Source: Cellvibrio sp. KY-YJ-3
Lineage (GTDB): Bacteria > Pseudomonadota > Gammaproteobacteria > Pseudomonadales > Cellvibrionaceae
Assembly: GCF_008806955.1 (NCBI RefSeq)
Contig: NZ_CP031727.1
Location: 3,300,001-3,364,000 of the forward strand
Length of the DNA stretch: 64,000 nt
Direction of reading: 5' to 3'
Both the position numbers and the translations under genes were made by a program. The notes beneath the pieces were generated by a model. The model worked only from the letters and a program-made list of their open reading frames with translations, ran no database searches and was not told where the DNA came from. Shown here one piece after another: positions 1 through 64,000 of the stretch (position 1 is its first letter; every line of letters begins with the position of its first letter).

Positions 1-610
1 TATCCGGTGAAAACTCCGGGCCATAATGAAGATTATCGACAGCATCAAAACCAATACGCGATTTATAACAAGGATGATATGGATGTGCCCTGAGCAAACC
101 GCTTTCGATATCGTCATAGGGCATATTCCTCAGCAATCGAATAGCTTGATTATCGGCACCATATGTATATTGCTGATTGGCATAAAACAAAGCAGCCGTA
201 TCATTTGCGAGTGTATGATCTAGCTCTTGAATAAAGCGCTCCATAAACTCTGCAGCTATAGTAAAACTGGCTGCTATTTCACTGAGAAACTCACGCACGG
301 ATACAGCTTCACTAACCTGACCGGAGCATGTGCGCAATACTGGTTCAGCACTGAGCTCAACCCGCCCAAAGCTTGCCCTACGGTAGCCTTTGCAGCTATA
401 AATCACTGGCTGTCCATTTTTGGCAACACCCTGCACGCTGAACTCAATAAGGCTGGTTGATAGTTTTTTTTCTGCATACTTAATTGTGTCTTCGTACACC
501 AGCGCCTGTATTAATTGCTTAAACAAACGTCGCCTGCTCTGGATATATTCTTCTGTGTGAAAAAGATGGGCACTGCTTGCATCAATCAAGATTTTGGTTA
601 AAAAATTCAT
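1..610 (-). CDS. NIS siderophore synthetase, IucA/IucC family (partial, C-terminus outside window)
   Basis: The N-terminal ~203 residues of an NRPS-independent siderophore synthetase. Enzymes of this family adenylate a carboxylate such as citrate with ATP and condense it with an amine or alcohol in the cytoplasm. Seen: reading leftward from the ATG at 610-608 the protein is open to the window edge, and near the end it carries the HPYHPCYKSRIGF stretch, matching the HP-x-HP-x2-KxRxGF motif of the IucA/IucC N-terminal domain. The start overlaps the stop of the upstream synthetase by one base (TAATG), so the two are probably translationally coupled. Two synthetases plus the SbnA/SbnB pair upstream suggest a diaminopropionate-containing carboxylate siderophore, although which amide bond this enzyme makes cannot be told. 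The gene is cut by the window edge, not truncated in nature as far as can be seen. Confidence 0.85.
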   Translation of the reverse strand, partial: MNFLTKILIDASSAHLFHTEEYIQSRRRLFKQLIQALVYEDTIKYAEKKLSTSLIEFSVQGVAKNGQPVIYSCKGYRRASFGRVELSAEPVLRTCSGQVSEAVSVREFLSEIAASFTIAAEFMERFIQELDHTLANDTAALFYANQQYTYGADNQAIRLLRNMPYDDIESGLLRAHPYHPCYKSRIGFDAVDNLHYGPEFSPD

Positions 611-2493
611 TAATTACCTCTCTCTTCCACACAATGAAAAGGATTTGTCACACTTCCTGTTGCACTTGGCATCCCCATCATACGGGTTCGCTTAATCAAA
701 CAAGGCAATAAGATTTGTCGCGATGGCCACAAGTGACTATCTATAATCTCCTTGCGCAGAATGGCTTTTGACATAACCGGCAAATTCATTTCATTGAGAA
801 GGTTTTCAATCACAAACTTTAGTTGCCGCCAAAATTCAGCCATAGGTATGCCGTAGGCCTGTGACAAAGCATCTGCAATTGCGCGCAAATTCACTTGAAC
901 GCCCAAGGTTAAAAAATAACTGAGCAATTGCTGTGGTGATAAACAAATCAAGGAGTTCGGTGTTGACCAATCCATCTGGTAATCAAGCAGGGGAATTTGT
1001 TGTTGCTGCAACCACGGAGGAAAGATGCGTAAGGTATCGTGGTCACGTAAGGTTAATTGTTCCACGGCGATGGAATTAAATGTAACCAGAATATTTTGCC
1101 CGTGAACTTCAGGCATCACGCCATGACTAAAGCAATGGAATGAAAACTCACAAAACAATCTGGCAATTGCGGTAAATGTTTGCAGGGAAAATTCAGCTAT
1201 TGAATGGTCTGTAACATACTGATGATACAACCACTCAATGGCAGGCACCTTGCCTTTGGTTGCTACCGCAAGAGCCGACATGGGAATTAAAGTTTTACCA
1301 TCAGCTTCCGGGTAACTCCGCAACAGACAAGATAGGAATCCGGATCGGTTAGATAGCTCAGACGTATTCTCTGGTAAGAAAGCCAGCCATTGGCTTTCAT
1401 CACACAAATTTATTTTTCCCCTCTCCGGCATTCGCGCAATTATCGCCGCCAACATTTGCTGCGCTTGATAACCGTTAAATAAATAGCGGGACGGCAGGAT
1501 ACGCAATGCGCCCAAACACAATAGCGCCAAGGGCAATTTGGCGTGCACTGCCGTTTGGTGATTGGGAATTAGTGATCTACCGGATGCAGTGGGCAAGAAG
1601 CTTCCCAGGGATTCTGTCACCAATATTATCTGACCATCATTAATTTCGGGATCAAACTCCTTTTTTAAATGCATTTTAAAATGCCAGGGGTGAACCGGAA
1701 TAAGCGTATATTGTGTACAGTCCAGAGCAATGTTTCTGCATGTATTAGATAAAGCGTTTTGTTCTGTTTCGTTAAGCAACTGCTCTGCAATTACCATTCC
1801 TTGGAGTTGGGCATTACCTACAAGATAATTATTGTTCACTGCAACCCAGGTTAAACCAAACCCTTCACTGGTTTCCGTAGAGTATTGCCGGAAATTCTCT
1901 GCACTCCACCCCTTTTTTGACTTTGCCAAGGGATGGAATGGGCGATCACGCAGAGCCGATAACTGTTCCCAATGATGCAAGGCAACATGGTGCTGCCAGC
2001 AATTTTCAATGATGATGTCGAGATATTCTGACGACCATGTCGATTGCGCCTGAGCTAAGGCCAAATTTTGCATGAAATCATCCAGCCCACTCAGGTCCGG
2101 CAAGGAATCTTCCGTGGCGTATTGCACCAGACATTTCATCAAGGCCAGTGCGTCATTAATTCCGGTTATTGTGCGCGCACCCTGCGCACAAAAAATAATT
2201 GGCCCCCGGCTTAAACGGCAGACTTGAACATCAACCTCTGTGGTTACACGTGCGACAAGGCATGCCCCGCTTTGCAGTTCATACGAATAATAATGCTCAT
2301 TCTCCTGCAGCAAAAAATCAGGTAGCTCTATCGAAAAATTGAGCGTTCGGCTGATTGTGAAGCGTTCCTGCAGAGCAAAAATATTTTCCATTACCAAACC
2401 GTCAAAAAGCTCCTTTAGCTTCGCTTCTGCAACGAAACTTTCTTTGCGATTTTCAACCGGATTTTCCATATGAATATTCATTGTCATTTCCAT
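610..2493 (-). CDS. NIS siderophore synthetase, IucA/IucC family
   Basis: Full-length synthetase of 627 aa, normal for the family (about 580-650). Seen: RPFHPLAKSKKGW at about 184-196 (HP-x-K substrate/ATP loop), PVHPWH at 266-271, the PTASGRSL segment at 301-308 that binds ATP phosphates in IucA/AcsD-type enzymes, and a PEVHGQN motif in the C-terminal FhuF-like half. It condenses an amine with a carboxylate in the cytoplasm. The start is six bases after the sbnA-like stop, with several nearby in-frame ATGs (2493, 2487, 2481) and no clear Shine-Dalgarno to choose between them. It is fourth in the sbnB-MFS-sbnA-NIS-NIS operon and should be iron-repressed through the Fur box ahead of sbnB. Closest functional analogues by context are SbnC/E/F of staphyloferrin B; the exact type (A, B or C) is not assigned. 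Confidence 0.9.
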   Translation of the reverse strand: MEMTMNIHMENPVENRKESFVAEAKLKELFDGLVMENIFALQERFTISRTLNFSIELPDFLLQENEHYYSYELQSGACLVARVTTEVDVQVCRLSRGPIIFCAQGARTITGINDALALMKCLVQYATEDSLPDLSGLDDFMQNLALAQAQSTWSSEYLDIIIENCWQHHVALHHWEQLSALRDRPFHPLAKSKKGWSAENFRQYSTETSEGFGLTWVAVNNNYLVGNAQLQGMVIAEQLLNETEQNALSNTCRNIALDCTQYTLIPVHPWHFKMHLKKEFDPEINDGQIILVTESLGSFLPTASGRSLIPNHQTAVHAKLPLALLCLGALRILPSRYLFNGYQAQQMLAAIIARMPERGKINLCDESQWLAFLPENTSELSNRSGFLSCLLRSYPEADGKTLIPMSALAVATKGKVPAIEWLYHQYVTDHSIAEFSLQTFTAIARLFCEFSFHCFSHGVMPEVHGQNILVTFNSIAVEQLTLRDHDTLRIFPPWLQQQQIPLLDYQMDWSTPNSLICLSPQQLLSYFLTLGVQVNLRAIADALSQAYGIPMAEFWRQLKFVIENLLNEMNLPVMSKAILRKEIIDSHLWPSRQILLPCLIKRTRMMGMPSATGSVTNPFHCVEERGN

Positions 2494-2498
2494 CTCAT

Positions 2499-3530
2499 TT
2501 AAACTGCCAAGGATACATCGTACTCAGGAGTACAAACTGCAGGCGTTTTTTTGCGGATAAACTGGGGAATAAACTGCGCATCACCCTGTTGCAGAGTTGC
2601 TCGCCACTCTGCGTTATAAACCAGATCCATATAGCGATCACCGCGATCAGGAAAAAGAGTAGCAATACAACTGTCTTTAGGAATATGAGGAATTAATTTC
2701 TTGATTGCAGCCACCACAGAACCTGATGAACCACCGGCAAAAATACCTTCATCCTTAACCAAATCCAGGCAACTTTCACATGACTCCAAATCACTGGCAT
2801 AAATCACATCATCAATTTCTTCTTTAGCCAGCAATTCAGGCACACGACTCGCACCAATACCCGGTAAAAACCGTTTACCAGGCTTATTACCAAACAACAT
2901 TGAACCCAGTGCATCCACACCAATCACTTTTAATTCCGGATAGGCTTCACGCAATCGCCGTGCAATTCCCAATATGGTGCCGGACGTGCTGACCCCCATT
3001 ACCAAGTAATCCGGGCGCTCAGGCAATTGCTTTAGCAATTCTTCGCCTTCACCGTGGTAATGGCTTTGCCAGTTACGTACATTCGCGTACTGATTGATCC
3101 ACACACCGTTTTGCTTTTCTTGTAATAGTGATTTAACACGGGCAATCCGCGTTTCCAGATATCCACCACAAGCATCACGCTCAGTCACCATTTCAATATG
3201 CGCCCCATAGAGCTTCATAATTTCCAAATTGGTTTTGGAAATATTAGGGTCAACCACACAAGTGAGTTGTAAGTCGTGCACACGAGACATCATCGCCAAT
3301 GCCACACCCAAATTCCCCGAGGTGCTTTCAATTAAGTGCGCCCCCTTGGGAATACTGCCGTCACGCAAACCTTGCTCAATAATAAATTTGGCTGGCCGAT
3401 CCTTTACGCTGCCGCCGGGATTTAACAATTCCAGCTTGGCGTAAACACGGACATCCTGGTTACCGAAAATGCGACTCAATCGGACTATAGGGGTATTTCC
3501 GATGCAATTAGCGATGGACAATGAGTTCAT
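2499..3530 (-). CDS. sbnA: SbnA-like 2,3-diaminopropionate biosynthesis enzyme (PLP-dependent)
   Basis: Fold-type II PLP enzyme of the cysteine synthase family, 343 aa. SbnA joins O-phospho-L-serine and L-glutamate into N-(1-amino-1-carboxyl-2-ethyl)-glutamate, which SbnB then oxidises to release L-2,3-diaminopropionate. Seen: the PLP lysine in GGSVKDRPA (K43), the substrate loop ESTSGNLG, and the phosphate-binding glycine loop VSTSGT further on. The gene lies beside an sbnB-like gene, an MFS exporter and two NIS synthetases, which points to SbnA rather than plain CysK/CysM. The ATG at 3530 is preceded by a 15-bp tandem repeat block (3545-3604) separating it from the exporter gene. Cysteine synthase is the alternative; context makes it unlikely. 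Confidence 0.88.
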   Translation of the reverse strand: MNSLSIANCIGNTPIVRLSRIFGNQDVRVYAKLELLNPGGSVKDRPAKFIIEQGLRDGSIPKGAHLIESTSGNLGVALAMMSRVHDLQLTCVVDPNISKTNLEIMKLYGAHIEMVTERDACGGYLETRIARVKSLLQEKQNGVWINQYANVRNWQSHYHGEGEELLKQLPERPDYLVMGVSTSGTILGIARRLREAYPELKVIGVDALGSMLFGNKPGKRFLPGIGASRVPELLAKEEIDDVIYASDLESCESCLDLVKDEGIFAGGSSGSVVAAIKKLIPHIPKDSCIATLFPDRGDRYMDLVYNAEWRATLQQGDAQFIPQFIRKKTPAVCTPEYDVSLAV

Positions 3531-3544
3531 TATTTTATCTCCCT

Positions 3545-3604
3545 GGTTCGTGGGTTATTGGTTCGTAGGTTATTGGTTTGTGGGTTATTGGCTCGTGGAT
3601 TAAT
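3545..3604. repeat. 15-bp minisatellite, four tandem units, inside the siderophore operon
   Basis: Four head-to-tail 15-base units start at 3545, 3560, 3575 and 3590. The first reads GGTTCGTGGGTTATT, units 2 and 3 each differ from it by one base, and unit 4 by more. The block sits in the 169-base gap between the MFS exporter stop and the sbnA-like start, immediately upstream of the sbnA leader. Such arrays can change copy number by slippage, which here would change leader length within the operon mRNA. A regulatory effect is inference only. Confidence 0.9.
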
Positions 3605-3699
3605 TGTTACTGGTGATTACAAACAGCATGAAACCGTAACCCTATGATTGGCTCTGCGTTATGGAGAACCTATTGCACAATGACTTAATTCGCAGCTGA

Positions 3700-4944
3700 T
3701 TAGTTTTTTTCTTGTAAGGTCAACTGTGTCGCCCCGGAAAGTAATGTGCTTTTTGTTTGCTTCTCAGTCACACAGAAAGCAACAAACGCAGAAAGTAAAA
3801 ATAAACCTGAAACCCAGTACAAAATATAAGTCACTGATACCCAGGGAATTAGTATTGCCACTAATAGCGGGCCAACAATTTGCCCAGCCAGCAAATACTG
3901 TTTTGCAAGCCCAACGCCCGCCCCCGGCAAGGCATTATTTTTATCGAGTGTCAGCGCATAAAATATGGTTTGTGCGAGCGCGGAAAAACATGCACCTTGA
4001 AAAAAACGTAATGCAACAATTAACCAAAGGTCGTGGATAAATGGCAGTACACCGATTGAGATTGCACAACCTAAAGCGGCCAGAAAAAAATTGCGCCGTG
4101 GCGAGTAGCGATCATTGGCCCTACCCCACCAGGGACCAAAAAGCATGGTGGCCGCCCAAGCCCCCGCATGGATCACTCCCGCCGATGTTGCCAAGGGCAA
4201 ACCCTGCACTCGACCTTCCAGAAAAAGCACAAATACATTAACCAATGCAAAAGCCGCTGCTTGCGATAAACAGGCAGCAATTGCCCAATATTTCAAGGCG
4301 GTATTTTTTTGTACGATTTGACCGCTGTTATTGTCGGTCAACAATTGAGAAGCACCGGATACTGGGGGTTGTTTTATTTTTATCGGCTCTTCCAGTAGCC
4401 AAGGCGCTACGATTGCAGCCATGCCAGCAAAGCTAGCGATTAGAACTAAAAATAAAGGCAGCGACCAAAAATCCATCATGGCACCACCAATTGCCGGCCC
4501 GGCCAAAGAGCCTAGTGCTGCAGCACTTTGCAATAAGCCCAGCGATTGCCCCCGCTGTGACGCCAAGCTTGCCGCACAGGAAAATGCCGTTAGCGTTAAG
4601 CTCAAACCCGCCGCGCCTAACAATAAACGCCCCATTAAAAAACCGATCATGGACTCACTCAGCGCCATTAAAAACATACTCACTGAAAACCCCGCCAGAG
4701 CCATAACCACCATAAAGCGATAGCCATACCTATCGCAGGCTGCGCCCATTTTTTTTGAAAATAATATTCCGGTAATGGCTGGCGCTGCGAGTGCAACACT
4801 GGACCAATAAGGTTCGTAACCTTTACCTATGGTTTCCAAATATAAGGGCATAATCGGTACCATCGCCATAAGCCCCAATGTCGCTAGACATTGACAACTA
4901 CAAATGAAGAAAAAATGGCGATGGTAATCCGACCAGAAGCGCAT
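3700..4944 (-). CDS. MFS transporter, probable siderophore exporter (SbnD-like)
   Basis: Major facilitator protein of 414 aa with about 12 hydrophobic segments. Seen: the N-terminal half carries a loop with KKMGAACDRYGYR, resembling the MFS motif A between TM2 and TM3, and a second such loop (GRANDRYSPRR) occurs in the C-terminal half, as expected for the duplicated fold. It lies ten bases after the sbnB-like gene and upstream of sbnA, the place of the exporter in NIS siderophore operons. Predicted to use the proton gradient to export the finished siderophore across the inner membrane. The substrate is inferred from context; sequence alone supports only MFS drug/siderophore efflux family. Confidence 0.85.
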   Translation of the reverse strand: MRFWSDYHRHFFFICSCQCLATLGLMAMVPIMPLYLETIGKGYEPYWSSVALAAPAITGILFSKKMGAACDRYGYRFMVVMALAGFSVSMFLMALSESMIGFLMGRLLLGAAGLSLTLTAFSCAASLASQRGQSLGLLQSAAALGSLAGPAIGGAMMDFWSLPLFLVLIASFAGMAAIVAPWLLEEPIKIKQPPVSGASQLLTDNNSGQIVQKNTALKYWAIAACLSQAAAFALVNVFVLFLEGRVQGLPLATSAGVIHAGAWAATMLFGPWWGRANDRYSPRRNFFLAALGCAISIGVLPFIHDLWLIVALRFFQGACFSALAQTIFYALTLDKNNALPGAGVGLAKQYLLAGQIVGPLLVAILIPWVSVTYILYWVSGLFLLSAFVAFCVTEKQTKSTLLSGATQLTLQEKN

Positions 4945-4954
4945 AATTAAATCC

Positions 4955-6007
4955 TTAGAATAACGACAAAGCAGTGCCGGCTGATTGACTTCTTGCTAAT
5001 TCGTAAAAATGGCGCGCACACGCAATATCATCTACTGCCATACCCATTGCATTTAATAAAATAATTTCTTCATTATTTTCACGCCCCACTTTTCTATTGG
5101 TGACTAACTCCCCCAACTCAGCGTGTAATTGCTCTTTGGAAAAACGCCCTTCAAGCACTAACTGGTTAATAATTTTCTTTTCGCGATTACACTGCTCCCA
5201 ATCGTCAACCACAACTTTATCGGCGCGCTCATAAACCTCTTTATGAACATCCATAATGGATACATTACTGATGAATGCCCCTGGCTTTATCCAGTCGTAT
5301 TCAATGTATGGAGAATCGGTCACCGTACAGGTTACAACCACATCGCCTTGCTTTACGGCGTGTTTGGCGGAATCCATTGCATGGAAATGAATGTGCGGAT
5401 AATTTTCACCAAACTGACGGGTAAAAATTTCAGCGGCATGAGGGTTAATATCAAATAGATAAATATTTTCGATAGCAGGAAATTGTTCGATCAGCGTAAC
5501 AATCTGCATTTTAGCTATGGGGCCGCAACCAACACAGGCCACGGATTTGAATCCGGTTTTTGCCAGATACCTGGCTGCGATTGCAGTGACCGCCGCGGTG
5601 CGCATACCGCTTATCAAACTCCCTTCTAAAATCGCGATGGGATAATTTGTATTTACATCATTAAGAATGATGACAGCACTTGCACGGGGCAATCCAAATT
5701 TACGGCCATTTGCCTCCCGGCTACCCACCCATTTAATTCCCGCCGCCGGCGTATTGCCGCCAAGATAGCAAGGCATAGCAATAATGCGATCTGCAATATG
5801 ATTTGCCTCAGGCCAACGCAAATAAGGTTTAATCGGCTGAACCACCTGCCCTTCAGCGTGCTGAATTAAACCCTGGGTAACGGCAGTAATGTAATGATGG
5901 CTGGATGCTGCCCCCAGCCCCACCAAATCACTTTGACTTAAATACAAAAGCGGTTCAGGTGAAATTGAAGAAGCGGAAAGTAACAAGGCATTATTTTGAG
6001 CGGACAT
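4955..6007 (-). CDS. sbnB: SbnB-like 2,3-diaminopropionate biosynthesis dehydrogenase
   Basis: Member of the ornithine cyclodeaminase / mu-crystallin family, 350 aa, the usual SbnB length. SbnB oxidises the SbnA product with NAD+ and hydrolyses it to L-2,3-diaminopropionate and 2-oxoglutarate. Seen: an N-terminal substrate domain with GIKWVGS (K92) and SGMRTAA at 133-139, then a Rossmann domain beginning VACVGCGPIA at about 157-165. It is the first gene of the siderophore operon; a Fur-box match 37-51 bases upstream of its start implies iron repression. Pairing with an sbnA-like gene distinguishes it from true ornithine cyclodeaminase or alanine dehydrogenase members of the family. Confidence 0.88.
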   Translation of the reverse strand: MSAQNNALLLSASSISPEPLLYLSQSDLVGLGAASSHHYITAVTQGLIQHAEGQVVQPIKPYLRWPEANHIADRIIAMPCYLGGNTPAAGIKWVGSREANGRKFGLPRASAVIILNDVNTNYPIAILEGSLISGMRTAAVTAIAARYLAKTGFKSVACVGCGPIAKMQIVTLIEQFPAIENIYLFDINPHAAEIFTRQFGENYPHIHFHAMDSAKHAVKQGDVVVTCTVTDSPYIEYDWIKPGAFISNVSIMDVHKEVYERADKVVVDDWEQCNREKKIINQLVLEGRFSKEQLHAELGELVTNRKVGRENNEEIILLNAMGMAVDDIACARHFYELARSQSAGTALSLF

Positions 6008-6043
6008 TGTTTGTCATCCTTTGGGATATTCACTTTAAACAAA

Positions 6044-6058
6044 TGATAAGTATTTTCA
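6044..6058 (-). promoter_or_regulatory. Fur box upstream of the sbnB operon
   Basis: On the minus strand the 15-mer TGAAAATACTTATCA matches the Fur 7-1-7 consensus TGATAATnATTATCA at 12 of the 14 fixed positions. It sits 37-51 bases ahead of the sbnB-like ATG, where it would cover the promoter. Iron-loaded Fur is expected to repress the siderophore biosynthesis operon here. Confidence 0.75.
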
Positions 6059-6261
6059 TTTGAGAATCTATACCCAACAAAATAATATATCAATGTGTTT
6101 TTGCGATTGAAGTGAATTTTGTCGCCCAAAAACAGATTAAAAACAAAAAAATATTTTTAATAAATAAAAATTAAATTAATTTAAACCAGCACAAGATTAA
6201 TCACCGCTTCTACAACACATAGAGCGACACCGCTAATTTAATTTATGGATTTTTTAGGGCT

Positions 6262-6313
6262 TCACATTCGTGAGCATAGGAAATAAGAACTCACATTCGC
6301 GAGTGTAAGGAAA
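6262..6313. repeat. Imperfect direct repeat of about 22 bp in the sbnB-receptor intergenic region
   Basis: TCACATTCGTGAGCATAGGAAA at 6262 and TCACATTCGCGAGTGTAAGGAAA at 6291 are near copies offset by 29 bases. The second contains the small palindrome TCACATTCGCGAGTGT(A). The surrounding gap 6008-6513 also holds the Fur box at its sbnB side and the receptor's terminator-like hairpin at the other. The remaining sequence is AT-rich, with no gene seen. Copies about three helical turns apart could be a regulator site; no factor is recognised. Confidence 0.7.
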
Positions 6314-6470
6314 AGTGTATTTATGGCGCTTCGTGAAATGAAAGTAACTTACTTATTATTTTTATCATTACATAAAAAATATAAACGGCTTAACGAATTG
6401 AAGGTTTCAATTCGTTGCGTTTACTGCAGAAACATTTTCAGCTTGTATTGACGATAAGTTTGTTTTATTG

Positions 6471-6500
6471 AAAGGCGTAGCCAATTAAGGCTGCGCCTTT
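6471..6500 (-). terminator. Hairpin after the FecA-type receptor gene
   Basis: AAAGGCGTAGCC (6471-6482) pairs with GGCTGCGCCTTT (6489-6500), a 12-base stem with one weak pair and a six-base loop, beginning 14 bases past the receptor stop. The run of U after the stem on the minus strand is short, so termination may be only partial. Confidence 0.6.
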
Positions 6501-6513
6501 CTTGTAAAATCCA

Positions 6514-8994
6514 TTACCAGTTATGGGTAAAGCTTAGCTTCAACACCGTTCCACTTGCAGGCAAATGACTGGTATTGCTATCGCTACGCAAAAGTTGGCT
6601 GTAGAGAGGATAGTAATAGTGGTTAAGAAGGTTTTCCACACCCATCGCAACACTGCTTTCGTCATCGATTTTCCAGCGGGAAATTAAATCGACTGTGGCA
6701 TAGCCATTCGTATCCCTGCGGCTGAAACTTGCAACGCCGTTAAGTCGGTAATCTTTTCCTTGAAATGCCGTTGTTTGGAGTTTATGGCTCCAATTTTCTG
6801 AAGGCCGATACTCGACATAAGCAGTAAACTTTAACGGCGGAATACGGTTGCCTGGCATGTCCTGATACTGGCTGGAATTTTGTGGCAATTCCTCACCTTT
6901 CATCCAGGTAATAGTTGAACCAACACTCCAGCGCTCGTCATCGGTAAAATAATCAATGCCGCCCTCAACACCAAAGATTCGCTCTTTGGTGCGGATCAGC
7001 CGAAGACCATTATTAAAACTTTGCACGCCGCCTAAATCTGATCGGGACTCAAATACACTCAAGGTTGCCAGCGAATTATCCCAGCGCCCCCGCCAACCCA
7101 ATTCGGTAGTATCCGTTTTTACCGCCTGCAAATTTGAACTATTGATATTAAATGCAGGTGTTGCATTGCGAACCTGCAAACCAATATCTGGCAATTGAAA
7201 ACCCTGGCTAAACGACGCATAAATTTCATGCGCCTTGGTCAAAGAAAACACCGTGCCGGCATTATATGTCCATGCATCGTAATCGACTGAGCCGCCCGCA
7301 ACCGTTCCGGGATTGGCTAATTTGGATTGTGATAAGGGGATGAAGTCGTCGAAGCTTGCCTTGGCACGGTCGTATCTTGTTCCTGCTTCGATTGACCAGC
7401 GCTTATTAACGCGATGCTCCAATTGTGCAAACGCACCTGATGCATCTGTTGTCACTTCCGGCATATAAATAAGTTTGCCTGTTTTTTTGAAAACCAAGCC
7501 GCCACTTGCGTCGTAAATCACCGGATCAAAAATATCCAACGGCATATCAGTGACTTCATTGTGAAAATCGCCACCCCACACCAGTTGGGTAGTTTTGCTC
7601 TCACCAAACGGTGATTTGATCGTCAAACGCCCGCCATAGACTTCAGAGTTTTGCATTGACTGATCAACATTACCGCCGCGCACAGCAACTCTGCGTGCAT
7701 CAAATGGCGCAAAGCGGGTGAAAAAATCCCGATAATAAAGTTGTGCCGCAAGCGTATTACCCGCGATATTGCGGTGTTCGTAATCGACACCAAAAAGTGT
7801 ATTCTGGACGCGATTTTGCTCTTTCAGATCAAGCCCTTTTATCGAGCGAGCGGGAACACTATTTGGTGGCAGTGAAGCAACAGATGGATCAGTGGCATAG
7901 TCAGTATCTTGTTGCACATCGTAATAACTGGCCGACAATTGCAAACGCTGATCTGCATTTATTTTAAAACCGAGTTTTGTCGCGGCACTGTAAATATTTG
8001 AATCAAACATATCGCCCTGGCTTGGCTCGGGTGCAATGCGATTTCCTTTTGCATCAAATGATCCACCCACATGACGGGCACCAAGGCTCAGGGTGTAATC
8101 CACCGCTTCACTTGCTGCTGAAATGTAATGCTGGACTTCACCACCCAATCCGGAAGTGCCAATTTTTGATAAAGGTACAACACCGGTAATTGTTGTTCGC
8201 GCCTGGGTTTCGCCTTCGGGTTTACGCGTGCGAATTGAAATAATCCCACCCGCCGCTCCACTGCCATAAATGGCGCTACTACCACGCAACACTTCTATTT
8301 GCTCCACATCGGCAAGGTTGATGTTGGCCAGGTTGCGTGAAGAACCGCGGTTAGTATTCAGCGGCACGCCATCCACTAGCACCAATGTCTCCCTGCCTCG
8401 CAATGTCTGCCCATACTCGGTGATGGTGTGGGTCGAATCGCCCATTCCTGCGATTGCTTTTCCAAGCAAGGTGGCAAGACTGTCCGAACCTTGACGTAAA
8501 GTGTCCAGCTCTTCCTTTTCAATAAGCGTCACTGAGCGGGATGGTTCTACAACATTACTGTCGGTACGCGCGGTAACTATTACCGGAGGCAGGGCTTTCA
8601 CTGCTGGCAGCGCAGGTTTAGTTTCAATGGTGTAATTGCCTTCCTCCAGTTTAACAACGCGCAAATTGGTCTCACTCAATAAGTGCGAGAACCCCTCCTC
8701 TACTGAAAATGCGCCCACCAACCCAGCGCTGTTCAAGCCCTGCAAATGATCGCTATTGAGACTTAAATTAACGCCAGACTGACCGGCAAATGCCAGCAAA
8801 GCGGATTCCAATGACCCCGCGTCAATGCGATAGGTTTTTACTTCCTGAGCAGAAATATTTTCTTGTGCCCATGCGCTGGGAACCATGGTGACATTGGCGA
8901 TAGCCAAGCCAGTACAAATAACCAGGGCGGTATGGATCGCTGTATTGCGCGGAGTTAATCGGCGAGCAGGAAAAAGGGTACGGTATTCAAACAT
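6514..8994 (-). CDS. TonB-dependent siderophore receptor with FecA-type signalling domain
   Basis: Outer-membrane receptor of 826 aa for a ferric siderophore. Seen: signal peptide ending near SAWAQ (about residue 44), a secretin/TonB short N-terminal (STN) domain at about 55-125 (from YRIDAGSLESALLAFAGQSG), a plug domain starting about 145 with a ValLeuValAspGlyVal stretch near 205-211, then a 22-strand barrel ending in an aromatic residue (final TrpHisAsn region reads FTHNW). The STN domain is the hallmark of receptors that signal through FecR to an ECF sigma factor, and fecR and fecI lie directly upstream on the same strand. It probably imports the siderophore made by the downstream operon, but could take up another organism's siderophore. 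Confidence 0.93.
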   Translation of the reverse strand: MFEYRTLFPARRLTPRNTAIHTALVICTGLAIANVTMVPSAWAQENISAQEVKTYRIDAGSLESALLAFAGQSGVNLSLNSDHLQGLNSAGLVGAFSVEEGFSHLLSETNLRVVKLEEGNYTIETKPALPAVKALPPVIVTARTDSNVVEPSRSVTLIEKEELDTLRQGSDSLATLLGKAIAGMGDSTHTITEYGQTLRGRETLVLVDGVPLNTNRGSSRNLANINLADVEQIEVLRGSSAIYGSGAAGGIISIRTRKPEGETQARTTITGVVPLSKIGTSGLGGEVQHYISAASEAVDYTLSLGARHVGGSFDAKGNRIAPEPSQGDMFDSNIYSAATKLGFKINADQRLQLSASYYDVQQDTDYATDPSVASLPPNSVPARSIKGLDLKEQNRVQNTLFGVDYEHRNIAGNTLAAQLYYRDFFTRFAPFDARRVAVRGGNVDQSMQNSEVYGGRLTIKSPFGESKTTQLVWGGDFHNEVTDMPLDIFDPVIYDASGGLVFKKTGKLIYMPEVTTDASGAFAQLEHRVNKRWSIEAGTRYDRAKASFDDFIPLSQSKLANPGTVAGGSVDYDAWTYNAGTVFSLTKAHEIYASFSQGFQLPDIGLQVRNATPAFNINSSNLQAVKTDTTELGWRGRWDNSLATLSVFESRSDLGGVQSFNNGLRLIRTKERIFGVEGGIDYFTDDERWSVGSTITWMKGEELPQNSSQYQDMPGNRIPPLKFTAYVEYRPSENWSHKLQTTAFQGKDYRLNGVASFSRRDTNGYATVDLISRWKIDDESSVAMGVENLLNHYYYPLYSQLLRSDSNTSHLPASGTVLKLSFTHNW

Positions 8995-9091
8995 CGGTTA
9001 TATCCAAGTCAAAAGTCAGTGAACGAAGTTTTCAAAAGACATGACAGGCGAAACGCAAAAACCGGACACCCAAAATGGAATTTTTTAAAAT

Positions 9092-10066
9092 TTATTGGCG
9101 AGGGTTGATTGTCACCCAGTAACGGGTGCGCGCATCAATGGTCACAGGCAAGGTATCGGCGAGCAAGCGGAGAACAGTGTCAGTATCCGTGAGCCGGAAA
9201 ACACCTGTTACTCGCAATTCACCAACAGCGGGATTGCAATGCAGCAAGCCGGGCCGGTATCTGGCCAGCTCTTTAGTGAAATCCGCAAGGCGCATTCCTT
9301 GAGCGTAGAGAACGCCATTTCGCCAAGCACCCGCACCGGATTGAATGGGGGTTATTGCATCGATAGACCGGGCTGTGAAGTTCACTTCTTGCCCTGACTC
9401 AACAATTATTCTGGATTGACTATGGCGGGTTGTGATCTCGACCGCCCCTTCAAAGACGGACAAGCGCGTGCCTGTCTCGCCGTGCCTGACCACAAACTCC
9501 GTACCAAGAGCGCGCATTCGACCATTATCGGTTTCAACCAGAAATGGTCGGCTTGATGCGTGAGTATCAGGTGCTGTTCGCACAAAAATTTCGCCGGTTT
9601 TATGCTCCAGCAGGCGCTGCAAATTATCAAAATTTACATTCAGCGCCGTGGCGGTATTCAATACAACGACACTGCGATCCGCCAAGATAATTTCGCGGCG
9701 CTCACCGGTAGCCGTGCGATAAAAGTTCGTTTGATTAGCCTGGTAATATTGGACGCCAAACCATGTAGCGGCAGGAATAAACAACGATGTGGCAACTGCG
9801 CGAAGGAACCTGCGACGGGATGCCAGCTCACGCGGTCGATCAAGCACAGACATCCCTAATTTAGGCTCAAGGCGATTAAATTGGTCGGCAAGCAACTCAG
9901 CGTTTTTCCACACGCGCTGATGCTCGGCACTCTGTATCAACCATTGCTCCCATGCATTTTTCTCAGCATCCGACAGGTTTTTGCTGTGCATGCGCGCCAA
10001 CCAATCGGCGGCTTCATCAATCACCCGGGAGGTAAGCTGTTCATCGCTGTGATTATCCACTTTCAT
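9092..10066 (-). CDS. fecR: FecR-type anti-sigma / signal-transducing protein
   Basis: Inner-membrane regulator of 324 aa. Seen: an N-terminal cytoplasmic DUF4880-type segment (about 12-55, with ADWLARMHS), one transmembrane helix around residues 88-108, a periplasmic FecR domain beginning YRTATGERREIILADRS, and a C-terminal part resembling the short STN-like domain. It contacts the receptor's signalling domain in the periplasm and controls FecI in the cytoplasm. The gene starts three bases after the fecI stop and the receptor follows after 97 bases, the standard fecI-fecR-fecA order. Normal length, nothing missing. Confidence 0.93.
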   Translation of the reverse strand: MKVDNHSDEQLTSRVIDEAADWLARMHSKNLSDAEKNAWEQWLIQSAEHQRVWKNAELLADQFNRLEPKLGMSVLDRPRELASRRRFLRAVATSLFIPAATWFGVQYYQANQTNFYRTATGERREIILADRSVVVLNTATALNVNFDNLQRLLEHKTGEIFVRTAPDTHASSRPFLVETDNGRMRALGTEFVVRHGETGTRLSVFEGAVEITTRHSQSRIIVESGQEVNFTARSIDAITPIQSGAGAWRNGVLYAQGMRLADFTKELARYRPGLLHCNPAVGELRVTGVFRLTDTDTVLRLLADTLPVTIDARTRYWVTINPRQ

Positions 10067-10069
10067 TGG

Positions 10070-10591
10070 TCAGTCACTGGCCAACATTAAACGCAAACAT
10101 TGGCGGAACCCCTGCGCCATATAACGGGTAACGGTGCGCACGTTCACGTGCAAACGGGCAGCAATCTCCTCATAAGTAACCCCTTCCAATTGGGACATAA
10201 GAAAGGCGGAGCGAACTCTGGATGGAAGCTCGGCTAGCAGCACATCCAATTCGTGCAACGTCTCTAAAACAATAACCTGCTCTTCAACAGATGGAACCAA
10301 GGGTTCCGGTAATTGCTCAAGCGTCACCATAAACGCCCGCTCGAGCGATTGGCGCTCGTAATAATTGATCATCAATCGCTTGGCGATAGTAGTGAGATAA
10401 GCTCGTGGTTCATTGACTTCAGGGGGCTTGTTGGATTGGGATTTAACCCACACCCGGAGAAAAGTGTCATGGGCTAGATCGGCCGCCGTAGCATGATCGC
10501 CCAAACGGCGCCGAAGCCACCCTTGCAGCCAGTCATTGTGCGTTGAATACCATGCATCGAATTGCTGGTTTGATACAGCGTCAGGCGGCAC
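10070..10591 (-). CDS. fecI: FecI-family ECF RNA polymerase sigma factor
   Basis: Extracytoplasmic-function sigma factor of 173 aa. Seen: region 2 at about 10-75 (DLAHDTFLRVWVKSQ with the usual Asp-x-x-Gln/His pattern), a linker, and region 4 at about 115-165 with the helix-turn-helix VTYEEIAARLHVNVRTV. It would direct transcription of the receptor operon when ferric siderophore occupies the receptor. The start is GTG at 10591, supported by a GGGAG Shine-Dalgarno seven bases upstream; no nearby in-frame ATG exists. A strong Fur box lies about 45 bases upstream, so the whole cascade is iron-repressed first and siderophore-induced second. Confidence 0.92.
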   Translation of the reverse strand: MPPDAVSNQQFDAWYSTHNDWLQGWLRRRLGDHATAADLAHDTFLRVWVKSQSNKPPEVNEPRAYLTTIAKRLMINYYERQSLERAFMVTLEQLPEPLVPSVEEQVIVLETLHELDVLLAELPSRVRSAFLMSQLEGVTYEEIAARLHVNVRTVTRYMAQGFRQCLRLMLASD

Positions 10592-10634
10592 TGAGGTTCT
10601 CCCATACTAACCAACAATTAAGCAGGGCAATTGT

Positions 10635-10649
10635 TGATAATGATTATTG
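10635..10649 (-). promoter_or_regulatory. Fur box upstream of fecI
   Basis: The plus-strand 15-mer TGATAATGATTATTG differs from the Fur consensus TGATAATnATTATCA only in its last two positions, and it is flanked by further matching bases. It lies 44-58 bases upstream of the fecI start, the strongest Fur match in the window. The rest of the gap 10592-10794 shows no gene. Confidence 0.85.
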
Positions 10650-10794
10650 TTTAGCATCTTAATTAATTATCAAGACGACAACAACCACCTGTTAGCAGGG
10701 ATTACTTGTCTAATCCAACGACAGGTACTAGTAGAGGCCGATCGGTGTCACCCGAAAGAACAGAGCAGCACCCTTCACCTAAATGAGCTGAAGC

Positions 10795-12474
10795 TTAGTG
10801 AACCTCACAAGCAAAACTGCTCGCCACCTCAATATCACCTGCTTTGTAGATAGCAACACTCGGCCAAGGACATAACGGCCTTGAACGGGTTTTGCTCCAG
10901 TCGGCAGGGAGGGATTTATTCTCAGGGTTCACTGTGGCGATAAGGGTTGCAGGTGCCTCGCCTTTTTCCACCCATGCCACCAGTGCACCAAAGGCGTCGA
11001 ACTGATCTGTCGCCGGGCCGCCACTGCAATGGTTCATACCGGGCACGACAAACAAGCGTGCAAAATCTTGTGCTTGGCCCGCATAATTTTTATTGAGCTT
11101 TTCATACCATTCCACAATATCCACCGTGGTAAATACCGGGTCGCTTTGGCCGTGGTAAATAATTAGCTTGCCGTCGTTTTTGTAGAATTTTGTAAGCCGT
11201 GGATTATCCACATCGGGCGGGGTCATATATTCCATGGCAGACTTTTTAAATTTGCCGTGAGTCGCGTAAATTTTTGGAGCATCGCGGTCAAAATCAAATT
11301 CGCTTAAAAACTGCAGCAACTTCTCGGGCGTACCTTCCACTTCGGTGGCGGGTGTCGTGAACAAATAAGCGAGTGAGCCCGCGCCCATGGTGGCAATTAA
11401 TGGATGGTTATTCCACGCGGGAATGGGGCTTTCAAATTTCCAAAAACGCCAATCATCATCCGCGATACCTGCGTCATACCACCAATGATTGTAAAGCGAT
11501 TGGCCTTTGCTGTTCTTCGGGCCACTCATCATGCGGGCGAAGGATTTTATTTGTACATCAGTCAAACAGCTGGCCGTTTTTTGTTTATCACAGCGCAGGC
11601 TATTGATATCAAAAACATCCTGACAGTGGCGAACTTTATTGACTAAACCATCTTTGATACCATCCAAACCATCGCACATTTCAATGACTCTATTTGCCAA
11701 CAATTTCATATCACTACGACTAAACGCGTTGCGCAATTGTGGATCAACTTGCTGGGTACTTTGTATATCCCACGCATGTTGCACCGCCGATTTTGGCAAA
11801 TTAAACCCGGGGGCGCCCACCAAAATCCCATCAAACATATCACCGTAACGGCTGGCCGCAACCATGCCGTGACGGCCACCGTTAGAACAGCCCGCCAGAT
11901 AAGTATAAGCGGCTGATTTGCCATAAAGAGCCTTGATAAGGTGATGGGCAATAGGTGTCATGGTTGCAGTTGCGGCGTAACCATAATCATCCCGCGCTTG
12001 CGGATCCAAACCAAAACGATTACCCGCCGCCAAACCATATTGCTGATTTTCTGCAGCGTTGCCCGAGTGGCCCGCATTGGTACTTAACACCGCATAACCC
12101 TGCGCGCGCGCCGAACCACCCTCTGCGGGAACCACAGTGCCGTCATTTCCGCCATTCATTTGATACACAAAACGGCCGTTCCACGACAAAGGTAAACGCA
12201 TTTCAAATTCAATGCCGTAATGTTTACCGTCGATACCAGTACGTGAATTGACAATACCATTCAGCTGACAAAAAGCGTCTGCTTCATTCACTTTTGCATT
12301 CTGCACAACCAAGTGCAAAGACGATGGAAACTTATACTCCATTAAAGCAGTACAATTTTTTGCAGATGTAGCAGGTGCGGCCCATGCAGGTGAAATAGAT
12401 GTTGCAAACAATAAACTGACTAAGATTGCATTGCGATTAAAAGCAAAAAAGCGATGACAAAAAGAATGCTGCAT
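10795..12474 (-). CDS. Tannase / feruloyl esterase family protein (secreted)
   Basis: Alpha/beta-hydrolase of the tannase/feruloyl esterase family, 559 aa, usual length. It would hydrolyse esters of hydroxycinnamic or gallic acid on plant polysaccharides or tannins, in the periplasm or outside. Seen: signal peptide to about residue 32 (PAWAAPA), nucleophile in GCSNGGRHG (S197), a later HGQSDPVF carrying the acid, and PGMNHCSGG with the catalytic histidine next to the Cys that forms the family's CS-D-HC disulfide. It is monocistronic, with a divergent Dabb gene upstream. The exact ester (ferulate, gallate, MHET-like) cannot be told. Confidence 0.88.
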   Translation of the reverse strand: MQHSFCHRFFAFNRNAILVSLLFATSISPAWAAPATSAKNCTALMEYKFPSSLHLVVQNAKVNEADAFCQLNGIVNSRTGIDGKHYGIEFEMRLPLSWNGRFVYQMNGGNDGTVVPAEGGSARAQGYAVLSTNAGHSGNAAENQQYGLAAGNRFGLDPQARDDYGYAATATMTPIAHHLIKALYGKSAAYTYLAGCSNGGRHGMVAASRYGDMFDGILVGAPGFNLPKSAVQHAWDIQSTQQVDPQLRNAFSRSDMKLLANRVIEMCDGLDGIKDGLVNKVRHCQDVFDINSLRCDKQKTASCLTDVQIKSFARMMSGPKNSKGQSLYNHWWYDAGIADDDWRFWKFESPIPAWNNHPLIATMGAGSLAYLFTTPATEVEGTPEKLLQFLSEFDFDRDAPKIYATHGKFKKSAMEYMTPPDVDNPRLTKFYKNDGKLIIYHGQSDPVFTTVDIVEWYEKLNKNYAGQAQDFARLFVVPGMNHCSGGPATDQFDAFGALVAWVEKGEAPATLIATVNPENKSLPADWSKTRSRPLCPWPSVAIYKAGDIEVASSFACEVH

Positions 12475-12484
12475 GTAGATCTTC

Positions 12485-12508
12485 CTTTATAACTTTATAA
12501 CTTTATAA
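12485..12508. repeat. Three perfect tandem copies of CTTTATAA
   Basis: The octamer CTTTATAA occurs three times in succession at 12485, 12493 and 12501, just upstream of the esterase ATG (12474, minus strand). It lies in the leader or over the Shine-Dalgarno region. Copy-number change would alter leader spacing. The rest of the divergent gap 12509-12642 is AT-rich and presumably holds both promoters. Confidence 0.8.
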
Positions 12509-12642
12509 GAATGCAAAAAATATAATTATTCATTTATATACCCATGAAAAGTAGTATAACCAATCCTGTAGAATCAATGATGTAAAAATTGCACGCGACA
12601 AAACACAATTAGATTTCTTATCACCTATCAATGGAGCAATAA

Positions 12643-12939
12643 ATGATTCGACATATTCTGTTAATAAAATTTAAAGCCTCAGTACAATCGTCACAAATAA
12701 CTGCCGTCAAAACGCTGTTTGAAACCATGCCAGATAAAATTGAAGGTGTTGTGGATGTGGAGTGGGGCCTGAACGATAGCCCTGAAGGAATGAATAAAAA
12801 CTTCACCCATGCAGTATTAATGACATTTGCCGATGAAGCTGCCCGCGCGCGCTATTTACCGCACCCGCAGCACGAAGCTTTAAAGGAGGAATTTGTACCA
12901 CTGCTGGACGATATTATTGTATTTGATTATCCGGTGTAA
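12643..12939 (+). CDS. Dabb (stress-responsive A/B barrel) domain protein
   Basis: Small protein of 98 aa matching the Dabb ferredoxin-like dimeric barrel fold. Seen: the N-terminal MIRHILLIKFKA strand, a middle WGLNDSPEG turn, then a HAVLMTFADEAARARYLPHPQHEAL stretch typical of Dabb (its short segment YLPHPQHEAL is diagnostic), ending in a final strand IIVFDYPV. Members range from stress proteins to small cyclases or monooxygenase-like enzymes, so the activity here is open. It is transcribed divergently from the esterase gene and convergently with the ThuA-fusion gene. The ATG is preceded by GGAGCAATAA. Confidence 0.85.
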   Translation: MIRHILLIKFKASVQSSQITAVKTLFETMPDKIEGVVDVEWGLNDSPEGMNKNFTHAVLMTFADEAARARYLPHPQHEALKEEFVPLLDDIIVFDYPV

Positions 12940-12951
12940 CCCGCAACACCA

Positions 12952-12984
12952 ACGACATGGCACCGGGAAGGCGCGCCATGTCGT
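12952..12984. terminator. Hairpin between convergent Dabb and ThuA-fusion genes
   Basis: ACGACATGGC (12952-12961) and GCCATGTCGT (12975-12984) form a perfect 10-base stem with a 13-base loop, lying 12 bases after the Dabb stop and 26 bases beyond the end of the convergent gene. The U-tract is weak on both strands; a shared terminator is likely but not certain. Confidence 0.6.
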
Positions 12985-13010
12985 GGTTGTCTTGAGCCTT
13001 CAAAAGCACA

Positions 13011-16000
13011 CTATTGAGCAGATGCATCCAGCGAGTGGATGTAAGCTACAACATCTTTCAGTGCCTGCTCATCCGCCAGAGTTTTGGCAATTGCCGCCAT
13101 CTGTTGACCAGCAACATCGCGTGGATCTGCACCGCGCGCTCCCGCCCGATATTTTTGCAATTGTTTTAGCAAGTACCAATCCGCCTGCCCCGCAATACGC
13201 GGCGCTCCCAGATCGGCATTACCTTTGCCATCAGCTCCATGACAGGCTACACAGGTTGCAAAATACTGGGCCCCGCGCTGTATATCACCTTTGACCGTCG
13301 CTGGTTGTTTCACGCTAGGCAACTTCGCTACATGATGGGACAGGTGCGAAATATTGCGCATACGCTCTAGCTCCGGCTGGAGGAAATCAACAGCGGCGCG
13401 CATGGAAATGCCATCCACATCCTTAAAGTGCGTGCCACGCAACCCCACCAGAAATTTCTGCAATTGCGTTTGTACATAGGCGTGGTCCAGCCCCGCTAGC
13501 GCAGGTGCGCCCAATGCAGCATCGCCACCTGCATCACCGCCGTGACAACTGGCGCAATGCTGGCGATAAAGCACAACGCCACTCTCCGGTGATGCCCACT
13601 GCCACACTTGCGGCTTGAATGCATACTGCTCGTAGTACTTGGCGTAGGTCGCCTCATCCACATTATTGTATTTAAGGGCAAGCCCTGAAGCCCGGAGCTT
13701 AAATACCATTTGCGATTCGCTATCAAACTGATCAAGTAAGCCCTGCAAAGCCTTTAGCTCTGATGCACTTGGCTCCCGGCGCAGGTCGCGCCAAACTTCC
13801 AATAACGCCGTGGCCATTAACGGCAAACGCTGATCTGGCAGGCGCTGCCAGCTCGCGATGGTTTTTGTGAGATCGCCCGATTCGCCCGCAAGCATCTTCC
13901 GGGTAAGCATGTATTCCGGCGTTTGTTCCAGTGTGTCGAAGTGTTGGAAAAAACTGCCTTTGACAGCAACATCCGCGCGATTTAGCGCCGCCCAATAATG
14001 GTCGCCATGGCGCAAGGTTGCCAGGGTAAAGGCTTGTGCCAGCCATGAGTCGGATGGCAGCTGCGTGCGTAAACGCAATAATTCTTGCGCCGCCACTTTG
14101 GATGGTTTTTGTTGTGCGACTGCAATAAGCGCCCAAAGTCGGGTTTTAGCATCTGCATCATCGAGGCTGGCAGCTGCCGCCACCAAGTCAGCGGGAGAAC
14201 CGCTTTCCAACAAGGCTTTCACCGCATTTTTGCGTGTTGCAGGTGATGGGTGTTGCAATGCGCGCTTGATGGCCGCGACATTTGTTTTGTCCGCCATGGT
14301 GAACTGCCCTAAGCCTTGCAAGGTCCAGATAGCATGAATGGATTGCACATCCAAACCGATGGCATCGATTTTGGGTTCAGCCAACAAAATTTTGCGCAGC
14401 GCAGACACTGAATCAAACCGCTTTTCTTGTACCAACTTGCGCTGGGCAGTCATCCGCCAAAATAAATTGTCATTCGCCAGGGTTGCAACCAGCCCGGCGG
14501 TATCTGCCTTGCTTAAATCCAGTGGCTTATAGGCAGGCGCGCCCTTGGCCACAAGGCGATAAATGCGCCCGTGTTTGCCGTCGCGTAGCGGGTTTTCGTG
14601 CGCATTGCCTTTGCCGACTACCGCATCAAAACCGGCAGATTCTTTAGTAGGAATAGGATTATGCTGAATAATAAAGTTGTACCAGTCAGCAACCCATAGC
14701 TGGCCATCCGGCCCTACATCGGAATAAACCGGTGACAACCATTCATCGGTGCTGGTTAATAGGGAACCCTGATTGCTCGCGCGGTAGCTACTACCGTTTT
14801 CCTCCAGAAAAAACTGCCCTAACAAATGGGCGGTAGGTTCGCCAATAAACGCACTGCGGTTCCAGAAACGCTCGGGAAACGCGCGAGCTGTATAAAGGTT
14901 AAAGCCGGAACCGGCGGTGTAACGACCGTGCGAATCCACCTGCAAAAAATTGTGGGTGATTGGGAAAATTTGGGGAAAGTTATCGATTTTAGCGGCCATG
15001 CCTGGCGCCAGCTGCTCGTGCTGACCATAGACATATTTCCGCCACAGCGGCGCATGCCATGCAGGTGCATTGTTGGCAGTGGAACCAAACACTTCAAAAT
15101 CCTCGCTCAACCCCAAGCCCCAGGTATTGTTATTGAGCTGGGCGATAGGTTCGATGTTGCGGCCATCCACATCCATGCGATAAAGCATGTTTTGAAACTC
15201 ACCTTGGGTCTCGCTGCGCCCGCCCGAGTAACCCACCGCGCCCCAGATACGATTGTCGTGACCGTAACGGAGGTTCGACGGACCAGCATGGGTATCTTCT
15301 ATGCCCCAGACACTGTTTAGCACCTGACGTACATCGGCTTTGCCATCGTCATTGGTATCTTTTAAAAACAGAAAATGCGGCGCCTGGGCAACGATAAAGC
15401 CACCATTGACCGCGACTATGCCCGTGGGAATATTCAAACCATCGGCGAATACCGAACAGCGATTAGCGCGACCATCACCATCCGTGTCTTCACACATACT
15501 GATGCGATCAGAACCCTTGCCATCGGCACGTAATTCATTGGGGTAATCCAGTGATTCCACCACAAACAGGCGGCCGCGCTCATCCCAGGCAAAGGCCACA
15601 GGGTTGGCGATATCTGGCTCAGCCACAAACAGCTGCAGCTCAAAATCCTTTTCAACCATGCTCAAGGCCATGGTTTCCTGCGGTTTGAGTGGATGTTGAT
15701 ATTGTGGCGGCGGAGCCACTTTACGGTAGTTGGGAATAGTGCCTCTGTCCTCATACTTGGCCGTTGGCAGGGATTTGGCGAGCGCGCGATTCGCCTTGCG
15801 TTTCTCGTCGCCTACGCTCCACAAAATGCCGCGAATCAGCAGATCGTGAAATTCCAACTGTCCCCAAGTCGCTTCGTCGTGACCATAGGCGGTGTAAAAC
15901 ACGCGACCTTTGCCCTGCTCGCGCACCCAGGTCCAGGGCTCCTGGTCGCGCAGCATCAATACGGTACGTCCGTCCTCGTTGTGGTCGCGGTGTACATAGG

Positions 16001-16535
16001 TTTCATCCTTGGTTTCAAAGCCTTTGTAACCACGGAGCACCGGGTGATTTTCTTGCCCCGGCGCAATACGGGTAGTGAAGGTTTCCAAACCGTGGCTGTG
16101 GAAACGACCGCCCACCAACTTCACGTAAGCGTCTGATTTGCTAAAACAGGCGCTGGCGCTGTGTATGGGCAAAAAGGCACCGCCCTGCTCCACAAAGCGC
16201 AGCAGGCTGGCCTCTTGTGCAGGCGTAATTTGATCGTAATTGGCGTAGAGCATTACCGCATCAAATTGCGCCAAACCCTCAGCGGTCAGCTGGCTTAAAT
16301 CCTCATGGTACTCCATGCGAATTTTTTCGCGCCCGAGCGATTGGTTCAACAAGGGAGCATATAAATACGACAGGTGATAGCCCGAGCCTTCACGCTTGTC
16401 ATGGCCAATAAACAGTAAGTTGATGATGCCTTTTTCGCTGTTTGCCAGAGCGCTATTAAGGGGAAATACGGCGCTGGTAAGCAACAGAATCAAGGTAAAC
16501 AGTCGTTGGATGGTGTAGTTATTTATAGTTTTCAT
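13011..16535 (-). CDS. Periplasmic ThuA / PVC-type propeller / HEAT / dicytochrome c fusion protein
   Basis: Large exported redox protein of 1174 aa. Seen: signal peptide to about residue 31, a ThuA-like (trehalose-utilisation, glutamine-amidotransferase-fold) domain at about 38-245, a PVC-type membrane-bound dehydrogenase beta-propeller at about 290-660 with DTDGDGRANR and DTNDDGKADV repeats, helical HEAT-like repeats at about 690-850, and two c-type haem sites, CASCH (994-998) and CVACH (1095-1099). The haems suggest electrons from a periplasmic oxidation pass to the respiratory chain; the substrate is probably a sugar, judged from the two downstream-in-pathway genes in the same operon. All domains are intact. 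The assignment of substrate and of a catalytic cofactor is inference. Confidence 0.85.
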   Translation of the reverse strand: MKTINNYTIQRLFTLILLLTSAVFPLNSALANSEKGIINLLFIGHDKREGSGYHLSYLYAPLLNQSLGREKIRMEYHEDLSQLTAEGLAQFDAVMLYANYDQITPAQEASLLRFVEQGGAFLPIHSASACFSKSDAYVKLVGGRFHSHGLETFTTRIAPGQENHPVLRGYKGFETKDETYVHRDHNEDGRTVLMLRDQEPWTWVREQGKGRVFYTAYGHDEATWGQLEFHDLLIRGILWSVGDEKRKANRALAKSLPTAKYEDRGTIPNYRKVAPPPQYQHPLKPQETMALSMVEKDFELQLFVAEPDIANPVAFAWDERGRLFVVESLDYPNELRADGKGSDRISMCEDTDGDGRANRCSVFADGLNIPTGIVAVNGGFIVAQAPHFLFLKDTNDDGKADVRQVLNSVWGIEDTHAGPSNLRYGHDNRIWGAVGYSGGRSETQGEFQNMLYRMDVDGRNIEPIAQLNNNTWGLGLSEDFEVFGSTANNAPAWHAPLWRKYVYGQHEQLAPGMAAKIDNFPQIFPITHNFLQVDSHGRYTAGSGFNLYTARAFPERFWNRSAFIGEPTAHLLGQFFLEENGSSYRASNQGSLLTSTDEWLSPVYSDVGPDGQLWVADWYNFIIQHNPIPTKESAGFDAVVGKGNAHENPLRDGKHGRIYRLVAKGAPAYKPLDLSKADTAGLVATLANDNLFWRMTAQRKLVQEKRFDSVSALRKILLAEPKIDAIGLDVQSIHAIWTLQGLGQFTMADKTNVAAIKRALQHPSPATRKNAVKALLESGSPADLVAAAASLDDADAKTRLWALIAVAQQKPSKVAAQELLRLRTQLPSDSWLAQAFTLATLRHGDHYWAALNRADVAVKGSFFQHFDTLEQTPEYMLTRKMLAGESGDLTKTIASWQRLPDQRLPLMATALLEVWRDLRREPSASELKALQGLLDQFDSESQMVFKLRASGLALKYNNVDEATYAKYYEQYAFKPQVWQWASPESGVVLYRQHCASCHGGDAGGDAALGAPALAGLDHAYVQTQLQKFLVGLRGTHFKDVDGISMRAAVDFLQPELERMRNISHLSHHVAKLPSVKQPATVKGDIQRGAQYFATCVACHGADGKGNADLGAPRIAGQADWYLLKQLQKYRAGARGADPRDVAGQQMAAIAKTLADEQALKDVVAYIHSLDASAQ

Positions 16536-16570
16536 AGTTATGTCTTTCAGAAAAATAGCGATTACACGAT

Positions 16571-17716
16571 TTACTGCACGAGCGTGAATGCAGGCATGGT
16601 CATTAATGTGCCACCCGCAAGCGCAGACTCATGTGCAAGGATTCCCACACAACTGATATTGGCGGACTCTACCGCGTTGGGATAAGCGTTATGCCCTTCC
16701 AATACCGCGCGAATAAACTGATGCACCAAATGCGGATGTGAACCACCGTGTCCGCCCCCTTGGGTAAAGCTCAGGTGCTGATTGCTGTCGGCGTCGTACA
16801 CACCACGTCCGGTGAAGTGACGGATGGACTCAGGCAACAAATGGGCATAATCGGGCACATCTACCCATGCCGGAATTTCTGGCTCGGGTTTGCCCAGGGT
16901 ATGAATAACTGGTTCTTCGCCCTCGACCAAGGGCCACTCGTAGGACTTCAGCGATCCGTAAACGTTGAAACTCTCACGATACTGGCGCGCCGTATCAAAC
17001 AGCGAGCGATGGATTTGTGCCGCCACATCGGAATCCTGCAACTGGATATGGCAAGACTCTACCGCAAACGGCGAACCATAGACTTGCGCCAACTCATCGC
17101 GGATACGACCCGAACCCACACAGGAGACTGCTTTGGCCAACTTGCGCTCTAGCCCCAACACCGGGCCGACACAGTGAGTGGCGTAATGCATGGGCGGCAT
17201 GCCTTCCCAGTAGCTTGGCCAGCCGTTCATATCCTGCTGGTGACTTGCCTGTAAAAACTGGATTTTGCCCAGCTCGCCGCGCTCATATAGCTCTTTGACA
17301 AACAGGAATTCGCGGCTGTAAACCACGGTTTCCATCATCATGTACACCTTGCCGCTATCGCGCGACGCCTGCACGATACGCTCGCAGTCCTCCACCGAGG
17401 TAGCCATGGGCACAGTGCAGGCAACGTGTTTGCCCGCCGCCAATGCCATCAAGGTGTGGCGCGCGTGATCGCCAATGGGGGTATTGATGTGTACTGCATC
17501 GACATCAGGGTCGGCGAGCATCTCTTCGTAGTTGGTATAACACTTGGCCGCTATCCCAAACTGCTGTACCAGAGCCTCCATCTTTTGTTGGTTGCGCTGG
17601 CAAATAGCCACCACCTCCGCCTGCGGATGAGCCTGATAAATAGGGATAAATTCCGCCCCAAACCCCAACCCGACAAGACCAACTCTCAATTTTTTAGCCG
17701 TTAACGTCGCAGACAT
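16571..17716 (-). CDS. Gfo/Idh/MocA family oxidoreductase
   Basis: NAD(P)-dependent sugar/inositol dehydrogenase family, 381 aa, no signal peptide, so cytoplasmic. Seen: N-terminal Rossmann fold with VGLVGLGFGAEF (12-23), then the C-terminal alpha/beta domain with HYATHCVGP carrying the expected catalytic-type histidine. Odd: the family's conserved Glu-Lys-Pro motif after the third strand is replaced here; KHVACTVPM occupies 96-104, so the usual catalytic/nicotinamide-contacting lysine is missing. It may therefore be a variant enzyme or use a different acid/base. It lies 36 bases upstream of the ThuA fusion and 48 bases after the isomerase-like gene, in one operon. Confidence 0.88.
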   Translation of the reverse strand: MSATLTAKKLRVGLVGLGFGAEFIPIYQAHPQAEVVAICQRNQQKMEALVQQFGIAAKCYTNYEEMLADPDVDAVHINTPIGDHARHTLMALAAGKHVACTVPMATSVEDCERIVQASRDSGKVYMMMETVVYSREFLFVKELYERGELGKIQFLQASHQQDMNGWPSYWEGMPPMHYATHCVGPVLGLERKLAKAVSCVGSGRIRDELAQVYGSPFAVESCHIQLQDSDVAAQIHRSLFDTARQYRESFNVYGSLKSYEWPLVEGEEPVIHTLGKPEPEIPAWVDVPDYAHLLPESIRHFTGRGVYDADSNQHLSFTQGGGHGGSHPHLVHQFIRAVLEGHNAYPNAVESANISCVGILAHESALAGGTLMTMPAFTLVQ

Positions 17717-17763
17717 AGTTCGAATCTCCTGTGATACCTGTTATAGGTTTTTTAAAAGTAGCG

Positions 17764-18615
17764 TTAAGCGCCTGCCCACCACTGGCGCAAAAACGCCAGG
17801 CCATCGCGCGCAAAGTCATCCTGCGTGTTGGCAAAGCGGCGCCAAATACACACCGCCTCTGCCAAACTGGAGGCATCCGGTGAAAAACTTTCAATGCCGA
17901 TAGTGCCGTCATAACCGATCTCGATCAGCCCTGCGCGCAACCCAGCCCAGTCACTATTGCCCTCACCCGGCACACCGCGATGGCTGTCTGATACTTGCAA
18001 ATGAATCAGTTTTTCACCCGCCAGAGTGATAGCGCGATGGAAATCAGTCTCCTCGATATTCATATGAAAACTATCCAGTGAAATACCCAGATAGCGGCTG
18101 TCCGCCTGCTGCAGAAAACGTTGCGCATCCGCAACGGTATTGATCATGTCGGTTTCAAAGCGGTTGAGCGGCTCCAGCCCCAAATGCACACCACAATTGC
18201 CGGCGGTTTGCGCCAATTGTGCAAGGCTCGCGACGGATCTATCCCACTCCGCAGAGCGCAGGGATTCCGTTGCCAGGCGCGCTTTAGCGACCGGCGCGTA
18301 CAGCGGGCCCACCACACAAGGCGACCCCAGCCCTTCTGCTAGCACAAGACAAGACTCAAAGTAATGAAACGCCTGTTTGCGCGTGGCGAGACTCCCTGCA
18401 CTCAGGTCGCGCTCTTTGGTAACGGCGGCGCAAATCACCGCCGTTAGGCCCAAGTCCGTTAAGACCGGCTTTAGTTTTTCTACCGAGAAGTGGCTCGGGT
18501 CCTCCACCGGCAGTTCGACAAAATCGAAGCCTAGTCCTGCAATTTTTTCGAGCAGTGTGATTTGCTGGTCGGTAAAGGGAGAGGTCCAGAGCCAGGTACT
18601 AGCGCCAAATTTCAT
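17764..18615 (-). CDS. Sugar phosphate isomerase/epimerase (AP-endonuclease-2-type TIM barrel)
   Basis: TIM-barrel protein of 283 aa of the xylose isomerase-like family, which includes keto-sugar epimerases, hydroxypyruvate isomerase-like and inosose dehydratase-like enzymes. Seen: MKFGASTWLW start, FVELPVEDP, a glutamate-bearing LGLEPLNRFE strand, SLDSFHMNIEE with Asp and His, HLQVSDSHRG and a final GIESFSPD glutamate, which together are the usual metal-binding Glu/Asp/His/Glu set. The ATG at 18615 is preceded by AGGAG at a slightly long spacing; the longer TTG-started reading is less likely. It is first in the operon with the Gfo/Idh/MocA protein and the ThuA fusion. The substrate is unknown; a keto-sugar is the best guess. 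Confidence 0.85.
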   Translation of the reverse strand: MKFGASTWLWTSPFTDQQITLLEKIAGLGFDFVELPVEDPSHFSVEKLKPVLTDLGLTAVICAAVTKERDLSAGSLATRKQAFHYFESCLVLAEGLGSPCVVGPLYAPVAKARLATESLRSAEWDRSVASLAQLAQTAGNCGVHLGLEPLNRFETDMINTVADAQRFLQQADSRYLGISLDSFHMNIEETDFHRAITLAGEKLIHLQVSDSHRGVPGEGNSDWAGLRAGLIEIGYDGTIGIESFSPDASSLAEAVCIWRRFANTQDDFARDGLAFLRQWWAGA

Positions 18616-18724
18616 GGGATCAACGAACTCCTGCTTCAACAATTATTATGATGTGGTGCCATGCTAGCCTGCCCGCTCCGGCTGGCGCTTGTACCCTACC
18701 GTAATAAAATTGTACGATTCCGAC

Positions 18725-19459
18725 ATGAACCATTTTGATGATTGGCTAACCCAGCTAGATCCACGACACTCGCCAGCACAGCTTTTCGACTACATGCCCA
18801 ACGTGATGTATTTTGTGAAAGACTGCGAAGGCCGCATCATGACTGGTAATCAGGCGTTTGCGGAACGCTGTGGTTGCCGCTCGCCGGATGAGCTTTTTGG
18901 TAAACGTGATGAGGAGCTTTTTCCGCTCTACATGGCAGAGAAATTTCGCCGCGATGACGAACTTTTACTAAAAAATGGCACATCTTTACTAAATTTAATT
19001 GAACTGTTTCCGACCCGCGAAGGACTACCGGAATGGTTTATTACGCAAAAACTTCCGCTCTTTGAACGCAGCGGAAAAATTCATGGACTTTGCGGCATAG
19101 TGCAAAGTTATGAGCGAATGTTGGACTACTCGCAAAATCCGCTATTTCAAGTGGTTCAATATATTCGCTCACATTATGCGGAGCATTTGAGCGTCCCCGA
19201 TATTGCCAAACAATTTGGTTTTTCCGAACGACAACTTGAACGTCGTTTCGCCGACACCTTTCGTATTAGCCCATCGCAATATTTAATTCGCTTGCGCGTG
19301 CTAATTGCCAGTGATCGTCTGAAATACACCATCGAACCTATTGCCGATATCGCCATCGACTGTGGCTTTTACGATCACAGCAATTTCATTCACCACTTCA
19401 AACGCATTTTGGGAATGACGCCGCTGGTGTATCGCAAGCGTTACCGCACTACTGGGTGA
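18725..19459 (+). CDS. PAS-domain AraC-family transcriptional regulator
   Basis: Regulator of 244 aa. Seen: an N-terminal PAS-like sensor at about 18-130 (FDYMPNVMYFVKDCEGRIMT, then NQAFAERCG) and a C-terminal AraC double helix-turn-helix at about 145-240 (LSVPDIAKQFGFSERQLERRF, then IADIAIDCGFYDHSNFIHHFKR). The ATG at 18725 is favoured over a TTG 12 codons earlier because the PAS fold starts shortly after it. It is divergent from the isomerase/oxidoreductase/ThuA operon, 109 bases between starts, and probably activates that operon in response to a small ligand. It also flanks the mobile element and would have been the gene upstream of mutS before insertion. Confidence 0.88.
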   Translation: MNHFDDWLTQLDPRHSPAQLFDYMPNVMYFVKDCEGRIMTGNQAFAERCGCRSPDELFGKRDEELFPLYMAEKFRRDDELLLKNGTSLLNLIELFPTREGLPEWFITQKLPLFERSGKIHGLCGIVQSYERMLDYSQNPLFQVVQYIRSHYAEHLSVPDIAKQFGFSERQLERRFADTFRISPSQYLIRLRVLIASDRLKYTIEPIADIAIDCGFYDHSNFIHHFKRILGMTPLVYRKRYRTTG

Positions 19460-19751
19460 TCACATCGATCTCTGCATAACCCACACTGTTATTTGCGGAA
19501 GTATTTTGCAGAGCACGTAACAGCCCCAAGTGTAAAACTTGCGTTCTAATCCAGATTATTTCTGGGTTTGAGCCAGCTCAAAATCATGACATAACATTGA
19601 AAATCGAGGGGCGCCGCCAAGCACCAGACTGTGGGATAATGCCCAACTCTTATTTGGGCCAAGTCATCAGCGCAGCGAAACCAGCACCTTGCAGCCCGCC
19701 AACAATAGAATTATTTATATATAAATCAATTACTTAAAAGACATTTACACA

Positions 19752-19838
19752 ATGAATGCAATAGAGCCAACAGATCAGCACACACCGATGATGCAAAGGT
19801 GTTTACCATTTATATTTCAACAACTTATAGAATAAATA
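19752..19838 (+). pseudogene. mutS: Stranded native 5' end of mutS at the left end of the mobile element
   Basis: An ATG at 19752 opens a frame of 28 codons whose first fifteen read MNAIEPTDQHTPMMQ, then diverge and stop at 19836-19838. The intact mutS at 34628 reads [20 protein letters not shown], so both share QHTPMMQ. The two DNA copies share CCGATGATGCA at the point of divergence (19785-19795 and 34658-34668). The sequence upstream also matches: TATATAAATCAATTA lies 70 bases before the Met-Met codons here and 69 bases before them at the intact gene. This is the original mutS promoter and start, cut off from its gene by the element. It could still be transcribed and make a short peptide. 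Confidence 0.85.
19785..19795. repeat. attL core (left end of the integrative element)
   Basis: CCGATGATGCA, an 11-base perfect match to 34658-34668, placed in the same mutS codons at both ends. Chromosome lies to the left (AraC regulator, native mutS start) and element sequence to the right. Recombination between the two copies would restore a MutS beginning [21 protein letters not shown]. The exact crossover base within the repeat cannot be seen. Confidence 0.75.
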
Positions 19839-19854
19839 CGAAAAACCCACACAA

Positions 19855-19869
19855 AAACCTACACTTAAA
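19855..19869. repeat. Integrase arm-type repeat, left end
   Basis: AAACCTACACTTAAA is a perfect copy of 34498-34512, in the same orientation. It follows a shorter related AAACCCACAC a few bases earlier and lies 70 bases inside the left core. Position and orientation at both ends fit binding sites for the N-terminal arm-binding domain of the integrase. Confidence 0.7.
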
Positions 19870-19913
19870 AATTTGAAAGTCATTGTAATCTCATAGGCTT
19901 TCATGAAATTTCA

Positions 19914-20175
19914 TTTGTCATGTATCTTTGTGCTCGTATTACTTCACGATGAGCAGTATGGTCTCACCGCTGTAGAGTTCGCATTGGAAACCGATTCCAC
20001 CTCCAAACAAATCGTGATCCATCTCCTGAGTCGATTAGCAGAGGGAACACACATCCCGCCGATTGAAGTACCGCCTGCATTGGCGCTGAGAGTTGAACCA
20101 CTCGCTAGCGTCAATCGCTACGACAACCTGCGAGCACAAATCATAGGTACACACGGAGGGCACCATGCACACTAA
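19914..20175 (+). pseudogene. istA: IS21-family istA remnant (C-terminal fragment)
   Basis: Only the last ~85 residues of an IS21-type transposase remain. The part from LLHDEQYGLTAVEFALE through ALRVEPLASVNRYDNL matches the C-terminal tail of IstA proteins, and the stop at 20173-20175 overlaps the start of the istB remnant at 20165, the usual IS21 arrangement. The catalytic DDE domain is absent; the fragment begins next to the element's left-end repeats, so the left half of the IS has been lost. Not functional. Confidence 0.8.
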
Positions 20176-20855
20176 TCCCATGATCCCCGCACTGAAATAA
20201 CTCACACTCTATAACATGACCCAAGCACTGAACGATCTTGCTGAACAGGATGCACTGGCATTCCAGAAGAGCACTGGCATCCTTGATCATTTACTCAAAG
20301 CAGAGCTGGCCGAGCGCGAGGTGCGTTCGGTAGCCTATCAACTGAAGACCGCTAAATTCCCCCACCTATCGTGATATCAGTGGTTTTGATTTTACGAGCA
20401 GCATGGCCAATGAGACATTGATCCGGCAATTGTGTGCAGGTGACTTTATGGATAGCGCACAGAATGTTGTACTTGTCGGTGGCCCCGGTACGGGTAAAAC
20501 CCATCTCGCCAGTGCCATCGGCATTCAAGTGATTGAACAGCTGCATCGCCGTGTCCGGTTCTTCTCGACAATTGAATGAGTGAATGCGTTGGAGAAAGAA
20601 AAGCAACAAGGTAAAGCTGGGCAAATTGCGTCGCGCTTGATGCATACCGACTTGGTGATTCTGGATGAGATGGGTCATTTACCCTTCAGTCAAACCGGTG
20701 GTGCGCTGTTGTTTCACTTGATGGGCAATTTGTACGAATGCACCAGCATGATCATCACCACCAATCTCAGCTTTGCCGAATGGTCGAAGGTATTTGGTGA
20801 TACAAAGATGACAACGGCATTGTTGGATCGAGTTACCCACACCCCAAACCCGTAA
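20165..20855 (+). pseudogene. istB: IS21-family istB remnant (helper ATPase, multiply broken)
   Basis: IstB-type AAA+ helper of IS21 transposition, degraded. Seen: the start at 20165, an in-frame TAA at 20198-20200, the N-terminal segment to about 20355, then a one-base gain in a run of C near 20358-20363 that shifts the frame. Next comes the Walker A region VLVGGPGTGKTHLAS, an in-frame TGA at 20577-20579 in place of a normal codon, then the Walker B region [12 protein letters not shown] and [11 protein letters not shown]. The frame ends early at [11 protein letters not shown] without the normal C-terminus. A TGGGTCAGTTTTAAATGC stretch at about 20871 looks like the right end of such an IS. 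Four independent lesions make it a clear pseudogene. Confidence 0.88.
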
Positions 20856-20879
20856 AATAAACCATCCAGGGTGGGTCAG

Positions 20880-21379
20880 TTTTAAATGCAAATCAACAGA
20901 CTGCTCGTAGATCGTAGCGAATTGGCAAGTTAGATGCGGTAGAGGGTTGTTTTTCTGAGTTGCGCGCAATCCGCTCAGAGCCGTCGTTTGGCCCTGACGT
21001 CTGAAAAGTTTGCGGTGAGCCAGCCTATTTCAGGGGGATATTCGAAAGTTGGGATTGGATTCGCTCAATAAGCTTAGCGACAGGACTGAATTGGCGATGG
21101 CTCGAGATTTGATTACGACCTAACTAGCTCGTCTAACTCAGGGGAGGAACATTTTGAAATAGGAAATTAAGTCTAGACCTAAATTCCTGTGCAATGCCCT
21201 ACTTTTTTGTAGACGTTGCACCGGCCGAGGCGCCCTCTTCCTTCGCGCCAATCTTAATCGTTATCGAGTCTTTCGTTGTAGGGTGAATATTTAATCAATT
21301 GGCGCTTGAATTATGAAAAGCCCGCCTCATATACTCCATTTAAAGATTAATTTCTGAGACATGGAGTTGATAATAACAA
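20880..21379. other. Intergenic 0.5 kb: IS scar and cargo-operon promoter region
   Basis: No intact gene is seen. The left part is the IS21 right-end scar. On the minus strand a short open tail of about 29 codons ends in a TAG near 21199 with the residues SITIKIGAKEEGAS. It may be the remains of another cargo gene, but it is too short to identify. The right part holds the probable promoter of the four-gene cargo operon. Confidence 0.5.
21306..21335 (+). promoter_or_regulatory. Probable sigma-70 promoter of the E2-E1/JAB cargo operon
   Basis: A -35-like TTGAAT (21306-21311) and a -10-like TATACT (21330-21335) are separated by 18 bases and lie 45 bases before the ATG of the 4-TM gene. The -10 matches the consensus at five of six positions. 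Assigned by eye. Confidence 0.55.
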
Positions 21380-22159
21380 ATGAATAATTTGGGAAGACTA
21401 TTTGATGGGTATGCTCGCACCGCCCGGCTATATCCTGCGCTGCTCACTTTCGCTCCATTGGTTTGGACATTGGGTTTTCTACATCCACAACTGATCACCG
21501 GAAGTAATTCAAAGATGGTGGCGGGCCTCATTGGAGCTTTTGGCGGATTATTCCTGTTATCCAGCATCGCTCGGCATTGTGGAAAGCGGGCTGAACTTCG
21601 GCTTTTCCGCCAATGGGAAGGGGCAAGAACTACAACGTTACTTCGTCATCGAGATGACTCCATTGACCCCTTTACTAAAGCAAGGTATCACTCTGCCCTT
21701 CAAAAATTGTGTGGAAAATTGCTCACACTACCGACTGAGCAGCAAGAGTTTGCGTCTCCTGCGGAAGCTGATCTCAAGTACGAGTCGGCAACTAAGTGCC
21801 TAATTGAAAATAGAAGGACGAAAGAGTATTGGCTGGTTCACCACGAGCTCGCCTCTTACGGATTTCGACGAAATCTTTTGGGTTTAAAACCCATCGGTCT
21901 AATCATTCTTACGATTGCAATCGCAGTGAATTTGATTAGCTGGTATCACGCTCTCCATCCGATTGATGAAGGTTTAAACCAAATTTTAGAAGACGTGATG
22001 ATCAGATGGCAGCTGTATGCGTTGTTTCTCGCGAATCTTGGATATTTTGCCGTCTGGCTCTTCATTATCAACGACCGCTTTGTTTTGCACTCGGCAGATG
22101 AATATGCGGTCGCGCTTTTCAGGTCTCTGGAGAGCTCTAATCATAAGAAAGTATCGTAG
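21380..22159 (+). CDS. Four-transmembrane protein of unknown family, first gene of the E2-E1/JAB operon
   Basis: A 259-aa protein that I do not recognise as a named family. Seen: two hydrophobic helices at about 18-35 and 47-64, a ~100-residue soluble middle rich in charged residues (65-168, with RTKEYWLVHHELASYGFRR just before the third helix), and two more helices at about 170-188 and 212-230, then a short hydrophilic tail. This 2+2 layout with a cytoplasmic middle resembles membrane-acting effectors of anti-phage systems, and it is first in a tight operon with MBL, E2-E1 and JAB genes. It is therefore a plausible membrane effector or target of the modification; that is inference. The ATG is preceded by GGAG at a long spacing. 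Confidence 0.75.
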   Translation: MNNLGRLFDGYARTARLYPALLTFAPLVWTLGFLHPQLITGSNSKMVAGLIGAFGGLFLLSSIARHCGKRAELRLFRQWEGARTTTLLRHRDDSIDPFTKARYHSALQKLCGKLLTLPTEQQEFASPAEADLKYESATKCLIENRRTKEYWLVHHELASYGFRRNLLGLKPIGLIILTIAIAVNLISWYHALHPIDEGLNQILEDVMIRWQLYALFLANLGYFAVWLFIINDRFVLHSADEYAVALFRSLESSNHKKVS

Positions 22160-22209
22160 GTTCATTTTGCACAAAAGGGTTTCAATATTTTCAACTAGTG
22201 AGGAAGGTT

Positions 22210-23388
22210 ATGGGTGCAAGAATAGAGTTTTTCCCTGTAGACAATGGCGATATGACTTTGCTTACATTAAATGGTGGGCGTCGAATACTGATAGATATCA
22301 ATATTCGGAAAGCTGCGGATGACGAGAATGATTCGACTACTATCGATGTTGCCTCATTACTCCGATCAAGATTAGATCGCGATGAAGATGGACGGTTGTA
22401 TGTTGATGTATTTCTACTGACTCACCCGGATAAGGATCACTGCTCTGGATTGGAGCGACACTTTCATTTAGGCCAACCTGATGAATGGAATGAGTCCGAA
22501 GATAAAATTTTAATTAAAGAAATGTGGTCATCTCCCATTATTTTCCGGCGTCAAAAAGAGGTTGAAGGAGGTCTTTGTCCAGACGCGGACGCTTGGTGGA
22601 AAGAGGCTCGTCGGAGGGCTCGCCTGTATAAATCGGCGACGAGGAAGGAAATCATAGGGAGCGGAAATTTAATTCAAATCTTGGGCGAGGACAAGGATAA
22701 TAAAACTGACGACTTAACTGAAATCCTTGTTAAGACCAATACTGAAATCGTTAAGATTTGCGGGGTGGAAGAGGGCGATTTTCGTGCGTGGTTACTTGCC
22801 CCCCAATTGGTATGTGATGATGAACTTGAGCAACTAACAGGAAAAAACCATTCTAGCACTGTGATTCGTTTTGCGATTCATGCTGATGGTATGGACGGTG
22901 CAGGGTTATTCCTGACTGGCGGCGACGCGCAAGTGGAAAATTGGGAGCGCGTTTGGAAGCGAAACAGCGATCATCCAGATAGATTGACTTACAACGTTTT
23001 GCAAGCTCCGCACCATTGTTCCTGGCGATCTCTTTCTTACGACAGTTGGAGCGATAAAGGAGATTCTGTGAAAGTCAGTCAAGATGCGCGAGAAGCCTTG
23101 GCTCAAGCAGCAGAAAAATCTTTCATCGTCGCAAGCTGCAAGGAAATCAAAGATGACAAAGATCCTCCTTGCATCCGCGCGAAGCAGGAGTACATTGACA
23201 TTCTTTCTGCTCGTAGTGGCGAATTTCTGTGTACAGCATCTGAGTGCGAAAATGATGTGCTCACACTAGAGATAGATCGCAACGGCCCTTCAAGACCATC
23301 AAAGAAAAATAAAGGCGGGCTCTTAAGTGGCTTGGCAGCAGCGATGCCTCGAAAAGTCGAAAAGGACGGTGGCGGGCGCTATGCCTAA
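22210..23388 (+). CDS. ComEC/Rec2-like metallo-beta-lactamase-fold hydrolase
   Basis: MBL-fold protein of 392 aa resembling the nuclease-like C-terminal domain of ComEC. Seen (numbering from ATG 22210): THPDKDH, with H72, D74, D76 and H77 as the first metal motif; NHSSTVIRF, the Asn-x-x-Ser strand typical of ComEC-type MBL; LTGGDAQ with D239; and APHHCSW with H268/H269. So the metal site looks complete. The ATG at 22210 has a good AGGAAGG just upstream, preferred over GTG 22198. The C-terminal ~25 residues are Lys/Gly-rich and end in DGGGRYA, a diglycine-containing tail like that of ubiquitin-like proteins before processing. It overlaps the E2-E1 gene by 8 bases. Likely activity: phosphodiesterase or nuclease; alternatively a nucleotide-signal hydrolase. 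Confidence 0.85.
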   Translation: MGARIEFFPVDNGDMTLLTLNGGRRILIDINIRKAADDENDSTTIDVASLLRSRLDRDEDGRLYVDVFLLTHPDKDHCSGLERHFHLGQPDEWNESEDKILIKEMWSSPIIFRRQKEVEGGLCPDADAWWKEARRRARLYKSATRKEIIGSGNLIQILGEDKDNKTDDLTEILVKTNTEIVKICGVEEGDFRAWLLAPQLVCDDELEQLTGKNHSSTVIRFAIHADGMDGAGLFLTGGDAQVENWERVWKRNSDHPDRLTYNVLQAPHHCSWRSLSYDSWSDKGDSVKVSQDAREALAQAAEKSFIVASCKEIKDDKDPPCIRAKQEYIDILSARSGEFLCTASECENDVLTLEIDRNGPSRPSKKNKGGLLSGLAAAMPRKVEKDGGGRYA

Positions 23389-25168
23389 TACGCTGCTTGC
23401 CGCTCATAGCAATTTCGATAGATCGAAGGGACTGCTATCTTCTTGGTTGCGACAAAATCTTTCGTCGGTGGTGGCACTGACGAAGGATTCACTAAACCTT
23501 TACAGAGAAGGAAGATTTATCGCGGGCTGGAGCGGCAATGTTGTTGTAGATGAAAAGGTACTTGCCTTCCATATATTAATTGATTCAAAATTTCCCTATA
23601 GCGCCATAAGGCTTGCTTATAAATCTGAAAATGTATACACGAAGTGGCCTCATGTTGATGACGTAACAGGGCTACTATGCTTGCCAAAAAAAAATGCTCC
23701 AAATGGAGATGTTCACGCTGCAATTTATTCATCGTTTTTCGAAGCGATGGTTCTTATTGAGAAGTGTCAGAATCCAGATTTTTTAAAAGAAGAGTTCAGG
23801 CGAGAGTTTTTGTCCTATTGGGAGCGTCGAGAAAACATAGCTGAAGATTCCATTCCAATCCGCTCTCTTCTTGACTTGAACAACACTAATTCTAGAACTA
23901 TACAAGTTTGGCGAGGAGCTAAATACACGCTGGTTGGTGAAACTAAGGAGCAGGTTTGCTCCTGGCTTCAAAATATTGGGTTTAAAGGCGAGCCCACGTT
24001 GGAGCGAGGAATCTTTGGTTTTTTAGCGGAAGCTCCTTATCCTCCGTTTCCGCAAAATCCAAACCAACTCTTCTCGTTATTAAGCCGCTGCACAAAGAGT
24101 ATTGATGCTTTACTATCCGGGTGCCAACATACAACACGCTCACTATTCGTTTTAGCTGCAAACTCTCCTACTGGTGTGGGTGTCATTGCTATGCAGTTGA
24201 GCGCAGTCACTAAATCCAAGCTAAAAGGCTTTCGAAAAAAAACTAAGTTAAGTTCGGCATCTAAGAAGATAATCTGGAATAAATACAGTGAGCTCAAATG
24301 TCTTGCTGTAGAACGATATGAAGCAAAATGGGTTCATGGCCGAGATTTAGATCCACACCACAAACTTGTGCAGCAAGCACATATCCTAGTTCTAGGATGT
24401 GGATCTTTAGGATCACAAGTTGCAATACGCTTAGCTCAAGCAGGTGTAGGTAATTTGACATTAGTCGACCCAGAACTGTTGGTTCCCGCAAACGTCGGTC
24501 GCCACGCATTAGGCATTGACTCAGTTAATAAGTCGAAGGCTCACGAACTTGCTAAACATATTCGGTCGCGTTTTCCGCACGTAAGCCATGCCCAAGGGTT
24601 TCGCATGCCGTGGCAGACTTATTTTGAGAGAACCGTCGGATTTGACAGTGATGTAAATGTATTGGTCTCGTGTTTAGGGGAATGGCCCGCAGATGGGCAA
24701 TTAGCGGAGTGGTATGCACGAACAAAACCCACATACCCTATAGCCTTCGGCTGGCTTGATGAGCACGGAACAGCGGCTCATGCGATTGCGCTGAATAATT
24801 CCACCCCTTCATTATTTTGTATTTTGAATGAGAATGGCAACCTGAGAATTCCCGAGACGCTTTGGAAATCAGATAGAGAGAAACAAGCTGAACCTGCGTG
24901 CGGCACTCTTTTTCAACCTTATGGGCCATTGGATCTTGCTAACGCGGAGATTCTGGTTGCTCGACTATGCTTGGATATATTAAAAGGAAGTGCCAGTTTT
25001 CCGTCTCATCGAATATACGCAGGTTCGACGGAGGATATTCAGCAAGCTGGAGGAGAATGGTCAGCAACGCATTTACAAAACCGCCCGGCTGAATATCAAG
25101 GTCCTTTTGAATATTCTAGATCAGTTCCCTACTGCGGTCAGTGCCCTGTCTGCGCGGAGAAATCATGA
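23381..25168 (+). CDS. E2-E1 fusion: ubiquitin-conjugating-like plus ThiF/E1-like activating enzyme
   Basis: A 595-aa protein with the architecture of Cap2 of type II CBASS: N-terminal E2-like domain, linker, C-terminal E1 adenylation domain. Seen: WPHVDDVTGLLCLP (89-102), matching the HPN...G.(I/V)CL active-site region of E2s, so C100 is the probable E2 cysteine; a poorly conserved middle (about 165-320); then the Rossmann ATP site VLGCGSLGSQVA (337-348), D363, and NVGRHALG with R374. An EPACGT segment (C507) is the candidate E1 cysteine. The C-terminus ends in CGQCPVC (585-591), a likely zinc knuckle. The ATG at 23381 overlaps the MBL stop. Predicted to adenylate a protein C-terminus and pass it via thioesters to a target. 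No CD-NTase or ubiquitin-like gene is adjacent. Confidence 0.87.
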   Translation: MPNTLLAAHSNFDRSKGLLSSWLRQNLSSVVALTKDSLNLYREGRFIAGWSGNVVVDEKVLAFHILIDSKFPYSAIRLAYKSENVYTKWPHVDDVTGLLCLPKKNAPNGDVHAAIYSSFFEAMVLIEKCQNPDFLKEEFRREFLSYWERRENIAEDSIPIRSLLDLNNTNSRTIQVWRGAKYTLVGETKEQVCSWLQNIGFKGEPTLERGIFGFLAEAPYPPFPQNPNQLFSLLSRCTKSIDALLSGCQHTTRSLFVLAANSPTGVGVIAMQLSAVTKSKLKGFRKKTKLSSASKKIIWNKYSELKCLAVERYEAKWVHGRDLDPHHKLVQQAHILVLGCGSLGSQVAIRLAQAGVGNLTLVDPELLVPANVGRHALGIDSVNKSKAHELAKHIRSRFPHVSHAQGFRMPWQTYFERTVGFDSDVNVLVSCLGEWPADGQLAEWYARTKPTYPIAFGWLDEHGTAAHAIALNNSTPSLFCILNENGNLRIPETLWKSDREKQAEPACGTLFQPYGPLDLANAEILVARLCLDILKGSASFPSHRIYAGSTEDIQQAGGEWSATHLQNRPAEYQGPFEYSRSVPYCGQCPVCAEKS

Positions 25169-25647
25169 CCTTACGATATGAGCTTCCTCTTCAGTGGGGG
25201 ATCGTTGAGTTTTCTTCTGAAGTGTTGGAGCATTTTGAAAAATTTAAGCAGCGTCATTTTTGCTCTCTTGAAGCGGGAGGACAACTTTTCTTTACTTTGA
25301 GCAAGGACAGTACTGTCACCAAGATAACCGACGTTACCGGACCTCGAGACACTGATAAAAGAGGGCGAAATAAATACGTTCCTGATCGTGCGGCTGAAAA
25401 AGTGGAAATTTCGGAGAGGTATGAGCGTAATTTACATTTTATCGGAGATTGGCATACGCACCGCGAAAAGTCACCACGCCCATCTCCTACTGATACGACT
25501 AATATCTACGATTTGGTTCGATTAAGTGATCATGACTTACCCGGATTCCTAATGGTAATTGTTGGATTGTCAGACTTTCCGTTCGGTCTTCATGTATCGT
25601 TCCATTCTGCAACGATGTCATATATTTTATCTCCGCTGTCCGACTAA
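25165..25647 (+). CDS. JAB/JAMM metalloprotease (Cap3/BilC-like deconjugase)
   Basis: Zinc peptidase of the JAB/MPN superfamily, 160 aa. Seen: E36 in SLEAGGQLF, then GDWHTH with H97 and H99, seven residues, then SPTD with S107 and D110. This is a complete JAMM motif (E...HxH-x7-S-x2-D). Relatives cut isopeptide bonds or trim tails of ubiquitin-like proteins, and Cap3 reverses Cap2 conjugation in CBASS. The ATG at 25165 overlaps the E2-E1 stop (ATGA) and has GGAGA upstream, so it is translationally coupled. It is the last gene of the operon; the 316 bases after it hold no gene that I can see. Predicted role: precursor trimming or deconjugation of whatever the E2-E1 fusion attaches. Confidence 0.9.
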   Translation: MTLRYELPLQWGIVEFSSEVLEHFEKFKQRHFCSLEAGGQLFFTLSKDSTVTKITDVTGPRDTDKRGRNKYVPDRAAEKVEISERYERNLHFIGDWHTHREKSPRPSPTDTTNIYDLVRLSDHDLPGFLMVIVGLSDFPFGLHVSFHSATMSYILSPLSD

Positions 25648-25963
25648 TCTCTAGAACAGTTGTAATGAGTAATTTGACTAAGCATAAAAGTTACTGAAGG
25701 AGCGCAACTTGGCATTCTGCTCCTTATCCATTACGAAATCATAATTTAACCATTGCTCTAACTTTCATCTACATTTTCTTTGCAGAAAGCACTATCGTTT
25801 TATTTGTCAGCAGCTCAATCAATTTAAGCAATCCGATCAGCTTTTTTACCTCCCGCATGTGATATAGCCAATCCGTAAGCTATCAATTATTTTGAAATAC
25901 TCTAACTGGACTTCCCAGACTCTAGTTGACACACCTAAGCTACTTCAACTTATGATTACCCCC
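25648..25963. other. Intergenic region between convergent JAB and relaxase genes
   Basis: AT-rich, 316 bases, with no convincing gene or hairpin terminator. Nothing else identified. Confidence 0.6.
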
Positions 25964-28738
25964 CTACATTACTTGACAATAGAATTGCTCAATTGCATTT
26001 TGTTTTTCACCAATGTGCTCAGAAATCTGTTGTTCTAGTGCCGCACGGTCATCAGTTATAATCAAAGTTTGATGCTTGGCCCTACTGATAGAGACGTAGA
26101 AAGATTTCTGTGATGCAAGATTACGGCGAAAGCTTTCAGCATGATAAATCACTCTATCTGCTGTCTGCCCTTGGGCAGCATGTGCTGTCGTAACGTAATC
26201 ATGAGACCAGTGCAGGCTAGCAGTTTCAGTGAGGTCAACCGTGACAAACTTACTCCTTGAAAAAGAGATGCGAGCAGTTTTCGCATTTTGATCAATTGAA
26301 TCCACTACGCCTTTCATTCCGTTAATTAAACCATTTCGGCGATCATTTAAAGTCCAAATAATTTTGTCACTTATTGCAAGCTCCGCCTCGACAGGTCGAT
26401 ACGCTTGGCTGCTTGCCCCCCATATACCTCTAGGGTTCCAAACCAGCTGGCGGCCCGATTTATCTGCAATTGTTAATGTGTTTTTTCTTGGATTTCGCTC
26501 CACGATACGCCAATAGGAATGTTTAGTGATTCCCTGCCTTTTGTAATCTTTTCCGAACAGGAGGCAATCACCAACTTGGTAATTGAAAACATCTGTACGG
26601 GAAGAGCGAGTGTGATCAACACGTTCAACTTGTGCAGTATTTAAAAATTTTTCACCGATAATACCTTCTTGTTTTAGAGCCTCTCGGATTTCACTGGTAA
26701 GTTCCCGCCGTCCAGCACGACTTGGATCTATTATCAGGGTTTTATCGCGCTCATCTAAGGTTAACGAAACCCATGACTCGACGATTTTTTTATACCGACT
26801 TGTTTTATCACCATCAACTTGAGTAACACTTCCTCCCTCGCCTTCCAATAATTGAAGCGCTTTTCTGGCGTCACCTTCTATACCGGCATACACAGCTGAT
26901 AATGCGCTCTCATTTTGTTGACGAACAATTTCATCAAGTTTAAATGTTTCAATTCCAAATTCTTGTAATTGTCGAAAAGCTGCGCCCGCCTCAACTGAGC
27001 CAAGTTGCTGAACATCACCCACCAACACTACACGGGCAGCCCGCTTTTCAGCCAACATGACCAACCGGTGCATATCCCGTGTGCTCAGAAGTGAAGCCTC
27101 ATCCACAATCCACACTTGCTGTTTTTTTGAATTCTTAGCATAAGACACGCGCAAAAGATGGCTAGCGACGGTTACAGCTGAGTTCAGTCCCGCGCCTTCC
27201 AAAAGTGATTTACAAGCTGATGATGAAGGAGCCATTCCAACAACTTCATAACCTTTGCTCACACAAATCTCAGAGAATTCGCGCAAAACAGTACTGGTTT
27301 TTGCCGTTCCGGCATAGCCTTGCAATGCAACGAAAGAAGCATGAGTTTGTAACAATCCGCGCAAAGCAGTTTGCTGGCTCAAATTCCATTCGTCGTAACC
27401 ATTTGCTTGGCTTTTTAGGTTTGCCTGAGAAATATAGGTTTCAACAATGTTCGAAGCCACTAAACTTTTAACAGCTCCATTACCACGACCAATACAATCA
27501 AGCAGGGAGTTTTCACGGGCAACAATTTCAGGAGTCGTATAACCCACAACTTCTCGCCAATTTTTAAACTGGCTCGAATATTCATGCAAGGAGCGCTTAA
27601 GGAGACTGCCATTTGCCTCCGCAATAGAAATCCATCGTTGAATCGCCTCAGATGAAACGCCGCAACCAACAGCCTTTTGATTAATCTGGTCAACAAGCCT
27701 CAACCGGGACACAATTGAATCCCTCTCAAACAGATCATCAACACAATCTTCGTAAATATCCTTAAGCCGACTAAAGCATTCATCACTGACGCGCTCCAAA
27801 TGATTAACTTCGGAGGCGCGGCAGACCGCCTCTCGTACTACGTCACGACTATCAAACCGGAATTCATCTTCTAATTTTTGCCAGCTATTAAGTAAGTCCA
27901 TTTTTTCGACGAATTCCTTTTTATCACGCAACCGGCGTGCGAGTTTCTCCTTTAACGCTGCTGGCGCTGACTCTCGTGTAAGACCTTGTTCATCGAGAGC
28001 CGCATCAATGGCATCACGTCTGCTACTAAATGCATTAATAATATCCTCAGAAAACCCTTCAATTTCAAAACTAGAATTTTGGGTTCTTCGTATGCCATAG
28101 CCTAATTTCCTGAGGTTTGCTGCTAATTCTTGACGATAATGCAATCCCACTTTCATCTGTACACAATACAGATGGCGAGATTCAATGCTACGCCAAACAC
28201 CCAACTCTTTTTCTGTAGCGTTTATCACTACTATGTGCGAGTGTAACTGGGGCTGTAAGCTTCTCGATGTATCGTGGCGGAACACCCCGCACAGCAGGTT
28301 ACTGGTAGCTACGTGATCAAACTGATCACGGCCGTATTCATCTAGAGTGTGCTCACGAATAAATGCTGCATGCTTTTCCATCATTCTAATTGCGGCATCA
28401 ACAGCAGCTTCATGGGCATGAATAACTCTCTCATCACCACCAACCAAAGCAGCCAAACTAACGCTTTTGGGTGGGGAAAGAACGCAATCAATGCCAGGCT
28501 TTCTCTCATTCTCACCATTCCTGAAAGCCCCGAGTTTTTGCCCTGCAATATCGCCCCTAAGGTAACAACTGAATAGATCGCGGCTCACGGGCTTCATATC
28601 TATGCCCAAGCTCTGCGCTCCTTTACCAGCCCATCTTGAGACACACGTTTCACCTGCGGCATAGTAGTCAGCATGGTCGCTATGCTCGTAATATGTTATC
28701 GCATGTTCAACACTTCGAATCGGAGATAGGGTCATCAT
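25964..28738 (-). CDS. MobF-family conjugative relaxase/helicase (TrwC/TraI type)
   Basis: A 924-aa relaxase that nicks the element's oriT and unwinds the strand for transfer. Seen: N-terminal tyrosine pairs Y16/Y17 and Y25/Y26, as in TrwC-type enzymes; the histidine triad in FRHDTSR (H155) and QLHSHIVV (H166, H168); and a RecD-like helicase half with Walker A QGYAGTAKT (473-481), Walker B WIVDEAS (543-549) and a C-terminal HAAQGQTADRVIYH motif. Length is close to TrwC (966 aa) and shorter than F TraI. Its start overlaps the stop of the upstream small protein gene (28735-28738), so they are coupled. Together with the coupling protein 770 bases away it forms the element's mobilization module. 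All key residues appear present. Confidence 0.93.
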   Translation of the reverse strand: MMTLSPIRSVEHAITYYEHSDHADYYAAGETCVSRWAGKGAQSLGIDMKPVSRDLFSCYLRGDIAGQKLGAFRNGENERKPGIDCVLSPPKSVSLAALVGGDERVIHAHEAAVDAAIRMMEKHAAFIREHTLDEYGRDQFDHVATSNLLCGVFRHDTSRSLQPQLHSHIVVINATEKELGVWRSIESRHLYCVQMKVGLHYRQELAANLRKLGYGIRRTQNSSFEIEGFSEDIINAFSSRRDAIDAALDEQGLTRESAPAALKEKLARRLRDKKEFVEKMDLLNSWQKLEDEFRFDSRDVVREAVCRASEVNHLERVSDECFSRLKDIYEDCVDDLFERDSIVSRLRLVDQINQKAVGCGVSSEAIQRWISIAEANGSLLKRSLHEYSSQFKNWREVVGYTTPEIVARENSLLDCIGRGNGAVKSLVASNIVETYISQANLKSQANGYDEWNLSQQTALRGLLQTHASFVALQGYAGTAKTSTVLREFSEICVSKGYEVVGMAPSSSACKSLLEGAGLNSAVTVASHLLRVSYAKNSKKQQVWIVDEASLLSTRDMHRLVMLAEKRAARVVLVGDVQQLGSVEAGAAFRQLQEFGIETFKLDEIVRQQNESALSAVYAGIEGDARKALQLLEGEGGSVTQVDGDKTSRYKKIVESWVSLTLDERDKTLIIDPSRAGRRELTSEIREALKQEGIIGEKFLNTAQVERVDHTRSSRTDVFNYQVGDCLLFGKDYKRQGITKHSYWRIVERNPRKNTLTIADKSGRQLVWNPRGIWGASSQAYRPVEAELAISDKIIWTLNDRRNGLINGMKGVVDSIDQNAKTARISFSRSKFVTVDLTETASLHWSHDYVTTAHAAQGQTADRVIYHAESFRRNLASQKSFYVSISRAKHQTLIITDDRAALEQQISEHIGEKQNAIEQFYCQVM

Positions 28739-29085
28739 AAGCTCACCCGCTCCTGGTGCTGATATCGGAGGAGCATCTTGTCAGCGCGGGATTTCAATTC
28801 GTCACCAGAAAGGTCTGAGCCTGATTGCTTTGCCGCTTCAGACGCCATGATTCTTGCTACGACTGATGCATGCAAAATCGCTGACGACACACGACTCAAA
28901 TTATCAATTTGATTAGAAATATCATCAGAATTTTTTGAAAGCCCACGGTCTATAAGTAACCTAGCAGCTGCACTTTGGCTTAAACCACGTTCTTCGGCAA
29001 AAATTTTTATTTGTTGATTCATTTTTTTACAGCAATGAAGCTGAATACGATAAGGATGTGATGCGCTCATTTTTCTTATACTCAC
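28735..29085 (-). CDS. Small relaxosome accessory-type protein (TrwA/MobC-like)
   Basis: A 116-aa protein directly upstream of, and overlapping by four bases, the relaxase gene. Seen: an N-terminal basic part and a segment KKMNQQIKIFAEERGLSQSA that resembles a ribbon-helix-helix DNA-binding module, followed by a helical C-terminus with likely oligomerisation helices. Relaxosome proteins of this kind (TrwA in R388) bind near oriT and often repress their own operon. TGAGTCAC-like repeats directly upstream (29089-29163) are candidate binding sites. Family membership is by size, context and the short basic motif, so it is tentative. The start could also be the second in-frame Met. Confidence 0.65.
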   Translation of the reverse strand: MSIRKMSASHPYRIQLHCCKKMNQQIKIFAEERGLSQSAAARLLIDRGLSKNSDDISNQIDNLSRVSSAILHASVVARIMASEAAKQSGSDLSGDELKSRADKMLLRYQHQERVSL

Positions 29086-29088
29086 TAT

Positions 29089-29163
29089 TGGGTCACTTTA
29101 TTATTGGTTTTTTAGCCGCTTGAGTCATCAATGACTCATACTAACTTTTTCTCTTTGAGTCAC
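29089..29163. repeat. TGAGTCAC-like repeats upstream of the relaxosome gene
   Basis: Four copies of a TGAGTCA-type octamer: TGGGTCAC at 29089, TGAGTCAT at 29121 forming a perfect inverted repeat with ATGACTCA at 29131-29138 (two-base loop), and TGAGTCAC at 29156. They sit within 80 bases of the accessory gene start, where a ribbon-helix-helix repressor/oriT-binding protein would act. Confidence 0.65.
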
Positions 29164-29199
29164 CATTACTCTAGCTTTTCCGCAGGAAAACACATCTGC

Positions 29200-29263
29200 A
29201 CAAGTGTGCGTGAGGTGTCCGTTATATTTGTAGCGTTAGCTACAGATATAACGTTTACCTTTC
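29200..29263. other. Candidate oriT region with 14-bp inverted repeat
   Basis: A 14-base inverted repeat, GTTATATTTGTAGC (29221-29234) and GCTACAGATATAAC (29239-29252), one mismatch and a four-base loop, is flanked on one side by GTGCGTGAGGTGTCC. MobF oriTs place the nick a few bases from such an inverted repeat. The position between the relaxosome genes and the coupling protein fits. The nick base is not identified, and the assignment rests on location and structure. Confidence 0.5.
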
Positions 29264-29265
29264 TA

Positions 29266-29297
29266 ATCCCACTGCTTAAGCAGTGGGATGTTTTTTT
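29266..29297 (+). terminator. Rho-independent terminator, plus strand, in the mobilization region
   Basis: ATCCCACTGC (29266-29275), loop TTAA, GCAGTGGGAT (29280-29289), then G and seven T. A perfect 10-base stem with a strong T-tract on the plus strand. No plus-strand gene ends just before it, so it may insulate the oriT region or end a small plus-strand transcript. The remaining 29298-29511 is AT-rich, with no gene seen. Confidence 0.75.
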
Positions 29298-29511
29298 AAA
29301 AATACACATCACGTGCACGTTATGAAAGAAATCCACATCTATTTCAAAATAGAGATTATTCACGGTTCCTATATTTTGGTTCAATAATAATTTATTAGTC
29401 ACAACTAACTCCTGACTACCGATGATCACTCACGAAACAGATTACCTTCAAAATCATGGCCGGCATCACAAAAAGGAGAACAAAACCAAACCATTTAAAA
29501 TTTTAAAGGAG

Positions 29512-31170
29512 TTATATTTCATCTAGATCGGCATCCAGCTTATTTTTAATTTTAGACAATGGAGCTAACTGACTCCGTTGCAAGCGATTAACAACAGGCA
29601 AGTCAATGAGGGGGACTCGTAGGCGGGACCAACCAATGCCTGCGATTTTTATGTAGCCCCGGAGGTCGTCCAGCTGCATAATTTCCGACGCCAATACCGC
29701 CCGACGTGACTCAATTTTTGTTGTGGTGGATACACTTCCTTTTCCGCTGTGAGTTTTGCTTTCTGCCAAAATTTCACCATCACCAATCGAGCGACTTAGA
29801 TATTCCGCGGTGTCTGCATCTGGAGTTCGCAAAATCACGCTGTGACCGACACTACCTATAATCGATTTGGTTTCATCCGCACCGTAAATAGAATAGAGTT
29901 GATTAATATTTTGAAATGCTAATGTTAGATTAACTCCATATTTACGCAGCTTTGACACGGCCTGCGAAAGACCTCCAATCCGTCCATTTGATGATAATTC
30001 ATCCAAAAACATCCAAATTCTGCGCTTAGTACTGGGCACGAGACTAAATCCTTCGGCAATCATAAGGTTGATCCACATTCCTCTAAGTATTGAAGTAGAA
30101 GCCGCAGTGGCATCATCGTAAATAATCCAAAGATTCCCTTTTTTATGGTCACTTGACATCCAATTTCTCACACTAAAAGATTTGTGATCCGCGTCCGGGT
30201 TTAAAAGCTCAAGCGACTTAATCGCCTCGCTAACAATTCCAAGCACATCGTCAATTTTTTTCTCGTTCGAGCTATCAAATACTCTATGCGCCGTCGTTCC
30301 TTTTACCAACTCTCGTAGCTCTTCACGGCTTGCATATGAAGCATAATAAATAAGATCGCGATTTGTGGTTTTACCTCGCTCCAAACACTTTTCAAAGATC
30401 ACAGTCATTACACCTCTCGCAGATTCGAACCATGCCTTTGATTCGCCAACACCTTCAGCAATAAGAGAATTAGCAATCAAACGACAATCCGTTTTCACTT
30501 TTATGTCAGCAAAAGGTGATGTGTCGATTCCGTTCACATGTACCGGGGATAAAACTATGTCGTTAACTCGTCCCAACCTGCGGTATATATCGCCATTAAT
30601 ATCCACACATGCATAGGAGTCGCCACGCCGGAGTATCGAAAGTATCATCTTTAGTATGAGCTGCGTCTTTCCAGTACCAGGTTCTCCGCACAATAAAAAA
30701 CATCGCATTTCTAGCTCTGTGGGAATTGCATACCCTCCAATTGAGATCGGAACTTTTGACACGCCCTTTCTCTTAATCGCTTTTATCATTTTTTCTCGAG
30801 GCATCAATTTTGCACCCCGAATGATTTTTTCCGACCCAGTCATTAGTATCATTATGATGAGCAGTGTCCATGCCACTAAGGCTCCGACAACTAAACTTAC
30901 CCAGCTAGCGAGCTCTACCCATGTAGTGATTAGGCGGGGAAATGACTGTGCAGTGCCAAGAACCATCCGTTCGAAAATAGCTGACTCTTGATATAGGTTT
31001 CTAAGTAGATCCGCAAAGGTGAACCAGCCATATGTAGATGCACCCATAAACGCAATGAAGATTAGAGAGCCACTAGCTTTACCTCGTGCAAAACCGATAA
31101 GTAGTGCTAACATTGCCGCAGCGAGTGCCGATATTTGTGTTGTTAAAACTGGGGGCATATCGAAGTTCAT
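29512..31170 (-). CDS. Type IV coupling protein (TrwB/TraD family)
   Basis: Inner-membrane DNA-pumping ATPase of 552 aa that brings the relaxase-DNA complex to a type IV secretion channel. Seen: two or three N-terminal hydrophobic segments (about 9-27, 35-52 and 92-111), Walker A CGEPGTGKT (161-169) and a Walker B strand reading RIWMFLDELSS, then the conserved AFQNINQLYSIYG motif. Length fits TrwB (507 aa) more than TraD. Its start overlaps the AlpA-like stop (ATGA), so these two are coupled. No other T4SS genes exist in the element, which must borrow a helper's channel. Confidence 0.92.
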   Translation of the reverse strand: MNFDMPPVLTTQISALAAAMLALLIGFARGKASGSLIFIAFMGASTYGWFTFADLLRNLYQESAIFERMVLGTAQSFPRLITTWVELASWVSLVVGALVAWTLLIIMILMTGSEKIIRGAKLMPREKMIKAIKRKGVSKVPISIGGYAIPTELEMRCFLLCGEPGTGKTQLILKMILSILRRGDSYACVDINGDIYRRLGRVNDIVLSPVHVNGIDTSPFADIKVKTDCRLIANSLIAEGVGESKAWFESARGVMTVIFEKCLERGKTTNRDLIYYASYASREELRELVKGTTAHRVFDSSNEKKIDDVLGIVSEAIKSLELLNPDADHKSFSVRNWMSSDHKKGNLWIIYDDATAASTSILRGMWINLMIAEGFSLVPSTKRRIWMFLDELSSNGRIGGLSQAVSKLRKYGVNLTLAFQNINQLYSIYGADETKSIIGSVGHSVILRTPDADTAEYLSRSIGDGEILAESKTHSGKGSVSTTTKIESRRAVLASEIMQLDDLRGYIKIAGIGWSRLRVPLIDLPVVNRLQRSQLAPLSKIKNKLDADLDEI

Positions 31171-31364
31171 AGCTCACCCCCCTTTACGCCGAAGTTTTGC
31201 GAGATCCAATTATCAACTGTTGATTCGGCCCACCCCTGAATAGATGAACCTGGTAGACTTTTCGCATCTGGAAAGTGTCCTGCCTTGCGCCATCGCCATA
31301 ATGTTGTCGCTGATATATTTAACCTGTCACATACCTGTTGAGTTCTAAGAAATGTTTCACGCAT
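31167..31364 (-). CDS. AlpA/MerR-type helix-turn-helix DNA-binding protein
   Basis: A 65-aa protein with a MerR/excisionase-like helix-turn-helix (TQQVCDRLNISATTLWRWRKAGHFP) followed by a short wing-like part; in this family the proteins act as excisionases (recombination directionality factors) or activators of int. The ATG at 31364 has a strong GGAGGT nine bases upstream, so it is preferred over a longer reading with 22 more residues. It is coupled by ATGA overlap to the coupling-protein gene. It is divergent from the 546-aa gene. Likely role: excision or control of mobilization gene expression. Which of the two is not decided by sequence. Confidence 0.82.
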   Translation of the reverse strand: MRETFLRTQQVCDRLNISATTLWRWRKAGHFPDAKSLPGSSIQGWAESTVDNWISQNFGVKGGEL

Positions 31365-31439
31365 GGGGTACCTCCAGAGGTGTAATGTTATTGCGTGAAA
31401 ACAGAATAATACGGCTGAAATTTCGCACATCCCAAAAAA

Positions 31440-31453
31440 GGGAACCGTTTCCC
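31440..31453. promoter_or_regulatory. Imperfect palindrome in the divergent AlpA / 546-aa promoter region
   Basis: GGGAACCGTTTCCC is a 14-base near-palindrome, with two central positions unpaired, midway between the AlpA-like start (31364) and the 546-aa start (31494). It is a plausible operator for the AlpA-like or another element regulator. No known factor is recognised. Confidence 0.4.
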
Positions 31454-31493
31454 ACTTTTATTTCCAACCCATTTCCGGGCAACAGAATAGAAA

Positions 31494-33134
31494 ATGAACA
31501 GAAAAGTAAATTTTTCCATCTACAGCGGGCTTCCAGATGACTACCTGGAGTATTTTGAAAAGAACCTTATTCCCCTTAGTCAAAATAATTACTCGGATAA
31601 CATGCTGAAGGCATTGATGTCACTTCATGAGGCTATAACTGAACGAAAGTCTATCGGAGCCGGTATTTGTGAGGGGATGAAATTAAAGACGGGAAAAAAT
31701 ATTGCCTTTTGGCATTTTCTAACGGGTTTGCCTATTTCTACGAATGGTGGCGATTTTCTGAATTCACTTGGTTACACCAATGACCTCGCGCACTTTTGCT
31801 CAATAGACTGCAATGGAATTTTAAATATTGCGATTAGCGGGATAGACACTCTCACACGACTCTCTATCGCAAACGAAGACCAAGTATTACTATCCCTAGC
31901 CACTTATGAAGCTCTAATCTTCAGTGAAGTCAACGAACTTATTGAAAAAAAACAGTTTTATTGGCCATCAGAAATCCACAATTTTCCACTTGAAGATCAG
32001 GCAGCAAATCAAAAACTAGTAAGCTGTTTGATTTCTCAAAACCTGCTCACTGAACCAATCAATGAATACCTATTAGCTAGAAACAGCACGATTGTCACTG
32101 AAGAATTGCAAGAAACCGGATCATTTATTCGAGATGTATACGCACTTGTAAGCCGAAGTAAAGGGGATGATCAGCGCGCACATGAGCGCCGCAAGAATCT
32201 TCAAGATCAAAAGCCACTTAGACCAATCGCGGAATTGAACGATTTTTTTGAAACTGAGGCGACTAGAGTTTTAACTAAGGTTCTAAAAAGTGACGTATCA
32301 AAAAAAAATCTACAAAGGATGCTTAAACCTCTTTATCCAAAGAGAAAAAATTCGCCTCAATATGTGTTAGCCGGTTTTTGTCTGATGTGTCACAGGAAAG
32401 CTGATAGAGATGAATACTATTGCCCCACTCACACAAAACCAACAAAAAAACCAGAAGATATTGGAAAGCAAGATCGAAATAAATCACTAAAGAAAAGAAT
32501 TCACCAAGCCTTCGATAACCTTGGCTATCTGCTACTTCATGAGAAGGCGGCACTCATAAAATACCCGAGAATATTAAAAAAATACAATATCATCACTGAA
32601 CCACACAAAGAAATTAGAAACCGCATCCAAAATAATTACAAAGAAATTTTCATCAATTATTTAAAAAGATTGGGATTGACAGAGAAAGAAATTTTAATCG
32701 AAAAAGCCTATTTTTTATCCGGCTGGGGCATGCATCACCCTCTTCATAAAAAATTCTATAAAAAACTTCGAGCAATAGAGAAAGCATATATAAAGTCAGA
32801 TAATTGTTGGTCGATATCCTCTCTTAGCATGCTAAATGACATACTGCATATGAGCAAGGACCAGAACCAGGACCACCCGCATACGAGAGACCTCTTTCCA
32901 GCCACTCTAGGACTGTTTCAATGTAATGAAAAAGAGCTTGGCTCACTTCTAGCGATTCAAAACTCAATGTTAGATGGAGATATCACTGAGCTGCTATCTC
33001 CATCTGAATTTATTGAGTGCATTAATCGGCTCAGCATTTTTAAACTAATCGAAATTGCATCCAGCAAACGAAAATATACCTCTGTAATTAATAAAGATTA
33101 TCTGCCTGCCAATTTAATCAAGTCATCTATATGA
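31494..33134 (+). CDS. Unknown 546-aa protein with a CxxC-x10-CxxH zinc motif
   Basis: I do not recognise this family. Seen: no signal peptide or membrane segment, a mostly helical and Lys/Asn-rich sequence, a lower G+C composition than the flanking chromosome, and one probable zinc site C296-x2-C299-x10-C310-x2-H313 within GFCLMCHRKADRDEYYCPTH. A basic linker follows. It is divergent from the AlpA-like gene and overlaps the convergent integrase gene by 37 bases at the 3' end, so it belongs to the element's core rather than its cargo. Possible roles are control of integration, replication or a second defence factor; none is supported directly. Confidence 0.75.
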   Translation: MNRKVNFSIYSGLPDDYLEYFEKNLIPLSQNNYSDNMLKALMSLHEAITERKSIGAGICEGMKLKTGKNIAFWHFLTGLPISTNGGDFLNSLGYTNDLAHFCSIDCNGILNIAISGIDTLTRLSIANEDQVLLSLATYEALIFSEVNELIEKKQFYWPSEIHNFPLEDQAANQKLVSCLISQNLLTEPINEYLLARNSTIVTEELQETGSFIRDVYALVSRSKGDDQRAHERRKNLQDQKPLRPIAELNDFFETEATRVLTKVLKSDVSKKNLQRMLKPLYPKRKNSPQYVLAGFCLMCHRKADRDEYYCPTHTKPTKKPEDIGKQDRNKSLKKRIHQAFDNLGYLLLHEKAALIKYPRILKKYNIITEPHKEIRNRIQNNYKEIFINYLKRLGLTEKEILIEKAYFLSGWGMHHPLHKKFYKKLRAIEKAYIKSDNCWSISSLSMLNDILHMSKDQNQDHPHTRDLFPATLGLFQCNEKELGSLLAIQNSMLDGDITELLSPSEFIECINRLSIFKLIEIASSKRKYTSVINKDYLPANLIKSSI

Positions 33135-34378
33135 TCAGCCCACTTTTGCAACCACACCCGACACTCAGCCTCATATTTATGCAAATCATATGTCCCCTCT
33201 ATACCCTTCCGAGAATGCCCTAAAATAGCCTCACCGACTTCGCTCGGGCACCCCAAGCGAGACAGCCCTGTTCGTACGGTTCGCCTTAAATCATGCGGAG
33301 ACCAGTGGGCAATATCAAGCATCCGTTTAGTTTCTCTTAATTTCCAAGCCTGTTCTGTGATGCTCTTTTGCTGAATTTGAATGCCTGTTTTTTGGCTTGG
33401 GAAAGGAAAATCACCAGTAATTAATTTTAACTGCTTGAGAAAATCCACCGCTTGTGTCGGTAGCTGGACGTACCGCTCAGTTTCTGTTTTAGTTTTTACA
33501 TGCCAATAACGCTTTTCAAGATCAATGTCAGCCCATCGGGCATCGCATACTTCACCAGTTCTACATCCAGTCCATAATGTGAAGCGAAGAATATTTTTTT
33601 GTGTTGGTGTGAATACCGAGCCGGGTAACCATGTTAGAAATTGAACTAATTCTGAGTCGTTGAGCACCCTCTTTCCTTTCTGCGAGGTCAGCCTAACTTT
33701 AGCTCTACGTAAACTGTTTTTGGCTTGCAATGCAGGGTTTGCAAAAGTATCGTCAAATTTCTCTAACCCTATCGAAAATTCATACGCTGCTGACAGCTCA
33801 CGCACCACGTTACCTGCTTGAACATTAGCTCCACGATCAACAATTTCAATTATCATTTTCACAATATCTTTACGTGTAACCTCTACTGCTTGACGATCCC
33901 CCAGAACCCGCACGGCATCGCTATAGAGTGTTCGGCGGACCTCTTTTTGCCCCTTTTCTTTTCTGGCCCCACCTATGACGCGCCCGTCAACCTGCCTACC
34001 CTCTATGTAATATTCAAGATAAAAATCGATCATCTGCTTAACTGAGTAGGATTTAAGCTCAATAGTTTGTGAAGCCAGCCTCCCTTCTTGCTTTGATGCT
34101 TTTTGATCCGAAGCTGGGCAGCGCCCCATTTTTCGAAGCTGCTTCAATTCCCCCAAACGAACACGTGCCTTGGCAAGAGTAGTTTCTGGAAATCTTCCTA
34201 TGTGCATTTGCACCAACTTGCCAGTAACCGGGCTCGTATATCGATAGTAAAATGACTTTGCCCCCGCTGCTGCACAGCTGACTCTTAACCCCCGATTTTC
34301 CCCACTATCAGCCAAATCAGCACAACCCGGTTTCATTGCACTGATGCTATTGCTGTTCAACTGAGCTTTCTTAGTCAT
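33098..34378 (-). CDS. int: Tyrosine recombinase integrase of the mobile element
   Basis: Site-specific recombinase of 426 aa. Seen: an N-terminal arm-binding-type domain (about 1-100, with FYYRYTSPVTGKLVQMHIGRF), a core-binding domain, and a catalytic domain with R273 in TGCRTGEV, HDLRRT (H362, R365), H388 in ILGHSRKG and the nucleophile Y397 in GTYDLHKYE. So the complete R-H-R-H-Y set is present. It is transcribed away from mutS, its start 250 bases from the intact mutS ATG, with the arm repeats (34498-34521) and attR in between. The gene location beside the attachment site is usual for integrases of this type. It probably catalyses both insertion into and excision from the 5' end of mutS. 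Confidence 0.93.
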   Translation of the reverse strand: MTKKAQLNSNSISAMKPGCADLADSGENRGLRVSCAAAGAKSFYYRYTSPVTGKLVQMHIGRFPETTLAKARVRLGELKQLRKMGRCPASDQKASKQEGRLASQTIELKSYSVKQMIDFYLEYYIEGRQVDGRVIGGARKEKGQKEVRRTLYSDAVRVLGDRQAVEVTRKDIVKMIIEIVDRGANVQAGNVVRELSAAYEFSIGLEKFDDTFANPALQAKNSLRRAKVRLTSQKGKRVLNDSELVQFLTWLPGSVFTPTQKNILRFTLWTGCRTGEVCDARWADIDLEKRYWHVKTKTETERYVQLPTQAVDFLKQLKLITGDFPFPSQKTGIQIQQKSITEQAWKLRETKRMLDIAHWSPHDLRRTVRTGLSRLGCPSEVGEAILGHSRKGIEGTYDLHKYEAECRVWLQKWADHIDDLIKLAGR

Positions 34379-34497
34379 ATTTCTAGCTCTCCTAGAAGCG
34401 GGGAAGTATCATAAACAAAAATATTGAGGCTAAGGCTGTGAGCATTTTTCTATAGGTTTCAGAATCTTGAACACTTTATATGACTAGCTATATGCTT

Positions 34498-34521
34498 AAA
34501 CCTACACTTAAACCTACATTT
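34498..34521. repeat. Integrase arm-type repeats, right end
   Basis: AAACCTACACTTAAA at 34498-34512 is a perfect match to the left-end copy at 19855-19869, and it overlaps a second, partial unit AAACCTACATTT at 34510-34521. They lie 137-160 bases inside attR. Confidence 0.7.
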
Positions 34522-34535
34522 TTCTGTGCAAACCT

Positions 34536-34546
34536 ATGAAATTTCA
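34536..34546. repeat. Short terminal repeat ATGAAATTTCA, shared with the left end
   Basis: An 11-base match to 19903-19913, with a palindromic centre. It lies between the arm repeats and the core here and inside the left arm repeat at the other end. A possible accessory protein site in excision. Confidence 0.5.
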
Positions 34547-34591
34547 AGAACTCTCACGTCCTTACACAAACTCGACATTACTAGTAATATC

Positions 34592-34668
34592 TATATAAAT
34601 CAATTAATAAACAAGTAGTTAACCTTAATGATGGCTGAAGAATTCACGCAACACACCCCGATGATGCA
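34592..34668 (+). promoter_or_regulatory. Element-borne replacement of the mutS 5' region (includes attR core 34658-34668)
   Basis: TATATAAATCAATTA at 34592-34606 lies 69 bases before the mutS Met-Met codons, and the stranded native copy at 19718-19732 lies 70 bases before its own. The start ATG and the codons for [13 protein letters not shown] are contributed by the element end; CCGATGATGCA at 34658-34668 is the attR core. The element therefore carries an imitation of the mutS leader and first codons, so the gene stays open after insertion. The promoter itself is inferred, not seen as consensus boxes. Confidence 0.7.
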
Positions 34669-37273
34669 GCAGTACTTGCGCATCAAAGCCCAACATAAAG
34701 ACGAGATAGTGTTTTATCGCATGGGGGATTTTTACGAGCTGTTTTTTGATGATGCAAAGCGCGCATCCCAAATTTTGGACATCACCCTCACCGCGCGCGG
34801 CAAGTCCAATGGCGAGCCGATTCCCATGGCGGGCATTCCGTTTCATTCCGCTGATGGCTATCTCGCCAAATTGGTGAAAGAGGGAATTTCGGTCGCCGTG
34901 TGCGAACAAATTGGCGACCCGGCAACCAGCAAAGGGCCGGTTGAACGCAAGGTGATGCGCATTGTGACGCCGGGTACTGTGAGCGATGAAGCATTGCTGG
35001 ATTCGCGCCGCGATAATTTATTGGTGGCATTGCATCAATCCGGCGAGACGTTTGGGATCGCCTCACTGGATATGGCCAGCGGTCGCTTTCTGGTTTTGGA
35101 AGTGGAAGGCTTGGAATCGGCGCTTGGAGAACTGCAGCGCTTGAGTCCCGCCGAATTATTGATCAGCGATCACATCACCACCCCAGCATTGGTGGAGAAT
35201 CGCAAAGGCTTGCGCCGCCGCGGCCCCTGGGAATTTGATTTGGAAACCGCCGAGCGGTTGTTAATTCAACAATTTTCCACCAAAGATTTAGCGGGGTTTG
35301 GTTGCGACCATTTAAAAACTGCACTCTGTGCTGCCGGTTGTTTATTAAGTTACGCGCGCGAAACCCAGCGCACTGCCCTGCCCCATGTGCGCAGCCTTGC
35401 GCATGAGAACCGCGATGAAGCGGTCATTATGGATGCAGCAACTCGTCGCAATTTGGAGCTCGATATCAATTTAACGGGCGGCGATGAACACACGTTATTT
35501 TCGGTGTTGAATCGCGCAGCCACCAGTATGGGCAGCCGATTATTGCGCCGCTGGTTGAATCGCCCACTGCGCGATTTGGATTTATTGATCGGCCGACAAG
35601 ATGCAATTGCCGAGTTACAACACAATTATGCGTTTGAAATTTTTAATGGCATTTTAAAACGTGTCGGCGATATGGAGCGCATCCTTGGTCGCCTTGCATT
35701 GCGCTCAGCGCGCCCGCGCGATTTATCGCGGTTATTGATGTCGATTGGTACTTACCCTGAATTACAAAACGACCTTGTACAAAAAAAATCTCCACAATTA
35801 AAAAAACTTGCGCAACAAATTTCCACATTTCCTGATTTAGTGGAATTGTTATCGCGCGCGATTATTGAAAACCCACCGGTGGTGATTCGCGACGGCGGTG
35901 TTATCGCTGAAGGTTACGATGCCGAGCTGGATGATCTGCGCAATATCAGCACGAATGCTGGCCAGTATTTATTGGATTTGGAAACACGTGAACGCGAGCG
36001 CACGGGTATCCCGACATTAAAAGTCGGCTACAACCGTGTGCACGGTTATTTTATTGAGTTGACCACGGCGCAATCGGAAAAAGCACCTGCGGATTATATT
36101 CGTCGCCAAACCTTAAAAAATGCCGAGCGTTACATCACCCCCGAACTAAAAGAATTTGAAGATAAAGCACTATCGGCACAGAGCCGTGCGCTTGCGCGCG
36201 AAAAAGCTCTCTATGAAGAATTGATTGATATTTTGAACGTGCAATTAATTCCATTGCAGGATTCAGCGGCTGCCGTTGCCGAATTGGATGTGCTCGCCAC
36301 ACTCGCCGAACGCGCCGATGCACTCGGATTTTGTAAGCCGGAATTATCTTTGCGCGCGGGCATTAATATTGTTGGCGGCCGCCACCCGGTGGTTGAGCAA
36401 GTGACATCAGCGCCCTTTGTGCCGAACGATCTGGAATTTAATCCGCAGCGCCATATGCTTATCATCACCGGCCCGAATATGGGCGGTAAATCGACTTATA
36501 TGCGGCAGGCAGCGTTGATCACATTGCTCGCGCACATTGGCAGCTTTGTGCCAGCGCAAAAAGCGACGATTGGTATTGTTGACCGCATCTTTACCCGTAT
36601 TGGTTCAGCGGATGATTTAGCCGGTGGCCGCTCAACCTTTATGGTGGAGATGACGGAGACTGCGAATATTTTGCATAACGCTACCGAGCGCAGTTTGGTA
36701 TTGATGGATGAAATCGGGCGCGGCACGAGCACCTTCGATGGTTTGTCGCTTGCGTGGGCCTGCGCAAAACATCTCGCCGAAAAAGTGCGCGCGTTTACTT
36801 TGTTCGCCACTCACTATTTTGAAATTACGACACTGCCGGAAACCGTGACAGGCATCGCCAACGTGCATTTGAATGCAACCGAGCACAAAGACAATATTGT
36901 GTTCCTGCACAAAGTACAGGAAGGGCCTGCCAGCAAAAGTTATGGTTTGCAGGTGGCAAAACTTGCAGGTATTCCCGCGCAAGTATTGGCGGAAGCGCAG
37001 CAACAGTTGCATCTGCTGGAGAATGGCGAACATCCGCATTCGATTAAATCATCTCCTTCGGTAGCAGCCCCAAGTATTACAGTGGCAGAGGCTGTACAAC
37101 AAACTAATGATTTAGTTACTACACTTGTGTCGCCGTTGCAGTCAGGTCTGTTCGATGCATTGCCCAATCCGGCGCTGGCGGCACTGCATAAAATCAATCC
37201 CGATAACCTCAGCCCGCGTGAAGCGCTGGAGCAGTTGTATCGCCTGAAAGAACTCTACGCCAAGGGAAAATAG
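34628..37273 (+). CDS. mutS: DNA mismatch repair protein MutS
   Basis: Full-length MutS of 881 aa, the ATPase that recognises mismatches and starts repair. Seen: the mismatch-reading F35-Y36-E37 in [10 protein letters not shown], Walker [10 protein letters not shown] from residue 615, the following [14 protein letters not shown] and [12 protein letters not shown] motifs, and the THYFE helix near the C-terminus. The first 13 codons or so come from the mobile element. The native N-terminus is MNAIEPTDQHTPMM while this one is [13 protein letters not shown]; the change precedes the F-x-E loop, so activity is likely kept. ATG 34628 and 34631 are both possible starts. fdxA follows, the gammaproteobacterial order. 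Confidence 0.97.
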
Positions 37274-37455
37274 CTGTTAAAAGGAACTATTCTCAACTAT
37301 CGCTTTTTGCCGCTGTTTTCGCGGCTTTTCTGCTGATTTTCGCCGGCAAAAGCCTACCCAAACCGGTGGATGCTGTTTAGAATGCGCGCTCTTGTTTGAG
37401 CGCCATTTTGTTGCGCGCATTAACTATCGAATTCTGTTACCTGTGGGAGTCTCCT

Positions 37456-37779
37456 ATGACGTTTGTAGTTGGGGAAAATTGCATTAAATGTAAGCACACT
37501 GACTGTGTGGAAGTATGCCCGGTAGATTGCTTCTACGAAGGCCCCAATTTTTTGGTGATTCACCCGGACGAGTGTATTGACTGCGCATTGTGTGAGCCTG
37601 AGTGCCCGGTTGGCGCCATCTTCTCAGAAGACGAATTGCCGGAAGATCAGGCGGTATTCCTGGAGTTGAACGCCGAGTTGGCGCAGGTATGGCCAAATAT
37701 CACCGAGATCAAAGACTCTCCCGCTGATGCAGAAGAATGGGATGGTGTTCCCGGTAAGTTGCAATATCTGGAGCGTTAA
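37456..37779 (+). CDS. fdxA: Seven-iron ferredoxin FdxA
   Basis: Low-potential ferredoxin of 107 aa with one 3Fe-4S and one 4Fe-4S centre. Seen: the N-terminal cysteines C9, C12, C17 and C21 in [19 protein letters not shown], the second cluster set C40, C43, C46 and C50 in [18 protein letters not shown], then a ~50-residue C-terminal tail typical of FdxA. The ATG at 37456 has GGGAG at a suitable distance. It lies downstream of mutS, as in Pseudomonas, but probably has its own promoter, because 182 bases separate them. Normal length. Confidence 0.95.
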
Positions 37780-37804
37780 TTGGCTTTTGCTGATACACGA
37801 CTTC

Positions 37805-37834
37805 AAAAAAACCGCGCCAGTCGCGGTTTTTTTT
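37805..37834 (+). terminator. Terminator after fdxA
   Basis: AAAAAAACCGCG (37805-37816), loop CCAGT, CGCGGTTTTTTTT (37822-37834): an A/T-extended stem and T-run, 26 bases after the fdxA stop. Confidence 0.85.
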
Positions 37835-37942
37835 CGCCCGGCAAAACTGGCTATTTAAGCGCCTGTGCTACACTCAATTTGACTTTTTAGACCAAGCAAA
37901 ACCCAAGTCCAATATGAAGTAACCAATAACGAGGAACATGCT

Positions 37943-38251
37943 ATGGGGATTAATGACAAGGCTTACAGCGAAAAGCGCGATTTTATCCGGATGAAAATCG
38001 GTGCTCCACTAAACGCTAAAATTGCCGCCGAATCAGAGGTTATTGACGGCCTGTGTCTGGATTTAAGTGGCGGCGGTCTGCAAGTAGAAGCACAACAGGC
38101 GCTCGCAATAGGCACCCAGGTAGAAGTAGAAGTCTCCTCAGATCATGGCCATAACCCTACACTGAAAGCCAATGCCAAAGTGGTTCGCTCTGTGCCGTCA
38201 GACAATGGCGGGCATTTGTTGGGGTTGGAAATTATTAATATTTTGCCTTGA
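37943..38251 (+). CDS. PilZ domain protein (c-di-GMP binding)
   Basis: A 102-aa single-domain PilZ protein. Seen: the two-arginine loop KRDFIRMKI (R12, R16) and the DLSGGG motif (D40-x-S42-x-x-G45), the pair that binds cyclic di-GMP. The ATG at 37943 is preceded by GAGGAACATGCT. It stands alone between two terminators. Target of the signal unknown; many such proteins tune motility or exopolysaccharide. Confidence 0.93.
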   Translation: MGINDKAYSEKRDFIRMKIGAPLNAKIAAESEVIDGLCLDLSGGGLQVEAQQALAIGTQVEVEVSSDHGHNPTLKANAKVVRSVPSDNGGHLLGLEIINILP

Positions 38252-38286
38252 ACGGCTTCACTGAATAAGGGTTAGATACACTCCAT

Positions 38287-38317
38287 AAAAAAACGGCTAC
38301 CAAGTAGCCGTTTTTTT
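38287..38317. terminator. Bidirectional terminator between PilZ and mlaA
   Basis: AAAAAAACGGCTAC (38287-38300), loop CAA, GTAGCCGTTTTTTT (38304-38317). Perfect 14-base stem, with A-run and T-run on opposite sides, so it can serve the convergent mlaA transcript too. Confidence 0.88.
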
Positions 38318-38347
38318 ATTGCGAATCAACAGGTTATAAAGCGATAG

Positions 38348-39082
38348 CTAGAAATCACCTTCAAAGTCTTCCTCGCTAAAATCCTCATCACCAAAGTCGT
38401 CTGTCACCTCGCCATTATTTATCAGATAGGCGCGACGCTGCAGGTATACATCACGAATAAATACGTAGCGATCTCCGGTGATATTTTTTTCAAGCTCCAA
38501 CAGGCCAGCGCGTGCGTCAAGAATCGACAATGCTTTCACACTGATTTCGGTGCGCTCGTGGGAAATATAAGTAGTGGGGTCGGTATACCAATTGACGGGC
38601 ATGCCAGCCGTATCGCGCACTGTACTTGGACCAAGCAGGGGCAATACCAGATATGGTCCCTGCCCTACACCCCAAGTGGCCAAGGTTTGACCAAAATCTT
38701 CCGGGGTATCGGCTGGCAGGTTCATATGCTTGGCAACATCCAGCAAACCACCCAGACCCAAGGTGCTATTCACTAAAAAGCGGCCTGTATCATACCCGGC
38801 ACCCTTGAGGTCGCCCTGGAGCGCGCCGTTAATAACGTTGGGTACCTCACCTATATTGGAAAATATATTGCTTACGCCCACTTCAATCGGATCGGGAGTA
38901 ACGGCTTTATACCCTTTAGCCAGCGGTTTCAGGAACCAGCGATCAACGCGGTCGTTAAAATTGAAAACCGCACGATTCCACCCCTGCCAAGGGTCTGGAT
39001 TTTTTTCATCCTGCGCATAACAAACGGCTGAAGGTAAAAGTGTTAACAGCACAAGAGCGATTGGTTTACGGATAGGCGTCAT
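38348..39082 (-). CDS. mlaA: MlaA/VacJ phospholipid transport protein
   Basis: Outer-membrane component that removes mislocalised phospholipid from the outer leaflet and passes it to MlaC. Seen: 244 aa, signal peptide MTPIRKPIALVLLTLLPSA, then NPDPWQGWNRAVFNFNDRVDRW, the signature of the VacJ family, and GVGQGPYLVLPLLGPSTVRD later. The cysteine near the cleavage site lacks a clean lipobox (SAVCYAQ), so it may be released by signal peptidase I rather than lipidated. Odd: an acidic C-terminal tail (DDFGDEDFSEEDFEGDF). The ATG at 39082 is chosen because the longer reading adds 41 residues before the signal peptide. The gap 39083-39512 holds no gene, only presumed promoters. Confidence 0.88.
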   Translation of the reverse strand: MTPIRKPIALVLLTLLPSAVCYAQDEKNPDPWQGWNRAVFNFNDRVDRWFLKPLAKGYKAVTPDPIEVGVSNIFSNIGEVPNVINGALQGDLKGAGYDTGRFLVNSTLGLGGLLDVAKHMNLPADTPEDFGQTLATWGVGQGPYLVLPLLGPSTVRDTAGMPVNWYTDPTTYISHERTEISVKALSILDARAGLLELEKNITGDRYVFIRDVYLQRRAYLINNGEVTDDFGDEDFSEEDFEGDF

Positions 39083-39512
39083 AAAATCCCTGAGTGTCGC
39101 CACAGCGACAAAGTCAAAACAGAATTGGAGGGAAGCAGGCTGGAAACTGCTATCGAGGCGCGCCACTTTAGCGAATCGCCGGAAAGCGCTCAACTCAATT
39201 AACACTCAAGACCTACCACCCGACCTGTTGGACAACGATTACTGACAAGTGTCACGAGCAACTGCAAAAGATTAAGTGATCCCTGTTAGGTGCATTTAGC
39301 GATGCTGCCTATATTCGCCTTGGCACCACAAACAGTTCACTCCCGCGCCACCAATGAAATATTTCTGCCATGTTTTCGCAACAAAAGCTTCATCGTTTTG
39401 TCGCCCAAGTTTCACATTTGTCATCAAAGATAGCGTCACCTAAGCGCTAGGGACCAAAACAGCGCAACGATTTTCCATACACCCTTGTGACAACTGAGAA
39501 GAGAGTGAACTC

Positions 39513-41192
39513 ATGAAACTGAAGAATATTTTTGCACTGAATGTAATGGCGGCAACCTTGGCAGCCTGTGGCGGTGGCGATATTAATTTGAACCCGAGCA
39601 ACACGGTGATCGACTCTAACAACACCGTTGTTGAAGGTGGCCCAGTTGCTGAAGTTAACCCTTGCGCAAAATACACCGCTGCCGGTCAAGTGTTCCAAGG
39701 TATTTTTGCTTCAGGCAACTGTACTTATGCAGCAAGCTTTGTGAGCGACTCTCGCCCTTTGACCGAAGACTTATTTATTCCAGAGTTGGCAAACAACGGC
39801 CTGCACATTTTTGAAGATAGCCTCTTTGTTGGTGAAGATGTTAACGCCAGTGCCGCCGCTTCTGGCATCCGCGTACCACAAGACGGTGAAGGCCCAACCC
39901 TCACTATTGCGGCTGGAGCCAAACTGGCGTTCTCTGCATCGGAAGATTACGTGCGTATTGCCCGTGGCTCACGCATTGTTGCAGAAGGTACCGCAGCCAA
40001 TCCTATCGTATTCAGCTCAGTAACTGACCTGCGCGACAATGCGGGCACCGAAGCCGACCGCGGTCTGTGGGGCGGTGTACAAATTAACGGTAACGGCCTC
40101 ACTAATAAATGTTCAGACGCAGAACGTCAGCCAAGCGGTGCAAACCCTCACAACTGTCACGCCACAGCAGAAGGTCGCCCGGCCGCTTACGGTGGTAACA
40201 ACAATGCTGAAAACTCTGGCAGCTTGCGTTATGTCGTTATCAAACACGCTGGTTACGAAGTTGTGGAAGGCAGCGAGTTGAATGGTTTGACTCTGAATGC
40301 TGTTGGTTCAGGCACCCGTATCGAATACGTTCAAACCTACACCACGCAAGATGATGGCTTTGAAATGTTTGGCGGTGCGGTAGACCTGAAACACGTTGTT
40401 GGCGTTAACGTGGGTGATGACACTTTTGACTTCTCTGAAGGCTGGACTGGCAATATCCAATTTGCACTTTCAGTAGCAACTTCTGGCGGAAATACCTGTG
40501 TGGAAGCCGACAACACCGGTTCAGGCCGTGGTGATGGTATAGCGCCGCTGACCAAAGGTCGTATCTCTAACCTGACCTGCTTAACCTCCAACGTAGATGC
40601 TGGCCAAGGTGATCAACCTTCATCTAAAGGCGACTCTGAAGGCCCCGTGTTCCGTGAAGGCGCTTTCTTTGAGATGTACAACTCTATCGTGACCTCAAGT
40701 GCTGATGGCATGAGCTCTAACGAGTGCCTGGAAATTATCGACTCTGAAGGCCCAGAGACCATCGCTGGCGCCAAAGCAGGCTGGTCTGTTGCTGCAAGCA
40801 ACTTCATTGCCTGTACCGAAGCACTGAAACAAGGTGTCAATCCAGCCAATAGTGACTTCTCTTTAGCTACTTGGCTGAACACAGCACCTAACGCTAACAA
40901 CGTAGTAGTTAACGGTTCGGTTGCTGGTACCTTGCCCGTCACCATCCTCGCAGACCTTGCTACCAACAACCGTGCTTACATTACAGCTGCAGCCTTTGCT
41001 GACGGTAATGCCGCTGGAATCAGCATTCCTGCCTACGATGTGACCCGTTTGGAAGACGAGTTTGAGGCTGGCGCAGCGCCTGCTCTGGGCAGCGCCGGTA
41101 GCAGCAGCTTCTTCACCGCTGTTGATTTCATCGGTGCCGTGAAAGCCGGTAGCGACTGGACCGAAGGTTGGACTGTAGGCCTGAGCGAATAA
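39513..41192 (+). CDS. Outer-membrane lipoprotein partner of a TonB receptor, beta-helix-like
   Basis: A 559-aa exported protein with a lipobox LAAC (C19) followed by GG, so outer-membrane sorted. Seen: a Cys/Asn/Gly-rich repeating pattern, with stretches such as TLTIAAGAKLAFSA, GRIVAEG-like turns, RGLWGGVQINGNGL and GTRIEYVQTYTTQDDGFEMFGG, that looks like a right-handed parallel beta-helix. I do not recognise a named family beyond that. It is followed by a TonB-dependent receptor and then a TonB-like periplasmic protein, so it probably works at the outer surface with the receptor. The ATG has a good AGAGAGTGAACTC leader. Confidence 0.8.
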   Translation: MKLKNIFALNVMAATLAACGGGDINLNPSNTVIDSNNTVVEGGPVAEVNPCAKYTAAGQVFQGIFASGNCTYAASFVSDSRPLTEDLFIPELANNGLHIFEDSLFVGEDVNASAAASGIRVPQDGEGPTLTIAAGAKLAFSASEDYVRIARGSRIVAEGTAANPIVFSSVTDLRDNAGTEADRGLWGGVQINGNGLTNKCSDAERQPSGANPHNCHATAEGRPAAYGGNNNAENSGSLRYVVIKHAGYEVVEGSELNGLTLNAVGSGTRIEYVQTYTTQDDGFEMFGGAVDLKHVVGVNVGDDTFDFSEGWTGNIQFALSVATSGGNTCVEADNTGSGRGDGIAPLTKGRISNLTCLTSNVDAGQGDQPSSKGDSEGPVFREGAFFEMYNSIVTSSADGMSSNECLEIIDSEGPETIAGAKAGWSVAASNFIACTEALKQGVNPANSDFSLATWLNTAPNANNVVVNGSVAGTLPVTILADLATNNRAYITAAAFADGNAAGISIPAYDVTRLEDEFEAGAAPALGSAGSSSFFTAVDFIGAVKAGSDWTEGWTVGLSE

Positions 41193-41230
41193 TTCAGGGG
41201 AATTGAACCGCTAGGTTGCTGGCAGTGACG

Positions 41231-41252
41231 AGAGGCGCCTAAGGGCGCCTCT
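41231..41252 (+). terminator. Hairpin between lipoprotein and receptor genes
   Basis: AGAGGCGCC (41231-41239), loop TAAG, GGCGCCTCT (41244-41252), then CTTCTT. A perfect nine-base stem without a full T-run, so it probably attenuates rather than fully terminates. Confidence 0.6.
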
Positions 41253-41320
41253 CTTCTTGAAGCCACAGGCGTTTAGCGCCGCTCTCGTTCAGATGAACTG
41301 CATTGAAAAAGGTCAGGATC

Positions 41321-44008
41321 ATGCAAACAAATAGTTTACGCAAACACACTTTATTTTTAGCGATTGCTGCTGCCTCTGGCTCTGCTGGCAGCCTTGCGCA
41401 GGATAACGAAAACACCGGCATGTCAGCTCCCATGCCCGCAATTGAAGCGCCGGTATTGGAAGAGATGCTAGTGACTGGGCGACTGATGAGCGGTGCCCAA
41501 TCAGTGGTTGATCAACGCCTGCAAGAACCCTTCGCTGCTGACATTCTTGGCAGTGAACAAATCTCCCGCGTTGGCGATTCAAATGTTGCAACCGCCCTGC
41601 TGCGTGTACCCGGTATTACGCTGATCGACAATCAATATGTGTATGTTCGCGGTTTGGGTGAACGCTACTCCAGCGTGCTGCTAAATGGCGCTGCTGTGCC
41701 CTCCCCAGAATTAACGCGCAATGTGTTGCCCTTGGATGGCATTCCCGCATCCATCGTGCGCACCCTCAAAGTACAAAAATCCTACTCACCCGACCTACCC
41801 GCGCATTTTGGCGGTGGTAATGTGGATATCCGCACCAAAAGCATTCCCGATGAGCTGGTCTTTGAACTCTCCGTCGGTACCGGCATGAACAGCGAAAGCA
41901 GCGATGACGGTCTTTCTTACCGCAGCGGTGGATCAACCAGCGGTTTACCAAAAGCAATTGATCAAGCACTCGATCTCTATCAGGGTAAAGTCAACGTCAA
42001 CGGTATTGTCGACATCATCGACACCAACGGCGGCTCACCGACTGCAGAACAATTGACCCAAGCGCGCACTATTAACCGCGAATTAATGCTCAACCTCGAT
42101 CGCAATATCGAAATCGAAAAGAAATCTATCCCCGTCGACGTCAGCACCAGTGTTGCCTTGGGCAACGCGTGGGACATCAACGATGACTGGAGTATCGGCG
42201 CGATGCTGAACGCCAGTTACGATAATGAAACCCGTAATAAAAACCAGCGCCGCCAAGCTATCGGCGACCCGGACCAAATCTATTCCGAAACAGAGCGTAC
42301 CGTTGAAGAACGCAGTGACCTGGTAGCAGTTAACTTGGGTATCGACTACCAGGGTATGCACAATCTGGAAATGAATGGCTACAAGATTGATAACCGCGAA
42401 GATGAAGCGCAGATTGAAACCGGTCACGATGCCAGCAACCGCGCGCAAGACGGTCGTCAAACCGTTGATTACATCACTCGCTATGAGGAGCGCTCACTGG
42501 AAGTGTTGCAGTTCCTGGGTGAACACAAACTGGATCAACTCAGCGGCGGCCTGCTGGGTGACGTAATGGTTGATTGGGTGTATTCAGATTCCAGCGCAGA
42601 AACCGACATCCCAGGTAAGGCTGCCGTCAAGGGCCTCAATAACATTGACGCGCTCACCGGCGAAGTGACCAATACCCAAATACTGGCTACCTCATCTGCT
42701 GCCACCTATTCATTCTTATCACTGGCTGACGATGTAGAAAACTATGGTTTTGATGTTGCTGTGCCGCTGTTGTTCGACAATACCGAAATCACGTTTTCAG
42801 GTGGTTACAACTACAACGACAAAGTGCGCGAATACTACGGCTACACCGCTAACATCAACGCCATCGGTGTTTCCTCCAACGTATTGCAAGGCACACCGGG
42901 CAACGTGCTAACCGACTCCAAGCTCACTGATTTGAATTCACCGTTTGAATTTACGGTAGGCGGTGGCTTGGGTACCGAAAGTTATATCGCCGCACAAATG
43001 ACTGACGCGGCTTACGGTATGTTTGACTTGAAATGGAATGAAACCATTCGTGTCACCGGTGGTGCGCGTTACGAGGATTTCCGTCAAGCCTTGTTGCCGG
43101 TTGATTTGCTCGATTACAGCGGCGAGAGCATCGACAAAATCATCGATGAAATTCAGGAAGACGACCAGAAGTTTGCCCTGCGCGATGATGGTTGGTATCC
43201 ATCATTGGCTGTTACCTACATGAATTCCGGTTTTATGGGTGCGCAGGACTTTCAAGTTCGCGCCAGCTTTGCTCAAACACTGGTTCGCCCGGATTTACGT
43301 GAAGTCTCAGATGTTTACTACATAGACCCGGAACTGGGCATTCAAGTACAAGGTAATTCGCGCCTGCAAACATCAGATATAGATCATTTTGATTTACGCA
43401 GCGAATGGGTGTACGACAATGGCGATAACTTTACCTTGTCGCTGTTTTACAAAGACATCACCAATCCGATTGAACAAAGCCGCGTTCCCGGTTCGGACGA
43501 TTCAATTTTGCTGACCTTTTACAACGCCGTCTCCGGTGAAATCACCGGCCTGGAATTTGAAGGCTTGAAAGAATTAGGCGCGGGCTTTTTTGTGACCGGT
43601 AACCTGACCTTGACCGATTCGGAAATTATTTCACCAGAAGGTGGTGGTTTCACCAATATCAAACGTCAAATGACCGGCCAATCTGATTATATGTTTAACG
43701 GTCAGCTGGGTTTTGATTCGGATGACGGCATGCACACAGTCGCCCTGGCCTACAACCTCTTTGGCGAGCGTGTTTACTACGCCTCCAACAACAATGGTCA
43801 CGACGATGCGTTTGAACAACCGTTTAATTCACTCAATATTGTCTACTCGTTTTATCCCACAGAGTTGTTCACTACCAAGTTGAAAATCGACAATATTCTC
43901 GATGAAAAACGTACTTTTGAACAAACCAACTCAAATGGCAACACCGTTACCATTTTGGAACAAGACGTAGGCACCAGTGTCAGTCTGGAAGTGAAATACA
44001 CTTTTTAA
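41321..44008 (+). CDS. TonB-dependent receptor
   Basis: Outer-membrane receptor of 895 aa. Seen: signal peptide to about residue 27 (GSLAQ), plug domain with the GDSNVATALLRVPGI and VYVRGLGERYSSVLLNG motifs (about 85-130) and a long beta-barrel ending in Phe (VKYTF). The ATG at 41321 has AGGATC-type upstream bases and is chosen over an in-frame ATG six codons earlier. The family resembles the nutrient (rather than haem) receptors common in Cellvibrionales. Its substrate is unknown; the lipoprotein before it and the TonB-like protein after it are its likely partners. Confidence 0.9.
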   Translation: MQTNSLRKHTLFLAIAAASGSAGSLAQDNENTGMSAPMPAIEAPVLEEMLVTGRLMSGAQSVVDQRLQEPFAADILGSEQISRVGDSNVATALLRVPGITLIDNQYVYVRGLGERYSSVLLNGAAVPSPELTRNVLPLDGIPASIVRTLKVQKSYSPDLPAHFGGGNVDIRTKSIPDELVFELSVGTGMNSESSDDGLSYRSGGSTSGLPKAIDQALDLYQGKVNVNGIVDIIDTNGGSPTAEQLTQARTINRELMLNLDRNIEIEKKSIPVDVSTSVALGNAWDINDDWSIGAMLNASYDNETRNKNQRRQAIGDPDQIYSETERTVEERSDLVAVNLGIDYQGMHNLEMNGYKIDNREDEAQIETGHDASNRAQDGRQTVDYITRYEERSLEVLQFLGEHKLDQLSGGLLGDVMVDWVYSDSSAETDIPGKAAVKGLNNIDALTGEVTNTQILATSSAATYSFLSLADDVENYGFDVAVPLLFDNTEITFSGGYNYNDKVREYYGYTANINAIGVSSNVLQGTPGNVLTDSKLTDLNSPFEFTVGGGLGTESYIAAQMTDAAYGMFDLKWNETIRVTGGARYEDFRQALLPVDLLDYSGESIDKIIDEIQEDDQKFALRDDGWYPSLAVTYMNSGFMGAQDFQVRASFAQTLVRPDLREVSDVYYIDPELGIQVQGNSRLQTSDIDHFDLRSEWVYDNGDNFTLSLFYKDITNPIEQSRVPGSDDSILLTFYNAVSGEITGLEFEGLKELGAGFFVTGNLTLTDSEIISPEGGGFTNIKRQMTGQSDYMFNGQLGFDSDDGMHTVALAYNLFGERVYYASNNNGHDDAFEQPFNSLNIVYSFYPTELFTTKLKIDNILDEKRTFEQTNSNGNTVTILEQDVGTSVSLEVKYTF

Positions 44009-44033
44009 AACAAACGGGTGATTTTACAGGGTA

Positions 44034-44068
44034 CAACAAAGCCACTTGCGAGTGGCTTTGTTGTTTTT
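44034..44068 (+). terminator. Terminator after the TonB receptor
   Basis: CAACAAAGCCACT (44034-44046), loop TGCG, AGTGGCTTTGTTG (44051-44063), then TTTTT. A perfect 13-base stem 25 bases after the stop. Confidence 0.9.
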
Positions 44069-44242
44069 AAACATCCCGCTCCAAATAACTAAAAATTTTT
44101 ATATTTTTTCTGTTTACACCCAAAATTGTCACAAACTATTCACATTGGTGTGCTAGGTGCGGTGCTAATCTAACCATGAAGACGGCGATCTTGACCCACA
44201 AGGGTGCAGATAACCGCATTAATGATTCACGAGGAGCACACT

Positions 44243-44968
44243 ATGACCAACACTATTCTTAAAAAAATGATTCGCTCACTGGTAATGTTAGCGGCGATTG
44301 CCCCATTAGCGAGCTACGCAGCTGCTTATACTCCCGCAAAATTTGGCAACGCAGAAGAAACCCTGAGCAAACAAATCACATTACCCACCTCCTTTGGTGA
44401 AGGTGTACGTACAGTTGCGGTTTACTGCCAGGCAGATGTGCTCACCAGTGGTTTAATTAACAACGTAAATTGTTATGAAAGCAGCCCTAAAGTTTCAATG
44501 CAGAAAGTAACAGAGTCAGCACTGAAATCATCAACCTTTGAACCGGCAACTATTGATGGCAAAGCGGTGCCTGTAAGAATGCAGATGCGGGTAGTTTATT
44601 CACTGGGCGGAACCCAAGCTCCTATAGTGTTGCTACCTAACCTGGGAACACTGCAAGCCAAATACGGTACCCACTACTACGCTCCGCAAGAAAGGCTCGA
44701 CACTAGCGACTGGTATGCCCATTACAGTACTAAAGAGCGCGGTGATGGAAAGTTATTTTTTGCTGACGGGAAGATGACACGTGTTATGGCAAATATCGAA
44801 GCAGATGGCAAAGTGGAAACCGTAAGCACGCTGGAAGCCGCCATGCGCAAACAATCCGATGCGGCAAATATTGAAAGTGCGCTGAAAAAGTCGAAGTTTA
44901 TCCCAGGCTTTGTACAAGACACTCCCACCGCTATGCACTACATCGCAGTGGTGAATTACAAAAAATAA
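44243..44968 (+). CDS. Periplasmic TonB C-terminal-like protein
   Basis: A 241-aa exported protein. Seen: signal peptide ending near YAAAY, then two stretches that resemble the TonB C-terminal fold, each of the pattern VESALKSSTFEPATIDGKAV and ALKKSKFIPGFVQ. So the protein may be two TonB-like repeats without a membrane anchor. The ATG at 44243 has GAGGAG upstream and is preferred to a start 13 codons earlier. It follows the receptor after a terminator, so it has its own promoter. A TTGTCAC-AAAC-TATTCAC motif lies upstream. Role unknown; possible partner of the receptor-lipoprotein pair. Confidence 0.7.
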   Translation: MTNTILKKMIRSLVMLAAIAPLASYAAAYTPAKFGNAEETLSKQITLPTSFGEGVRTVAVYCQADVLTSGLINNVNCYESSPKVSMQKVTESALKSSTFEPATIDGKAVPVRMQMRVVYSLGGTQAPIVLLPNLGTLQAKYGTHYYAPQERLDTSDWYAHYSTKERGDGKLFFADGKMTRVMANIEADGKVETVSTLEAAMRKQSDAANIESALKKSKFIPGFVQDTPTAMHYIAVVNYKK

Positions 44969-44987
44969 GCAACAATCAATGCTCAAC

Positions 44988-45016
44988 AAAAAGGCCGCAC
45001 TTGTTGCGGCCTTTTT
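44988..45016. terminator. Bidirectional terminator between convergent genes
   Basis: AAAAAGGCCGCA (44988-44999), loop CTTGT, TGCGGCCTTTTT (45005-45016). Perfect 12-base stem serving both the TonB-like gene and the small periplasmic gene. Confidence 0.9.
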
Positions 45017-45057
45017 CATTTAAAAATTAATCATTAATCTAAAATCAGATTAAGAAT

Positions 45058-45513
45058 TTACAAACAATGGTATTCCAAGCTCAATTCTATACGCCCCATG
45101 GGTAACGGACGATAGGTTTCTCCCTGCACATTAAAACCCTTGCTACAACGCTCCATAACCTTTTGTAATAATTGATTTTTAGCCAGCCCAACATTCGCCC
45201 ACTGCTCTACTTCAACATTCAATACTGTTTTTTCGCTAGGCGCAGAAATATTTTCTTCAGCTGCAACCTTACTAGCCGCTTGCTCACCGTTCACTTCAGT
45301 GGATGTGTTGAGTACCGCACCCTCGCTGCCTTTTTTAAAGGCTTTTTGCAAAAAGCCATTTAATCCTTTATCACTATAATCACAGTCTTTTTGATTTACA
45401 TTCATTGAATCGGCGGCATCAACGGCATTCGCACATTCCTCTTCAGCAAATGCCGCTGATATGCCACCAGTAGCCAGCCAGATTACTAACAGGGAGCAGC
45501 ATAATTTTTTCAT
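45058..45513 (-). CDS. Small periplasmic protein of unknown function
   Basis: A 151-aa protein with a signal peptide (to about FAEEE) and cysteines at about 27, 44, 122 and 150, arranged like two disulfides. Seen: an acidic middle and a QLLQKVMERCSKGF helix near the end. I do not recognise a family. It stands alone between a bidirectional terminator and the porin terminator and is probably monocistronic. Confidence 0.7.
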   Translation of the reverse strand: MKKLCCSLLVIWLATGGISAAFAEEECANAVDAADSMNVNQKDCDYSDKGLNGFLQKAFKKGSEGAVLNTSTEVNGEQAASKVAAEENISAPSEKTVLNVEVEQWANVGLAKNQLLQKVMERCSKGFNVQGETYRPLPMGRIELSLEYHCL

Positions 45514-45548
45514 TGTTTAACCTCGATTTTGTATATCTTTCAAAAACA

Positions 45549-45574
45549 ACAAAGGGTGCCGAAGCACCCTTTGT
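45549..45574 (-). terminator. Porin terminator with UUCG tetraloop
   Basis: ACAAAGGGTGC (45549-45559) and GCACCCTTTGT (45564-45574) form an 11-base perfect stem; on the minus strand the loop is TTCG closed by a C-G pair, an ultra-stable tetraloop. TTGTTTTTG follows. Confidence 0.88.
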
Positions 45575-45592
45575 GATCAGCAAACCACAGGA

Positions 45593-46525
45593 TTAAAATT
45601 TAAAATCCATACCTACACCCACATAGGTGTCATCACGGGTTTCTGCTTCATTTTCTACTGTGGTGAGATAAGAGTAGAGAGTAGCTGCTTTTGTCATTTT
45701 ATAATCAACGCCAATACTTGCAGTTTCACCATCGGCCATTTTAACGTCTGACTGACCATATTGAGCTTTTGCTGCCCACTTATCAGTCAGGTTCCACAAG
45801 GCTGAAACCAATGCACCATCTTCATCGGCAACGCCGTTATCATAGTTTTCTGCCAATAAGCCGAACTGGAAAGCGCCAACGTTCAAGCGACCAACCAAAC
45901 GAACCAAGTCAGTATCTTCAGCTTCCACGTCTTGATCCATAGCAACACCAACGTAAAACACGGGTGAATTATAACCAAAAGATGCGGAAACACCTGCGCT
46001 ATCACCAATTCTTGGCGTAGTGCCATTGTTCTCTTCAGTTACATAGGCAACCGAACCAGCAAAACCGCCACCAAAGGTTGGGGTGGTGTATTGCACGATA
46101 TTACTTGCGCGAATTTCACCTTTGAAAATTTGGGTGATATCACCTTCAAGGTCATTGAACAGGTCAACTTTCTCTTGCGCGACTTTGGTAGGCGTATCGA
46201 AATGACCACCAATAAAAGTACCCGCAGTGCCTTGCAAACCCAGGTAAATATTACGCTGACCAAAAGTTTGGGTACCGTTAGTACCATCGTCCACTTCAGT
46301 TTGATATTCGAACTGATAAATCACTTTGAGGCTGGAGTTAATGTCTTCGCCACCTTTCAGACCGATACGCGAAGCATTGCTAACCAATTCAATTTGGCTA
46401 ACATCTGTTGCTTGCTCATCAGCGTGCTGAATAGAAACATTCGCCTTACCGTAAACAATAACGTCGGCAACTGCAGCCATTGGGAAAAGAGAGGCCACTG
46501 CAAAGGCCAGTAATGATTTTTTCAT
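45593..46525 (-). CDS. General porin (Gram-negative porin family)
   Basis: A 310-aa outer-membrane beta-barrel. Seen: signal peptide MKKSLLAFAVASLFPMAAVA, then DVIVYGKANVSIQHADEQ and a NASRIGLKGGEDI turn typical of neisserial/proteobacterial porins, PTFGGGFAGSVAYV-like strands, and a C-terminal Phe (GMDFKF). The ATG at 46525 has AGGAGACG upstream and is chosen over a start 11 codons earlier. Passive diffusion channel; ion preference unknown. Monocistronic, with the terminator above. Confidence 0.9.
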   Translation of the reverse strand: MKKSLLAFAVASLFPMAAVADVIVYGKANVSIQHADEQATDVSQIELVSNASRIGLKGGEDINSSLKVIYQFEYQTEVDDGTNGTQTFGQRNIYLGLQGTAGTFIGGHFDTPTKVAQEKVDLFNDLEGDITQIFKGEIRASNIVQYTTPTFGGGFAGSVAYVTEENNGTTPRIGDSAGVSASFGYNSPVFYVGVAMDQDVEAEDTDLVRLVGRLNVGAFQFGLLAENYDNGVADEDGALVSALWNLTDKWAAKAQYGQSDVKMADGETASIGVDYKMTKAATLYSYLTTVENEAETRDDTYVGVGMDFKF

Positions 46526-46586
46526 GGAGTCGTCTCCTAGAGATGATGATGTGTTCAAATCCTGAACACTGGTCGTTAGTCAAAAA

Positions 46587-46602
46587 TGACACTTGTGTGT
46601 CA
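46587..46602. promoter_or_regulatory. Inverted repeat upstream of the porin gene
   Basis: TGACAC, spacer TTGT, GTGTCA: a perfect 6-4-6 palindrome 62-77 bases before the porin ATG. The half-site string ACAAGTGTCA also occurs upstream of the lipoprotein gene (near 39244-39253). A regulator binding site is likely; which regulator is not known. Confidence 0.45.
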
Positions 46603-46664
46603 CTGTTGTTGCCATTATGTGAATCTAAGATTACAGAATTATGACAGCGCGCAATAATAGCCGA

Positions 46665-47405
46665 TTACACCACTGGGTGAACTACGCCCAGTTCGCATAA
46701 CTCTTTCACAAGCGACCCAGCATCAGACGTAAATTGCTCCGGATGAGGATGAGATAACTCACCGGCAATTATTGTCAATAGTTCGCTCAAAGAAGAGCCT
46801 TGGTTAACCTGCATTAGATAAAGTAAACGCAAAGTCATGGGATTAACAGCCATAAAGCAAACTTTATCGCTGCTGTTACGGTAGACAACCAAATCTACCG
46901 GTTCAGGTAGTATCGGTTTAAAACGCGGGGAAATTTTATGGACGGGGTACTGATAATGCAATGCAATCGCCAAGGGAGACACACAAAAACTGGCAGCAAA
47001 AATATCATTTGTAGCTAATTTGTACTCTGGCAGTTGCGCTTCACTGATATCCAGTGCCAATTCAACCCATTCGTAATGCGCCAATTCACATATAAAAGGC
47101 AATTCAGGCAATAAATGCGCAGACTGGGTAAGGAACTGTAAAAACTCTTCACTGATTTCCAAAAAATAAGGGGTTTGGCAGCGGTGATGTTGGATAAATT
47201 GCCGTACCAAGCCATGCCATTGCTCATCATTCAGCAATGAGCGCAATACCGGAAATACGCCGGCGACTAAATTTTCAATATTGTTGTAAATCAGATCGCG
47301 ATAAATTTCCATGCGTCGCGCTTCCATCGCGGCGGGTATTGCGTATTCATCCGGTGCGCGCAAATAGCGGGCGAAATCCATTTGAGTTTGCTGAAAGGAT
47401 TTCAT
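46665..47405 (-). CDS. DUF2063 protein, bufferin-partner (BufC/HvfC-like)
   Basis: A 246-aa protein with the N-terminal DUF2063 domain (MKSFQQTQMDFARYLRAP through PVLRSLLNDEQW). DUF2063 proteins partner MNIO (DUF692) enzymes and present the RiPP precursor to them. It starts two bases after the DUF692 stop, with ATG 47405 and AAAGGATT-type upstream bases, and is the third gene in the bufA-bufB-bufC order. No signal peptide. All normal. Confidence 0.85.
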   Translation of the reverse strand: MKSFQQTQMDFARYLRAPDEYAIPAAMEARRMEIYRDLIYNNIENLVAGVFPVLRSLLNDEQWHGLVRQFIQHHRCQTPYFLEISEEFLQFLTQSAHLLPELPFICELAHYEWVELALDISEAQLPEYKLATNDIFAASFCVSPLAIALHYQYPVHKISPRFKPILPEPVDLVVYRNSSDKVCFMAVNPMTLRLLYLMQVNQGSSLSELLTIIAGELSHPHPEQFTSDAGSLVKELCELGVVHPVV

Positions 47406-47406
47406 G

Positions 47407-48249
47407 TTACAAACATTGTGACTGGCGCTGTTTGATGAAGTCCAATTCACTCATCAATTCAGGCAAAGGTGGAATATTAAAATCGCGTTCGAGCAGGGTC
47501 GGCTTTACGCCAAAGAGCGCATAACTTTTTTCAAGCAGCGCCCATACAGAGTCAATGATTGCTGTACCGTGTGTATCTACCCGTAAATCGTCAGCCTCTT
47601 CATAATGCCCTGCGATATGAATATACGCTGTGCGCTCACCAGGCAAACTGGCCAAAAACTCAAAGGGATCATAGCGATGATTGATACTGTTCACGTAGAT
47701 ATTATTAACATCCAGCAACAGCGCACAATCCGCTTTTTTAATTACCGCATTAATAAATTCACTCTCACTCATCTCTTGTTGCGGCGCGCAATAATAGGAT
47801 GAATTTTCTATCGCGATACGTTGCCCCAAAATATCCTGCGCTTGCTGAATGCGTGCAGCAACATAATCGACAGCCTCTTCCGTAAATGGAATAGGCAACA
47901 AATCGTATAGCTGACCATCGTCAGAGCAATAACTTAAATGTTCGCTGTAATAACGAATACCATGTTCTTGCATCAACTTTTTTATAGCGTGCAATAGTTC
48001 GGTATTTAGCGGTGCAGGTGAACCAATAGAAAGCGATAAGCCATGGCACACAAACGGAAAACGTTCAGTATAACGGCGGAATTTTTTACCCAGACGCCCA
48101 CCAAGATTAATCCAATTTTCCGGTGCAACTTCCATAAATTGGATGTCATCAGGCGTGGATTGCTCAAGGGCATCAAGCAAACTCCGGCGCAGGCCCAAAC
48201 CTGCACCGGAGATGGGAGCCACATAATTTGTGGGTAACAACTGGCTCAT
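47407..48249 (-). CDS. DUF692 multinuclear non-haem iron oxidase (BufB/HvfB-like)
   Basis: A 280-aa TIM-barrel enzyme of the MNIO family that oxidatively modifies cysteine residues of a RiPP precursor. Seen: metal-binding residues in the expected places, H69 in CHGLSLSIG, E103/H104 in YSEHLSY, E148/N149 in AIENSS, D180 and N182 in LDVNNIYVN, H211 and H215 in HIAGHYE, and D225/H227 in DTHG. Its start overlaps the precursor stop by one base (TAATG). The precursor directly upstream has nine cysteines in EGKCG-type repeats, the typical substrate of this group. Confidence 0.9.
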   Translation of the reverse strand: MSQLLPTNYVAPISGAGLGLRRSLLDALEQSTPDDIQFMEVAPENWINLGGRLGKKFRRYTERFPFVCHGLSLSIGSPAPLNTELLHAIKKLMQEHGIRYYSEHLSYCSDDGQLYDLLPIPFTEEAVDYVAARIQQAQDILGQRIAIENSSYYCAPQQEMSESEFINAVIKKADCALLLDVNNIYVNSINHRYDPFEFLASLPGERTAYIHIAGHYEEADDLRVDTHGTAIIDSVWALLEKSYALFGVKPTLLERDFNIPPLPELMSELDFIKQRQSQCL

Positions 48250-48632
48250 TACTCTGCTTTTTTATCCGCGCCGCATTTGCCTTCGCCACACTTGCCTTCA
48301 CCTGCAGCTTTTTTATCGGCACCGCACTTACCTTCGCCGCACTTACCTTCGCCACATTTGCCTTCACCGTCTGCTTTTTTATGCTCGGCGCCGCACTTGC
48401 CCTCACCGCATTTGCCTTCACCATCGGCTTTTTTATGCTCAGCACCACACTTTGCTTCGCCGCACTTGTGCTCACCCTCGGTTTTACCCGCATGGTTATC
48501 AGCCAAGGTATAACCGGTATTGAGTGAAGTGGCGGTAAAGCTGGTATCCGCAGAAGCCAGGGGTGAAAGCGTGGCAGAAGCAGCAAATGCAACACCCATT
48601 AATGCAGACATAGAAGATATTTTGTTATTCAT
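48249..48632 (-). CDS. Bufferin-type RiPP precursor with EGKCG repeats
   Basis: A 127-aa secreted, low-complexity precursor. Seen: signal peptide MNNKISSMSALMGVAFAASATLSPLASA (about 28 residues), a short linker, then nine Cys-Gly units: one EHKCG, one EAKCG and seven EGKCG, spaced by Lys/Ala linkers such as AEHKKADG. In the described bufferins and HvfA relatives such cysteines become modified rings that bind copper and protect against metal stress. The ATG at 48632 has GGAGTC upstream; a longer reading adds 27 residues of no sense. No DoxX (BufD) gene is present beside it. Metal specificity unknown. Confidence 0.88.
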   Translation of the reverse strand: MNNKISSMSALMGVAFAASATLSPLASADTSFTATSLNTGYTLADNHAGKTEGEHKCGEAKCGAEHKKADGEGKCGEGKCGAEHKKADGEGKCGEGKCGEGKCGADKKAAGEGKCGEGKCGADKKAE

Positions 48633-48798
48633 AAAAAGACTCCGTTGTATTAATACCTGATGTGGAAGTGGCAATAACCGGAATGGACAATCACCGGAAT
48701 AGACAATCAACAAATGAACTAACCAACTCTAGCGACTGGTTGCACTATAGAATCCGCTACCGCGAATTTGTTACAGATTTTTTTGGTGCCCCCCTTGG

Positions 48799-51700
48799 TT
48801 AGCCCTGAGCCACAAGCATAGCCTGCTCCCACTGTTTATCCAAACGCTTATCTGAGACCGGTACCTGGGTTTTCAGGGTCTGTGCAAAAAGCGAAATACG
48901 CAGCTCCTCGATCCACCAGCGGTACTCCAGAAGCTCGCTATTCTGCGCAAGGCGATAATCCCCCTCCTTAGCTAAATAATCCACCAGCCGCTGCCAATGG
49001 GGCGCCACCTCGGCCAATTGCAGTTTGTCTTTTTGCGGGTTGAGTGCCGCCTTTTCCAACCGCTGCTGGATCCCCCGCATATATTTGGGGTATTGGTGCA
49101 GCCACAGTGCCGGGGTTTTATATACCAAACCGGGATAAAACAACTGGGTTAATTGGTGATTGATATCGCTGATGGTGAATGCCAGCATCAGCATATTTTT
49201 TTGCTGTTTAAGCTGCTTTTTAATTTCTACCAATAACTTCAAACTGGCGATTAATTGGCTGGCGAGTTCTTGTGCTTGCAGGATGAGCTTGTCCTTGACG
49301 AGATTTACCGCCACCTCAAACGCCGCGTGACTACGGGGCAATTGTTGTTGATCGGCGAGCGCTAGTTGTTTAATTGCCGCCATGATTAAATCATCCGCTA
49401 CCTGATCGCGATTACCAATGCCCGCTAGCGTGAGCGCAACCTCTTGCCCTTTTAATAATTCTTTCTGCAAGTATTTAACAGTTTGGTTCAGCGCTAAAAA
49501 AATCAACCGCGTTATGCCGCGCTGGGTTAAATCCAGTGCTTGCAAAGGGTTATCCAGTACCTGCAACGCCACCGAAGTTTGTTTATCGACCAATGCAGGA
49601 TAAGCACGGATACTAATGCCACCGCGCGGCAGCTGAATAGCCTGCGGTAGTTCAGCGAAATCCCACGCCGTAATTCCATCGCGTTCGATATCGGTGGCGG
49701 CCGATTGAATATTTTGTTGCACTCGCTCGCGGTATTTATCGCGCAGCGGTGTCAAGTCACGCCCACTGGCAATAATTTTTCCCTTGTCGTCCACCACGTG
49801 GATATTAAAGCGGTAGTAATCGTCCACACTGGTTTCTAACCAAGCGTCTTTGGGTATATCAACACCGGTTAGCCGTTTTAACTGCTGTGTGAGTGCTTCG
49901 CTGAGTGGTTTGTTATCGGGCGCAAGTGTGGCAAGAATTTTATCCACCACATCGGGTACCGGTACAAAATGTTTACGCAGGTTTTTGGGCAGTGATTTAA
50001 TCAAACCAATACATTTTTCACGCAACATACCCGGCACTAACCACTCCAAGCGCTGCTCTGGAACTTGATGCAAAACACTCATCGGCACATGAATGCTTAC
50101 ACCATCAAACGCATGATTAGGTTCAAAGTGATAGCTCAACGGAAATACCATGCCACGCCATTCTAATTCATTGGGAAATTGGGCTTGGGTGATATCGCTC
50201 GCGCCGTGGCGCATGAGTATTTCGCGGGTGAGAAATAATAGCTTGGGTTTTTCTTGCTCCGCTTTTTTGCGCCATGCCTCAAACCCAGCAAGGTTAACTA
50301 CATGAACAGGAATTCGCTCATTGTAAAAATCAAAAATCACCTGCTCATCTACCACAATATCGCGACGACGCGCTTTGGATTCCAGCTCTTCCAATTCGAC
50401 CAGTAATTGTAATTGATGCGCAAAAAAATCGGCTTCAGGATTTTTATTGCGCAAGCTTTTGCGTTTGGGGTGTTGATCGTACTGCCCTTCCACCAGCGCG
50501 GCACGAATAAACACCTCGCGGCATTGCGCAGGGTCTATATGGCTATAGCTGACGGACTTTTTCTCCACAATGGTTAAACCATAGAGCGTGATTTTTTCAA
50601 ACACCATCACCTGCCCGCTACGGCTGTCGTAGTGCGGTTCAAAATGTTGGCGTTTGATTAAATGCTCGGCCGCCGCCGTGATCCACTCCGGCTCTATTTT
50701 GGCAACCGTATGTGCGAACAACTTGGAGGTTTCAATCAGTTCCGCAGCCATAATCCATTTGGGCGTTTTTTTCACTAAGGACGAACCGGGGAAAATAGAA
50801 AACTTGCGATTGCGCGCGCCTAAATATTCGCGCTCTTCGTGATTAAAACCAAGGTTGCCAAGCAAACCCGTTAACAACGCTTTATGGATGGACTCGTAGT
50901 TTGCTGGCTCGCTATTCACACGAATACCCAAGTCTTTAACGGCCACGCACAACTGGTGATGCACATCGCGCCATTCACGCAAACGTAAGTAAGAAAGGAA
51001 TTCTTTCTTACACAGTTTGCGCAACTGGTTTTGTGAGAGTTCCTGCCGCTGGGTTTCAAAATAGTCCCACAAGCCAACAAACCCAAGGAAATCCGAATGT
51101 TCAGCCCAAAACCGGCGATGCATTTGATCCGCCGCTTGCTGTTTTTCTGATGGGCGCTCGCGCGGATCTTGCACGGAAAGCGCACTGGCGATAATCAATA
51201 ACTCACGCACACAGGACTGCTCCTGTGCGGATAACAGCATGCGCGCCAAGCGTGGATCAAGCGGCAATTTGCTCAGCTGTTGCCCTACGGGTGTTAATTG
51301 ATTTTTAGTGTTTACCGCATGCAATTCTTCCAGCAGTTTAAAACCATCGCTAATCAAACGATGATCCGGCGCATCAATAAAGGGGAACTTATGAATATCG
51401 CCCATGCGTAATTGCAGCATTTGCAAAATAACCGCGGCAAGGTTGGTGCGCAGAATTTCAGCATCGGTAAACGCCGGGCGTGAATTGAAATCCTCTTCGC
51501 TGTACAGGCGAATACAAATACCTTCTGCGACACGACCACAGCGGCCTTTGCGTTGATTGGCGCTCGCTTGGGAGACGGGCTCAATCGGTAATCGCTGTAC
51601 TTTAGTACGATACGAATAGCGGCTGATGCGTGCAAAACCCGGGTCAATTACGTAGCGAATTCCCGGCACAGTGATCGAGGTTTCCGCCACGTTAGTCGCC

Positions 51701-52761
51701 AACACAATTCGGCGCCCAGTATGCGGCGCAAATACTTTTTGCTGCTCGGCCAAACTTAAACGCGCATAAAAGGGAATCACTTCCATATGCGCAAATTGCG
51801 CTTTGCGCAACGCTTCCGCCGCTTCGCGAATTTCACGTTCACCGCTCAAAAATATCAGTATGTCGCCACCACGAGCGCCTGATCCGGTTTTTTCATGCAA
51901 TTCAATTTCGTGCACCGCGTCCACAATCGCGGCGTATTGATCCGGTTCGTTTTCACTCTCATCGCTACCCTCAAATTCATAGAGTGGGCGATACCAGACT
52001 TCAACCGGATAAGTGCGGCCAGAAACTTCAATGATGGGGGCATTGTTGAAATGTTGCGAGAAGCGTTCGAGATCGATAGTCGCCGAGGTAATAATTAATT
52101 TTAAATCGGGGCGTTTCGGTAGTAGTTGTTTTAAATAGCCGAGCAGAAAGTCGATATTCAAACTGCGCTCATGGGCTTCGTCGATAATGAGCGTGTCGTA
52201 TTTATTGAGAAAGGGATCGTGCTGGATTTCGGCCAACAAAATTCCGTCCGTCATGACTTTGATCAGGGTATTTTCATTGGACTGATCGCTGAAGCGAACC
52301 TGATAGCCCACCTTCTCACCGAGGGTGGTTTTTAGTTCTTCCGCAATGCGATTTGCAACCGTATTCGCCGCAATGCGGCGCGGCTGGGTGTGACCAATCA
52401 AGCCTTTTACACCGCGCCCAATAGTCAAACAAATTTTGGGGATTTGGGTGGTTTTGCCCGAACCGGTTTCACCAGCGAGCACTACCACCTGATTATTGGC
52501 AATAATCTGCGCAATTTCCTCGCGTTTTTCACAAACCGGTAAATTGGGAAACTCAATTTGTTCAGGCACCAGCGTTTTGCGGCGCTGCACAGTGGCTTGC
52601 GAACGGGCTAATTGAGCCTGCCATTTCTCCAGCGATTCGGCGTAAGGTTTTTCCGCGCGGGCGAGTTTTTCAATTTCATTGAGGCGACGAACCAGTTTGT
52701 ACTGGTCCGGCCCCATGACATCAACAATAGACTGTTTATAACTTGACCAAATATTCGACAT
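48799..52761 (-). CDS. hrpA: ATP-dependent RNA helicase HrpA (DEAH box)
   Basis: A 1320-aa DEAH-box helicase, the usual HrpA length. In E. coli it helps resolve collided ribosomes. Seen: Walker A GETGSGKTTQ (97-106), DEAH in IIDEAHERS, SAT in ITSATIDLERF, and QRKGRCGRVAEG (motif VI) in the RecA2 half, followed by the long C-terminal region with the DUF3418-type domain. It lies 90 bases downstream of the cupin gene on the same strand but is probably separate. Cytoplasmic. Nothing odd. Confidence 0.95.
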   Translation of the reverse strand: MSNIWSSYKQSIVDVMGPDQYKLVRRLNEIEKLARAEKPYAESLEKWQAQLARSQATVQRRKTLVPEQIEFPNLPVCEKREEIAQIIANNQVVVLAGETGSGKTTQIPKICLTIGRGVKGLIGHTQPRRIAANTVANRIAEELKTTLGEKVGYQVRFSDQSNENTLIKVMTDGILLAEIQHDPFLNKYDTLIIDEAHERSLNIDFLLGYLKQLLPKRPDLKLIITSATIDLERFSQHFNNAPIIEVSGRTYPVEVWYRPLYEFEGSDESENEPDQYAAIVDAVHEIELHEKTGSGARGGDILIFLSGEREIREAAEALRKAQFAHMEVIPFYARLSLAEQQKVFAPHTGRRIVLATNVAETSITVPGIRYVIDPGFARISRYSYRTKVQRLPIEPVSQASANQRKGRCGRVAEGICIRLYSEEDFNSRPAFTDAEILRTNLAAVILQMLQLRMGDIHKFPFIDAPDHRLISDGFKLLEELHAVNTKNQLTPVGQQLSKLPLDPRLARMLLSAQEQSCVRELLIIASALSVQDPRERPSEKQQAADQMHRRFWAEHSDFLGFVGLWDYFETQRQELSQNQLRKLCKKEFLSYLRLREWRDVHHQLCVAVKDLGIRVNSEPANYESIHKALLTGLLGNLGFNHEEREYLGARNRKFSIFPGSSLVKKTPKWIMAAELIETSKLFAHTVAKIEPEWITAAAEHLIKRQHFEPHYDSRSGQVMVFEKITLYGLTIVEKKSVSYSHIDPAQCREVFIRAALVEGQYDQHPKRKSLRNKNPEADFFAHQLQLLVELEELESKARRRDIVVDEQVIFDFYNERIPVHVVNLAGFEAWRKKAEQEKPKLLFLTREILMRHGASDITQAQFPNELEWRGMVFPLSYHFEPNHAFDGVSIHVPMSVLHQVPEQRLEWLVPGMLREKCIGLIKSLPKNLRKHFVPVPDVVDKILATLAPDNKPLSEALTQQLKRLTGVDIPKDAWLETSVDDYYRFNIHVVDDKGKIIASGRDLTPLRDKYRERVQQNIQSAATDIERDGITAWDFAELPQAIQLPRGGISIRAYPALVDKQTSVALQVLDNPLQALDLTQRGITRLIFLALNQTVKYLQKELLKGQEVALTLAGIGNRDQVADDLIMAAIKQLALADQQQLPRSHAAFEVAVNLVKDKLILQAQELASQLIASLKLLVEIKKQLKQQKNMLMLAFTISDINHQLTQLFYPGLVYKTPALWLHQYPKYMRGIQQRLEKAALNPQKDKLQLAEVAPHWQRLVDYLAKEGDYRLAQNSELLEYRWWIEELRISLFAQTLKTQVPVSDKRLDKQWEQAMLVAQG

Positions 52762-52851
52762 ATCAACTCAGCGCGCTGCACTTCCTGCTAGCTGACGCGA
52801 CGTGGATTCAGCGCGTCAGTAAATAAGCAGTGGATAATACAGCGCTGCTGG

Positions 52852-53868
52852 TTAACGATTCAAACGATTGATCAGCCAGGCGCGCAATTGGCGGGATTTG
52901 AGATCATCCACCGGGGCCAACAACCCTTGTACAGCAGGTGGAATATTTTCGCGCGGGCGGTCGTTATCGCCAAAAATATAAAAATCGAACAGTGCTTTCC
53001 ACGCCGCTTTTTCGCGCTCGGGCAAATCGCGAATGCTCAAAATAGCATGTTTTAACACGTTGACGGCAGGGCCAACAAAGTCTGGCGCGGTTCGCCACCA
53101 GTAATTCACCAGCACATTCAGCGAGCTCTGCCCTTCTATATGGTGCCACCACATACTGGGAAGGTAGAGCGCATCACCCGGTTCAAGTTCCGCCACCTGC
53201 CCGGCCGCCATGGCGTCGCGAAAGCGCGGAAACTTCTCAAAGTCGGGGTTTACAAAATCTACCAGGCTAATTTGCTGCCCAGCGGGATTAAAATCCAACG
53301 GGCCCGGGTAAAGATTCTCCACTTGCTCCGGCGGAAAAACAGTAAACCGACGCTTGCCCACCACATTACAGGCCAGATTATCGGGTGCATCAAAATGGCA
53401 GGAAATACGCGATTTATTGCCAATCCAGATACTGACGAGTGGATTATCTTCCTGCGGGATCTTTAAATCGTTTTGCGCACGAAAACCCGGTAAACAGACA
53501 TCCACCGTAGTTGACCCCACATAAAATGTCGGCGGCAAAGCGTCGTCTTTGTGGGCGAGAATATTGTCGAGCACAGTATCCAGCCGCACGCGGTCAGCCA
53601 CATAATTCAGCGCCGTCATATCCTGATTGTAAAAATAATGGCCTTGAATTTCCGGCGGACCAAAAAATGCGCCTACAGTTTTACCGCTGTAAAACGGGCG
53701 CAGATAGGCGTCAGCCGCCTCGTGGGACTTCAAACCAGCCTGCACCAGAGGCCAGTCGCGCGCAATGCCCTTGAGAACAAGGGGCTGGTTACCGCTGAGC
53801 AACTCTGCAGGTATATTGTTTGGGTCTATACCCTGAACTTCTTTTACTGTCGTTGGGATGTCGAGCAT
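52852..53868 (-). CDS. JmjC/cupin-8-type dioxygenase-like protein
   Basis: A 338-aa protein of the cupin-like JmjC family. Seen: HFD with H158-x-D160, and a later WWHHIEG with H242/H243, the metal-binding facial triad of 2-oxoglutarate-Fe(II) hydroxylases. Also GKRRFTVFPP and PGDALYLPSMWW, two strongly conserved stretches of this family. It follows a DUF6445 gene and a halogenase-like gene in an operon next to a TonB receptor, a cluster that recurs in Cellvibrionales and Caulobacterales. Substrate unknown; protein hydroxylation is possible. The ATG 53868 is chosen over a TTG two codons earlier. Confidence 0.87.
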   Translation of the reverse strand: MLDIPTTVKEVQGIDPNNIPAELLSGNQPLVLKGIARDWPLVQAGLKSHEAADAYLRPFYSGKTVGAFFGPPEIQGHYFYNQDMTALNYVADRVRLDTVLDNILAHKDDALPPTFYVGSTTVDVCLPGFRAQNDLKIPQEDNPLVSIWIGNKSRISCHFDAPDNLACNVVGKRRFTVFPPEQVENLYPGPLDFNPAGQQISLVDFVNPDFEKFPRFRDAMAAGQVAELEPGDALYLPSMWWHHIEGQSSLNVLVNYWWRTAPDFVGPAVNVLKHAILSIRDLPEREKAAWKALFDFYIFGDNDRPRENIPPAVQGLLAPVDDLKSRQLRAWLINRLNR

Positions 53869-54024
53869 GGTCAATTCTTCTTGTTAGTTACAACTGGCGA
53901 ATAGGTTTGATAAGCCGTTTTATCAACCGCGGTTATTGTAATAGCACAGCGAATTTGACCATTAATAGTCGCCAAACACAATTGATATGGATCATGGGCG
54001 CCCCTCGACATTAAGGGATGAGCA

Positions 54025-54735
54025 CTATTTGCAGTAGATGAAACTGGTAAGGGTCAAACGCCCGGCAAGGGGATTAGCCGTAAAATTGAAATTAGGTGCT
54101 ATGGAGGCGGAATGTAAAACATCGCCAGAATAGATAATCAGGCGATTAAAATTCGCCTCGTAGTAGGCAATCTCTTCGTAGTAGTCATTAGTCCCGCAGA
54201 TGTATCGCTTTTGCCAAACGGGATCTTGTTCTTCCTTCGCCAAAAAATCGCTGTAGAGCGGCATTCGCGTTTCATCCAAGCGCTCAAAACCGGTGGCTTT
54301 GTGGCGATATAACGAGGTTCCACCCTTGTCCGGAGTACACAAGTAATGCACAGCAGCGAGTTTAGTGGACTTGATACTATCCACATGCGGGCGCGCTTGC
54401 GGTACGCTCAGGTGCTCCGGTGGCGTCATCACCATGGAATAAATAGATTGGGAATATTCGATTTGTTCCGGCGAGAGGTTAAAGCAATCACTAATAATAT
54501 CGCGCAAATGTGTGGCAAGCGCGGCAGCATAAAATTCCGGCACCTTTGACTGAATACCGGGATAAAAATCAACACCGGGGCGAAATTGGCCGTATTTCAC
54601 CGCAAAACCCACCAAGGCTTCTGCTTGGTGTAAAAAATTATCCACAACCAATACCGGGCGCTTTTCATTGCCAACATGATCAAAGAGATAACGGAAATTA
54701 GCGTGCAACGGCGGTAAAAAATTATCGGTCGTCAT
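54025..54735 (-). CDS. DUF6445 family protein
   Basis: A 236-aa cytoplasmic-looking protein. Seen: a 2-oxoglutarate/Fe oxygenase-like pattern with RPHVDSIKSTKLAAVHYL (His-x-Asp) and a later SGDVLHSASIAPN (His), plus the family's conserved FYPGIQS stretch. It could thus be a hydroxylase of the double-stranded beta-helix fold; that is inference from the residues. It is third in the SapC / halogenase-like / DUF6445 / cupin operon, 24 bases after the halogenase stop. Confidence 0.78.
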   Translation of the reverse strand: MTTDNFLPPLHANFRYLFDHVGNEKRPVLVVDNFLHQAEALVGFAVKYGQFRPGVDFYPGIQSKVPEFYAAALATHLRDIISDCFNLSPEQIEYSQSIYSMVMTPPEHLSVPQARPHVDSIKSTKLAAVHYLCTPDKGGTSLYRHKATGFERLDETRMPLYSDFLAKEEQDPVWQKRYICGTNDYYEEIAYYEANFNRLIIYSGDVLHSASIAPNFNFTANPLAGRLTLTSFIYCK

Positions 54736-54759
54736 AGTATTCCGTATTGTTTCGCCTCA

Positions 54760-56268
54760 TTATTCACACGCATCACCCCACGCAGTAGCTTTACAGTAAT
54801 ACTGCAAATAATCATGGTGCCCTGGCATTTTTTGAACGCTGTGTTTTACCTGACTTCTGATATCACTTAAAAACGTTTTCAGCTCAGCGTCTGTCATCTC
54901 ATTTGCCACCACATGATAGCGCTCCGGCACCAACCCCTGACCCACCATTACTTGCAACCAGGATGACTCCGCAAAAAGTTTATAGGGTGATTCAACAAAT
55001 AATTTCCCGGTTTCTCTAAACAAACGTATGCGATGCTCAAGCGATTCCGGGATAGGCATATTTTTACAGTAACGCCAGAATCCACTGTCTTCGCGCTCGG
55101 TTAAATGGTAATGCATTATCACAAAATCCCTGATTGTTAATATTTCTGTTTTCATCTGGTTATTATATTCATCCATATCACACGCACGAATACCATCATG
55201 CGGAAACATTTGAATGAGACGGGTAATACCACGCTGGATAAGATGAATACTTGTGGACTCCAGCGGCTCGATAAAACCACTCGCCAACCCCAAGGCCACA
55301 CAATTTTTATTCCAGTGTTTGAGGCGTTGGCCCGTTTTAAATTTTATGACTCGCGGCTCTGATATCAATTGTCCATCAATTTTTTCCAGCAACAGAGTTC
55401 TGGCGTCTTCATCACTCATATATTGACTGCAATAAACCAAACCATTGCCAACGCGATGCTGCAACGGAATTTGCCACTGCCAGCCGGCGTGATGCGCAAT
55501 CGCACGTGTATAGGGAACCGGTTCGCGCACTGATTCGGTTTGCACAGCTATCGCGCTATCGCAGGGCAACCAATGCGACCAATCTTCATAACCCGTATGC
55601 AATGCCTCTTCAATCAATAAACCACGAAAGCCAGAACAGTCGATAAAAAAATCACCTTCAACGACAGTACCGGATGCGAGGCGAATATTCTTAATGTACC
55701 CGGAATCGTCCAAAACCACGTTTTCTACTTTGCCTTCAATGCGGAGAGCGCCCGCATTTTCAGCGATACGACGCAAAAATTTAGCGTAAAAACCGGCATC
55801 AATATGGTAGGCATAGGTCAACGGCGGGTTCGACATATGGGCAAATTTATTGTGCAATGCCGCTGCATATTCCAGGGAATAATCACCCAATGGATCATCC
55901 ACGCCAATATCCAATCCTCTGAGCCAGAAATGCTGAAAGCTCGCAGCCCACGTATCTTTGCCGGTATGACCAAAGGAGTGAATATAGCAGTCGTTTATGT
56001 TTTTCCAATTTTCAAATGAGATGCCTAACTTGATCGTACCTTTAACGAAGGTCAACAATTCCTGTTCATTTATACCCAGATAACGATTCAATAAAATCAG
56101 CGGAGGTACCGTAGCTTCTCCCACGCCGACGGTGGAGATCTCATCGGATTCAACCAATATAACCGCGACACTTTTCCCGAGCAGCTTGGCAAAGGATGCA
56201 GCAGCCATCCAGCCCGCTGTACCACCACCGACAATAACTACTTTTTTTACTTTTGTTAGATAATTCAT
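54760..56268 (-). CDS. Flavin-dependent tryptophan halogenase-like protein
   Basis: A 502-aa FAD protein of the Trp-halogenase family. Seen: FAD site GGGTAG (14-19), the family's active lysine region KGTIKLGISFENW (K80, like PrnA K79), the motif GWQWQIP (262-268), and PLESTSIHL matching the conserved Glu-Ser pair. So halogenase catalysis is chemically plausible, although many TonB-receptor-linked relatives have no known halogenation substrate. The ATG 56268 is used; a TTG-started longer reading would overlap the upstream SapC gene by 26 bases. It is second in the SapC-halogenase-DUF6445-cupin operon. Confidence 0.87.
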   Translation of the reverse strand: MNYLTKVKKVVIVGGGTAGWMAAASFAKLLGKSVAVILVESDEISTVGVGEATVPPLILLNRYLGINEQELLTFVKGTIKLGISFENWKNINDCYIHSFGHTGKDTWAASFQHFWLRGLDIGVDDPLGDYSLEYAAALHNKFAHMSNPPLTYAYHIDAGFYAKFLRRIAENAGALRIEGKVENVVLDDSGYIKNIRLASGTVVEGDFFIDCSGFRGLLIEEALHTGYEDWSHWLPCDSAIAVQTESVREPVPYTRAIAHHAGWQWQIPLQHRVGNGLVYCSQYMSDEDARTLLLEKIDGQLISEPRVIKFKTGQRLKHWNKNCVALGLASGFIEPLESTSIHLIQRGITRLIQMFPHDGIRACDMDEYNNQMKTEILTIRDFVIMHYHLTEREDSGFWRYCKNMPIPESLEHRIRLFRETGKLFVESPYKLFAESSWLQVMVGQGLVPERYHVVANEMTDAELKTFLSDIRSQVKHSVQKMPGHHDYLQYYCKATAWGDACE

Positions 56269-56290
56269 CGCGTGTACCACAGTGCATCGA

Positions 56291-57025
56291 TTATTGATTC
56301 TGAAGCCGGGTTTCAAGACGTGCGATTAACTTCACCACGTTGGAATGGGAAGCCAATAGCATATAGATAAACTCCAGATAACCTTTACTGTGTAACTCAG
56401 CCACAACACTCCCGTTCAATGCGCTCAACTTTTCTTCATTAATTGTATACAGGCCAGTCAAATTATTACGCTCACCGTTTTTTAGAGTGATATCAAGAGT
56501 CACCACTTCAAGCAAATCGTAATTCAATAATTCAGTGATAAAAAGTTCACTCAAATCTGTGCCATATTGAATGTATTCCAACGCAGCAACCATTTTTTCC
56601 AAAAAAAGTGAGTAGCCACCGTGTGGTAAAAAAACCCGCTCACCCTGGGCTTCACTGACCCGCGGGCTATCCATATCTACATACACCATCCGGTTTGGCT
56701 GGTTAGCATCTTGATCTGGCCTGGGAGGCTGTATTCCAATCAGAAATGGCCGTCTTTTTACCGATGCCGGAATATATTGTGCATCCCATCCACTATCAGA
56801 CAAAAAAAGATTTTCATTTTGGCGCAAGCCAAGCAATGCCACGGTGAGAAACTTTCCAGTCTCGGGATTTTTCCGGAAGAAAATGGGATATTCATTTTGA
56901 ATGGCGCGAAACTCCTGCGGAAAAGTGACTGCGGACATTTCGTTGTCGCCATAGTGCGGAGCATAGTCTCGAATAACACAGAGATTTTTATGGGCGACAT
57001 TATTAAGCAATACAAAATTAGGCAT
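56291..57025 (-). CDS. SapC family protein
   Basis: A 244-aa protein matching the SapC family (named after a Campylobacter S-layer-associated gene), common beside TonB receptors in Cellvibrionales and Caulobacterales. Seen: AVTFPQEFRAIQNEYPIFFRKN, an 'EYPI-F-RK' signature, and GWDAQYIPASVKRRPFLIGI. No signal peptide, so it is probably cytoplasmic. It follows the TonB receptor after a terminator, starts the halogenase operon, and ends 22 bases before the halogenase ATG. Function unknown. The ATG at 57025 has GGGGA upstream. Confidence 0.85.
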   Translation of the reverse strand: MPNFVLLNNVAHKNLCVIRDYAPHYGDNEMSAVTFPQEFRAIQNEYPIFFRKNPETGKFLTVALLGLRQNENLFLSDSGWDAQYIPASVKRRPFLIGIQPPRPDQDANQPNRMVYVDMDSPRVSEAQGERVFLPHGGYSLFLEKMVAALEYIQYGTDLSELFITELLNYDLLEVVTLDITLKNGERNNLTGLYTINEEKLSALNGSVVAELHSKGYLEFIYMLLASHSNVVKLIARLETRLQNQ

Positions 57026-57072
57026 ACGTAATCCCCGTCATTATTTTTTCCAGTGACTCGATAAATCCAGTA

Positions 57073-57102
57073 AAAAAAGCCGCTGTTACCAGCGGCTTTT
57101 TT
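57073..57102 (-). terminator. Terminator between the TonB receptor and the SapC operon
   Basis: AAAAAAGCCGCTG (57073-57085), loop TTAC, CAGCGGCTTTTTT (57090-57102): a 13-base stem with a T-run on both strands. Located 24 bases after the receptor stop and 48 before the SapC start, so the SapC operon needs its own promoter or read-through. Confidence 0.88.
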
Positions 57103-57125
57103 GGTTGCTTTACAGCAGCTAATAA

Positions 57126-60044
57126 TTAGAAGCTGTAACGAGCACCCAGGTTGTAACGAGCACCGGTTTCAATATAGTTAAACGTCATATTCTCATGACG
57201 GCCATATTGACGCGTGGTTTCGTTGGTAATGTTTAGACCTTCAAGTGACAAAGTCAGGTTGTCAGTAAGCTCGTAACTCACGCTCGCATCCACCTGACCA
57301 TAGGCTTCAGTGTAGCGTGGGTTTCCACCGCCACCCGCGAGGAAATCATCACGCCAGTTGTATGCAATACGTACCTGCAGGCCATCCTTATCGTAGAAGC
57401 CAATCAGGTTGGCTGAATCGCTCAAACCATAAATCGCAAACTGACTAGCCTTGGATACATTGTTGTATTCGGTATCGGAATCCACTTTGGTAACGTTAGC
57501 CTGGAAACCATAACCCGACTCACCAAAACTATGTTGCACAGCGATCTCAATACCATCAATGGCTACATCTTCATTGTTGATTGGGCGAGTCACTTCAAAA
57601 GGCAGAATTGGATCTTCGGGCAATGCAAATACATGGTTATTTGCCGCATCCACGCTACCGGGATAGTTAGCAACAATATATTCGTTAATTGCCGTCAGGT
57701 TATTACCCACCGCTGCAACCGCCGCGTTCCAGCGTGGCCCACCGACTGGAGTATGGAAGCCGCTGTCTGTGATAGTGACAGGCGCACTGCTACCAATGAA
57801 ATCCACAACGTCTTTCTTGAAGAATCCAAGAGATACATAGCTTGAATCAGCGTAGTACCATTCAGCAGACAGATCGAAATTGGTTGACTCCATTGGGTTC
57901 AGGTCAGGATCGCCAGCGGAGGCAGAACCCATGCTGACGCGCGGCGCTGTACCCCACACAAATCCACCCTTGAGATCATTGTAGTTTGGACGAGAAATCG
58001 TTTTGCTAAATGATGCGCGCGCTTTGATGTCATCGGTCAGCGCTATATCAAAATCCAAATTAGGCAAGGTTTTTGAGTAGCTACCGGTGGTGACACCGTA
58101 CTCACTACCATTGGCTATCAGGGAGTACTCGTTACCACTGTTCCAGCGAATGTAGGGAGTATAGGCAGACACGTAAGCGGTTGATTCGACGTCCGTAGTC
58201 TCATGGCGAACACCTACCGCCAAATTAGCAGGCATACCGGCAATCTCAGGTTTGAAACCAAACTGTAAGTAGGCAAAATCTGACGTTTCTACCGTGGTTT
58301 GATCGTCCAACCCGTCATTCGCTAAGGCAGGGTCCCGAGTGGTGCAATAGGCTCTGATGCAGTGACCGGTATCTGAACCATAAAGGTCTGCGCCGACGGC
58401 CAACAGCTCGTCCCATTTACCGCGGACAAAACTGTTTTGGAAGTTAGCGCCATTCGTGGCATCGTGATCAAAATAGTTAGATAGCTTATCTACAATCCAG
58501 TAGGAGCGAGGAATATCGCCAACACCGTTTTCACCCTGTACACCACTCCAACTACCCTGGTTTTGCGCTTGGTAGCCAAGGAAGAAATATTTGTTGGTGA
58601 TTTCGTTAGTACCTACACCGGCTTTGATGTTGTCGATAAAGCTATCATCAAAGTTATAGGTTCCTTTTAATTGATACTCATCAACCGAGGAATCCTGCTC
58701 TTGAATGCGGAAGATGTTGTTGGTCAATTGCATCAGAGAGATATCCGGCGCCACGTTAGTGCGGCCATCCTCATGGCCAATTCTATTCATGACCGGGAAC
58801 TTGCCGGAGAAATCCATAGACACTCGGTAGTTATCGATAGAACCAAAGTTAAATTGGTTGTTACCACCCCACTTGCCGTTTGGACCTGACAACGACGTTG
58901 AGTTGTGTGCGTCAAACTCCAGTTCCAGATTATCAGTTGCATCCCACTTAACATTTAAACCGGATGACTTGAGGTTGGATTTGGTCTTGTTGAACTTAAC
59001 AATACTATTGATTTCATGACGACCCGAGTTTTCCGTGTAAGACAGCGGATACGCAGGGTTGGTATCACTCCACTCAATGTCCAAATCGTTATCGCGGGTA
59101 AACCAAAAGCCGGTACCAAAATTGTTAACTTCGTTTTGCTGGGTTACATAGAGGTAATCCGCCGTCACGGTTAGCTGCTCTATCGGTTGGTATTGCAGGG
59201 TCAACTGGCTATTCAAGCGCTTACGGTTTACTTCATTGACCGAATACATCACCTCAGAAGGAATGGCGTAGGTTCTGCCATCTCCCGGCTGATGTTCGGC
59301 AGGAATTCCAGCCCAGTCGCCACCGTCTGTTGCATGCACAAACCAGTCACTGACGCTGGCATTGCGATCGCCGCTGTTACGCTCTTGATAACTACCTGTC
59401 AGCGCAACACCGATGGTGTCGTCCGCAAAGGTATTACTGAACAAGCCGGAGACTTCCGGAGTCAGGTCATCCTTCATCACCGAAGAATCGTCATATACCG
59501 CTTTGCCACCGAGCACGGCTTTCAAACCAGGGCTGCTGAGCGGACGCGGGGTGACAATGTTGATCAATGCACCCATACCGCCAGATTGCACATCAGCACG
59601 GCCGCTTTTATACACCTGAACCCCGGAAACACCTTCAGAGGCCAGGTTCGCGAAGTCAAAAGAACGGCTGGTACCGAATGATGATGCAGGCATTTGACGG
59701 CTGTTTAAGGTCACCAAATTGTAATCGCCTGACAAACCACGCACGGTTACCTTGCTACCTTCACCGTTTACACGGTCGATCGACACACCGGGGATACGTT
59801 GCAGGGATTCGGCAAGGTTGGTATCAGGCATTTTGCCGATATCTTCCGCCGAAATGGCATCAACCACACCCACTGCTTCGCGTTTTACATCCATAGAGGC
59901 CTGCAGCGACGCTTTAATACCGGTAACAATGACCTCTTCCAAAGCATTGTCTTGCGCCATTGTCACTGAACTGAAACCAGCCGCCATCACCGATGCCACT
60001 GCCGTAGCCATGATCTTTCTTTTAAAGTTGATTGGGTTTTGCAT
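57126..60044 (-). CDS. TonB-dependent receptor (large, TonB-Xanth-Caul type)
   Basis: An outer-membrane receptor of 972 aa. Seen: signal peptide (to about TMAQD), a plug domain with EEVIVTGIKASLQASMDVKR and NLAESLQRIPGVSIDRVNGEG motifs typical of the Xanthomonas/Caulobacter-type receptors of carbohydrates, and a long barrel ending GARYSF. The ATG at 60044 is chosen because GAGGA lies eight bases upstream; a second ATG at 60050 is too close to it. Upstream, 60045-60470 has no gene. Linked to the SapC / halogenase-like / DUF6445 / cupin genes downstream. Its substrate is probably a plant or algal carbohydrate, by family. Confidence 0.92.
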   Translation of the reverse strand: MQNPINFKRKIMATAVASVMAAGFSSVTMAQDNALEEVIVTGIKASLQASMDVKREAVGVVDAISAEDIGKMPDTNLAESLQRIPGVSIDRVNGEGSKVTVRGLSGDYNLVTLNSRQMPASSFGTSRSFDFANLASEGVSGVQVYKSGRADVQSGGMGALINIVTPRPLSSPGLKAVLGGKAVYDDSSVMKDDLTPEVSGLFSNTFADDTIGVALTGSYQERNSGDRNASVSDWFVHATDGGDWAGIPAEHQPGDGRTYAIPSEVMYSVNEVNRKRLNSQLTLQYQPIEQLTVTADYLYVTQQNEVNNFGTGFWFTRDNDLDIEWSDTNPAYPLSYTENSGRHEINSIVKFNKTKSNLKSSGLNVKWDATDNLELEFDAHNSTSLSGPNGKWGGNNQFNFGSIDNYRVSMDFSGKFPVMNRIGHEDGRTNVAPDISLMQLTNNIFRIQEQDSSVDEYQLKGTYNFDDSFIDNIKAGVGTNEITNKYFFLGYQAQNQGSWSGVQGENGVGDIPRSYWIVDKLSNYFDHDATNGANFQNSFVRGKWDELLAVGADLYGSDTGHCIRAYCTTRDPALANDGLDDQTTVETSDFAYLQFGFKPEIAGMPANLAVGVRHETTDVESTAYVSAYTPYIRWNSGNEYSLIANGSEYGVTTGSYSKTLPNLDFDIALTDDIKARASFSKTISRPNYNDLKGGFVWGTAPRVSMGSASAGDPDLNPMESTNFDLSAEWYYADSSYVSLGFFKKDVVDFIGSSAPVTITDSGFHTPVGGPRWNAAVAAVGNNLTAINEYIVANYPGSVDAANNHVFALPEDPILPFEVTRPINNEDVAIDGIEIAVQHSFGESGYGFQANVTKVDSDTEYNNVSKASQFAIYGLSDSANLIGFYDKDGLQVRIAYNWRDDFLAGGGGNPRYTEAYGQVDASVSYELTDNLTLSLEGLNITNETTRQYGRHENMTFNYIETGARYNLGARYSF

Positions 60045-60049
60045 GAGCA

Positions 60050-60420
60050 TAATCCTCGAACCGTTATTGTTATCGTAACTTGCCTCTCGTTGGGGCCTGT
60101 GCAAAAACACAGAACCTTGTGCCAGTTACTCACTAGTCTTATTTTTTCCTACGCTAGCCACCCATGAGGTGGCATTCACGCGAGCCTATAGTTGCGCGTT
60201 GGAAAGGTTCGGGCGTCCGAGTTAGTTAATTAGGGTTAAGGTGGGAAGTTCGAGTTGAGTGTTTTTAAGCGAACACTGAAAATAATCTTTTATTATCAAA
60301 TAGTTAATAAACAACTTTAACGTTAGATTAGCAGTATTTTTTTGCTAAAAATTGGCACCCTATTCCACAAAAAATACTTTCTGAAGGCCAGTTTTAAGGT
60401 GCGCGCAGTGAATTTGGGGC
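60050..60420. other. Intergenic region upstream of the TonB receptor
   Basis: AT-rich leader/promoter region, with no gene. No regulator site was recognised. Confidence 0.6.
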
Positions 60421-60425
60421 AATAA

Positions 60426-60447
60426 AAAACCCGGCAAGCCGGGTTTT
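60426..60447 (-). terminator. Terminator after dps
   Basis: AAAACCCGGC (60426-60435), loop AA, GCCGGGTTTT (60438-60447). Ten-base perfect stem just past the dps stop; on the minus strand it is followed by a T-rich stretch. Confidence 0.82.
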
Positions 60448-60470
60448 AGGAGCGCAAAAATGGAGAATGA

Positions 60471-60938
60471 TCACTCCAGTAAGCTGCGTAGCATCCAAGC
60501 AGTTTTTTCGTGTAACTGAATGCGCTGGGTTAGCAAGTCTGCGGTCGCTTCATCGCTCGCAGCTTCCACCGAGGGGTAAAGTGAACGCGCGGTGCGCACC
60601 ACTGCCTCCTGTCCTTCAACCAATAAACGAATCATGTCTTTGGCCGCGGGGATGCCCTCTTCCTCTTTGATGCTACTCAACTCTGCATACTGCTTGTAAG
60701 TGCCGGGAGCCGGGAAACCCAGGGAACGAATACGTTCAGCAATAAGGTCAACAGCCAAGGCCAGCTCGTTGTATTGGGTTTCAAACATTAAGTGCAAGGT
60801 TTGAAACATTGGCCCGGTGACGTTCCAGTGAAAGTTGTGGGTTTTCAAGTAGAGCGTGTAGGTGTCGGCTAATACTCTGGACAGACCGTGGGCGATGTCT
60901 TCGCGGTGCTCTTGGGAAATTCCGATATCTATATTCAT
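60471..60938 (-). CDS. dps: Dps-family DNA-binding ferroxidase
   Basis: A 155-aa ferritin-like protein that oxidises and stores iron with peroxide and protects DNA. Seen: ferroxidase residues H37 in [10 protein letters not shown]64 and E68 in [13 protein letters not shown], spaced 27 and 31 from the histidine as in E. coli Dps. H34 may be a further ligand. The ATG at 60938 has AAAGGAG upstream; a longer reading adds 17 residues. Monocistronic. Confidence 0.92.
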
Positions 60939-61081
60939 AGTGACTCCTTTAAATCGCTGTTTGAATCGTTTTTCTAAAAAATCGCTCAAATGAGCATGTG
61001 GGTGTTTATAAGATAAATCTCCATGATTCGCATCACCAGTTGCTTTTGCCTATGGCTGGTATTGCCAAATGGCGATGCATG

Positions 61082-61579
61082 TCAGGTTTGACCATGATTT
61101 GAGGCTAAATATCCCATTAATAACCAATCACGGCCACGTGCACGGTATTGCTGGTATTTTTGTTGGATATCTGTAGGGCAATGATTAGGCTCTAATTCAT
61201 AACCCAAACGGTCATAAAACCCCTTCAAATGCGGCAATGCAAAACAGTAACAACCTTTTGGGTAAATAAGCGGCAAGGAGTATTGCAGCAGCGCACTCGC
61301 CAACCCCTGCCCGCGCCGCTCTTTGGCAACCAGCAAATTGCGCAGCCAAAAGTGCCCCGAGTTTTGGGGGACATAACGTGCCGCTGCAATGATTTCAGTG
61401 GGGCCGCCCGTTCCCCCAACCCCGTAAATAACATACACGGATTCAGTAGCAGCCGTTTTTACCTTGTAACCCTGAGCGCGGTAAAAACGATCGACCACTG
61501 CGTAACGCTCAGGTTGCTCTGCGCAAAAAACTATTTCGGAGTGTGGCGAGGGTGTTTGTAATAATTCGGACACGGGCAT
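61082..61579 (-). CDS. GNAT family N-acetyltransferase
   Basis: A 165-aa acyltransferase of the GNAT fold. Seen: the acetyl-CoA-binding loop VAKERRGQGLASALLQYS (Q/R-x-x-G-x-G/A) and the preceding strand HFWLRNLLV. It starts by overlap with the stop of the VWA protein (TGATG), so the two are coupled. Substrate unknown. The ATG at 61579 is preferred to TTG 61582. Confidence 0.87.
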   Translation of the reverse strand: MPVSELLQTPSPHSEIVFCAEQPERYAVVDRFYRAQGYKVKTAATESVYVIYGVGGTGGPTEIIAAARYVPQNSGHFWLRNLLVAKERRGQGLASALLQYSLPLIYPKGCYCFALPHLKGFYDRLGYELEPNHCPTDIQQKYQQYRARGRDWLLMGYLASNHGQT

Positions 61580-63561
61580 CAAGTTTTATCTTTGTTACTA
61601 TCGTCTTCCATATTATCCAATGGAAACAGGTTGTCGGCCATCAGGTCATCGGGCATGGATAAATCCATTCCCCCGCCACTATCCATCGCCATCTCACCCG
61701 CACTATTACCGCCGGAATCCATTGCTGCCGGGGTGTCTTTTGCGGTGGCTTTTTTAAGGCTATCGGGTGACATATTCAAGGTCTTTTCCATCTCTTCCAG
61801 CTCTGCTTTGTGGCTCTTGCCGGCGATAACCCTGTAGGCGACAAACCCCATTACCAGCACCAAGAAATTGGCTGCAACAATCGCAATATATACCCAGGTA
61901 TTGGATGAGTCCGCGGCGGCGGGTGTATCAGTGGTTACTGGCGCTGCCTCGCTGCTAGCAGAAGACGACTCTGCACTCGCCTCACTGGCAGGCACTTGAC
62001 CAGCCAGGACGGCGGCCTCATCCGGGTAGGCAAAATCATCCAGCGCAATCGTCTCGCTCAATGGGCTGCCATCGATCTGGGCACCCGTTACCTGCATGGC
62101 GATTGTGTAACGCGCAGTTTCCGCTGGCGCGAAGGAAAATTCCCATTGGGATTGTTCAATCGCATTCAGTTCACGCTCCAGATTATTACCTTTGGAGTTT
62201 TTAATCGTTGCCATTACCTTGGTGCTTGCCACATCAACAATCTCAAGATCTGCAATCAACTTATACACATAGGTTTTTTTATCGCCCTGCTCATCAATAC
62301 GCTTTTCAACGCGGAACGCAGAATCACTCACATTGACCCGATGGATAAACTCACGCTTGAAGGTTTTACCATCAATCAGAATCTTAATATCGTGGGCACC
62401 TTGGGTAGTGAAACCCTTCAGCTGATCAGAGAAGACACCATTGGCCGCAGCCGGTTTGTTCAAGGTATGGGTTTTGGTTTCCTTGCTTGCTGCGGGAGTC
62501 ACGAACGCCTCACCGGTCAACAAACTCAAAAAATCGGTATTAGTGAGCGTTTCATTATTGGCAATAAACGAATAGGCGATATCAATAGTTTCATTGAGTT
62601 TGATATTGCTTTTAAGCGGCTGCACCACCAACTGTAAATTACTCACCACAGTCACGCGGCTCCCCGGTGCCATGTCAGTTTTTACTTTCCATTGGCCAGC
62701 CACAGGTTGCTGCACAGTGATAAGGTCATATTTGTCGGTGCGATACCAATTAACATTGTTAGCAGGGTCAGTCGCGGAATACTCTTTACCGTCAGGCGCA
62801 ATAATCACCGTAGCGGGAACTTCGGCGCGCCGAAAAATCAGCGCGGTAAACTCTTGAATGCTGTTATCGACTAAAAAACCATTTTCATCCAACGGAACCC
62901 GTTCGGCAGGCACGGCCTGATCAAAAATACGCAGGAAGGTCGCCATCAACTCATCGGCGGTATCGGCCACCTCAAAAATGCCGTCGGTGGCGATGGACAG
63001 TTTCTTCATCAGCTCTTGATCAGCATCAGCAGAAAGCGCAATGGTATGGATACGGTAATCAGAAGCTTTTAAGCGCGGCAATAATTCGGTGAGGATGCGT
63101 TTGCGCTCGTTGAGATTAACCACCGCCTCTTTGCTGATATCGACAACACCGTCGGTAAGCAAAATAACGTTGCGCTGGTAAGCGCTGGATTCCGTTGCGT
63201 GATCTGCTGCCGCTGCCTCCAAGGCACCACCGATATTGGTAAACATCGCCACCGAGTTAATTGAGTTCGCTTTTTTTGCTCCCTCTTCGCGCCATTGGGA
63301 GTCAACTACACGGTGCGGCACCAACATATTGACCGACTGTCCAAAGGTCCAAAGCCCTGCTTTACTTTGATCCGGTAACAAACGCACGATCAAATCCACG
63401 GCGGGTTTACGTAAATTGTTGGGGTCAGTCTTTTTCATACTGCCCGATATATCAATCACCACCCGCACATCGGCCGGTTTAGGGGCAGTAATTTCACTGG
63501 CGTCACACACTGCAGAGAACAGTGTGCAACCGAGCAATAAATAATGAAGAACCTGTCGCAT
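61579..63561 (-). CDS. VWA-domain membrane protein (MIDAS)
   Basis: A 660-aa exported protein with an N-terminal VWA domain. Seen: signal peptide to about residue 21, the MIDAS motif DISGSM at about 38-43 with the later T and D (ILLTDGVVDIS), an extended middle of beta-sandwich character, and one C-terminal transmembrane helix (WVYIAIVAANFLVLVMGFVAY), followed by a cytoplasmic tail rich in Met/Asp. Bulk of the protein in the periplasm. Related to surface-bound vWA adhesins or cell-envelope-stress VWA proteins; role unknown. Coupled to the GNAT gene by stop/start overlap. Confidence 0.85.
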   Translation of the reverse strand: MRQVLHYLLLGCTLFSAVCDASEITAPKPADVRVVIDISGSMKKTDPNNLRKPAVDLIVRLLPDQSKAGLWTFGQSVNMLVPHRVVDSQWREEGAKKANSINSVAMFTNIGGALEAAAADHATESSAYQRNVILLTDGVVDISKEAVVNLNERKRILTELLPRLKASDYRIHTIALSADADQELMKKLSIATDGIFEVADTADELMATFLRIFDQAVPAERVPLDENGFLVDNSIQEFTALIFRRAEVPATVIIAPDGKEYSATDPANNVNWYRTDKYDLITVQQPVAGQWKVKTDMAPGSRVTVVSNLQLVVQPLKSNIKLNETIDIAYSFIANNETLTNTDFLSLLTGEAFVTPAASKETKTHTLNKPAAANGVFSDQLKGFTTQGAHDIKILIDGKTFKREFIHRVNVSDSAFRVEKRIDEQGDKKTYVYKLIADLEIVDVASTKVMATIKNSKGNNLERELNAIEQSQWEFSFAPAETARYTIAMQVTGAQIDGSPLSETIALDDFAYPDEAAVLAGQVPASEASAESSSASSEAAPVTTDTPAAADSSNTWVYIAIVAANFLVLVMGFVAYRVIAGKSHKAELEEMEKTLNMSPDSLKKATAKDTPAAMDSGGNSAGEMAMDSGGGMDLSMPDDLMADNLFPLDNMEDDSNKDKT

Positions 63562-63731
63562 GGGTATTTCCACCAAAACAAAAAGCTAAGAGCGCCGATA
63601 TTGAGAATGCCAAGATAAAGTGCCGTTTACTGGCCATATTGCCATTAGTTATAGCAGCTCCACCCCGATTCGCCATTTATGAAAAAATCCATTCACTGAA
63701 AACATTCAAAAAATGCAAACAACAGAATGCA

Positions 63732-63757
63732 AAAAGCCAGCACTCAGGCTGGCTTTT
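63732..63757 (-). terminator. Terminator after the right-edge gene
   Basis: AAAAGCCAGC (63732-63741), loop ACTCAG, GCTGGCTTTT (63748-63757), a perfect ten-base stem between the partial gene's stop (63796) and the VWA gene start. Confidence 0.8.
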
Positions 63758-63795
63758 AAACAACGATTGCTAGCGAAAAGCTAATATATGATCAA

Positions 63796-64000
63796 TTAGC
63801 GAATAGCTCTGATGGGCTCTTCGTTTAATAACTCATCCCGTGCGATGCGCTCCTCACGGCTCAAACCGCGACTACTATTGGCACGGCGCGCCTGGGGGCT
63901 GTAATCAAAATCAGGTTCATCGTCCTCAACATAGGCCTGATTGCGATTTTGCCGGGTTGACTGACGGCGACGCGGTTCAGGGATCTCGTGAGTAGCCCCG
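63796..64000 (-). CDS. C-terminus of an unknown protein (partial, gene start outside window)
   Basis: The last ~67 residues of a minus-strand gene, ending at a TAA (63796-63798). Seen: an Arg/Asp/Glu-rich tail with ARDELLNEEPIRAIR at the end and RRRQSTRQNRNQAY further up, low-complexity and hydrophilic. I do not recognise a family. Probably a disordered C-terminus of a larger protein beyond the window. Confidence 0.6.
   Translation of the reverse strand, partial: GATHEIPEPRRRQSTRQNRNQAYVEDDEPDFDYSPQARRANSSRGLSREERIARDELLNEEPIRAIR

What the first reader, a model, noticed from the sequence alone, without database searches (positions are those of the whole stretch)
21380..25647. Four-gene cargo operon: 4-TM protein, ComEC-like MBL, E2-E1 fusion, JAMM peptidase - candidate undescribed ubiquitin-like defence system
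Seen: four plus-strand genes in a tight operon (8-base MBL/E2-E1 overlap, ATGA E2-E1/JAB overlap) inside a mobile element. The E2 cysteine (C100 in GLLCL), E1 nucleotide site (GCGSLG) and a complete JAMM motif (E36, H97, H99, S107, D110) all look intact, as does the MBL metal site. Established: E2-E1 fusions with JAB peptidases (Cap2/Cap3) conjugate and release the C-terminus of the CD-NTase in type II CBASS, and related bacterial Bil/Bub operons attach ubiquitin-like proteins. Here no CD-NTase and no ubiquitin-like gene is present. I recall comparative surveys of prokaryotic E1/E2/JAB operons (Iyer, Burroughs and Aravind) describing MBL-containing versions but cannot confirm a match. Inference: an anti-phage system in which the MBL or 4-TM protein is the modified partner or effector.
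Basis: partly seen in the sequence, partly recalled or inferred. Interest (0 to 1): 0.92.

Follow-up and report, generated by a model that had tools for sequence, protein, structure and literature searches.

The report
Nuclease-like protein with ubiquitin-style tail
A bacterial mobile element carries a probable anti-virus gene set in which a nuclease-like enzyme ends in the same attachment tail as an unrelated immune enzyme, suggesting that ubiquitin-type enzymes fasten this nuclease to other proteins.

Summary
The four genes are real and intact (21380-25647), but not wholly undescribed: the MBL passes NCBIfam's 'anti-phage 6A-MBL' model (392 bits, cut-off 220), and Iyer et al. 2006 described MBL + E2-E1-JAB operons (row 6a). 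The E2-E1 and JAB are not of the 6A kind: the E2-E1 fails the 6A model and groups with type II CBASS Cap2 (100/100). I found eight distinct hybrids of this sort.

Main new inference: the MBL is the conjugated protein. Its disordered tail RKVEKDGGGRYA matches 10 of 12 terminal residues of a CBASS cyclase served by a related Cap2; the two proteins are otherwise unalignable. Other 6A-type MBLs end in [HAY]G plus 0-5 residues (44 of 44 distinct tails, five broken or fused ORFs set aside). In type II CBASS that tail is what Cap2 attaches to lysines (literature). Gene overlap explains at most the last two residues.

The 4-TM protein fits no curated model, yet sits in 18 of 37 dereplicated MBL loci, and beside other MBLs without E2-E1. 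Nuclease activity, targets and phage defence remain inferred.

The parts
21306..21335 (+). possible sigma-70 promoter (TTGAAT-18-TATACT) ahead of the operon
   Evidence: consensus scan; 10 such sites found against a shuffled mean of 8.3, so weak
21380..22159 (+). 4-TM membrane protein (259 aa), no curated family
   Evidence: no curated model reached; 23-row alignment; Y11, A15, R16, P19, R65, G161, R164, N165 invariant; model
22210..23388 (+). MBL-fold hydrolase, 6A-MBL family, ComEC-like
   Evidence: NF058524 392 bits vs cut-off 220; fold match 9ic4
22423..22440 (+). MBL metal motif H72-P-D74-K-D76-H77
   Evidence: invariant H72, D74, D76, H77 in 27 aligned sequences
23350..23385 (+). C-terminal tail of the MBL, RKVEKDGGGRYA: proposed conjugation tail
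   Evidence: (residues 367-392 disordered)
23381..25168 (+). E2-E1 fusion, CBASS Cap2-like
   Evidence: Prok-E2_B and ThiF; PADLOC E1-E2 PDLC00836 E 7e-142; tree
23678..23680 (+). E2 catalytic cysteine C100
   Evidence: invariant in 5 aligned sequences
24899..24901 (+). candidate E1 catalytic cysteine C507
   Evidence: invariant in 5 aligned sequences
25165..25647 (+). JAB/JAMM peptidase, Cap3-like
   Evidence: Prok-JAB 36.8 bits, cut-off 25; PADLOC JAB PDLC00891 E 1e-49; JAMM residues
25964..28738 (-). TrwC-type relaxase of the mobile element (context)
29512..31170 (-). TrwB/TraD-type coupling protein (context)
33098..34378 (-). tyrosine integrase of the mobile element (context)

Best explanation
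The locus is a hybrid anti-invader cassette: the MBL of a 6A-MBL system placed under a type II CBASS-type conjugation pair. The E2-E1 (Cap2-like) adenylates the carboxylate of the MBL's C-terminal alanine (..VEKDGGGRYA), carries it as a thioester on the E1 and then the E2 cysteine (C507, C100), and joins it to lysines of one or more targets; the JAB (Cap3-like) cuts it off again. The MBL thus holds the place that the CD-NTase holds in type II CBASS, but instead of making a second messenger it is itself the effector, most likely a ComEC/HamM-like DNase. The 4-TM protein is a membrane partner or effector working with the MBL. Shown here: gene content, intact catalytic motifs, the shared tail, its disorder in the model, the E2-E1 tree, the recurrence of the 4-TM gene. 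Inferred: conjugation of the MBL, DNase activity, role of the 4-TM protein, anti-phage function.
For: E2-E1: 22 hybrid and CBASS rows against 17 fused 6A rows, 100/100 support; nearest plasmid relatives are Cap2 genes: of 8 contexts opened, 7 have a nucleotidyltransferase next to them and the eighth is another MBL hybrid. Tail: 10 of 12 terminal residues shared with the cyclase of L125, where no other BLASTP alignment is below E 0.3; V at -10 in 7 of 8 hybrid MBLs and 10 of 11 cyclases against 6 of 44 other MBLs and 81 of 1420 background ORFs, [KR] at -8 in 8/8, 7/11, 0/44, 211/1420; last-8 similarity to cyclase tails is higher for hybrid than for other MBLs, p 4e-6. The model folds residues 1-361 well and leaves 367-392 disordered. 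Other 6A-type MBLs keep a different but equally fixed end, [HAY]G plus 0-5 residues, 44 of 44. In type II CBASS the cyclase's terminal Ala/Gly is joined to lysines by Cap2 and released by Cap3 (passages of PMC11153139; passages of PMC10097602). MBL: ComEC fold, invariant metal residues; related defence MBLs are DNases (passages of PMC12799240). 4-TM: in 18 of 37 dereplicated MBL loci.
Against: No wet-lab data. In all 8 hybrid MBLs the E2-E1 start codon lies inside the TAT-GCN codons, so the final Tyr-Ala could be forced by gene overlap; 5 of 11 cyclases keep Tyr-Ala/Gly without that overlap, and the VEK..GGGR part lies outside it. Seven of the 12 tail codons are identical in the window and L125, so the tail may have come with the E2-E1 DNA. 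The weakest hybrid tail (L092) scores no better than 22 of 1486 background ORFs, and tail counts are not phylogenetically independent. The JAB misses NCBIfam's Cap3 cut-off (44 vs 200 bits). The 4-TM gene is absent from 19 of 37 loci and occurs with other MBLs without E2-E1/JAB, so it is not bound to conjugation.
Confidence: 0.66

Rival explanations
1. The MBL is the acceptor, or a bystander, and the E2-E1 conjugates something else: a host ThiS/MoaD-like protein or an unseen small protein.
For: Iyer et al. [quoted passage not shown] Unannotated ORFs under 80 aa were not examined.
Against: The tail shared with CBASS cyclases goes with the E2-E1 type, not with the MBL's own closest relatives; no ubiquitin-like gene recognised nearby.
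Confidence: 0.12
2. The tail likeness is a by-product: start-codon and Shine-Dalgarno overlap at the MBL/E2-E1 junction, or recent transfer of the junction DNA with the E2-E1 gene.
For: E2-E1 ATG inside TAT-GCN in 8 of 8 hybrid MBLs and 6 of 11 cyclases; G-rich codons just upstream could serve as a ribosome-binding site; 7 of 12 codons identical between window and L125.
Against: Five cyclases lack the ATG at that place and keep the residues; V at -10 and K/R at -8 lie 24-30 bases upstream; the neighbouring E2-E1 proteins have diverged to about 30% identity while the tail has not; other 6A-type MBLs keep [HAY]G without the overlap in 6 of 6 junctions examined.
Confidence: 0.1
3. The MBL is not a DNase but a nucleotide phosphodiesterase or other hydrolase whose product or signal activates the 4-TM protein.
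For: Fold list also holds a phosphodiesterase (7dck, E 2.6e-4), RNase J and the cyclic-nucleotide-cleaving Apyc1 (7t28, E 9e-4); a membrane protein partner is recurrent.
Against: Best match by far is the ComEC domain (9ic4, E 1.4e-12); related defence MBLs cut DNA (PMC12799240, passages).
Confidence: 0.22
4. The cassette serves element maintenance or competition between mobile elements, or a stress response, rather than phage defence.
For: It rides on a mobilizable element; relatives are common on plasmids (248 records); the EMBO J 2026 paper notes that Bub operons have not been shown to protect against phage.
Against: NCBIfam names the MBL family anti-phage; WYL regulators of the kind linked to CBASS stand beside relatives (one tested, L019).
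Confidence: 0.2

Closest known systems
6A-MBL system (NCBIfam NF058523/NF058524; operon type 6a of Iyer et al. 2006)
   Same: MBL of the same family (392 bits vs 220), next to E2, E1 and JAB domains; conserved C-terminal end on the MBL.
   Different: Here E2-E1 and JAB are separate genes of CBASS type (64 and 34 bits to the fused 6A model, cut-off 320); the MBL tail is ..GGGRYA instead of [HAY]G; a 4-TM gene belongs to the operon.
Type II CBASS (CD-NTase, Cap2, Cap3)
   Same: E2-E1 and JAB of the same clade, same gene order (substrate gene, E2-E1, JAB), same C-terminal tail on the upstream protein.
   Different: The upstream protein is an MBL, not a CD-NTase; no patatin, SAVED or other cyclic-nucleotide effector seen.
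HamM/CanC/Avs1-type MBL pro-nucleases (PMC12799240, passages)
   Same: ComEC-like defence MBL with a partner that could control it.
   Different: Control there is by a trypsin- or caspase-like protease; here by a conjugation/deconjugation pair, with no such protease recognised.
PADLOC PDC-M48B MBL beside the same 4-TM family
   Same: The 4-TM family is paired with an MBL.
   Different: A different MBL subfamily, without E2-E1/JAB in the stretches fetched and without the tail.
Bil (BilABCD)
   Same: E1, E2 and JAB activities in one operon (PMC11354881, passages).
   Different: Bil has an ISG15-like modifier and separate E2; none seen here.

Membership tests
6A-MBL system (NCBIfam) | MBL above the NF058524 cut-off | tested here: met
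   392.1 bits, cut-off 220
6A-MBL system (NCBIfam) | fused Cap2-Cap3 protein above the NF058523 cut-off | tested here: not met
   E2-E1 64.2 bits and JAB 33.8 bits, cut-off 320; the genes are separate. A fused relative, L019, scores 553
6A-MBL system (NCBIfam) | E2-E1 in the 6A clade | tested here: not met
   17 fused 6A rows form one side of a branch at 100/100; the window is on the other side
Type II CBASS | CD-NTase in the operon | tested here: not met
   the operon has an MBL in that place; four genes identified; a 546-aa and a 116-aa element gene gave no Pfam family
Type II CBASS | Cap2-type E2-E1 | tested here: met
   groups with 14 CBASS Cap2 rows, 100/100
Type II CBASS | Cap3 by NCBIfam NF050170 | tested here: not met
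   44 bits, cut-off 200
Type II CBASS | Ala/Gly-ended conserved tail on the protein encoded before Cap2 | tested here: met
   gene overlap is a partial confounder
Type II CBASS | Cap2 conjugates that tail to lysines and Cap3 reverses it | not testable with these tools
   needs biochemistry
Bil | ISG15-like (two-Ubl) BilA and separate E2 | tested here: inconclusive
   the E2 is fused to the E1, which is not the Bil layout; no Ubl gene recognised among ORFs of 80 aa or more, but no Ubl profile was run
Bub | its own operon layout | not tested
   no Bub models or members at hand
S_4TM (PF18159) effectors | match to the Pfam model | tested here: inconclusive
   no hit for P0001 at E up to 1, nor for two relatives at E up to 0.1; a profile miss does not exclude distant kinship
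PDC-M48 | MBL matching PDLC04676 over its length | tested here: not met
   window MBL matches 20 residues at E 2e-4; relatives beside the 4-TM match over the whole length

The most novel reading that the evidence does not exclude
A nuclease-type enzyme is the ubiquitin-like modifier itself: 6A-MBL and its CBASS-type hybrids are a sister class of type II CBASS in which a metal-dependent MBL, not a nucleotide cyclase, is attached through its C-terminal tail to cellular or phage proteins and released by a JAB peptidase, with an exchangeable membrane protein (4-TM or small-TM family) as partner. Nature has run the tail-swap experiment, perhaps twice: MBLs that sit under CBASS-type E2-E1 carry the CBASS tail, their 6A relatives carry [HAY]G.
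Probability: 0.6. Interest if true: 0.85.

Novelty: new variant of a known kind. Interest (0 to 1): 0.74.

Why it matters
What the 6A-type E2-E1-JAB enzymes conjugate, given that these operons hold no ubiquitin-like gene, has been open since the operons were described in 2006 as far as I could see in the papers at hand. The tail comparison gives a direct, testable answer: the MBL. If true, ubiquitin-style conjugation in bacterial immunity is not tied to cyclases or to ubiquitin-fold proteins; the same enzyme pair can be re-aimed at an unrelated enzyme by moving a tail of about 12 residues, which also offers a simple handle for engineering and for finding further substrates by tail search. The unannotated 4-TM family gains a context that makes it a testable effector.

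Tried and rejected
Wholly new system: rejected, because NCBIfam, PADLOC and Iyer et al. 2006 cover the MBL family and the operon type.

Ordinary 6A-MBL member: rejected, because the E2-E1 and JAB miss the 6A model and fall in the CBASS clade.

Single origin or two origins of the hybrid: undecided. Window + L001 separate from the other six in both the E2-E1 tree and the MBL tree, but holding the eight together is not rejected (p-AU 0.105 and 0.17). The trees carry long-branch and composition warnings.

4-TM fold: no PDB match at E 0.001 or below; VIA-align gave Z up to 8.6, mostly GPCRs, not meaningful for a helical bundle. Stator proteins (ExbB, MotA, PomA) recur in the weak Foldseek list at E 0.5 to 2.6 with TM-scores under 0.3: not pursued.

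S_4TM as the 4-TM family: no profile match; a genome search for PF18159 gave one sub-cut-off match in 143 genomes and none in the window's genome.

Phage records: no relative of the L111 E2-E1 among 50,697 phage records. Own genome: one such E2-E1 only; two further partial E1-type matches at E 1.5e-13 and 1.2e-10.

Rows dropped before counts: one search used 61 of the 75 loci (14 lacked a full-length MBL or enough flank) and 37 after 90% dereplication; its MBL2 column is unusable because that profile also hits the first MBL., 116 left out five ORFs (L051, L055, L062, L063, L070: broken, fused or cut) from the other-MBL tails, and one cyclase (L090, near L091; it is). The tree used 17 fused loci chosen by me, and left out L080 (cut), L086 (context not seen) and L090. 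In the L082 cyclase five residues after the tail were trimmed for comparison, and the other MBL tails were trimmed to [HAY]G, so their -1 count is by construction. In one search, before these exclusions, 43 of 55 tails had [HA]G near the end; the other 12 were copies of hybrids, broken ORFs, and L069 and L115, which have YG.

Literature: nine searches. '6A-MBL' and 'PDC-M48' gave 0 papers. No paper that I saw describes conjugation of the MBL, but subscription journals and preprints are not in the library, and I saw search listings and passages only, no whole paper. CapW (PMC9122588) was seen in a listing only.
Full report
What is there. Four plus-strand genes, 21380-25647, tightly packed: 4-TM protein, MBL-fold hydrolase, E2-E1 fusion, JAB peptidase. 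All named catalytic residues are intact. They lie on a mobile element with integrase, AlpA, coupling protein and TrwC relaxase.

What it is called. The MBL scores 392 bits against the NCBIfam equivalog 'anti-phage 6A-MBL system MBL-fold protein' (cut-off 220); the E2-E1 and JAB score only 64 and 34 bits against the fused 6A Cap2-3 model (cut-off 320). The name goes back to row 6a of Iyer et al. 2006: a fused E2-E1-JAB protein next to an MBL (PMC1779556, passages; that the NCBIfam name derives from this row is my inference). PADLOC places the E2-E1 (PDLC00836, E 7e-142) and the JAB (E 1e-49) among its E1-E2 and JAB models. The 4-TM protein reaches no curated model.

Relatives. A search of genome contigs with the MBL, which finds close relatives only, gave 75 loci. 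Of these, 61 had a full-length MBL and enough flank, 37 after dereplication at 90% identity: 33 have a fused E2-E1-JAB, 3 a separate E2-E1 and JAB, 1 neither detected; the 4-TM family is in 18 of 37, the 4-TM or a second, small-TM family in 20 of 37, and in 0 of 17 CBASS loci, though some of those stretches are short. The 4-TM gene stands upstream, downstream or divergent. It also goes with fused 6A loci on a Bacteroidota and a cyanobacterial plasmid (L115, L121). The reverse test: 38 plasmid records hold a 4-TM match; 17 of the 30 listed are also among the 40 listed for the MBL. I opened 10 of the 38: two have the 6A set, six have another MBL beside the 4-TM gene and no E2-E1/JAB in the stretch (one of these MBLs broken), one has insertion-broken pieces of both, one a 4-TM piece without MBL. 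Three of these other MBLs or their like were scanned and match PADLOC PDC-M48B (L019, L117, L120). So the 4-TM protein looks like a partner of MBLs rather than of the conjugation pair.

Hybrids. Window and L001 carry the 4-TM gene; the other six carry the small-TM family. So a membrane protein is present in 8 of 8.

Where the E2-E1 belongs. tblastn of plasmids with the E2-E1 finds Cap2 genes; of 8 contexts opened, 6 have an annotated DncV-like cyclase directly upstream, 1 another nucleotidyltransferase with SAVED and exonuclease genes, 1 is the Aeromonas hybrid. In a tree of 39 rows the 17 fused 6A proteins are separated from 14 CBASS and 8 hybrid proteins at 100/100; hybrids lie in two places among CBASS rows, though one clade is not rejected (p-AU 0.105). 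In the MBL tree, tail removed, window + L001 again separate from the other six and sit with the fused-type MBLs at weak support (85/66); one clade is not rejected (p-AU 0.17). Both trees come with long-branch and composition warnings.

The tail. The last residues of the hybrid MBLs look like those of the cyclases that stand before related Cap2 genes: window RKVEKDGGGRYA, L111 AAVNRQGGGGYA, L060 NAVNKSGRNIYA, against cyclases L125 RPVEKQGGGRYA, L105 and L083 AAVNKQGGGRYG, L093 EAVDKRGGGRYG. These cyclases match NCBIfam's cGAS model (L105 and L083 above, L125 and L082 below the cut-off). BLASTP of the window MBL with the L125 cyclase aligns the terminal 12 residues (10 identical, E 0.004); the next best alignment has E 0.31. 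The last ten residues of the window MBL share 9 with L125 and at most 4 with any of 1420 background ORFs. V at -10: hybrid MBLs 7 of 8, cyclases 10 of 11, other MBLs 6 of 44, background 81 of 1420. Other MBLs end in [HAY]G plus 0-5 residues in 44 of 44 distinct tails after five broken or fused ORFs were set aside; [HA]G within the last eight residues occurs in 161 of 1591 background ORFs. The AlphaFold2 model is confident for the core and disordered for residues 367-392, and NCBIfam's model stops at residue 359, so the tail is outside the annotated family. Five complete MBLs of the other subfamily that stand with a 4-TM gene but no E2-E1 lack such an end (L116, L117, L119, L120, L122); being another subfamily, they are a weak control.

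Confounders. In all 8 hybrids the E2-E1 start codon overlaps the Tyr-Ala codons; this is so for 6 of 11 cyclases, while 5 keep Tyr-Ala/Gly without it, one of them followed by five more residues. The G-rich codons may double as a ribosome-binding site. Seven of 12 codons agree between window and L125, so the tail could have travelled with the E2-E1 gene; but the E2-E1 proteins have drifted to about 30% identity, so retention suggests selection. The weakest hybrid tail, L092, is matched by 22 of 1486 background ORFs in the similarity score. None of the tests corrects for shared descent.

How it probably works. In type II CBASS, Cap2 joins the C-terminal Ala/Gly of the cyclase to lysines, PspA in one case, and Cap3 reverses it; mutating the last residue abolishes immunity (PMC11153139, passages; PMC10097602, passages). 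By the shared tail and shared enzymes, the MBL here is the conjugated protein. Its ComEC-like fold, invariant metal ligands and kinship with defence MBLs shown to cut DNA (PMC12799240, passages) make a DNase the likeliest activity. Conjugation would tether, prime or restrain it; the 4-TM protein would be a membrane partner or second effector. The 4-TM model has no informative structural match.

Known or new. Known: the MBL family, the operon type, the enzyme pair. [quoted passage not shown] Not found in nine searches of the library: conjugation of the MBL, the tail switch, the 4-TM partner. Preprints and most subscription papers are not in that library, so a published account of 6A-MBL may exist.

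Noticed in passing
window 19718-19799 and 34592-34700: Both ends of the mobile element share 15-bp repeats (TATATAAATCAATTA at 19718 and 34592; another at 19855 and 34498), and by eye the left end holds a piece resembling the 5' end of mutS (from the ATG at 19752), while mutS itself starts at 34628: the element seems to sit in the start of mutS and to supply it with a new 5' end.
   Followed up: partly
window 20580-20855: Remnant of an IS21-type IstB ATPase (profile positions 133-219 of 238) just upstream of the cassette.
   Followed up: partly
L111:5514-5984, L113:8223-8693, L107:9450-9920, L108:4471-5007, L014:9550-10029, L060:9388-9900, L061:9439-9996, L092:7064-7597, L112:872-1399: A second, small-TM protein family (about 156-185 aa, no Pfam match for the three tested) beside 6A-type MBL loci; it replaces the 4-TM gene in six of the eight hybrids and occurs with it in L014 and L107.
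   Followed up: partly
L116, L117, L119, L120, L122: Two-gene units of a different MBL (two of them scanned: PADLOC PDC-M48B) plus the 4-TM protein without E2-E1/JAB, in Rhodococcus, Acinetobacter, Staphylococcus and Microvirga: a possible minimal MBL + membrane protein system.
   Followed up: partly
L092:3668-4852 (Aeromonas salmonicida plasmid pBY3): Annotated as 'cobalamin biosynthesis protein CobQ' but passes the 6A-MBL model at 318 bits.
   Followed up: yes
L055:6001-9408: MBL, E2-E1 and JAB in one 1135-aa reading frame in Methylomonas, without the usual ..PHG end before the E2 part; perhaps a frameshift or a true fusion.
   Followed up: partly
   Followed up: no
window 46665-48713, minus strand: A small protein with repeated GEGKCGEGKCGA-like Cys motifs beside what look like DUF692 and DUF2063 genes: probably a bufferin-type (MNIO) peptide operon; names recalled, not searched.
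   Followed up: no

What the first reader, a model, noticed from the sequence alone, without database searches (positions are those of the whole stretch)
23320..23388. Diglycine-like C-terminus on the MBL protein as the possible conjugated tail
Seen: the MBL protein ends with a Lys/Gly-rich, probably disordered tail finishing DGGGRYA, directly encoded before the E2-E1 gene. Established: ubiquitin-like proteins are activated at a C-terminal Gly-Gly, often after a peptidase trims extra residues, and Cap2 acts on a protein C-terminus. Inference: the JAB peptidase could remove RYA and the E2-E1 fusion could then attach the MBL protein to a target, which would explain the missing ubiquitin-like gene. 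The 8-base gene overlap constrains these bases, so the resemblance could be chance.
Basis: partly seen in the sequence, partly recalled or inferred. Interest (0 to 1): 0.6.

Follow-up and report, generated by a model that had tools for sequence, protein, structure and literature searches.

The report
Immune enzyme with ligase-matched conjugation tail
A bacterial anti-phage enzyme with a metallo-beta-lactamase fold carries a loose C-terminal tail of the kind that its neighbouring ubiquitin-ligase-like enzyme attaches to other proteins, which suggests that this enzyme itself takes ubiquitin's place, through its final alanine and not through the Gly-Gly that first drew attention.

Summary
The tail is real: MBL residues 367-392 are predicted disordered and end VEKDGGGRYA, overlapping the E2-E1 start by 8 bases. 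That the MBL protein is the conjugated protein is well supported; the Gly-Gly mechanism is not. Gly-Gly occurs in only 3 of 7 MBLs beside this kind of E2-E1, while the final Tyr-Ala is invariant. Similar tails ending [YHF][AG] occur on unrelated proteins upstream of related E2-E1 genes: CBASS cyclases (VEKQGGGRYA, 9/10 identical) and a Pycsar cyclase (SSGGTRHA). Across 72 operons tail class follows the E2-E1 tree exactly (4 changes, the minimum; shuffled mean 36) but not the MBL tree. MBLs beside fused E2-E1-JAB end in HG or RAG instead, mostly where no start codon overlaps the motif. Cap2, the closest solved relative, conjugates cyclases through one terminal Gly or Ala. Most likely this E2-E1 joins Ala392 of the MBL to a target and JAB reverses it; trimming of RYA is not needed. 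The MBL belongs to the named 6A-MBL defence family but the ligase does not, so this is a split, Cap2-like variant. A membrane protein accompanies every long locus examined.

The parts
21380..22159 (+). Membrane-protein gene (259 aa, all-helical model), partner of the system and candidate effector or anchor
   Evidence: Found in exactly the 5 of 146 related genomes that hold the 6A-MBL enzyme above cut-off, at the same locus, and in none of the other 141; model pLDDT 90; no Pfam, NCBIfam or PADLOC family above cut-off; no significant PDB fold match
22210..23388 (+). MBL-fold protein (392 aa); an upstream GTG at 22198 is also possible as start
   Evidence: NCBIfam NF058524 '6A-MBL_enzyme' 392 bits, cut-off 220; metal ligands H72, D74, D76, H77, D239, H268, H269 invariant in 44 homologues; fold nearest to the ComEC MBL domain 9IC4, Z 22.7
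23308..23385 (+). Disordered tail of the MBL protein, residues 367-392
   Evidence: pLDDT under 50
23368..23376 (+). Gly387-389 codons (GGT GGC GGG); also the likely ribosome-binding site of E2-E1
   Evidence: Sequence; Gly-Gly in 3 of 7 homologues of this class
23377..23385 (+). Arg390-Tyr391-Ala392, proposed conjugation terminus; Ala392 carboxylate is the proposed attachment point
   Evidence: Tyr-Ala invariant in 7 of 7 MBLs of this class; [YHF][AG] in all 12 non-MBL partners of related E2-E1s (followed by GSALP in one)
23381..25168 (+). E2-E1 fusion, Cap2-like (595 aa); E2 Cys100 (23678-23680), adenylation-domain Arg374 (24500-24502), E1 Cys507 (24899-24901)
   Evidence: PF14461 and PF00899; PADLOC E1-E2 472 bits; nearest solved relatives Cap2 7TSX and 7TO3; E2 Cys 72/72, Arg 72/72, E1 Cys 59/59
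25165..25647 (+). Stand-alone JAB peptidase, Cap3-like (160 aa), E36 and H97-x-H99-x10-D110
   Evidence: PF14464; PADLOC JAB 165.6 bits; NCBIfam Cap3 model below its cut-off (44 of 200 bits); intact metal motif

Best explanation
The four genes form an anti-phage-type module in which the MBL-fold enzyme replaces ubiquitin. The E1 half of the E2-E1 fusion adenylates the carboxylate of the MBL's terminal Ala392, takes it as a thioester on Cys507 and passes it to Cys100 of the E2 half, which joins it to a lysine (or other amine) of a target. The JAB protein cuts the bond again. Residues 367-389 are a flexible linker that lets the tail reach the active site; R-x-[YHF]-[AG] is the part read by this ligase clade. 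Shown by sequence: the gene layout, intact catalytic residues, conserved tails, and their match to the ligase clade. Inferred: that conjugation happens, and at Ala392. Not known: the target, and whether conjugation primes or restrains the MBL. By analogy with Cap2 systems both have been reported (priming in PMC10097602, restraint on PspA in PMC11153139). The ComEC-like MBL (a nuclease or phosphodiesterase fold) and the membrane protein would carry out the defence.
For: 1. Tail class of the protein upstream of E2-E1 maps onto the E2-E1 tree with 4 changes, the minimum for 5 classes; shuffled mean 36.3, none of 200 as low. On the MBL tree, built without the tail, the same classes need 6 changes (minimum 3), and the YA class needs 3; it is one clade in 0 of 200 bootstrap trees. 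2. Related tails end three unrelated folds beside this ligase clade: MBL (window VEKDGGGRYA), CD-NTase (L133 VEKQGGGRYA, L110 TEKRGGGRFA, L118 VDKRGGGRYG, L115 VNSAGGGRHA) and Pycsar cyclase PycC (L116 VHSSGGTRHA; PADLOC PycC 612 bits). 3. In 30 HG-class and 14 RAG-class MBLs the motif has zero entropy amid a variable linker (mostly 2-3 bits), with all synonymous codons in use; the E2-E1 start codon overlaps the motif in only 9 of 30 and 0 of 14. Background: HG in the last 5 residues 0.6%, RAG in the last 11 0%. 4. MBL-fold proteins and ComEC-like proteins from the same search that have no E2-E1 beside them lack these tails. 5. Catalytic residues of E2, E1 and JAB are intact. 6. Cap2 conjugates proteins through a single terminal Gly or Ala (PMC10097602), and the B. 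cereus tail PGGFA is conjugated at Ala (PMC11153139).
Against: No adduct has been seen. In all 7 MBLs of the YA class the E2-E1 ATG overlaps the Tyr-Ala codons, which favours such residues: about 4 of 12 unrelated genes with the same overlap also end in [YHF][AG]. The AU tests do not reject a single origin of the split MBL systems (p 0.17 on the MBL tree, 0.20 on the E2-E1 tree), so the number of independent re-pairings is uncertain. Tail classes were defined by me after reading the tails. Closeness of tails could partly come from exchange of the E2-E1 gene together with the few codons before it.
Confidence: 0.8

Rival explanations
1. One reading: JAB removes RYA and the E2-E1 then activates the exposed Gly-Gly, as with ubiquitin precursors.
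For: A Gly-Gly-Gly is present before RYA, and many CD-NTases of this ligase clade also have GGGR. In fused 6A-MBL relatives the conserved Gly is followed by 1-8 residues in 19 of 44 MBLs, and one CD-NTase has RYA followed by GSALP (L119), so precursor trimming may occur elsewhere.
Against: Gly-Gly is missing in 4 of 7 MBLs of this class, while Tyr-Ala is invariant. Where an extension exists it follows the [YHF][AG] or HG/RAG motif and not the Gly-Gly. In B. cereus the residue after GG-F, Ala, is the conjugated one, and Cap3 cleavage leaves it on the cyclase (PMC11153139).
Confidence: 0.06
2. The tail is a by-product of the gene junction: GGTGGCGGG is the E2-E1 ribosome-binding site and Tyr-Ala comes from the overlapping ATG; the junction travels with the E2-E1 gene, so the tails resemble each other without being substrates.
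For: The overlap is 8 bases in all 7 MBLs of the class and in most CD-NTase partners. The Gly codons sit at the ribosome-binding position. Unrelated genes with the same overlap often end in Tyr/His + Ala/Gly.
Against: The motif persists without overlap: CD-NTases L103, L114, L119 and L120 have no start codon on the Tyr-Ala/Gly codons; so do 21 of 30 HG and 14 of 14 RAG MBLs, with varied synonymous codons, including both Arg codon families in RAG. For Cap2 the role of the terminal residue is experimental (PMC10097602, PMC11153139).
Confidence: 0.09
3. The MBL protein is not the donor but a target or regulator: the tail docks on the E2-E1 and another protein's C-terminus is conjugated.
For: The tail has several lysines and substrates of bacterial E2-E1 systems are few and recent (PMC12355090).
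Against: The conserved residues are the very last ones and small (A or G), as needed for adenylation of a carboxylate, and lysines in the linker are not conserved. No ubiquitin-like gene is found among the operon's reading frames; a distant one was not searched for.
Confidence: 0.05

Closest known systems
Type II CBASS ligase and peptidase Cap2/Cap3
   Same: E2-E1 fusion with E2 Cys, Arg and E1 Cys; separate JAB; partner gene directly upstream with a disordered tail ending in Ala or Gly; on the tree the window E2-E1 lies among CBASS Cap2 proteins, next to Sulfitobacter L103 (support 95; 94/93)
   Different: The partner is an MBL-fold protein, not a CD-NTase; a conserved membrane protein stands where CBASS has a nucleotide-activated effector
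6A-MBL anti-phage system (NCBIfam NF058523/NF058524; row 6a of Iyer et al. 2006, PMC1779556)
   Same: MBL protein belongs to the family (392 bits, cut-off 220) and shares the membrane-protein neighbour found in fused 6A loci
   Different: E2-E1 and JAB are separate and Cap2/Cap3-like, far below the cap2_3 model cut-off (64 of 320 bits; fused E. coli pSE11-2 protein scores 662); tail is RYA and not HG or RAG
Pycsar cyclase with E2-E1 in Agrobacterium (L116)
   Same: Same ligase clade, same kind of tail (SSGGTRHA), same 8-base overlap
   Different: Partner is a PycC cyclase
Bil/ISG15-like and other ubiquitin-like operons
   Same: E1, E2 and JAB functions
   Different: They encode a beta-grasp ubiquitin-like protein; none was found here

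Membership tests
6A-MBL system | MBL protein of family NF058524 | tested here: met
   392 bits, cut-off 220
6A-MBL system | E2-E1-JAB triple-module protein of family NF058523 (Iyer 2006 row 6a) | tested here: not met
   E2-E1 64 bits and JAB 34 bits, cut-off 320; separate genes
6A-MBL system | Protection against phage | not testable with these tools
   NCBIfam names the family 'anti-phage 6A-MBL system'; no paper on it was found in the held library
Type II CBASS | E2-E1 fusion with both catalytic cysteines | tested here: met
   Cys100 and Cys507
Type II CBASS | JAB isopeptidase with intact metal motif | tested here: met
   E36, H97-x-H99-x10-D110; PF14464
Type II CBASS | CD-NTase as partner gene | tested here: not met
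   The upstream gene is an MBL; none of the four genes matches a CD-NTase model
Cap2-type conjugated substrate | Flexible C-terminal tail with terminal Gly or Ala conserved beside full E2-E1 | tested here: met
   Ala in 7/7, disordered tail
Cap2-type conjugated substrate | Thioester with E1/E2 and isopeptide bond to a target | not testable with these tools
   Needs protein chemistry
Ubiquitin-like protein | Beta-grasp fold | tested here: not met
   The model is an MBL fold with best match ComEC 9IC4, Z 22.7
Ubiquitin-like protein | Conserved Gly-Gly at or near the terminus | tested here: not met
   Gly-Gly in 3 of 7 homologues, terminal residue Ala in 7 of 7

The most novel reading that the evidence does not exclude
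The E2-E1/JAB pair with its short C-terminal tail is a portable tagging module that has been attached to at least three unrelated immune enzymes (CD-NTase, PycC cyclase, MBL), each of which then acts as a 'ubiquitin' without a ubiquitin fold. The tail follows the ligase and not the enzyme. In the MBL version a membrane protein is an obligatory partner.
Probability: 0.6. Interest if true: 0.82.

Novelty: new variant of a known kind. Interest (0 to 1): 0.7.

Why it matters
[quoted passage not shown] This locus and its relatives give concrete candidates, an MBL enzyme and a Pycsar cyclase, with a tail code that predicts which ligase serves which substrate, and so make the question directly testable. 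It would also answer how 6A operons, described since 2006 without a ubiquitin-like protein (PMC1779556), can work, and it names a membrane protein that current models of the system leave out.

Tried and rejected
Gly-Gly as the activated end: rejected because it is not conserved and because characterised Cap2 substrates use the last residue. A hidden ubiquitin-like gene: no unassigned reading frame in the four-gene operon is left for one; a wider search for a distant one was not made. Chance or overlap artefact: tested with background C-termini, -8 overlapping pairs, codon usage and non-overlapping relatives. Two independent origins of split MBL systems: favoured by the free trees but not proven by AU tests. 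Viral contigs and phage records: one fused 6A-MBL contig (L093), no E2-E1 of this type and one weak phage match. Fold search with the membrane protein: no significant match; middling VIA scores to GPCRs are what helical bundles give. Papers on 6A-MBL: none found in the open library; the Ledvina 2023 Cap2 paper is not held.

Full report
What is there. Four genes run in one direction: a membrane protein (21380-22159), an MBL-fold protein (22210-23388), an E2-E1 fusion (23381-25168) and a JAB protein (25165-25647). The MBL matches NCBIfam '6A-MBL_enzyme' at 392 bits against a cut-off of 220, but the E2-E1 reaches only 64 of 320 bits on '6A-MBL_cap2_3'. The E2-E1 carries PF14461 and PF00899, the JAB carries PF14464, and the nearest solved E2-E1 is Cap2 of type II CBASS (7TSX, 7TO3). 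Iyer and colleagues described row 6a, an E2-E1-JAB fusion beside an MBL, and row 6b, the CBASS type, in 2006 (PMC1779556). The window joins the MBL of 6a to the split enzymes of 6b.

The tail. The AlphaFold model of the MBL has a confident core and a disordered stretch 367-392. The core is closest to the ComEC MBL domain (9IC4, Z 22.7), and its metal ligands are invariant. The tail ends VEKDGGGRYA. The ATG of E2-E1 lies within the Tyr-Ala codons, and GGT GGC GGG is placed like a ribosome-binding site.

Homologues. A scan of genome contigs gave 75 MBL loci, and further searches of genomes and plasmids gave more. After removal of near-copies, 54 MBLs with an E2-E1 remain. Those beside a fused E2-E1-JAB almost all end in HG or RAG, with or without 1-8 further residues: 30 HG and 14 RAG; three more have other ends. 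Those beside a split E2-E1 end in YA: window GGGRYA, L001 SGRRYA, L060 GRNIYA, L061 GKSTYA, L105 AQPAYA, L136 GGKGYA, L137 GKRTYA. Gly-Gly is present in three of these seven.

The same tail on other folds. The E2-E1 proteins most like the window's in plasmids sit behind CD-NTases, whose ends are DGDERYA (Sulfitobacter L103), STGGGRHA (Agrobacterium L104), SAGGGRHA (L115, L117, L123, L124), KRGGGRYG (L118), KRGGDRYG (L114), KRGETRYA (L120) and EGGRYAGSALP (L119). From genomes come VEKQGGGRYA (L133), TEKRGGGRFA (L110) and RRNDGGGRFG (L111). One E2-E1 of the clade stands behind a PycC Pycsar cyclase that ends SSGGTRHA (L116). PycC relatives in plasmids align only up to about residue 491 of its 533, so the tail looks like an addition; two relatives that stand beside an E2-only gene, not a full E2-E1, end in another kind of tail. 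CBASS with a more distant Cap2 end in RLG (L112, L113, L121, L125), QGA or SKV.

Tail follows ligase. On a tree of 72 E2-E1 proteins the classes HG, RAG, YA and RLG are each one clade; all five labels need 4 changes, the minimum, against a shuffled mean of 36.3. On the MBL tree built without tails the labels need 6 changes, and window plus L001 lie among HG and RAG proteins, apart from the other YA proteins (careful tree). In the E2-E1 tree window plus L001 pair with the Sulfitobacter CBASS Cap2, and the other five MBL-linked ligases form a separate branch. AU tests do not reject one origin (p 0.17 and 0.20), so two re-pairings are likely but not shown.

Is it the overlap? For the seven split MBLs the overlap could help to keep Tyr-Ala: about 4 of 12 unrelated gene pairs with the same 8-base overlap also end in Tyr/His plus Ala/Gly. 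But the motif stays where no start codon overlaps it: in CD-NTases L103, L114, L119 and L120, in 21 of 30 HG and in 14 of 14 RAG MBLs, with free use of synonymous codons. In the background, HG in the last five residues is found in 0.6% and RAG in the last eleven in none of 513 proteins. MBL-fold and ComEC-like proteins without an E2-E1 have no such end.

Mechanism. Cap2 is known to form a thioester with the terminal Gly or Ala of CD-NTases and to conjugate them to lysines, with no need of Gly-Gly (PMC10097602). In B. cereus the tail PGGFA is conjugated to PspA through the Ala, and Cap3 removes it without a scar (PMC11153139). The window's E2-E1 keeps the E2 cysteine, the adenylation-domain arginine and the E1 cysteine (72/72, 72/72 and 59/59 among homologues), and the JAB keeps its metal motif. 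The simplest reading is that E2-E1 activates Ala392 of the MBL directly and JAB undoes the bond. Steps shown: layout, intact residues, tail conservation, match to the ligase clade. Steps inferred: reaction, residue, reversibility. The target and the effect on the MBL are unknown.

Membrane partner. The upstream membrane protein is present in exactly the five of 146 related genomes that hold the MBL above cut-off, in the same neighbourhood, and in no other. Of 38 long MBL loci, 18 have this protein, 15 a second family of about 210-235 aa with up to four membrane segments, 4 a third family and 1 another membrane protein. Its model is confident and all-helical without a clear match in the PDB. 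It is a candidate effector, anchor or target; that is inference.

Limits. No preprints and few subscription papers were available, and no paper on 6A-MBL was found, so the substrate role of the MBL may already be known elsewhere. Tail classes were set by eye from the tails before the trees were built.

Noticed in passing
21380-22159: Membrane protein without a named family co-occurs perfectly with 6A-MBL in 146 related genomes (5 of 5, 0 of 141).
   Followed up: yes
L003, L029, L054, L064, L106 and others (coordinates): MBL loci without that protein have a second membrane-protein family (about 210-235 aa, N-terminal LKxxN-like motif) or a third one (L060, L061, L105, L107); a membrane protein is present in 38 of 38 long loci.
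   Followed up: partly
L116:1266-4665: A Pycsar cyclase (PycC) in Agrobacterium salinitolerans is followed by a Cap2-like E2-E1 and has gained a tail SSGGTRHA; no JAB was found beside it.
   Followed up: partly
L145:3001-5863 and L146:3001-4578: Other PycC cyclases stand beside an E2-only protein and end in repeated PMRAH (EPMRAHASK, EPMRAHSKL), perhaps another ligase-specific tail.
   Followed up: no
L119:1784-2836: This CD-NTase continues GSALP after RYA, a possible precursor that needs trimming; its JAB gene is present but not annotated.
   Followed up: no
HG and RAG class MBLs, e.g. L054, L057, L107, L135: In 19 of 44 MBLs the conserved Gly is followed by 1-8 residues, which would have to be removed before conjugation through that Gly.
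   Followed up: partly
25964-31170: Two reading frames on the other strand beside the operon look like a conjugative relaxase/helicase and a coupling protein, so the module may ride on a conjugative element; judged from sequence only.
   Followed up: no
L108:8492-9562: A second, different MBL-fold gene lies directly downstream of a fused 6A-MBL operon on an Acinetobacter plasmid and lacks the tail.
   Followed up: no
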